Below the pieces are notes generated by a model that worked only from the letters and a program-made list of their open reading frames with translations, ran no database searches and was not told the DNA's origin. Made by a program: the position numbers and the translations under genes. From Branchiostoma floridae (taxonomy: Eukaryota; Chordata; Leptocardii; Amphioxiformes; Branchiostomatidae), in assembly GCF_000003815.2 (NCBI RefSeq), contig NC_049983.1, positions 9,881,120 through 9,945,119 of the forward strand: DNA of 64,000 bases. The letters are read 5' to 3'. Below are positions 1-64,000 of this stretch, piece after piece. Within the stretch, counting starts at the first letter, position 1. Each line of letters opens with the position of its first letter.

Positions 1-471
1 TGCTGGTTGAATCTTGAGATCTTTACAAATAATCTCAAACAATACTGAAATTGTATGATAAAAATGGAGATTGTTAAAAGAATCTGGAGATTGTTAGAAA
101 ATAATATCCACGCTGAGGTCATTATAATCCAAACAGTGGAATGAAAGTTTTCCAAAAAAATCTCAACTCTGTAGGTATAAACTGAGTATAAGGTTAACAA
201 TGTTTAGTCCAAAATTAACCTGGAAGATGTTAAAAGTGTGATTATTACCACGTAAAATTGCTTCCTACCTAACAATTTCTTTTACGAGAATGAATGTCAC
301 ATAATAAGCTATGCATGATCCTACAATCGTCAAAACAACCGTCAAACAGAACGAGACGAGGCACATATATGTTGATCGTATGTTAAATGCTATTATATAT
401 ATTATATATATGTCATTGCATACAATCACCGTATTTTTTGCAAGGTTTGAAGTCTTGTCTTTTCTAAACAG
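1..471. other. Intron or upstream sequence, nothing coding seen
   Basis: AT-rich sequence ending in an acceptor (ttttctaaacag) at 471. It contains a short TA-rich run near 392-410. I see no coding exon. Confidence 0.5.
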
Positions 472-1622
472 GGTTACCTGACGGACAAGTCCGTCCTGCC
501 CGTGACCATGCTGAGGTTCGGGGATACAGGACAGTCCGCGGAGGAGGGGTACGTCACACTCGGCCCGCTGCTCTGTTATGCAGGTAGGCTTACCTGACAG
601 TTTTCAACTTCATGATGAAGCAAAAAGTGTTTTTATAAAGTAGTCTTAAGGAGATAGATGTGCAAAAGTTAGGTGTGACAGGTCGTTCAGTGTAATAGAA
701 CAAGCTTCTGTCGCACCGCGTGCCTTTTGTGTTACGTCGAAGGCGGTTATACAGGCTATATAAATTTAGATATAGATACAGATATTGTGTCGCAAGTCCT
801 TTTCTGGTAGCTCTCTCACATTCTCACACGGTAATGTTTAACACATTTCAGCACGCTTTTCTTAATACATGGAGATGGCTACAGTACGATATTGTTCACA
901 TATACTCATCGTTGTAGATTTAAAAGTCTTTAAAAGGTCCTCGTGTTCATGTTTTTAAGTATAAGAACATTAAGTATATGAAACACAGAACGTAACAGTA
1001 CATTTACTTAAAACGAACGAGCACAAAACAACAACACTAGTTCCTACCAGACTATATATATATATATATATAGGTTGCTGGAAAAAGAATAAGAAGAAAT
1101 AGAAAAAGGCCAAAATACAGCTAAACAATATGCCAGAGAAATCAGGAAAAAAACTCGCTAAATCTTCAGTCGTATCATTCTGAAATTTTCTACTATTTTT
1201 TCAGTAACCTATGCACAATGGTAGATACTACAAAACACGTATAACGTTATATAGCAAAGGTAGAGTTTGTGATTGTGGGCGTGTCTCTCCCCCCACTAAA
1301 GGCGAGTCCACCACCATTCCTCCCGTCACAGCCACGCCCACCCCCTGGGTCCAGACGGCGGCGGGCATAACTGTCATCATCATCTGTATCCTCATCTTCA
1401 TCGGGATAGTCATCATGCTGAACTTCTGTCTATGCGCCCCCTGGTGGCGCGGCGTGTGTACCCGCTACTGCGGCTGCTGTAAGTGCTGTGACTGCTGTCT
1501 CTGCTGTGACGGGCCCTCAGTGCAGAAGTACGTCTCACATTAGTGTTCTTTCTAAAGTACCAAGACCATAGCATTTCCAGAAATAAAACATAGTTCTGCT
1601 GCAGTACCAAAGTCACACAACC

Positions 1623-1678
<56 letters not shown>

Positions 1679-4524
1679 GTGTGTGTGTGTGTGTGTGCAA
1701 AATTAGCATTGAACTTCCTTTACAGAATCCCTATCCACACACCAAATATCATTAAAAACATCCAGAGGTTCTTAAGTTATGCTGGCCACAAATATCAGGA
1801 AACACAAACACATAGACAGACCAAGGACACACGCACTGACAAACAGACACATTTCGATAAGTTCAACGGTTGGTCTAATACTGATGTTCTTTCTAAAGTA
1901 AAACAAAAAGTAGTGTTACTTTCCAAGTGAAGACATACGTATCGCCATTATTGATAAGTACAAAAGTTGGTATCATCTTGGCTTTCTACGTCTTTCTTAA
2001 ACAGTTGAGAAAATAGCGTAAAAGGTAGATAATCAATAAGCTGAGAATTCATTATCATGTCTGTTATTCCAGGGTGCAGGTTGAACCTACGAAAAAGCTG
2101 ACCAAAAGGTGAGTGTTGTCAAGTTACTAGTTATAACTGTTATAGATTACTACTTACATTTATAGTGTGAAAGGTGAGCTCGATGTTATCGATGTTTCAG
2201 GTCACAGGTCTATGGTTCTGAAAGCAATTGAGGGCACTTTGCGTGTTGTGTTAAGTAAAATTGAATGCCGCCATATATTGACATTTGATTGACGGATTAA
2301 TTTACATTTTCTTACATTACGTATTGCCCTTCAGTGTTTCCTTTGTGAACGAGAAGCCGAAGCCAGCACCAGCAATAACATACCCCAAACAGAAGGCACC
2401 GACTCAAGGTATTATTCATACTATACACAAATATTTTTTTTCTATCGAACATTAAGTGTCTGAGTTTCTCACCGATGACTCAATGTATGAAAGAAGTAAG
2501 ACTGATTCAGAAACAGCAACCTCGAAACAACTCCTCTGACATATTCTGACGTAAGCTGTACATTTGTGACGTACACATACGGGATTCGGGGAGAACCATT
2601 TTAACCACACNNNNNNNNNNNNNNNNNNNNNNNNNNNNNNNNNNNNNNNNNNNNNNNNNNNNNNNNNNNNNNNNNNNNNNNNNNNNNNNNNNNNNNNNNN
2701 NNNNNNNNNNNNNNNNNNNNNNNNNNNNNNNNNNNNNNNNNNNNNNNNNNNNNNNNNNNNNNNNNNNNNNNNNNNNNNNNNNNNNNNNNNNNNNNNNNNN
2801 NNNNNNNNNNNNNNNNNNNNNNNNNNNNNNNNNNNNNNNNNNNNNNNNNNNNNNNNNNNNNNNNNNNNNNNNNNNCCTACCCATCAGAAAAGAACGTAAG
2901 CTGCGTTTGGTGTCGTGTCGTGCTATGTACTGGACTTGTCTTTAGATACGACCTAGTATTAATGCTCTCTACTTAGCTGTTTTGCTTGTTTTGTGGCTTG
3001 TGTTTTTTGCTTCAACCTTACTAACGCAGAAATATATTTACTTTGTTGGCGTATCTGTACTGTGGATCTATTCATGCACGCCGCCTTGCTTCCACCCTCT
3101 GCACTGCACCTTCCTTGCCGCCTGCACATTTCGGACTATATGCTTCTCTCTGAATAGAAGCTAAGACAGGTAGGCAACTAGACATGACCGAGGACGAAAT
3201 ATGCAGATGATTTTTACGAATCGACATGCACCAATCACAGTGTGTGAGACAAAATGCCAAATTATGCAAATCTCAAGCAATCACAATGTACCTACATACT
3301 ATAGTCATACTCTGCAGTCAGAGGTTGAGTCGCGTAGATATAGTAGTAGTTCGGAAAATTATACCAGCGCTCCTCTTACGTAAGAGGAGCACCAGTGTAA
3401 TTCTTCCGACTACTACCATATCTACGCGACTCAACCTCTGCTTGGAGAGTACTACACAGCTATACAGCGCTACATCTAGCAAGCCCAATGTTTGGAATTC
3501 TGACCAATCATCGCCAACTTTCTAATAATTCAAACATCACAATTTTTAGCTGAAATGAGAAATCTAGTGTGGTCACAACTCTTTTGAATCAACATGTATT
3601 TGCTTCCGCTGATTCAATACAGCTCTTCCAAGCAAAATGTACATATCCTTCTCTCAGATGATTACATGTCTACATGTACATGTAAATGAAACCTACAGTT
3701 GATTCCATTGGCCATTCTAAAGCAAACACACACAATGACAACAGATCAAGCCAAATGAACTTATCTAGTATGTCAATGCTTTAGTATTGGGAATTGACAT
3801 GACATTGTCCCTTCTATTCTAGAAAGGGAATTCAAAGAAGCAATCCAACTTCGTCGCAGACGGGCAGGCTGTAGACCCGGGTAAGTTTCCATAGGGTTTA
3901 ACTAAGGTCAGAGCTGCTAATCATTTCGCTGGTTTTGATGTTTATGCCACATATAATTTCAAGAGATACAATGCAAACGGTTTAAGACCAAGCAGAAGAA
4001 ACAACGCAGCTTACCCAGTGGTGTTAACCTGCAAATCACTAAATCCTGAGTCTAAAACCATTGTGTGGCCCGTATCTTCCTGGAACCGACATACCTGTCC
4101 TTGGTGCTGAAATAACATTCTTCCTTTGTTGGTTGCACATCGCACGTTGTAAACAATAGTACACGTTCTTTCCATTTGTCACTTCCAACGAGACAACCAT
4201 TGCCAGAACTTACACATGTATGTATGTACGGGATACAATTGCTGACCAAGGTGCTGAAATGCCTGCCATGCACTCCTTTCGTACAGTTCTAAACCACACA
4301 GTCAGACGTAGATTTCTGAGCAAGTTTTCGTTTATTTGTCTCCTTCCACAGCCACCGGTAGATCGTACGTGTACAACAGTAAGACCGGGCAGCGGAAGTG
4401 GGCAGACACGGCTACAGCAGTGGTGGCCGCCAACAGACTGAGGAACACGAGGAGAACGAGCCCGAGAGAGGCACCCCAGGACCCCAACCCTGCTACCAAA
4501 AATGCCTCACCAAATAGTGTTTAA
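472..4524 (+). CDS. 3' part of a membrane protein gene, function unknown
   Basis: Seven exons are supported: 472-583, 1302-1527, 2073-2108, 2335-2408, one ending at 2895 whose start is lost in an assembly gap, 3823-3880 and 4352-4524 (TAA). Phases agree for exons 1-4 and for the last three. Exon 1 contains LPVTMLRFGDTG and TLGPLLCYA, which resembles the fibrinogen-like stretch of contactin-associated (Caspr-like) proteins; this is a short match. Exon 2 gives a Thr/Pro stalk, one membrane helix (ITVIIICILIFIGIVIML) and a juxtamembrane Cys cluster (CGCCKCCDCCLCC), a likely palmitoylation region. The cytoplasmic tail is basic and ends with TGRSYVYNSKTGQRKW, which looks like the second half of a WW domain. 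The topology suggests a type I receptor or adhesion protein. The 5' part lies outside the window. If the exon 2 donor is not used, the frame stops at 1543. Confidence 0.7.
1624..1698. repeat. (GT)n microsatellite
   Basis: About 75 bases of GT dinucleotides with two GC interruptions, in an intron of the first gene. Low-complexity reading frames on both strands here (poly Val/Cys and poly His/Thr) are artefacts. Confidence 0.98.
2611..2875. other. Assembly gap (265 N)
   Basis: Run of N. The right flank reads YPSEKN in phase 0, followed by a donor (AAC|gtaagc) at 2895/2896. An exon of the first gene is therefore partly hidden here, and it would also repair the phase mismatch between exons 2335-2408 and 3823-3880. 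Confidence 0.95.
3319..3440. repeat. Near-perfect inverted repeat (foldback), 61-bp arms
   Basis: The left arm starts cagaggttgagtcgcgtag and the right arm ends with its complement, ctacgcgactcaacctctg. The centre is cttac/gtaag near 3379. A few mismatches separate the arms and there is essentially no loop. It is intronic and is likely a foldback or MITE element. Confidence 0.9.
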
Positions 4525-7145
4525 AGAGGCTACATGTGTATAAGGAAACTCTGAATGCAGAACATTCTCCTATAGTTCGGTGACATACGCGGTGCGATCA
4601 TCTCAAGAGCGCTAACGCAGGGCATTGTTTTGACAGCCATAAATGTGTACTGGAGAATGATGTAGAAATATTTTTGTAAATAAATGTGTGACATCTAGTT
4701 GCATAACAAAAAAGTGGTCCTGCAGGCTTTGACTAGAGGGGATTTCATTGTAAAAGACAAATGTATCCTTTCATAAATACCAGAACTAGTGATTTTGGCG
4801 ACGCCTCTGGAGCGGAGCTTTAAATACCGTTCTCTTCACAAATTACTGCTCTTTTTACATGTACAGCAAGTGTGGGTAGTTCATTCTGTACAATTTACAT
4901 GTGTGATGTGGCTAATCTAATGTATCAATATATGTGTATATAACTCTAGAAGTTATCTAACTATTGTAGAAGCACATTATAGGAGAAACATTTTGTAGTG
5001 TAGTTAAAGTACGTTTTACTTTAATAAAGATTCTGAAATATGAAAGAAATACACGACTCAAAGATGATTTTCAATCAATATATTATTTTGGTAGGTTGGG
5101 ATATAACAACAAACACTGAGGTAATGTAAGAAAACATCCTTCCACAGAACAAGCATCTTATAAAGTACAAAAAAAAGTTGTTGATATACAGAAAAAAACT
5201 CAGACGTGTACTAATAAATAGGAACTCTTCCTTTCCTTCTTCGGAAATAGTGCAGGAAATACAAACAGTTAAAGTGGTCAATTATAGACAATGCAGTGCT
5301 TTCTTTTCCATCATTCTCAACACATGCTATTTCTAATTTATGTACAGAATACAGTGCAAGATGGGAAGAAACAGTACATAACACAGTGCTACCAAATTAA
5401 GACTACTCTATTTTTTTGTATCTTTTTTTTACTCTGCTGTACAGATATCTAAAGCCACACAACTTTTCTACTGGAATTTTACACCAACTTTTTTCTTAAC
5501 AATCCATGAACTTTATTGCTATACTTATCAACTCGTCATTGACGTAACTGGCCATGACACTTGCATGCACAAAGCAGTGGTGTGGGAAACTATCTGTACA
5601 TTTCATCTCCACAAAAATGTGTACATTACCTACATTGTACTCACTTACCTATAGTTAAGAAGGACCACATAAAAAACGTGGAGTTAACATGTTAGGAGTT
5701 AGTCAAGACTTCTAGTTCTAACTTTGGAAGAATAAAGGAAGAACAAATTTTAGAAATCAATTTTTGATGCCATCCTCCATTATGGCATGTCAATAAACTG
5801 GTTGGTAGATTAAATCTTTGATATAGCACCATAAGATGGTTTCACTTCTGGGTTTCAGAATCTGTCAATACAAGAAAGATGTGCAAAAAAATGATTCAGT
5901 CTTTCTTATAGCTGGCATCCAAAGCTGCGAGCAAACATACATATACACGTAGGCACTAAAACATTCCACAACAAAGTCTATGTAAGGAAGAAAATGGTTT
6001 GTTCTTGACGTTAGTACAAAACTCACTTCACACAAAAGCCACATGCAGGCTTATAACTATATCTTCCTACCAACTCGGTTTGCTGTAGTTCACACGGATC
6101 TTGCTAGGCGGCGCTAACGATGTATAACAATGGCTTAACACTGTTCCGGTTGGGTCAAAAATACATGCTTTGTAGTTCTTGTTTTTTTTTTTTGTTACTT
6201 TGATAGCATGTTTGTAACAACCTTTGCATTTTCTGGGGGAAATCTTTTACACAACAGTACATGTCTCACTGGTAGTTAATCCTACACTGGGATATATACA
6301 AAAGTCATCAAAACCTATATTTGGAAGTTAACTTAGGAACCTTGGATGTTAAACACAATTCTAAGCCACTAATATATTCTTCAACATGTGTATCTTAGTG
6401 GCCTTCACATCCTTCACATTAGTGAACAAAGACAACTTAATACTTAGTATCAACACAAACAACACATTTATGTACAATTGCAAACACTTTCCGAGGAACT
6501 TTTATCCTATTTTCACCTATTGTAACCTCAATCCTAATGGAGAAGTCTTCGTATTGCAACTTACTTTTATCAGTCATGTTTTTTTTTACCTACTTTTTAT
6601 GAGCTAGTTATTTATAAGCCCTTGACTGAAAGAAGTCTTAACTGGCCACACATACATGTAGTTCAACCAAAATGTAGTATTTTTTCAGCAGGCTTTTGCT
6701 GTAGATTTTATACACTGTTAGTGGATAGCCGGGTACGGATGGTTCAATTTACACTGAGAGAAATTCCTTTCTGAAATCATTGGTTTTTTTTACAATCGCA
6801 GTAAGGCCTTTTTTTTTTAGAACATGTAATTTTTACATGACTATTGAGATTCTTTTTCTTTGCCTTTATACATGCAAGCGAAAATGATTTTGTCATGTTT
6901 GTATACGTTTACGGGTTTTTCTTTTTTGTAGATCATACTATTATACAGCCATGCAACAAAAACTGGGAAGTGTCACAATTTCCATATCTATCACTGTATA
7001 CATCAGACTCTAGAGTTAACAGTTTTGAAAAGCGAGGCTCCTAAACTTCAGTCTTTGACAATTACGTCCATAATAATAATGTGTAGTATGAAAATGAGAC
7101 AAACGTATTTGGCCTTGTGTTCCTCTGTGTACTATTAGTGCCCTG
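4525..7145. other. Convergent 3' UTR region
   Basis: No coding exon is seen. The plus-strand gene ends at 4524; AATAAA at 5023-5028 is its best polyadenylation signal. The minus-strand demethylase gene ends at 7146; the complement of AATAAA lies at 5512-5517. The two 3' ends therefore face each other. The sequence is AT-rich with several T runs. Confidence 0.6.
5023..5028 (+). terminator. Polyadenylation signal AATAAA
   Basis: Canonical hexamer in the context tttaataaagattctg, about 500 bp after the stop codon of the first gene. An earlier AATAAA near 4679 is an alternative. Confidence 0.5.
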
Positions 7146-26481
<19,336 letters not shown>

Positions 26482-27535
26482 CTTTACAACTTCACGGCAG
26501 ACAAACGCGAACAAGACAACAACATCCGACAATCTTTAACCCGTTTGAATAAAACTTGTCTTCAACCAAAATACACAATATCACAGCCGATATTTATTTT
26601 TAGTATGATTTTGTTCATGAAATGTAAAATATTGGGTCCAATGGTAAGATTCGTAGAAAGTGACAGAAACGCAGTAACACAGTCTCGTGCGGTTAATTAA
26701 AAAGACCAAACAAGCACGTACGTAATGCGCATGCGTCTGTCGCAAGGCATCCCGGGTAAGAGACCTTGACCTGTAGTGACCCCTCACTTTCAGCTGGTGG
26801 AAAGGTTGGAAAGGTAACATCAGGGCATGACAAGACCCTACGTGTACAAAGAGAAGAATGTGACTGTACAGAATTGTTTCAACCATCAACTTAAAACAGT
26901 TACTAAGTTAGCATTTATACCTCAAAATCATTTTACCTAAGACAGTATAACATACAAGTGTCAGCTAACGTTACATATTTTAAGTATTTCAGCTCAGAAC
27001 CTCCAGTTGGCTCTAGTGGGGTTCTTATGACTTATAAGTTGCCTCATTCAGTTGTGTAATATTTTGTATTCTGGCATTATTTATTATATTATAAGCCTGG
27101 AGTCCAGCCTTCAACAGTTCACTTCAGTCTACTCCCAAAGGTTACGCTACTGACATTATGACTGTAAATGCAGAAATGTTCCCGGTGGTTTTATGTTTGC
27201 AGTTTTCGCCTTGCCAATTCACAGCAATTTATAATTTTTCCAAAACAGCATTTGACTACTGTAGATGGCGCTACTGTGAACACAAAACCACTGTGAACAC
27301 TTTATTATCTCACTAACACAAAATTAGATCCCTGCAAACTTAAATGCATTAACAGTATTGGATATTATTCTGACAATACTGTAAATGCAGAAATGTTCGG
27401 GGTGGATTAATGTGCACGGTTTTCGCGGTGACCACTTTATCAAATCCCCGCGAACTTAAATGCATTACTGTAATACCCTTGAACCTTGGTCTGATGTCAC
27501 AAGCCTAGTTTTTTTTCACTTTCAGTTTTCCCAAG
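26482..27535. promoter_or_regulatory. Divergent promoter region, demethylase / mu-crystallin
   Basis: The two genes are head-to-head with start codons 1,055 bp apart. At 26727-26735 lies GCGCATGCG, the core of the palindromic NRF1 site, in locally CpG-containing sequence about 245 bp upstream of the demethylase start. No TATA box is evident. Near 27160-27470 an interspersed repeat appears twice (ctgtaaatgcagaaatgttc ... acttaaatgcatta). Confidence 0.5.
27160..27480. repeat. Two tandem copies of an interspersed element
   Basis: Both copies begin actgtaaatgcagaaatgtt and end aacttaaatgcattaacag or aacttaaatgcattactgta. The inner sequence (gttttcgc) partly conforms. Likely a MITE-derived repeat just upstream of the CRYM first exon. 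Confidence 0.65.
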
Positions 27536-32390
<4,855 letters not shown>

Positions 32391-34420
32391 TGAGATGTCT
32401 TCCAAAACCACGCTAACGATAATTGTCAATTTTTACTATCATAATGATAATCTTTATTACTCGAATCAATGAATTGTACACTAATATGGGGTCAGTGTTG
32501 GGCTCAGAATGAAGATGTTCTGGGTTTGAGACTCGCCATGCTTCTGACGTCGTGCCCTTGGGAAAGACCATGACTTTGCATGACCTTCCCTGACTGAATC
32601 TCTCGGCTTATGTGTCAAAAGTGTGCTGAAAAAAACACACACGGATTTGGTGCAACATAATGTATATGCCAACATTTGCCACCTGAGCCATAACTGTCTG
32701 ACATTAATTTTTTTATTACTAATTAGTGCTCCAGTCAGAAAAGGTCATTCCATCTTTTGATAGATTTTGCTGCATATGGAAAAAATTAGGATTAATTCCA
32801 TTAAGCCTAGACAAACATTGTGTTATGATATTAAGAAATGTCTAAATTGGAATGAAATGTCATGAATTTTTACACAATGATTATAGAAAATGATTATAGA
32901 AAATGAAAATTGGAATAAATTTATGCTGGATACAGGCCGTTTACTAATAGCAATCAAAGTACATGTACATGTACAATCAAAATATCAATATGCATATGGC
33001 TATTAATTAATAATTCCATAGAAAAGGCATGTCATTAATGTCTTGGAAGGAAACAGTTATTATCTGGTATGCAAATATGCAGTCTCAATTGATTGTTATG
33101 TAGAGGTAATAAGCTTTATGTGCCTTATAGACCATGCAAATAAATATGGAACTTTTCATTTTTAAAATAGTCGTGGTATAGTAAAAAGTGCAATTAGGTA
33201 TTCTTTGGAAGTGTAACTTAATTGATAATATGCATAAATATTCATGCGGTGTGGATGTAACAGTTGGTACTAATGTGACAGAAATTTAAAGAAAAATTAC
33301 TGATACTTTTTATACAGTCATACAGTAAACCAGGTGCTATGATTCATATTTTATGTAATTTTTGCTATCTGGAAGATATATATTGTATTTTTGACATTTG
33401 AGAACTTGTTTTAGTAAGTCTTGCTACTACTACTTTAACATAGACTTTGATAACTTGTAATGTCTGTATGATTTTGAAACAGATTATACTGTATTTCTAC
33501 AGATACATACGCGATTGTATTTTTAAAAATTGTACTACATTTTGTACAAGATGGATTGTGTTCATTTGCCTTTTTTTAAATGTTTGAATGTTCAGCATTT
33601 GCTTGAGTGTCACATATTACCTTGTATTGAAGAGCATTTATTCGTCTGATAAGTGCGTTTGGGGAGACACTTTTTGTTTGATTTTTTAAAAGAGTTCCAC
33701 AGTTGCCGAAGTGAATGGTGACTTTCTAGCGTACTTTCCAAGCAGAGGTTAAGCGCTGGCTTGTTTTTGGTGTGTCTTTAGCCGTTTTTGTTTGGCTTCC
33801 TATTTTGTCAGGTTTCCATTTGGGCACAAACTGGTGGACAAAAAGGAAATGTGACAAAATACCGGCAGAAATTTGAGTCTAATAAAGACGCCTTTAAGAT
33901 GCGCATGCCAAAAACAAGCAGAAAGCCTAGCCTATCCTTGGATTCCTAAGGGTTTGAAAAGACATCACTGTCAGCAAAATCTTGTTTTCTAAAAAGAGTG
34001 ATCAGCCATCACACATACATGTACAAATACTAGTATAATATAATCATTAACTCCTACTAGTCTGTGTGCACATTTACATCCAGGTATGAGGTGAGGTGAT
34101 GACAAACTCACACTAAATATGACCAGGTTAGTTCGAATGGATGAAACCTGCGCCGCAGCCGACCAACCAATGTTGAACTACTAGTATGTCAGCTTCGTAT
34201 TTACATGTAAATACACTAATTACACCCCCCGTATCATCCAATGGACAAGAAAAACCGGTTCTTATGATAGCCAGCTACATTTCACCAGAAGATGAGACTC
34301 CATCGCAAGCGCGCGTCGCGACGTTTCAGGCTTTCATCGCTTTTCTCATCAAGGCAAGCAGAACGTAGCGAAACCACAGAATCCGGCATAAAAACAAGGC
34401 AGAAGAAGAACAAGTCCAAG
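32391..34420. other. Intergenic region and CRYM 3' UTR
   Basis: No coding exon is seen. A tRNA-derived SINE-like segment lies near 32505-32660 (gttctgggtttgagactcgc, then cgtgcccttgggaaagacc). Possible polyadenylation signals AATAAA occur near 32914, 33140 and 33881. AT-rich. Confidence 0.5.
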
Positions 34421-37400
34421 ATGCGTCTATGGATAGCCAGTTTGCTTCTTGCGTACTCATGGTTTGTGGCCAAAAGTACAGGTGAGTTTGCTTATGAGTT
34501 GTCTTCAAACGAAACGTATGAGCGACTAAATGTAGCTTCGGTCCCCAAACCAGTTATTATTTCTATTTAACAAGGACGTTTTCGAGCTGTCTTGACTATA
34601 ATCTTTATCGGTGGAATATGTTGGTGTAATAAATTTGGTCTGTTCTCACCTGAATCGTGACTGGGAATTAGGCATACAAATTAATGCAGTCTATGAGAGA
34701 CAGGTTCCACCTGCACCTGTTATTTTGCATGAATGTGAACAGAATCTGTCAAGTTATGCCAATTATTTCTTTGATCTGACTTGTATCGATTTACAAGATT
34801 TCATAAGATGTAAGAAAAGAGGTGGAATCAAAGTTGTAAGGTTAGGACAGGCGACATGTAATATGTGTTGTTGTTTACATGTTGTCTGCACCCTTTGATC
34901 GGGGCTACTTCTTTGTGTAATCTAGTGTCGTAGTTTTACAACTGACTCTTTAATGCAAACTTCTCCGTCCCATACCCTATTCGACAGGCCCAAAACAGTT
35001 GTAAAATAAAATGAAATGTGATTTAGACTATGACAATGCGCCAATCCTGACAATAATTCACAGTTAGTAGTTCAACCAATTATACAGAGCATGACAATAT
35101 CGGTTCGACATATTTGGCAATGCATTTCTATGCCTTTATTTTGCATTCCAATCCGGGGTCCGGCCGGGATGTTTGTAAAAAAAGAAAACTAGAAATGTTT
35201 ACGTAAAATTATACACATCACTATTATCTTTACGTCTTGTGTACTTTTATATCATACTTTTCGTTCCCGAAAGCTGCCCGACCTGGCTCCAGTTTGGAAA
35301 TGTGACGTACGCTTTGGCATCATCCGCATGTAAAGAAAAACTACATCTTGTATCATTAGGCCACAGCAAGTAAATTTTATGGATGACATCCTCTGCAGAC
35401 TGCAAAATTAGTGCAATCTAAAATTAAAAAAAACAAGATGGGTGAAAAAAAACAAGATGGCTACATTTTCAAAATAGGCACCATAAAGTTGTGATGACTG
35501 TTGTAAACAGAATTAAAGGGACCAAACATGCTATCAGAGCCAACAAGGCATTCATTCCTGTATCTAAGACATGTACTGGTGTGGTAAAAGTGACATTAGT
35601 GTGGTAGACTGGCATCGCCAACAAAGTTGGTAACCACACTCATGGCTTCCATATTGGTGTCACTTTTACAACTATCCAATACGTTTCATTTCTACATCTA
35701 TAATCCTAGGTAACTCGCAAGTGTCACTTCCACAAGTACAATTATTAGCCTACAACACAATATATTTGCTCATTTTGGTACTTTGTCGTCATGTTGACCA
35801 TCCCTGCAGAAGAAAAAAATCTTTTTTTTCTGAAATCAGGCGAAAATTAATGCGCGCGCTGATGTCATCCAAAAAATTTACCTGCTGTGACCTTATACAA
35901 AAAAACTATATCTTGTTTCATTACACTGTTTTTTCCCCACAGGATCAGGAATCACCTATGAAAGCTCTGCAGATAGCTTACGTCACCTGTTGGACAATCA
36001 CTTCTCGTCTGACCGTCATCACGTGACCAACCCCGAGGGTAAGGAGGATGCCGTCATCTTCATCACGGAGCAGTTTAAGAAGTACGACCTACAAGTCTTC
36101 TCACAGATGTTCGACACGGACACCAAGGGGGTAAGTTGTAGATATAAGTAGTTTTAAAACAGTTGATGTGGTGTTACATTATGGATAGGACGGAATGTCG
36201 CAAACCCGAGAACAATATGAATTACCCATTATTTTGCCAATGTTAAATAGATGTGCGTCTGGAAAAAAGTAAAAATGTAGAGAACACTTTTGTGACATGT
36301 TTTAAAAATATTTCGTCAAGATTAAATAGATGCACTCGGTAAAAGACGGTACCATAATTTAACTTATAAATATGCACATTATAGCTATTTTTGTAACGAC
36401 AATGTTTGTCGAGTGTAAAGATGACCCAAAAATGTCTTAAACATACACGGTTTCACCATGTTCCAAAGATGTATACAACCAAGGTACAATACAATCATTT
36501 AAGGTCAAAGTTAGCATTACGCCTTTAGTACGTAGTCGGGCATTTATACAGAGGAAGATTATGGAGAGTCACGATTGGAAAACTATGTCATTTTTGTTGA
36601 GTAGTACAATGCTTAACTTTATTCATGATCTTTATTTGCATGTTCCTGCCCATGTGGACTAAATGCAGCAAATCCCATGATGGGATACTAATAATAATAG
36701 ACTAAGTACTATAACATGTAGTATTACAATTGAATAAACAATACATCTGCAACTATGCTATCACTATATCTAACGTTTACATGACTCTTCCCTTTTCTTA
36801 AAACATGTGTATACGAACTCACAGAGTTTGTGTTGTACAAAGTTGTCTGTGGTTGTCATTATATGTACAAACAGGTTGTCGTTGGTTAACTCTTTACTCT
36901 TTATTCTGGACAAAGGTATACACGGACCAAATTTTCAGCGACCACTGACGCCTTCTTCGGGATAAATACTGATGATCTTAGCATTTAATTTAATTGTATT
37001 ATGATTACGACCAACACAGATGAGCTTCCATGACATTTTTGTTGCGTTTGGACATATTTCAAAACGAGGGCCATCGATTGTTGTTTCCAGGTCAAGGGAC
37101 GAAACATCATCGGGACCTGGCCCGGCCTGAAGACGGGGACGGCAGATGACCGGCCCGTCATGGTGGCCGCTCACTACGACACGGCCCGGGGCTCCCCGGG
37201 AGTGAGCGCGGACGGCTCGGGGATGGCGGCTCTACTGGAGGCCGTACGGATCATCACCGCCCGCTCCTGCATGCAGGAAAACTCCGTCATCTTCGCAGCC
37301 TTCGACTTCGAGGTGCACGAACGTAAGTTCAGTGGGAAACTAGCATGTGGAAAATGTATAACTGTGAAAACACAAACAGATAGACCAGGCGGTATACCTG

Positions 37401-40400
37401 ATAGGATTGAAGCGTCCTCCGTTGACCGTCCAGACCTGGGATGTCTGTCATATGTCTGATAGGCGACTAGTTCTACCAGCTCTGAATTCTCTTCTTGTTG
37501 CTTCCTCAAGTTTGAACTTGAAAGACAATATCCCCACTCACTTCCTGCCACTCACGGCTACTTACAGTGTATTCGAATACGTAAACGTATGGACACAGAA
37601 CACACATAAACATGGTGACACACCAAAAGTACAACCTTTTACACGGAAAACCTAAGTACACCATTTAACGTCCCAGAGGCATTGCTAACAAACAACCATA
37701 CGTAGATATGATAGGGCGTATTTCATTTGACTTTTTAAAAGTGACTGGATGTGGAAAAATACCACTCCTGCATTAGTTTTTTTTCTTTTACTCCTATAGA
37801 AAGTCACACTTCGGACTAAAAAAATATGTCTGGAATAGAGTGATCAGGTGAGCGACCCAACCTCAGATCTGAGTGGACTCCAGGCTACGAAGTACCAGTA
37901 TCTCAGTATCAATTTCTACGTTTTCAGAGGCCAGTCTGGAACACGCTGCCTGCCATGGCGTCGGCTGTGGAAGTGCCAACTACCTGAAGGAACTCCTCAT
38001 TCCTTACATCAAAAGTCTTGGGATCTCCTCTAGCGACTTCCAGGGAGCCTTCGTGCTAGACTCGGTCATGAACTTCAACAGTACAGAGGACAGTCAACGG
38101 ATCCCTGACGAAGAACGCTTCAAGGAGGTACGATATGTAACAAGCTGCAAGGGGGCTCATATTTACACCTTCCCAAATGCTAAGTGCTAAGAAGAGATCT
38201 AGAGAGTATGTACCGTTTTTAAAGCTTTAGGTATGACTCGGACGATCTAAGACCTCACTCACGACGTCGTTTCTTTCTGACGTCAAAAGAAAAAAAATAT
38301 TTGCCACCAAAACGAAAACCATTGCATATCAAGGTCAAATGATATAAAAACTTAATAGTTAATGCCGTATATCTAAACTTTAAACTTACCTAAAACAATA
38401 AGAACGCTGATGGCCAAGGCGATAAGCAAAGGCCAGAGAAATGAAATTACTTTCTTATTGGGATCGCATATACTATACATGTAGATTTTGTCTAAAGATA
38501 AAGAACTGAGCCTCTGGACTCAAATAGCACATGACATTGCACAGTTCAGTGGATGTCTAATAGAGTAGAACTCAACAGAAAATGGCACATTGAACTACGA
38601 TCGTACATTGAGGAACGTAGCCATAAGTGGTATTAATTTATATGTTGGTAATTTTCTCTAGGCCCCCGGATTTCAAGAAGCGTACACTCGGATAAAGGCT
38701 GACGGAAATAAGGGTGATTTCATCGCTCTGGTCGGGCGGAACTTTGACTCTTCCCTGTACCAGACCTTCATCTCAGCATGGGAGTCACTTCCTGACATCA
38801 GGTTTAAAAACCAGGTAACAAAACACTTTTAGATGCATATGGTTGTGAATATTAAAGCAAAAAAGCATTGTCTTTGTACTGAAATTCCTACACTGAACAC
38901 TTCTGTGACACGTATTGTTAAACATACTACTGTCTCCTGCGGTTACCAGGGAAGTAACGTGCGCTACCTCACCTTAGGATTCAATGTGCGTTACGTTGTA
39001 ATACCGACGGGCGTGTAGCAAACTCAAAGATAAAAGCCAATCCTGCACCAGATGGTACATAGAGCAGCGCCCAACAACGTTTCGCTGACCATTGGGCCAC
39101 ATTTATTACTCACTTGTACATTACAAAAAGGGGGCTGGTCCTGTAGTAGTGTTGTGTGTGTTCAACTGTCAAAATATTTCCCAAAAGCTGATTGCTAAGC
39201 AGAGAGAGCAGTGTGCACCACTTTAAAGCTTTTGGTATGAACATTGAAACCTCATTCATGACCAACCGACTTTGCCACTGCACCTGTCAGACGAATAAAC
39301 AAGTAAATCAACAAAAGGAATCGGTGTTTCAATAACGTTTCTCTTGTTTCTTTTCTTTCTTAGCTGCTGCACATGCCAGACAAAGACCTCCCCGCACAAA
39401 CAGACCCATACTGGGACGTGTACACCATGATGACCAGGGGAGACCACTACAGCTTCTGGACCACCGACTCTGACCTCAAGGCTATCCACATAACTGACAC
39501 CGGTGAGCCTAGATTGATCTTTGTTCATGTGAGCAGTACGTTTAAAATACTTGCGATTATAAGTATACCAAATATAAGTTTCCAACCATGCACGTGTAAA
39601 AGCAACCTGTTGGCATCCAATATCTCTAAGTCGATACGTATATCGCTTGGAATAGTTACTGAAAGTGCCCATGAAAATAATTTCATCAGGTTGGTAGGTC
39701 AATTAGGATAGTTTTCCTTCACACAAGTGATTAAATCTTAACTAATGACTTCTGGAAGTCAACCCCAGTTATGAACCGTGACGAGGGGGAATACAAACTT
39801 AGCCACGTTCGGGATTGTGTTCTCGACACAAAAGCGCCACCTACGTCGGCTACGTATAGCAGCGAGAAGCAGAACTCGAGTTAGAAGCTCAGAGGAAGAC
39901 GTCTGATAGACTCGAAAGACTAACTAGTTGTGTAAAAGAAAACTATTCAAAATTTATGTGGTTGTCCACGGAGGTTCTTTTTTATCAGTCCTTTTTTCAT
40001 CTATGGATACACACATGTAGTATTGTCAAATCAAGTCACTAAAGATATCCCTTCGTGATGTGTAATTTGTCATTCCAGTCCAGGAGCGCGGATACATGCA
40101 TGAATGTTACAACAAGCCCTGTGACAACACGGACCACCTGACTGCAGACAACATGGCGTTTCTGAAGAAGGTTACAGATGCCACCATCACGGCAGTCATG
40201 CAGATGGCAACGTATCCTGACAAGTGTCTTGGTAACAATCCTTTTTTGTCAGAGTATGAAACATTTGTAGACGAACAATAAATACTTGTCTTTCTGCTGA
40301 CGATTGGTAGTCAAAGAAAAACTTATTTTAGTTGTTGCTCTACTTTCACAAGACATACAGGCCAGGCTCAGTAAGATTGGTGTTACAAGGCTTTCTTTTA

Positions 40401-43400
40401 ATTGATCTTAGCGTTTTGGCGTTGTACCAAATAGGCTTGTATGTTTCCGCAAAATCAGCACATGCGGCGTTCCACTTTCAAAATTATATTGTTGATTGCA
40501 CACCATTCTTACCGTCATTTCCATAACTCTTACCCATACATGTCTTAGACAAAAGGAGAAAAAGAGCACCGAGCGAAAGAAAACCACGGCTATTATCTGG
40601 CCTGTGTTTACACAAACTCTCGCTGGATGGGCTTAATGACCCCCTCAACGAGTGTAAGGCCGATCGATAGGAGCGCAATTTTAGTCAAGCTAGGCCATTA
40701 TCATCATAGCTTTGGACGCACAGTCTCCACTCACATACTTGTATGTCTTCTCGTTGTTTCAGATCCTGACACGGAATCCCCTGATCTGTTGAAGAGTGGT
40801 ATAGTTCTTGACGGGAAGTCATGGCGAATGACTGCCGCGGGAGAAGAGGAAACATTTTCCTTCGCCGTCATCATCAACAAGGTCAAACCTAACGGTGCAG
40901 TGGAGGCTGTGATGGAGAACTCGGAGATCCAAGTACCGCTAGATGGTAATGAGGGCCTACATGTGGCTTTTCCGTAATAAGGCGTTGGATTTCTAATTCA
41001 TGTAATTCGTAGCGAGCAGCATTTTGCGTGATTGACTTCTTTGATTTTATTGTATTACGCAGGGTGGGTTTGTAAAGTCAGTGTTGATTGTTGTCAGGAT
41101 ACCCAAATGAAGACCCTTGGTAAGCTTTAAATCAGGTTAAGAATGAAGAATATAAGATGTACAAATACAATTTTTATTGACAGCTCTGATATAAACGAAT
41201 GTTTTTAAACTGTATAAACTGTTTTAAACGTTTCCCTCCTGGACTACCAAACCTAAAATGCTGTAGCGTTACTATTTGTCATTTGACTTATTTTCTCTTT
41301 GCCAGTTTTAATCAAATTTTCCTTTTTCAGAAGTGATGACGATGTCGGATGTTTGCTAGATTGCAGACCACTATATGCATTTTGCATTTCAATTTTAATC
41401 AACAAAAAAAGGTTGACTTATCGCCAATGGTGGATTCAAAATTTGCACTCCAAAAAGCATCATAAAGGTCAACTAGTCTGGTGGATAAAATCACACAAAA
41501 AATCACATCATTGAAAGCGATGGAACAACCTTCCGTCTAGCAATCTCTTGACCACGATATAAACATGCCGATAGATGTATACACAGAAAGTGTAGATCTG
41601 TTAGTTTTCTTCTACATCACACAGTAATCATACATTATATTCTGCACATTTTCCTCCTGCAGTTGTTGGAAGGTACAACGCTGAAAACAAGAGACTTGTC
41701 CTCCGTCTGGCCGAGCCTAGTCACACGACCAAGGCCACAGCGATGGTTGACCCGGCCTTACTACAGAGGTGGACCGTGAACGGGGAGGTAAGCACTATCC
41801 TCTACATTCAGACATTCTATTTATTTATCAATTTCAAGACAAGTGGATTGCCCCTTCAACTTATTGGGAGTTAATTTCCAAGAGGGCCCACTATACATGA
41901 AAACAAAACAAAACATGTTACATTCAGTAAGAGTATAGGCAACCAGTGGATAACATACAGTATATACATGTACTGTATGTAAACTGAGGCGTCATGAACA
42001 AAATCAGTGGTCAAAGGTCAAACCAATAACGTCAAATATGAAGGTTAGATACTGGAGGAGACATTGATAAAGGTGGTATCCCACTGCATTTGGGACACCA
42101 GTGTAGCGCTGTGGGGTTCGTTCACTGCGGCACAGTTTTGTTGTTTTCTCAGTTTTTTTTTAATAATTTAGATATTGCGTAATACGTTAAAGTATGACCC
42201 AGAAGACAACAAAATACACAAAACTTAAGAAAATTTGTTCTTTATCTCTGAAATTCGTTGAGTATCTTTCGAACCCCGCAGTGCCTCACCGGTGCCCCAA
42301 GTGCAGTGAGATACCACATTAATATAGAAGGTGGAGAGACTACTACTGACTGAGCTTTAAAATATAACCTATTGCATAATGATGATGATGATATCGCACA
42401 GATGTTACTTGGAGATAACGTTGTATCACATGACGAATATGAGTGTATTTGAAATTCTTTCTTACCAATAGCGGGGATTTTTTTTACCTAATCCTCTCTA
42501 CAAGGCTTTAATCTCTTACTGTTGATATTTTCAGGTTGTAGGTTTCCCCGGAGGTTTGGTGTACTATGGTTCCGTAAATGGGATGCAGGTTAAGGAGGAG
42601 TTCAACATCGCCTACTCAGAGGGTAAGGATAACCATGCATTTCATTACATTTTCTATCATTCAAAATCATTAAATGTAGGCATACAGTACCTCATTGCTT
42701 TATTACAAGCATCGTGTATCGGTATTTACTGAATACATCAATTGACCATCTTGTTGGTGTGTAATCTATCTATGTATTTCAGATCAGAAACCCTCATGCG
42801 TAAAAATCTACTTTATTAGTCCTGGCAAAATCTCATTTGAAGAATCAAATCGCTTGTGAATTGATCAGTCAATATGGTAAGGTACTGTAGGCATCAACAA
42901 TTTGGTGGGACATCATTGGTCGCCTATGATCTACATCTATACTATGCTATCACTTATCGTCGAAATGAACGTTTTGAATTAATATATAACCCTTCCGTTT
43001 TTCATCCCCACAGACCCGACAGTAGGACTCCGACAGTCGAACACAGCTCTGGCCGTCATCTTCGTCATCACACTGGTAGTGCTGATCGCTATAGGGGTCT
43101 ACCTGTGCTACGTAAAGTAAGTAACATAAAACGTTTGTCACACACTTCTTGGTATGATTCTAACCTGTTGAAATACAGTGGAGAGTTTTGTATTTCATGT
43201 AGTCAGACACAATGTCACAATAGCGATGTTTTCATAAGATTCAATTTGAAGTAGTTGGATTGAGACATCTTAAGCTTGGTATCAAATATCATCATAACTG
43301 CCTAACTCTTTCGCTTGCTCGCTTTATAATAGGTTTGGATATCCGGATATAAGAACAATGTATAGAGACTATAGACTCTTACACGACTTTCTTAATTCTC

Positions 43401-43509
43401 AATTCCTCAAGGATAGCATTTGACAATTTCTTCTCTTCTTGTTTATAGGCGCAACTACAGACCCTTCACCCAGATGACGGAGAAGACCTCGATCAACGTC
43501 GTGACATAG
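34421..43509 (+). CDS. Membrane-anchored M28-family metallopeptidase, copy 1
   Basis: Twelve exons: 34421-34481, 35943-36130, 37091-37322, 37928-38127, 38662-38814, 39364-39502, 40079-40231, 40763-40945, 41663-41787, 42535-42622, 43014-43116, 43449-43509. The frame closes to 561 residues. A signal peptide (MRLWIASLLLAYSWF) is followed by an M28 zinc-exopeptidase domain, a C-terminal beta-rich region, one membrane helix (about 518-541) and a short tail. Zinc-site residues: H111 in AAHYD, D124 in ADGSG, E157 as general base, D205 in FVLDS, H306 in GDHYSFW. The expected ligand Glu after E157 is Val (FDFEV), unlike copy 2. The product is probably a cell-surface or lumenal type I protein. The substrate is unknown and the M28 subfamily is not assigned. 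The altered ligand makes weak or absent catalysis possible. AATAAA lies at 43711. Confidence 0.92.
42070..42325. mobile_element. MITE copy 2 (GGTATCTCA TIR family)
   Basis: The left end is ggtggtatcccactgcatttg and the right end ccccaagtgcagtgagatac. The core agaagacaacaaaatacaca is shared with the copy at 7650-7860. It is intronic in peptidase copy 1. Confidence 0.85.
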
Positions 43510-44393
43510 ACGACACCTCCGAAAATCATTAGTTATAGAAACATTATCTTTAATGGTTAAATACAGAGAAAAGTGGGGGCTGAGGCTTATAATGGTTCAC
43601 TAGCAGATATTTGATAAAAAGAAATCGTCAACAATGCAAAAACTGAAATTTTGACACACCTAATCCATTTTTGTTTGTTCCCGTTACGAAACAATCATGA
43701 ATGTAACCATAATAAAATTGTAATGTTGCAACTTATCCCTAGTCAATGTTTCTCATGAGCATAGTATCGTATGCGCTTTAGAATGTGTTTAAGAATGTAA
43801 TTGTATGACCAACGGAATATATCTAATACATCGAGATCCATTAACCAATGCGTATTGTTTACTCTTAAAGGTAATAACACATTGCAGAATTGTGTACAGA
43901 TGTGGATGTCACTCAAATGCACAATACATTAAAATAGTGTCATGAAATTGAATTAGTTTTAGAGAAGTCTTTGCATCTCTTTATAGCTCTGAATTTAATG
44001 ACTGATAATAACAAGATAAATACTGTTGAAATTCCATTATAAGATCTCTTAAGTGTTTTGTTGATGAATTGTTAATTAAGATACACTTGAACGAGTTCTT
44101 GGAGTCTATATCTTTCATCTACTCACCAACTATATGACCCGTGCCAACCAATGACCCCCAACCTTTACGGCTCCTGAGCTTAAGACAAGGGACTATTGAG
44201 GCAGAAACATAACGTCTACCATTTGTGAACTGTTCACACACACACCCTCCCGCCAAAATATGACAAGTAAACCGAGGGTTTCCCTATCGCACACTTATGA
44301 TACTGTAGGTATCATATTTTTGGGCTGTGCAGTATGCAGTAGGGAAACGAAACCTCAACCAAGGCTTCTAGATCTAGAATTACATGTGTGCTG

Positions 44394-44439
<46 letters not shown>

Positions 44440-44742
44440 TACATACATACAGACACAAACAGACAGATAGATACACCGAAAACGTTAACCTTCTTGGCGA
44501 AGGTAAATATAATGCTAGGACAGTGTATAATTCTTCTACACAAACGCCCGTTCTCTGCATGCTTGACTTATCAGCAAAGCAAGCCAATCGAAAAGACCGG
44601 ATTTTCAACTTTCAGTCCCCGACTGCAGAGACTTCGTGCCTACCCGAGGGTTCAGCACGTATGTCTGGAGACGGACAGAAACGTTCATTTTGAGCGTGGT
44701 GAATGTTCTGAGTCGTCGGTACTGAAGCTTGGACATCTGAAC
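43510..44742. other. Intergenic region between the tandem peptidase genes
   Basis: Holds the copy 1 3' UTR (AATAAA 43711-43716) and a (CA)n microsatellite at 44395-44434. I see no exon other than probable 5' UTR sequence of copy 2 just before 44743. Confidence 0.6.
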
Positions 44743-47700
44743 ATGGATCTCAACAAACGGCTGGCGGTTGTGTTCCTGTTGGTGGCCATGGTTGGTAAGT
44801 ACATTTGGATCAAGTATGTGCGTAATACTAGTCTAGGAGGGGGGGAAAACTTGTTGACATGACGAGATGTGCTAAACTATCGATAGCTATTCTCAGCGAG
44901 TGAAGGCATTCTAAAGTAAAATGCAAACAAACCCTGATACAATTCAGATCATTTTGAAGGAGCGAAAGTGGAGGGTGCACATTGCTGAAGAATGCGCAAC
45001 TCTCGAACCAGTATCAAAATTGACAACTTTACTGAAACAATTAGCCTTTCAATTGCAAACCTAAGCTACTATTGGCTAATTGTTCCCATTTCATGATATG
45101 GTCCAGACTGTAGGAATCTGATTTTCTCTCACACTAATTTGATGCTAGTAGTCACGTTATTCTTGTTGCAAAAAGGGGTGGAACCAGATCAGATAGTTAC
45201 CACAAGGCCGCCTTAATTGGTCTCATGACCTTTAAAAGTCGATAGTCCTGCATGTAAGTACAGACTCTGGGTCTAAACTCCACTGCAGTCCCAGAAGAGA
45301 CGTATCATTCAACTACGAGCAGTTTCCAGATAGCGTTTATATAGGTTAGGATTGCTTGTCGAGATCCGATGGATGTCCGGCCAGAGCAACAAAAAACTAA
45401 AATCGTGCATACATGACCCCGAGATGTAATGTTAGACCCATTTGTTGGTACATGGTCAAGAAAAAATTGCTAGGTGGGGTACACAACAAAGGCTACTTTG
45501 CATGCTTTGGAACAGTGCAAGGCCAATCATGGGGTTATTTGGCACGCCATGCTACAACCTGGGTAACAGCTCAGACTATCTATCACATTTATTTTGTTAA
45601 AAAATGTTGTCCAGTCGAAATCCGTGATAACTACTTTTTCGCGTGTTAACGGTTATCACAATGGTTATCACATTATTTCACCAGATTCTCTTACTAGTGA
45701 ATTAATGAGATAGCGCCCCTATAACTCATTTTTTCACTAGTCTAGTAGATTACAATAGCTGGTTTTGTACTAATGCTTCTTATAAGTAAATTAATAAGTT
45801 AAGACCCCTCTAACTCATTTTTCACCAGTAAGACCACATTTGAAAGCCTTGCACTGGTATCTTTTGTTTGGTCTTGAATTTCTTTTCAGGATTAAATAAA
45901 TGTGCAAATCTTGGGTAGCTTTACAGCTATCTATTCTATACTCCACCAAATGTGGTGAGACTTCTGACATTTGAACATTTCAGTTCATTGCCTGATAAGG
46001 GTGGGAGGTAACCTTTTTAAGTCGAGTCAGGCAAACGTAGTAGTCTGCTACAAACCATGTCTGCCTCCAGCCCTGTATGTGTGAAGGTTAATGACCCGTC
46101 CCGAGGTGCGAAATGAACTTTACAGTCTGATGGAACCTATGTTTCCTTAGCCTGGGTACCATCCGGATAGTAGTTCGCTCCTATGTTCGCTTCTGCTATC
46201 CAGACGGAACAGCAGAGAAGCGATATGTATCAATGTATAATGAATGTCAGAGCTAAGCGACTGTATATAGTATATAATGAACGCCTGAGCAAACTACTTT
46301 CTGGATGGTACCTAGGCTAATGTTTCTCTACTTCTTACACCTAAGTAACATTCATACTCCTAATGAATTTCGACAAGCCTTGATTGTAAAACATGTCTGT
46401 ATCTACCTTTCCACTATCACAAAGAAGCGAGAAGAAGTAGAATTCACTTAGTAGAATTATCATATAGCCAGGGGACGTGGGCTAATCAGACGGCCCCATT
46501 TCATGCTGGTTATGACGCCGTAACAGCCGTGCATTAAATTTTTGATTATCGCACGTGTGCATTAAAGACGTTTGAAAGTTTAAACCAATCAGAAGGACAG
46601 ACAAACAGGACGCTGGCCAATCAGAATGAGATATCCAGGAATCGTCTATCTGCCAAGATAGGGGAATAAGTACAGGCATGGCTTCGCTCACTCGGTGGTT
46701 TTATTCGGTGGTTATAGCAAAGGACCAGGCGTTATGACACCATATACACCTCGTGGAGGGTCATTAACCCTTAATTATAAGATCCTAGTGTTGGCTGACA
46801 GTGCATATATTCCATATATCTGTCAACTAATCTTTTGTTGTGGACCTGTAATTAACCCAGTGGGTATATATGTACAATGAAGGTCTTCATTCGTACATAA
46901 CACAGGTACCGTTGCCTGCCTGAGTTCCAAGGAAAACCTACAGAAGATGCTTGTGGACCATTTCTCGGCCAACCGCAATCATCACCACTAGACGAACGGA
47001 CCTAATATGTAGACGTATGCTGACGGATTACAATTTGCAACACCTGACGGATGCTGACGTATGTTGACAAATGCTGACGGATCCCAAAAACCATCACGAA
47101 TCCCAAAAAATGACGGATCCCACTTACATCCGCAACGCATTCGTAGGTATCCGTAACTCACGGTGGATGCAAACACGGAACCCGTATACTTACGTGCTTC
47201 GTGACGGATGCTAACACTGCATCCGTATGGATACTTCCTAAATTACGGACCCTATTCACATACGTAACGCATTCGTTGGTATCTATAAGTCACTAACGGA
47301 TTTAAACATTGCATTCGTATGAATACTTTACTTTTAACGTAAACAAAAGCATACGCCGCAGGATAATTGTTTATCAGCAAAAACTGTTCAGATGCAGACG
47401 AATTCGCAACATCCTGACGGATGCTAACGGATCCCCAAGATTACCAAAAGTCACGGATCACATACACATCCGTAACGCATTTGTTGGCATCCGTGAATCG
47501 CTGTGAATGCAAACACGGAATTCGTGTGCTTACGTAATTGGCGGATGCTAACACAGCATACGAAGGATACTTACTTTTATGTATGCGTGACTAGCACTCT
47601 TGTTTTTGAGCATATATTTTATTTTTTAGATTGGTCATATCTTTCCCCCTTTTTGTACCTCGGACACCACAGTTTGTAATGTCAATACAAGTGAGACGAT

Positions 47701-50700
47701 CCACGTTACGCTAGATACCAGGATACTCGGATTCGTAAGGATACGAAATGGTTTTTTTCTGCATTCGTGGCAAGATTACCAACAATGCACTGCTCCAGTG
47801 GATTGCTCCAGTGGAAGGGATTCCATTGGAGCAGTGCATTGTTGGTAATCTTGGGATATCTTAAATATGCGACTCTGTATTTTTTGCATCCGTACATTGG
47901 GGCGGTGTATTGTGGGTAATCCAATCGTTGTCGCTCTGACCAATCAGACTGCACATCAGTCAGTTTAAAAATAAAGCTGAGATAGTCAGCGTTGTCCGTG
48001 AGGACCGCAATCTTTTTGTACCTCAAACTTTGAGTTTTGAAACGTTGAACTCGGGATATGGATTTGTACACACGTGTGTGAACTTCTGTAGTAGGGTGAT
48101 GTTGAGGCGGTGAACAAACTCAAGTGGCAGTCGACGGACGGGACGGCGATCGAGGGACTGAAACAGCCAGCCCTGTTTTGTAGTTCGGCGTCCTAGCTGG
48201 AGCTATTTTACATCACTGTCCTGCGGATCTCACGGCGAGGTATGTTTTATACAATGATTGTTTCCAAACAATACCCGCTTTGAATTCGTCTTTGTGACTA
48301 CATTCCTTGTTGGCAAGTAGTTAGTAGCGCTTTTGGTATGCTTGGGCTGATCAGAAACTTATCAGAAAACGACATAACGGAGCCTTACAAAACACAAGTC
48401 ACAAGCATGATACTTGCTGAGTAACTGTTGACTTATTTGGGAAAAATTTGAATCATCATCAAAAGAGTACTTGTATACACATATGTTTGTCTCAAGCCTG
48501 GTGTTTATTCGCATAGGAACATTCTGTTCCAACGGTGTTTACGTGTTTGTTTATATGCGACGTCTCGTACACAATGCAAAGTCCGGCCGGGGAAGCAGAT
48601 CACACCTTGTCACTAATTATGCAACGCTAGACTCAGTAGACTGTTTCTGCCGCGCCCTCCCGGGGGACTTTTTTGGTATGATAATGCGGAATGTAACGGT
48701 GATAGTGGCGATACCACAACCTTGCACAATTAGATGCATTTGTTCCTGTTGTAGAACAAGCCATTCACCATTTCTTTTCATATACATCCTAATTACTTTG
48801 ACGGACGCATCCATCAAACATGGATGCTTTAGCTATCTCAAAATTTGATGGGATTAATCTTTCTCTTTTTCAGAAGGCGGGTCGACATTCTCTGGCCGTG
48901 TCAACAGCTGGGAGAACACTGGACTACAGGAAGGGCACAGAAGGAATTGAGCTGGGAGGGATCAGGGCGTAACTAGCCTGAAAAGAAGCGAAGCACTGTC
49001 ACTAGTAGAAAGGAGACTTTGTGCTGTTGCGAGAAGCTGTACATACTGATACTATAAGTCATGTTAGTTGTACTTTACAAGCTGGATTCACTATCTGTAT
49101 CCTGTAGCCGGATGTGGAAATTCCTTAGAGTTGGACATCGCGAAGACTTTGATTTGTAATAGAAACAGATATTCGTAGAAGCAAGATTAGCCACAGACTC
49201 CCATGTCAGCTTTACATAAAAGTCAAATTGTATTCACGTTTGATCCTATATTCTATTTGGAAGTATAAGAAGTCATGTGATATTGGCGGTTAAAGGATTA
49301 AACTTTCCCTTAACATAATTAGATAACAGGGACTCTCTGTACATACCTGCTATAACCCATTCTTGTTGCAATATTGTATCTGTATACATATCATGTGGCA
49401 GACAGGATTCGGCCTCGATGACATTACGTCGTTTAGTTCTTCTCAGGACTGGTTTAGAATAAGATTATTCTGTGCATTCTTTTCTATTTCAAATCGTGTT
49501 AGCCTTTTATAAGAAAGTAATTGGGCACACATGATATTGTGATTTGTCAAATGTGCGGAAAATTCATTAAAGTGACTTTGTATCTGCAGAAAATCCCGTT
49601 TTGGATTCTTTATGATCTGATCATACGAAGAAATCCCTAAAAAAACGACTTCGCATCCGCGGCAAATGCCGCATTGGGATTTCTTAGGATCCGACCATGA
49701 CAAATATACGAAGAAAATCCTATAAAAACGACTTCGCATCCGCGGCAAAGGCCGTTTTGGGACCCGTTCATTCCAGGTATTCGAAGAAATCCTTTGAAAA
49801 ACGACTTCGCATCCGAGGGAAATACCGTTTGGGGATTCTTTACGATCCGATCATTCCAGGTATTCAAAGAAATCCCTAAAAAAACGACTTCGCATCCGTG
49901 GAAAATCCCATTTTGGGATATGTTTGAGTCTTTTCATTCCGGATCCCAAAAATCCAAATTTCGGATATTTTAGGGATCCAACTCGAATCCGTTTGCATTC
50001 GCTAGCATTTGTTACAAATACGCAAATATCCCTGCTCGAATATGGCTACATCCGATACCCTTTCCCCTAGTGCACACCGGGAAAATCGGGAAACAGTCCG
50101 CGCTGCAGTACGTCTATGACACCTTCATAGAGCACGATCTGCAGGTCTTCACCCATACGTTCGACACCGATAACCCAAAGGTAAAAGAAACATGGAATAT
50201 TTTCGACCTTTACTTAACCTTGCTACATTTTCGGCCTAAGCCGTTTTTCAAGTCTTGAAGGATGGAGGAGGTCAGATGGCTTTCTTTCTTAATAGTACAC
50301 ACAGTGATTTACAGTTCAACATTTCATATTCGTGTTCAAAATAGAAATGAATTAACATAATATCAGTCTATCTCCGCATAGTCAGAACATGATTTCTTGT
50401 TGGGCATTATTCATAATATATAGTCTGCTCTAGATCTAAAATATCCGATCTCTATGTGCAGTCGAAAAACTGATCGAAAAAAAGAATGTGATCTACTTGT
50501 AAAGTAAATAACAGAATTGAAATATAACTGGAAAAACACGGACAAACAGCTAAAACCAAAACCTTCCCGTAAATCAGTAGACTCTTCCATGACCTGGACG
50601 ACGCTGTCTGATTAATGACTAGTTCTACCACCTTTGACTTAGTGCCTATACTTCCAGTCACTCATGTGTCTCTGTTATATATCATGTGTTTCTATAGTTT

Positions 50701-53700
50701 TGAGTATGAGGCACTTCAAATGGTCAATAATTTTCCACCTTACCTTCAATAGGTCAAGGGAAAGAACCTTATCGGAGTGTGGCCGGGCACGAGGGCGGCG
50801 ACTAAGAATGACCGCCCGATCCTGATCGCTGCCCACTACGACTCGTACCTGGACACGCCGGGCGTGTGTGCTGACGGATCCGGCATGGCCGCCCTACTGG
50901 AGGCTATCCGCGTCATCACGGCCCGGACATGCATACAGTACAACTCCATCATCTTCGCCGCCTTCGACTTTGAGGAAAAAGATACGAGTAAGTAATTTTT
51001 ACTCACATGGGCTGCTATACAATTAGCTAATAAATGATAACGTCACATTTCCCAACCGGAGCCCGGTCGGACTGTTTGCGGAAACGAAAAACAGAAATTA
51101 TTTAATTTTTTTATTTTTATTTATTTGCCAATGATACAACTCATTACACGGATCTGCCTAGGCAGCTTTGGGCTGGTAGCGGCAGATCCACAGAGATACA
51201 GACGAACATATATCATCGGTTGACGTGATCGCACATGTTCGCACATGTTTATTAAGTCAAATCATACACAAATAATGCACAGGACTATTCTCTTTACGTC
51301 CTGTGTGTTGGGGTGTCTTTTATATCATACTTTTCATTCCTGAAATTTTTACCTATGCAGGTGTGATAAAAATGTAACGTTGTAGCATGTCTTCGCTATC
51401 AACAGAGATGAGTTTTCATAGCGATGTGTAGACCATACTAGCTCACAACTTGTGTCACGCAACGTTTTCTGATTTTACCGTGATCGTTTTCATAGCGACA
51501 CAAGGATCGGCCTGCCGAACCTTCGGCTGCGGTAGCCGTGCGTACGTCAGTGAAGTCCTGGTGAAGTACCTGAAGTTTGTGGGCATCAGCTCGGCTCAAT
51601 TCCAGGGCGCCTTCATCCTAGACTCCATCCTGAACTTCAACGACTCCGTGGAGAGCCAGAAACTCCCTCTCGGCGACTTTCAAAACGTGAGAACACTACT
51701 CGACGAATAATGCTAGTTCTCCTTTATTCATTGGGTAACCTATGTCCGTTATATTTGAAACACGGTATTGGGGGATATAACGCTGGTTCACCTTTATCCG
51801 ACAGTAACTTATATTCGTTGTTTGTAAGAAAAACGTATTTAAGGATATGAAGTCGACGGACGGTGGTTTCAAATCGGAACATTTTGATAATATTGCAAAT
51901 TTGAAACCACAGTCAGCAGACTTGATACTCCTAAATGTGCTGTTTTTAAAGACAACGGATAACGGTCACCCCACGGATAAAGGTGAACTAGCGTTATATC
52001 AAGTCGACTAATAAAGATGGTTTCAAGCTAAGTCCGTCCGTCGACTTGATATCCCGGACTACCATGCTCTTAAAGACAACGAATATAGGTTATCCAGCGG
52101 ATAAAGTTGAACTAGCGTAAGATATATGAACAGTATTAACAGTGGGTAACGAATGCAGTGTCCATCTGCGAATGTACTGTCAGCGACTCGGTACAAAAAG
52201 AAATGGCCAGTAATATTGTTTTTATGAGTCCAAGAAATGACGAGAAAAGGCTCAGAGATCCTGCTATGTAGGCTACCCTTTCCACTACTAACTCATCACT
52301 GCACAACCGTCGAGGGACAAAAATGGGATTTTATTTGACCCCTTTATATTCTATATTTGGAGTGTGATGCAAGATCTTAAAGTATGATTCAAAAGACAGC
52401 AAAACACACAAAAATATAAAACAATATTGTTTTAAATCTAAATTCATTGAACGAACTGTCTTGGTCACCTAGCGGTTGCCATCTCTATTGAAAAACAAAT
52501 TGGGAAGTGTATAATTATGGTATTTTCCATGCTCTCACGATGTATGCTTTTTCTACTTCAGGCACCAGGACTACAGGACGCCTATAACGCCATCACCGCA
52601 CACAACCGCAAAGGGGATTTCGTGACTCTTGTAGGACGAGACCACGACAGCCCTCTGTACCAAGAGTTTATGCGAAGCTGGAGTAATTTGCAACTCCTGC
52701 ATTATAAGGACCAAGTGAGTAAACAAAAGAATTATTAATTGATAAAATGCATATCAATTATAATCTATTCTTTGCATTTGTTTGTGTTTACTTTACTTTT
52801 TGGTATGGCGGCTTTGAAAAGGAACACCTGTCCCGCTATACCTTCCACTGCGTTTTAACATGTTGGACAATTTTGATAGATAAATAGATAAATGAAAAGA
52901 AATAAGAAACTATGAAAAACTAGAGTTCCTCCATTACACACCTTCGCCAAATAATCAAGGCTTGTTATGGAGAGTGCCTCTATTGAAAACTGTATGATCT
53001 CATTTATGCATTACTAAAAGACTATCTACAACTTATCGAGTTATGCTGTTGACATATATGCAGACCCACACCATATCCACTACACCATGGCACAACTGAA
53101 AACATAAATTTCTGGCGAAGGTATTATATCACTGATAGCAATTTCCCAGTATCATGGTAGTGATACAAAAGACCAGATCTCCATTTACCAATACATTGTA
53201 TATGAATGAAGACTTTTATTATACGTATATACTCACTAGTACAGGTCGCAACAAAATGATAGATCTAACAGTCTACAAAGTTAAGCTCTCTTTATATGTA
53301 TACATCCTACTACAAAATACTGTTCATCTTCTATTCAGATAACAATACCTACATATCAGTTGTTGCTCTTCACTTCCTTCAGTTGATGCGCATCCCCTTG
53401 AAACAAGTGCCACCCGTTGCTACACAGGAACACTACGAGTACTGGCCTGTCTACAGGGATCTGACTTACGGGGACCACTACAGCTTCTGGCAATACGACT
53501 CTGACCTCAGGGCCATCCACATCACTGATACCGGTTGGTACTTTAAAAGTTTGGAGTATTCCTAGATCGTAAAAGTGTTAAAACAGTGGCGGGGTCGCGT
53601 GGCGTAACAGCAAGAGGTCCCGGGTTCGAATCCTGCCATATGCATGTCACCAATACTGTACCCTTGGTCTTACAACAGGCACTTAACGACACTTTTTTTT

Positions 53701-56700
53701 TCATCTCAATCAGGTGAAAATAAGTACCTATCTAACCTAGAAGGCTCCATTTGATATCAGAAGACAATACATTTTGGTACTTGAGATTTAAGTTGTTTTT
53801 TTTAGATCATAAGATGGCCAACAGTGGTTAAAGGAAACGGAGAGAATGCCTATATATAGATGCAGGCAGAAGACCCAATAGAAACTCTACGTTTTTCTTA
53901 TTAATGCTTTAACTTTGGTTAACGAAAACTAAAGTATTAGTACCGTAGGTTGCTACTTGACCGGTGCACCATTCACTGATACAAGTTTGTTTCCGATAGT
54001 AAGAACTGTCCGTTGATTTTGATTTGATTTATTCGGCTGTATAATCATGAGAAATACAGCCAGGGCTACCCAACTAGCCTGAGGCTATTATCAAGGGCTA
54101 GCCCTGGTAACATTACAATATACGTTATACAATAGTATACAGTATACGTTATTAAAGCTAAAATGTAAGATATATATTAGATAATGTTCTAAAATAGTAC
54201 AATCCACGACAAATTGAGCTTCATCTTCTACTGTGTTCAAGTTAGGTACAAAATCAATTAACAAATCTAACAAAACAAGTGTTTCTAAACAGAACTATGC
54301 TATTTTTATTTCAAACATCCCGCCAGGCCCACTGAGAGGATACATGCAGGAGTGTTACCACAAGGCCTGCGACAACACTGACCACCTGAACCAGCAGAAC
54401 ATGTTGTTCCTGAAGAAGGTGACAGACGCAACGATCGATGCCGCCATGACGCTGGCTGTTTTTCCTGAAACTTGCAAAGGTACAATGTAGTTATAATCAT
54501 CATTATCATCCTCTTAATCTTCATTATAATCACTGCAGTAAGCATGTACTTGATATGCTGGCCGTTATTGTTATCTGTTCTGCTCTGTTGTCCCCATGCT
54601 CGGCAAAGTAATGGTATATTCGTTAGCTGAACTGTGAATCCTTACTCTTGTATCATGTGATTCTAAAGGCGGAGTGATTCAAATTTCTTTGCAGAGTTAT
54701 GCAAGTGATCTAGGTAACAATTAGTGTGGCTGGTGAGAATGCTGTAAAATTGTACACAAAGGTAGTGGTTATATGCCTCATTAGAAAAGAAGTGCGGATG
54801 CTTTTGTCGTCTATCTCTCTGTGTCGCCGTCCACCAATAACCCATCTCCATCTGCAGTTCTGTTCCCAGTTAATGTAGATTTATTCTTCACCTTCTCTGA
54901 TAGACAATATAGTATACATGGTAATTATGTTATCAGCAAAAAGATAAAGACTACCTTTGGTGAAGAGGTTCATCAGTCACGTATGCATACAGTTACTACA
55001 ATTTTCTTCAATCAATGACTGTTTTGTCAAGATACAGTACATACATCCCAAATTTTCGATGTCTTCCAGCACATAGTCTCGTGTTCTCTCGCGAGAATTG
55101 AGGCTAGGTCATTCCCCGTGACAAAGATGTGCTGGTAGACATCGAAAATTTGGGAGGTATGTACTGTACCTTTACAAAACAGTCATTGATTGAAGAAAAT
55201 TGTTGTAACACAAAGACTATCTTTGTCCTTCATGATTTTAAGACAAAATGTGTTTGTTTGCCCCATGTACTTGGGTACAGATCCATGGGAAAATTCCCCC
55301 GAGATGCTGAAGAGCGGGATATACCTTCAAGGGAAGGTGTGGGGCGATAACAAAAATCGTCATGGATTCACTCTCCACCTGAAGGAGTTCAAACGAAACG
55401 GTGCCGTGGTGGCCACGATCAAGAACGGTACAGTGGAACTGGACCTGGATGGTACGGTCATTACATTTTTAGACATGCGTCTTTAGCTTGTCCCTTGGAA
55501 TACAACCCACGCGTAATGTCAATTGTGTACCAAAAAGCTAGAAAAGACAAGAACTTAAACTTTCCGGAACGACACAATGAGCCCATTCCAATTTGCGACG
55601 GGGCAGATTTTCAGTGAAATTACGATCGTGCGATCTAAAAATTTCGGTCGGAGTTTGCTTGAAACGTGACGCTGAGTTTTTGGCGATATTTAGCTTTGTT
55701 AATGGAGATTGTATGAAATGATAAAAGCTTCTCACATTATCTTAAAGCTTGTGTGTATTTTGACCAAAATAAGCAATGTCAATAAAAAGATATCGTTTGA
55801 TGCGCAACTTTAGGTCGCTACAACGCCGACAGCAAGAAGCTGATTCTCCGTATGGCCCAACCCAGCAACACCGCCGCCCTGCCAGTCAAGTACGACCCCG
55901 TGTACCTGATGAAGTGGACCATGACGGGCGAGGTAATAGATCTAGTTTATCATGTCAATGACCATAAGAGTTGTACGTAGGTTGGGAACAAGTCAGGAGC
56001 AAAAGCACACTACGGGCACTTAGCCTCCTTCACCGGCCTCTCTGGGGGCCTTGGCGTAAGTTGCTGTTGGGGGGGGGGGGGGGTCGATTCCTGGATTTNN
56101 NNNNNNNNNNNNNNNNNNNNNNNNNNNNNNNNNNNNNNNNNNNNNNNNNNNNNNNNNNNNNNNNNNNNNNNNNNNNNNNNNNNNNNNNNNNNNNNNNNCG
56201 GGACAGGAATATATACCGGGAAGCCTGTACTGGCTAATGGGATATTTTCCTTTCCCGGCGTATTCCCGGTTTAAAATCGCGAATCGACCCCCCACCCACA
56301 CCCCCACCCCACCCCACAACAATAACTTATGCCAAGGCCCTCAGAGAGGCCGGTGAATGAGGCTAACGGGCACTGCTGTCATACTCCAAACTACCAGTCA
56401 ACCTGTCCTCGACCCATTCCAGACCTCCTGTCAACAGCCGAATATTTTAGCCGACCACCGCCGACCAACTTTACTGTCAGCCACAGCCGACCTTGCTTAC
56501 ACATGACTTTTAACCATGGCTGGATGGGTGAAGGTTGTCAGGAGGCCATGGTCGGCTGTGTGCAAAAAAAAAATAACTTGAGACATGATGAGGTTGATTT
56601 GAATCAACTGATGACCAGATACCTCTTGGCAATCAAGTTGCTTTCAAAGAGGAATCTGGTCATCAGTTGATTCATGTACATGTCAGTAATTTGGTAACAC

Positions 56701-58039
56701 AACTTCGAATTCTTCCTGTGTCCCTCCAGTTAGTTGGGTTCGCAGGAGGCATTCTGTACTACGGTTTTCTGGCCGGACCGAACAATGACCCTGAAGAGTT
56801 CAGCATCACCTATTCTGAAGGTAGGTGATGAAATATCTTTTTAGTTCTCATTAGATGTGTATTTGTTGGTGTTAAATATGCAAAAATCAGAATATTTGCA
56901 TCATATATGTATGTATATTTGTATCCATGCGTGTGGTGCATGGATGTACTAGTATGTATGTTTTTGAGTTGCAGTGACATTTCCTGTCCGCCATGCTATT
57001 GACAGGATGTTCCTGTCTATAGTGCCAAAAAGTCTTACAAGTATTACAAAAAATCAGTGTTAAGTTCAATCGATTCAATAGTTGATTTACCTTGCCTAGG
57101 ACTGCCAATAATTCTTATTGTTGTATCCTCTAACAAGACCCTGCTCAGTGTTAGGGATATTAAAGGGGTTAAGGTTAGGGTTGATAGGATCATTGAAATC
57201 CTGTCAATAGTACAACAATTCTTATTGACATGAATACCCTGTCAATCATCTCAGTCTTTCCTGTCGAGTAGCTTTATTTTTCATACCAACTGCTATAAAG
57301 TGTACATAAAGGAGTTTGATGACAATCTTTAACACGCCTTCTGTTCGAAATCTTTTCTTTCTCGTAGACCCGTCAGTTGGACCTAACCAGGCAAATGTAG
57401 TCCTAGGTGTGCTGCTGCTGATAGCTATAATCGCCATCATTGCATTCATTGCGTACATCGTGTACATAAGGTAAGTATCAATCATTATTGTATAATAATT
57501 AACGTTACATATTTTCTGCACTGTAAGCCAATTAATGTGTAGAATACTTAGTTTTTTTACATTTTACTCATGAAAAAACATAAAGATGCAGATAAAGAAA
57601 CTAAGACGTCTTCATGTCTTACAAAAAGGTCATGAATTTTTAGTCAGATTAGTAATGGTTCATGTGATCATGGCGCCAAAATGTTTGATGTAACATTCTC
57701 CGCTTTCAGTCTTCATGTAAACATACGTGAACCGTACCATTCCAAGGTTTATACTAGGCAAATGCGGTACTTATTTCGATCAGACATAAACTTGTATCTA
57801 GCAAGTAGGCTTTAGTGAATCTGCTGGGATTGAGCTGCANNNNNNNNNNNNNNNNNNNNNNNNNNNNNNNNNNNNNNNNNNNNNNNNNNNNNNNNNNNNN
57901 NNNNNNNNNNNNNNNNNNNNNNNNNNNNNNNNNNNNNNNATTTAAAAAAAGAAATGTGTTTTTTCGTCTTACTCTTAGCAGCCACAATGCTTTTGGTCAA
58001 CCGATAATTTAGTTTTTATCATTTCTCTTTAGGATGTAA
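44743..58039 (+). CDS. Membrane-anchored M28 metallopeptidase, copy 2, split by a transposon
   Basis: Exons: 44743-44794, 46906-46985 plus 50076-50180 (one exon split by a transposon), 50753-50987, 51496-51686, 52562-52714, 53383-53533, 54327-54479, 55281-55451, 55814-55932, 56730-56820, 57368-57470, 58033-58039. The number and phase of introns equal copy 1. Without the insert the frame would be 536 codons with no other defect. Catalytic set, counted without the insert: H107, D120, E153 and E154 (FDFEE complete), Asp in FILDS, His in GDHYSFW. It starts with a signal peptide (MDLNKRLAVVFLLVAMVG) and ends with a membrane helix (VVLGVLLLIAIIAIIAFIAY) followed by a very short tail, the last exon adding only Arg-Met-stop. 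AATAAA at 58057-58062 closely follows. As read in this assembly the insert puts an in-frame TAG after NRNHHH, so the allele is broken unless the insert is spliced out. Confidence 0.88.
45690..45840. repeat. Short tandem duplication, ~95-bp unit
   Basis: Two copies sharing gaattaatgagatagcgcccctataactc and aaattaataagttaagacccctctaactc, each ending in attttTCACyag. Intronic in peptidase copy 2. Confidence 0.6.
46148..46321. mobile_element. Intact MITE with ~30-bp TIRs
   Basis: The left end tagcctgggtaccatccgg and right end ccggatggtacctaggcta-like (ctggatggtacctaggcta) are inverted, extending inward through tagtagttcgctc and gagcaaacta. About 174 bp, no coding capacity. A broken relative is at 17991-18371. 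Confidence 0.88.
47771..47856. repeat. Inverted repeat inside the CACTA element
   Basis: The arms are caagattaccaacaatgcac and gtgcattgttggtaatcttg, with a loop that itself duplicates ctccagtgga. A strong hairpin is predicted. Confidence 0.85.
47928..48972 (+). other. Gene-like unit carried in the CACTA element
   Basis: Two CCAAT motifs (near 47929 and 47939) and a TATA-like ttaaaaataaag (about 47964) precede a GC-richer block ending in a donor (GGCGAG|gtatgt, 48239/48240). An acceptor follows a pyrimidine tract (ttctctttttcag, 48873). Reading across that junction stays open from just after 48170 to a TAG near 48975, but there is no convincing ATG and I recognise no domain. It could be a captured host fragment, a relic of the element's own gene, or chance. 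Confidence 0.35.
49585..49915. repeat. Right subterminal tandem repeats of the CACTA element
   Basis: About four to five units of roughly 75-85 bp sharing aaaacgacttcgcatccg, ttttgggatt and ccaggtattcaaagaaatcc. Their location next to the terminus fits transposase-binding subterminal repeats of CACTA elements. Confidence 0.85.
51709..52125. mobile_element. MITE cluster, ACTAGTTCACC TIR family, nested copies
   Basis: Termini gctagttctcctttattc, ggttcacctttatccgac and, inverted, cggataaaggtgaactagc and cggataaagttgaactagcg occur repeatedly, with internal tcaagtcgac motifs. One copy appears inserted in another. Same family as 21788-22012. Intronic in peptidase copy 2. Confidence 0.8.
52330..52490. 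mobile_element. Decayed MITE core (GGTATCTCA family)
   Basis: The internal segment aaagtatgattcaaaagaca and gcaaaacacacaaaaatat resembles the core of the copies at 7650-7860 and 42070-42325. The terminal repeats are degraded. Confidence 0.5.
53586..53720 (+). mobile_element. tRNA-derived SINE
   Basis: A pol III A-box-like gcgtggcgtaacagc and a B box cgggttcgaatcc lie at tRNA spacing but do not fold into a full tRNA. They are followed by the SINE-type tail gtacccttggtcttacaaca and a T run. Intronic in peptidase copy 2. Confidence 0.7.
54970..55230. repeat. Long inverted repeat, arms ~90 bp
   Basis: The left arm includes ttcttcaatcaatgactgtt and catcccaaattttcgatgtc; the right arm has gacatcgaaaatttgggagg and aacagtcattgattgaagaa. 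The loop near 55085-55120 is small. A foldback element upstream of peptidase copy 2 exon 8. Confidence 0.9.
56020..56370. repeat. Foldback element around an assembly gap
   Basis: The arms agcctccttcaccggcctct and agaggccggtgaatgaggct extend inward through gggccttggcgtaagttgct and its complement to a poly-G/poly-C run. The N gap at 56099-56198 sits between the arms. Confidence 0.88.
56099..56198. other. Assembly gap (100 N)
   Basis: A run of exactly 100 N, the placeholder size for an unknown gap, inside the foldback element. It is intronic, so no peptidase exon appears to be lost. Confidence 0.95.
56600..56674. repeat. Hairpin with ~28-bp arms
   Basis: tgaatcaactgatgaccaga and tctggtcatcagttgattca pair around a loop of about 17 bases, with a cctctt/aaagagg extension. 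The size is like a microRNA precursor, but it also fits a small MITE. Intronic, 56 bp upstream of exon 10 of peptidase copy 2. Confidence 0.75.
57840..57939. other. Assembly gap (100 N)
   Basis: Run of exactly 100 N between the membrane-helix exon (ends 57470) and the last exon (58033) of peptidase copy 2. An extra tail exon could be hidden here. Confidence 0.95.
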
Positions 58040-58056
58040 TTCATGTACGGTACTGA

Positions 58057-58062
58057 AATAAA
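58057..58062 (+). terminator. Polyadenylation signal of peptidase copy 2
   Basis: AATAAA 17 bp after the TAA at 58037-58039, followed by GT-rich sequence (ggtgttgg, gtggttgtg) typical of a downstream element. It supports the very short last coding exon. Confidence 0.65.
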
Positions 58063-58193
58063 GGTGTTGGCTTTATTGCGTGGTTGTGTATCCATTCACT
58101 AGCATCACTGGTCCATTTAATGTAACAGAGCACAGTTTTCAGTTTTGGGGATGACAGGCTTCGAAGCAATAAAAATATAGTACTGAAGAAATA

Positions 58194-58256
58194 AAAAAAA
58201 CAATGTGTTTGATTTTAGGGTATAACTTATACCTAAAATCAAACACATTGTTTTTA
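58194..58256. repeat. Palindrome, ~28-bp arms
   Basis: aacaatgtgtttgattttag and ctaaaatcaaacacattgtt pair around a loop of about eight bases (aacttat). It lies 155 bp downstream of peptidase copy 2. Confidence 0.88.
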
Positions 58257-59240
58257 ATATAAGTATGCATAAAGACGTACGGATACTAGCCGGAAACATG
58301 TAGTCAGTTTTGGCTTAGTTGTATTGAACGGCTGTGTAATTGACTAAAAACCGAAGGGGTTTGTCTTTCAGTTTTGTCAACATAATCTTTATTCATATTT
58401 CTACAACAACGACAACAAGAGCAATATTAGACAGCAAAACAACATAAACCAGAGAGTAACAATTTGATACTTTGCAACTATTATTTCTCTGATATGTTTA
58501 TCCAAACTCAGCCTCGTCATAACTTGAGCATTGGTACTGGTAAGCTAAGGTTTTATACGACACCATAGTATGTGTGCACATACTATGGAAAAATACTTAT
58601 AATTAGATAAATTTGATCTACACTCGGCAATCAGCAAAATTTGAATTAGTGCCCACCCTCTTGAAATTGAGAGAGGGCGGTACAAGAAGCTACCTGTGTG
58701 TGAGAGAACATGCAAACAATGCACGTCAAACGTGGTGGAAGACGAAACACATTTTATGTCAAACTAATCTTTCTACAATCACGAAAGGATAGAGCTGTTT
58801 GAAGAGGCCACCAAATTCCACCCAAACTTCTTTACATTCACTGACAAAAAGAATTAATTCTCCTTCTAACATCACAAAGCCCACACATAATAATAAACGT
58901 GGGATCTTTCGTCTTCCACTGTCTCCGAAAAAGAAATCGAACCCAATAACCCAGGCTCTAGAGTTAGCTTTTACTAGTTTTAGACTAGAGTAGACACTTG
59001 TGATAATGTTTTTACACTGTTTGAGTTTCTCATGTTAACTGCAATTAGCCCACGGGCAAAAATTTGCAGTAAACTATATCTATTTGTTGTATAGATCCCC
59101 ACTGACGACCTCAATTTGCCTTGCCATAGCATTTATCCTAGATTTAGCCCCGCCTATTGTAAGCTCCTCGCTAGTGAGCCCCTGGCTAGCTGCAAAGAGA
59201 GAGTAATCGGCCCACCCAATAACGATAACAACAATAGCGG

Positions 59241-60695
59241 TCACAGTGCAGTTGTTGCGGTGTTGGTATTCTTATACACAACGCTGAAATCTGGACCTTT
59301 GGAAGTCTTGTTTTTCCTCTTACGCCAGACTGCCGCAATGGTGACAACAATGAGGAGTGTGCCGGCTATGGAACCACAGACAGCACCAATGAGTACAGGT
59401 AGGGAGAAGACGATCGCTGTCATTGATGGCCTCAAACCAGTCGTGGGTAGGTCTACAATCAGGGTGGCAAACGTGGAGCCGACTGGATTTTCTGCAGTAC
59501 AGACGTACAGACCAGCATCTGCTGCTGTTGTATTTCTCACAGTGATCGTACCATTCACATCCACAGTCACCCTCCCACCTGACTCAACAGTAGCATTGAG
59601 TCCTGATGGGAGGGTAACTGTGATATCTGGTGTAGGGATTCCTGAAGCTTCACAGACTAAACTGAGAGTCTCTCCTTGTACCAATAACATGTTATCATCT
59701 CTTCCAAACTTTTCAATTGTTGGTTGTTCACAACCGGACATCAGATTCTCGGGATTTATATCTTTAAGCATCTGTCCATAGAGTTGGTCAGGTTGGGAAC
59801 AATTTACCTGGTATTCAAATGAATAAATTCCCGTCATCTTTAACCTAAAGTCAAACATCCTACAGTCACACTGCCAGGGGTTGTCCTGAATTCTCACAAG
59901 GAAGATCGACGAAAGTATGTCATACGCTACAGATGGAAGGGTCGTCATTTGGTTATTGTCAAGGTATAGAGTACCGATTGTTTGTATTTTTGACAAACCT
60001 TCAAATGGAAACGATGTGATGTTATTGTTGGACAATTGGAGGGAATCCAGCTGCAGTAGATTTCCCAGTAAATTTGAAGGGATGGTCGCAATGTGGTTGT
60101 GATTCAGGTACAAGGATTTGAGATGTGGTGTTGGATCGAAAGTCCCAGGCTGAATATTAGAGATGCCATTATCATACAGATAAAGGGTCTGCAAGTTTCC
60201 CAGCCCTGTAAACATGTCAGATCTGAGATGTGTTAACTTGTTGCTCTGCAGGGACAAGCTTATAAGTCGAGGTGTCGGACTAAAAGTGCCAGCCTGAATA
60301 TCACTGATATCATTAGAGAAAAGAATCAGGCTCCGCAAGTTTCCCAACCCTGTGAACATGTCAGCTCTAAGTATTGCTACTCGGTTATCATTAAACCACA
60401 TTATGGTCACATTTGATAAGTAATAGAATGCTTGGCTATTGATGGTAGATATGCTATTTCTATCGAGATATAAATCTTCTAAGCTTCTATATCGTGAGAA
60501 ATCAGACTGACTTAAAGTTGTCAACAGATTAATTCCCAGGTCCAAGTTCGTGATGTTTGTCGGCAGGTCCTGTGGAACGCTGGTGAGGCTCTGGTTGTAG
60601 CAGTTACATAACGTGGATGAACAGCTACAGGATTCCGCCGTTCCCAGCAGCTTCAGAAGGACCAGGAGAAACACCAGCAACAGTTTCTCACTCAT
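59241..60695 (-). CDS. LRR-Ig single-pass transmembrane receptor, intronless
   Basis: A single open frame of 484 residues from MSEKLLL (an upstream in-frame Met at 60734 would add 13 residues and spoil the signal peptide). Domain order: signal peptide (MSEKLLLVFLLVLLKLLG), Cys-rich LRR N-cap (CSCSSTLCNC), about eight LRRs with the LxxLxLxxNxI pattern, LRR C-cap (NPWQCDCRMF), one I-set Ig domain (CEASGIPTPD to DAGLYVCTAENP), a membrane helix (VLIGAVCGSIAGTLLIVV) and a 27-residue basic tail with SVVYKNT, a possible phosphotyrosine site. Several N-glycosylation sites are visible. It resembles the large lancelet LRR-Ig family and vertebrate LRIG/LINGO/AMIGO-type proteins; orthology is not assigned. 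It is probably an adhesion or pattern-recognition receptor. It lies between the peptidase array and its possible third member, in opposite orientation. Confidence 0.93.
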   Translation of the reverse strand: MSEKLLLVFLLVLLKLLGTAESCSCSSTLCNCYNQSLTSVPQDLPTNITNLDLGINLLTTLSQSDFSRYRSLEDLYLDRNSISTINSQAFYYLSNVTIMWFNDNRVAILRADMFTGLGNLRSLILFSNDISDIQAGTFSPTPRLISLSLQSNKLTHLRSDMFTGLGNLQTLYLYDNGISNIQPGTFDPTPHLKSLYLNHNHIATIPSNLLGNLLQLDSLQLSNNNITSFPFEGLSKIQTIGTLYLDNNQMTTLPSVAYDILSSIFLVRIQDNPWQCDCRMFDFRLKMTGIYSFEYQVNCSQPDQLYGQMLKDINPENLMSGCEQPTIEKFGRDDNMLLVQGETLSLVCEASGIPTPDITVTLPSGLNATVESGGRVTVDVNGTITVRNTTAADAGLYVCTAENPVGSTFATLIVDLPTTGLRPSMTAIVFSLPVLIGAVCGSIAGTLLIVVTIAAVWRKRKNKTSKGPDFSVVYKNTNTATTAL

Positions 60696-60749
60696 GATGC
60701 ATTCCCTGTGTCGGCACAAGGGTACGAGGTACAAGGATTATCAATATTA

Positions 60750-61085
60750 TTACCTCCATGAAATGTCATGGAGGTTATATTTTCACTAGCGTTTGTCTGT
60801 CTGTCTGCCTGTGAACAAGATAACTCAAGAACGGCTGAATGGATTGGTTTCATACTTGGTGTGTTGGTGGGGTGTGACAAAAGCTGTAAATGATTCGATT
60901 TGGGACCCCCTGGAAGCTTTTCTTGGTACTGCAGCGCAACTTCCGGCTTTGCTATCTCGTGCTCTGAACAATCTATGGTCACGAATTTTGAGTATTAGAT
61001 AGCTCTTGTGCTCAGGAATAAGTGACATAAGTCTTGGCCCCCTAGCAACTAGGGCACATTCTTGGAGCTCAGGCACCCCCCTTTT
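60750..61085. repeat. Probable interspersed repeat upstream of the LRR-Ig gene
   Basis: Begins with the palindrome acctccatgaaatgtcatggaggt, then (GTCT)n and the phrase ataactcaagaacggctgaa. It has the feel of a dispersed non-coding element. No second copy is in the window, so this is from composition and structure only. Confidence 0.4.
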
Positions 61086-61723
61086 ATGTTCTAATTCTAC
61101 TAAATCTCAACTGGAACTTGATTAACTAATACTATCATAGGTTAAGTAGGGAATGAAGTACATTTTACTGTGGATTGTCCTTTGTATGTTAGCGATAGGA
61201 GCATTCTATTTATGTGTTAAGTAAATATCCCCACTTCAGATACGTGAATAGTAAAGAGAAATTTATATTTATGTCAGCTTTAGATAAACCAACTCTAACC
61301 AACCATACAGCTAGCTACATTTATGCAATTACCAAGAAGCGAGAGGAAGTCAAATGTCCTAGAATAGATTAGACGCATATCTGCATAATATATTTATAGA
61401 TGTGTATGATTGTTTCCATTGTTACATATATATGATTGTTACCATATGGCCAGTGGGGCAAACATGTGCAATAAAATGCTGCGTGTCGAACTAACCTTAA
61501 TACCGATGAAGAGAAGACCGACAACTGTCAGGAACAGAGCGACTGCCTTTTATATGTTACCAGTCAAATCTGGAAAAAACGGGACCACATCGTGTCCAGG
61601 ACCAAAGACACATAAATATCGATCCTGACCTTCGGGTCTACAACATACACACGAATCAAATATCATCGCAGTCCATTCGGAGATATTACGCTGGATACGC
61701 ATGCTTCCTGGAGGTAATAATTG

Positions 61724-61882
61724 AACAACAAGCTATTCTAAAGAGCGAATGGTGTGTTTTGATCAAGTATTGCTTGCAAGTATTGCTTATCTATACGATC
61801 TGTGCATGCACATGCCTTCTATACAAGCTATTCTAAAGAGCGAATGGTGTGTTTTGATCAAGTATTGCTTGTATCATTGCTT
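61724..61882. repeat. Tandem duplication, ~50 bp twice
   Basis: acaagctattctaaagagcg followed by aatggtgtgttttgatcaag occurs at about 61729 and again at about 61824, almost identical, suggesting a recent event. Confidence 0.85.
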
Positions 61883-62215
61883 TAAATGAAGACGTCATTG
61901 AATTACTGTGAATTCACATAAAAGCCTCGATGACTATAACCGTAAACTGTTGTTGACATATATCTTCTCATAAACAACAAGCGCTTGGGCTTACCTGAGA
62001 TTCAAGATAGTCAGAACACCTTCTAGCACAGAATGGCTAGTGCAAAGTGCACGTTTTGTCTCCTCGTAACTTGTGTGGGCTCTTTAGAAAGTCAAGGTAG
62101 AAAGTTGCTCCATGTATGTGACACAAAAACATGTACGTGGCAAACATGTGACAACTGAAAAGTGTACTTTATACCCGTGTCCCTGTACACCAGGGTCAAG
62201 TAGTTTACACATTTC

Positions 62216-62300
62216 TAGCGTGCGTAGTCCAGTGGTTAGCGGCCCTGCCTCTGGAACTAGAAGCTGTGAGTTCGATTCATGATCAAGCTGTGTCGCTCAC
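62216..62300 (+). mobile_element. tRNA-derived SINE head
   Basis: A box tagtccagtggttagcgg and B-box-like gtgagttcgattcat lie at tRNA spacing. The acceptor stem does not close, so it is not a working tRNA gene. Confidence 0.6.
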
Positions 62301-62344
62301 CCTACCTGCACGCTACCGGAAAGGGTCACTGTTGTGTGACAGTC

Positions 62345-62540
62345 CTTATACCCCCTCAAATGTAGCGAAAATCGATCGGACGATGAGTCTGCGAGCTCTA
62401 ACTTACGAGGAGGCATGACCCTCACGGGAAGGGGGGGACTCTGCCATTTCTTCTTCGGCATCAGGGTCATGCCTCCTCGTAATTTAGAACTCGCACACTC
62501 GTCGTCCGATCGATTTTCGCTACATGTGAGGGGGGTATTA
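62345..62540. repeat. Foldback element, arms ~75 bp
   Basis: Left arm gtagcgaaaatcgatcggac to acgaggaggcatgaccct; right arm agggtcatgcctcctcgt to gtccgatcgattttcgctac. The loop is about 40 bases (gggaagggggggactctgcc). It directly follows the SINE head. Confidence 0.9.
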
Positions 62541-63908
62541 GGACGGGACGTTAAGCCATAGTCCACTGCTCATTGTGCTTGTCGTAAAGAGCTAGGAGAA
62601 TTTCCCCGGAACCTGTAATACCTGTGCGTCTGTCCTCTCTATCACGACCATTAATATTTGAAGACTACCTCTTTCGAGATCACCTTCCTTTTTACCAGAT
62701 TGTGGCCTCACAGTAATGGACATTATCTATAGGCTCTGTGCAGACACATGCTTTCTATATCTGGTAGCATATTTGTGAAGCATTGGTGAAACAAACATCC
62801 TCTATGTTGATAGTTGTCAATGCGAATTTTTTTTCTAAAATCCCATCCATCGAAATGCCGCATGATTTAGTCTGTGAGTAGATAGGAAAATGCTGGGCCC
62901 TCTTAAATACGGGCGTCATAATGTCTAACAAGACCAAATAACACGCACATCAAAAAATTAGCACATCAAAATGGAAACACCCCTTCCCACCATACACCAC
63001 TTCGTTGGGAAACAAAATGGCGGCGCCCAAGGAAGGGACCTAATCCAATACAGTTTCTGCTATCGCAAACCTGTAATGAAATAGCGAACAGGAACCCATC
63101 TACTGCGGGATTACAGATCACCTAATCTTCGCTCGCTTCAATCTTACACAAAACTAGTCAACCGCAATGGATAATGTGTTTGATATAACATTCCTCTAAA
63201 ACCATACATTTATAAAGTTCTAGACTCGATCGTCCCTGTTAAAGTCCCGTGACAAGTTATTGCCACCAGACTGTCGAGATGGACCAAAGTCTAAAAGTTG
63301 AGTCAGCAAGGTGGATGAAATGTAACTGGGTCAGGATTCTTTAGTTACCACACAATGACTAAATATTTAGTTGACACCATGTTTGGTTACTCGTTATCGA
63401 CACAAGATAACATTGTCAAATGAAGGGGCGTGTACGACAACAGAACGAAGAGACCCAGTTTCTTCAAGTGAGGACCATTGCCGGTAAGTTCTACATTATG
63501 TATTGCAACTAACAAACAAGCAAAAAGTACATACGTATACATTCAATAATGGCCTTCCCTAGACATTTGCAAGTCCTCGCAACAAACAAGGGGCTTTCGC
63601 TCTAAATATAGGACGTGATTATGAAATAGTACTAAGCGCAGAGATTGTTTACTGTACGACCCTCATTGTTCGTCGCTGCGGATCCCCATATCGTCCAGGA
63701 TAAAATAGGACAATATAATCATTGTTGTGATTAAAAGTTAAAAGTTGAGTACATGTTACCGGAGCACGCGCAAAACATAGTAATTTGAATGGTGCTGATT
63801 GAGTTCTTAGAAACTTGTAACATTTTGAACCAGATAGAATATGTTTACTAGCTAACTACTTCATTCACAGGGCTACAAGTCTGACATCGTCCGACAAAAT
63901 TAGTCAGG

Positions 63909-63954
63909 ATGTCGAGGACCGTCTTGGCTGCTTTCGCTCTTGTGCTGATGACAG
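63909..63954 (+). CDS. First coding exon, possibly a third M28 peptidase copy
   Basis: ATG with a signal peptide (MSRTVLAAFALVLMT) leading to a phase-1 donor (ACAG|gttagg). Length, phase and secretory character match exon 1 of the two upstream peptidase genes (61 and 52 nt, phase 1). The rest lies beyond the window, so identity is inferred from position and structure only. Confidence 0.4.
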
Positions 63955-64000
63955 GTTAGGTTATTTCTGTTTTTTATCACTTCGATTCGGTATCTAGATC

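Follow-up and report, generated by a model that had tools for sequence, protein, structure and literature searches.

A probably young CACTA-type transposon within a coding exon of one of two tandem predicted M28-type peptidase genes of Branchiostoma floridae

Introduction

The window analysed here, a stretch of 64,000 nucleotides of the B. floridae genome, contains two tandem genes predicted to encode membrane-anchored M28-type proteins, the second of which (copy 2) is split within exon 2 by more than 3 kb of additional sequence. The locus raises the question of what the intervening sequence is, when it arrived and whether the gene can still yield a protein. The explanation that we consider likely is the recent insertion into exon 2 of a non-autonomous CACTA-type transposon, the resulting allele being most likely null and most likely segregating beside an uninterrupted one. 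A search of literature titles and abstract openings found no description of the insertion. The locus offers a clean and datable interruption of an animal gene by a DNA transposon, in a genus for which high polymorphism and transposon activity have been described.

The tandem M28-type genes

Exon models were predicted from the sequence, the first and last exons being placed by their splice scores, their phase and the similarity of the two copies. Copy 1, the uninterrupted paralogue (34421..43120, + strand), is predicted to encode 542 aa in 11 exons and served as the reference for exon phase. Copy 2 is predicted to encode 532 aa, also in 11 exons, between 44743 and 57474 of the same strand. Its predicted exon 1 (44743..44794) comprises the start codon, a hydrophobic signal-like segment and a phase-1 donor, GTTG/GTAAGT. 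Exon 2 is found in two parts, the first of 80 nt including the left target site duplication (46906..46985) and the second of 105 nt (50076..50180). Exon 3 (50753..50987) starts the M28 domain and is followed by exons 4-6 (51505-51686, 52562-52714, 53383-53533), exons 7-10 (54327-54479, 55281-55451, 55814-55932, 56730-56820) and a predicted exon 11 (57368..57474) with a C-terminal hydrophobic segment and the stop codon. Both products are predicted to have the signal-like start, the M28 domain and the C-terminal hydrophobic segment. Pfam PF04389 (Peptidase family M28) matched copy 1 with 57.8 bits and copy 2 with 63.2 bits against a cut-off of 21.3. As for catalytic competence, for which all metal ligands would be needed, the position aligned with the bridging Asp is Ala in both copies, and copy 1 has EV at the site where EE is usual.

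Boundaries of the element and its insertion site

The first-pass annotation had proposed that a CACTA transposon flanked by a CAC target duplication sits in a coding exon of copy 2, and the limits that it gave were exact. The element (3,087 bp) occupies 46986..50072 on the + strand, in the same orientation as the gene, between CAC at 46983..46985 and CAC at 50073..50075, and both of its end points are common to 23 other complete copies in the genome. When the flanks are joined, the exon measures 185 nt and, as the annotation had also stated, its frame fits the phase of the corresponding 188-nt exon in copy 1 (35943-36130); it is open and encodes ...HFSANRNHHTGKIGK.... The left terminal repeat (46986..47012, + strand), which begins CACTAGACGAACGG, matches the right terminal repeat (50046..50072, - strand; ending CCCTTTCCCCTAGTG on the + strand) at 18 of 27 positions. 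Subterminal repeats are present on both sides, at 47009..47562 on the left (TGACGGATGC and related units) and at 49566..49918 on the right, where the core is GCATCCG and the spacing 73/83. The element contains 11 occurrences of the motif CGGATGC, four forward and three inverted in its left 0.9 kb and four inverted near the right end, vs 2 in the remaining 61 kb of the window.

Within the window, 45 pairs of CACTAG and CTAGTG lie 0.3-15 kb apart. Matching 3-bp flanks were found only in the present pair, against 45/64 = 0.7 expected by chance, and the same pair has the best 27-bp terminal match (18/27, the runner-up having 16/27). These statistics are only suggestive of a real element; the decisive evidence comes from the 23 other complete copies, which share both end points and in 22 cases have a 3-bp duplication.

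Genome copies of the element

The genome (513,431,437 bases in 431 contigs) was queried with the leftmost 375 bases of the element, and at least 79 matches to this left end came from 40 scored places among 68 candidates. At least 40 places, the window included, carry the left end, and at a minimum of 16 of these, again including the window, identity is at least 98% over at least 370 bases. We retrieved and examined 32 of the 39 other places, 20 in a first batch and 12 in a second that also included three larger stretches, leaving out the remaining 7, and found complete copies of 2,900-3,972 bp at 23 of them. At the other nine (L014, L016, L019, L024, L028, L029, L033, L039 and L040) one end is missing from the stretch examined, or is present there in interrupted, gapped or altered form. 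Of the 23 complete copies outside the window, L009 alone has no 3-bp duplication.

The ends of the family are CACTAGACGAA and CCCCCAGTG. CACTA is found at the left end of the window copy and of all 23 others, a count made on copies that were retrieved by means of this left end, L039 and L040 not being classed as complete because their left ends are altered. At the right end all 23 others have CAGTG (CACTG on the other strand), the pattern used for right ends in the second batch admitting only CAGTG or TAGTG. The TAGTG of the window copy is the product of a private C-to-T substitution at 50068 (element position 3083, + strand), which changed the CACTG of the other copies to CACTA. The first-pass annotation had described the termini as CACTAG, which for the right end is not a property of the family.

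Open frames with a match to a host protein family surround two of the 24 complete copies, that of the window (M28) and L034 (TPR_12, PF13424). The frames were read across the joined flanks, the left flank being only about 100 bases long for the eight copies of the second batch. The joined flanks of some other copies contain frames of 75-99 codons, the family search having covered only part of the copies.

Classification of the element and search for a transposase

ProtoRAG/Transib-type elements have CAC termini and a target site duplication of 5 bp, from which the 3-bp duplications found here differ. A 3-bp duplication is a feature of the CACTA (En/Spm) superfamily (PMC4158355), as are subterminal repeats of which some are direct and some inverted (PMC8195511). 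The window copy shows both, sharing the duplication with 22 of the 23 others. Animal TRC members are described as starting with CCC and having 2-bp duplications (PMC1636069). What supports the CACTA label here is the left end together with the subterminal repeats and the duplication of 3 bp. The TAGTG right end of the CACTA (En/Spm) superfamily is not that of the present family, and since CACTA is not found at both ends the label is limited to CACTA-type. Judged by these features the family would be CACTA-type, and not a proven member of CACTA (En/Spm).

The Pfam scan was made on frames of the window copy, where neither the 8 start-to-stop open reading frames of at least 60 aa nor the 6 longer stop-to-stop frames gave a match above the curated cut-off; the best match had an E value of 0.0054 and 17.5 bits vs a cut-off of 28.7. 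A transposase encoded inside the window copy was rejected on the finding of no Pfam transposase in the frames scanned. The longest frames of the other complete copies are 95-190 aa, the single longest frame per copy measuring 114-190 aa, with none above 190 aa in any of the 24, and an extra 7.5-kb stretch at L029 contains no N-free frame above 152 aa. The window copy is read as non-autonomous because it has no recognisable transposase, and a transposase encoded elsewhere presumably mobilised it in trans. For a member of the CACTA (En/Spm) superfamily the expected enzyme would be of the Transposase_21 (PF02992) type.

A known element of this kind is LsC1 of lettuce, described as a non-autonomous CACTA element of 3.9 kb without a transposase gene, with 28-nt imperfect terminal repeats and a 3-bp duplication, inserted at the host gene ANS and belonging to several copies more than 96% identical (PMC8195511). 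The present element is similar in having no transposase gene, imperfect terminal repeats, a 3-bp duplication and a host-gene insertion. LsC1 differs in its plant host and in that its superfamily, as described in that study, carries CACTA at either end; the right end of the present family is CACTG. In lettuce, red leaf spots indicate somatic excision of LsC1 (PMC8195511).

Predicted effect of the insertion on the gene product

With the element in exon 2 of copy 2, use of the normal acceptor of this exon would lead to an in-frame TAG, the second codon past the insertion point. The predicted read-through product of the interrupted exon is 45 aa, and a stub of this size ended by the in-frame TAG makes the allele most likely null. 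Skipping of exon 2 is predicted to break the reading frame, and use of an acceptor inside the element at 48874 is predicted to lead to a stop. It had been suggested that the element is removed from the RNA, restoring the stretch NRNHH-TGKIGK. Exact removal was rejected on the sequence, since it would call for one of four 3,090-base introns, none of which has GT at its start and AG at its end. Candidate donors at 46910, 46923 and 46952, all within the first half of exon 2, scored below zero and were rejected.

An unlikely alternative to a null allele is that the exon-1 donor (44794) is joined to a potential 3' splice site at the right end of the element, CCCTTTCCCCTAG/TG (50058..50072, + strand), yielding a near-full-length protein. 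The exon would begin at 50071, and 80 nt of exon 2 would be skipped together with the element. The junction 44794/50071 is open and in frame, although a fit of phase has a 1-in-3 probability by chance alone, and one valine is predicted to replace 26 residues preceding the M28 domain. Of the splicing routes considered, this imprecise one alone preserves the frame. The acceptor follows an 11-nt pyrimidine run and scores 3.95, compared to 1.41 for the native exon-2 acceptor, with a matrix built from 20 acceptors of both genes; in leave-one-out scoring it exceeds 5 of the 20 native acceptors. A pyrimidine run of at least 11 nt within 18 bases before the AG is found at only 0.59% of the 3,728 AGs in the window, and the right-end form of the other copies, with CAG, scores 5.76. 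However, 10.1% of the AGs in the window score as high as the right end, and with an earlier 18-site matrix the score was 2.29 and 20.4% of AGs were as good. Upstream of the right-end acceptor there is no branch-like match to yTnAy, which is absent also from 6 of the 20 native sites. Splicing to the element end would moreover compete with the stronger acceptor at 48874 (score 10.5) and with a polyA-like signal at 47970, both inside the element.

Precedents for such splicing come from maize and nematodes. The termini of En/Spm reportedly carry splice sites in the maize A2 dSpm allele of Menssen 1990, and bz-m13 is said to be a further maize dSpm allele in which a CACTA-type element lies in the gene with splice sites at its termini. 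The present case resembles these alleles in having a CACTA-type element in a gene and terminal splice sites, the latter only predicted here; it differs in that splicing was reportedly proven in maize, whereas for copy 2 it is only predicted and exact restoration is impossible. In C. elegans, splicing reportedly takes Tc1 insertions out of mutant pre-mRNA (Rushforth and Anderson 1996). Tc1 is also an animal DNA transposon in exons, of a different superfamily, and its removal is reportedly imprecise. Introners with target site duplications and terminal inverted repeats are described as DNA transposons able to carry a 3' splice site, most of their families leaving mRNA length unchanged (PMC9860276). 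The likeness to the present case is the 3' splice site on a DNA transposon, which here is only predicted, and the difference is that the bypass would remove 75 nt net.

From its sequence, the very end of the family (a pyrimidine tract, CAG or TAG, then TG) might serve as a ready-made 3' splice site by which sense copies in exons could be bypassed, a proposal to which we give a small chance. If true, it would give the maize dSpm alleles a parallel in an animal and help explain the tolerance of young exonic insertions, with transposon termini softening such insertions in an invertebrate chordate.

Age of the insertion and status of the allele

Returning to the null allele, its age was estimated against a consensus formed by the majority of 13 copies, from which L026 was left out as rearranged and L023 and L027 as more diverged. 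The window copy differs from the majority by 29 substitutions in 3,063 aligned bases and by 8 indel runs. Thirteen of the 29 substitutions are shared with L009, up to 4 are also present in L023, and 15 (0.49%) are private within the 13-copy set, the private changes being an upper bound for the time since insertion among the copies sampled. The family copies, the duplications and this low private divergence support the original reading of a recent CACTA-type insertion in a coding exon that makes a null or polymorphic allele.

How young depends on the polymorphism of lancelets. The SNP rate of B. belcheri is given as 4.39% (PMC4284660) and that of lancelets as one SNP per 34 nt, with one per 174 nt in that study's own filtered calls for B. 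belcheri (PMC12373286); the same study used 41 resequencing samples of B. floridae. If lancelet alleles differ by 3-4%, a private divergence of 0.49% makes the insertion young, but with one SNP per 174 nt as the yardstick it would not be. At 4.39% or one SNP per 34 nt, a neutral insertion this old would as a rule have been neither fixed nor lost. We read the insertion as probably a null allele that most likely segregates beside an uninterrupted one, its age being low compared with the divergence of lancelet alleles. The published B. floridae assembly is described as merging two highly divergent haplotypes of one animal into a single reference (PMC7269912). A 915-base flank used as query brought up no second haplotype of the locus in the assembly among the 40 candidates scored out of 196, and among the 41 matches listed one spans the whole flank. 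The merging of haplotypes and the single full-length flank listed explain why the other allele is not visible. If the allele segregates, carriers would be natural knock-outs, and non-carriers controls, for one tandem M28-type membrane protein gene.

The element may instead be fixed in all B. floridae, copy 2 being a dead gene, a reading with little probability. The sole haplotype found among the assembly matches listed does carry the element, and the lower SNP density in PMC12373286 would leave more time for fixation. Against fixation, the private divergence is well below the 3-4% quoted for alleles of lancelets. Also against it, no lesion besides the element was found in the 11-exon model of copy 2, in which all 532 codons outside the insert are open and the introns have GT/AG ends. 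The insertion had been called recent relative to the decay of the gene; it is recent, but the exon models are without any decay, so that recent can mean only that no other lesion has yet arisen. Without selection, 1.1-2.0 lesions are expected in copy 2 at 0.49% divergence (probability of none 0.34-0.13) and 2.1-3.9 at 0.95% (0.12-0.02). The absence of lesions is weak evidence, and the intactness of the gene was rejected as proof of function. The dN/dS ratio between the copies as estimated from the predicted exons, 0.28 (0.411/1.466, with saturation in two exons), shows that the pair was constrained in the past, not that copy 2 is constrained today. That the element was misplaced into the exon during assembly is very improbable: the family is repetitive with many near-identical copies, but the duplication is perfect, the site has one full-length match among the matches listed and the element carries private substitutions.

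A segregating insertion is in keeping with large indels derived from transposable elements, which are reported to be common in lancelets; in B. belcheri, about 65-77% of 36,859 large indels are apparently due to transposable element activity (PMC4284660). The present insertion shares with these indels the genus, the size class (300-10,000 bp) and the likely cause, and differs from them in being placed precisely in a coding exon.

Open frames interrupted by other transposon copies

Counted in codons across the empty site, the open frames broken by complete copies of the transposon family at two other genomic places measured 183 codons (L021) and 378 codons (L023), and both look by eye like retrotransposon reverse transcriptases. 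At a third place, L034 (G000:C19:7904947 onwards, on contig C19 of the same genome), a complete copy was inserted between L034 positions 100 and 3124, flanked by a CTA target duplication and lying antisense within a 120-codon open frame that matched TPR_12 (PF13424) in Pfam.

Features within the window transposon

Splice-site scoring of the transposon splitting exon 2 of peptidase copy 2 rated as good a donor, GAG|GTATGT, at window position 48239 and gave the top score of the region to an acceptor, CTTTTTCAG|AAGG, at 48874. Judged from sequence, this pair reads as if the transposon retained the remnant of a transcribed gene. The transposon also contains a palindrome at 47771-47853 with 32-base arms that are 97% complementary.

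The host gene and its surroundings

Both M28-type copies carry Ala at the position aligned with the metal-bridging Asp (37091-37322 in copy 1 and 50753-50987 in copy 2), and in copy 1 the usual EE is also replaced by EV. As peptidases, both copies may be altered or inactive.

The intron sequence 3' of copy 2 exon 2 (∼50200-50385) is an unrelated interspersed repeat, with 71-90% matches to 40 other genomic places among the matches listed. In intron 1 of copy 2, a short stretch (46174-46317) related to another at 18309-18416 resembles, when inspected by eye, an inverted-repeat element. Downstream, a 498-codon minus-strand open frame (59244-60737) appears on visual inspection to encode leucine-rich repeats together with one Ig-like and one transmembrane segment.
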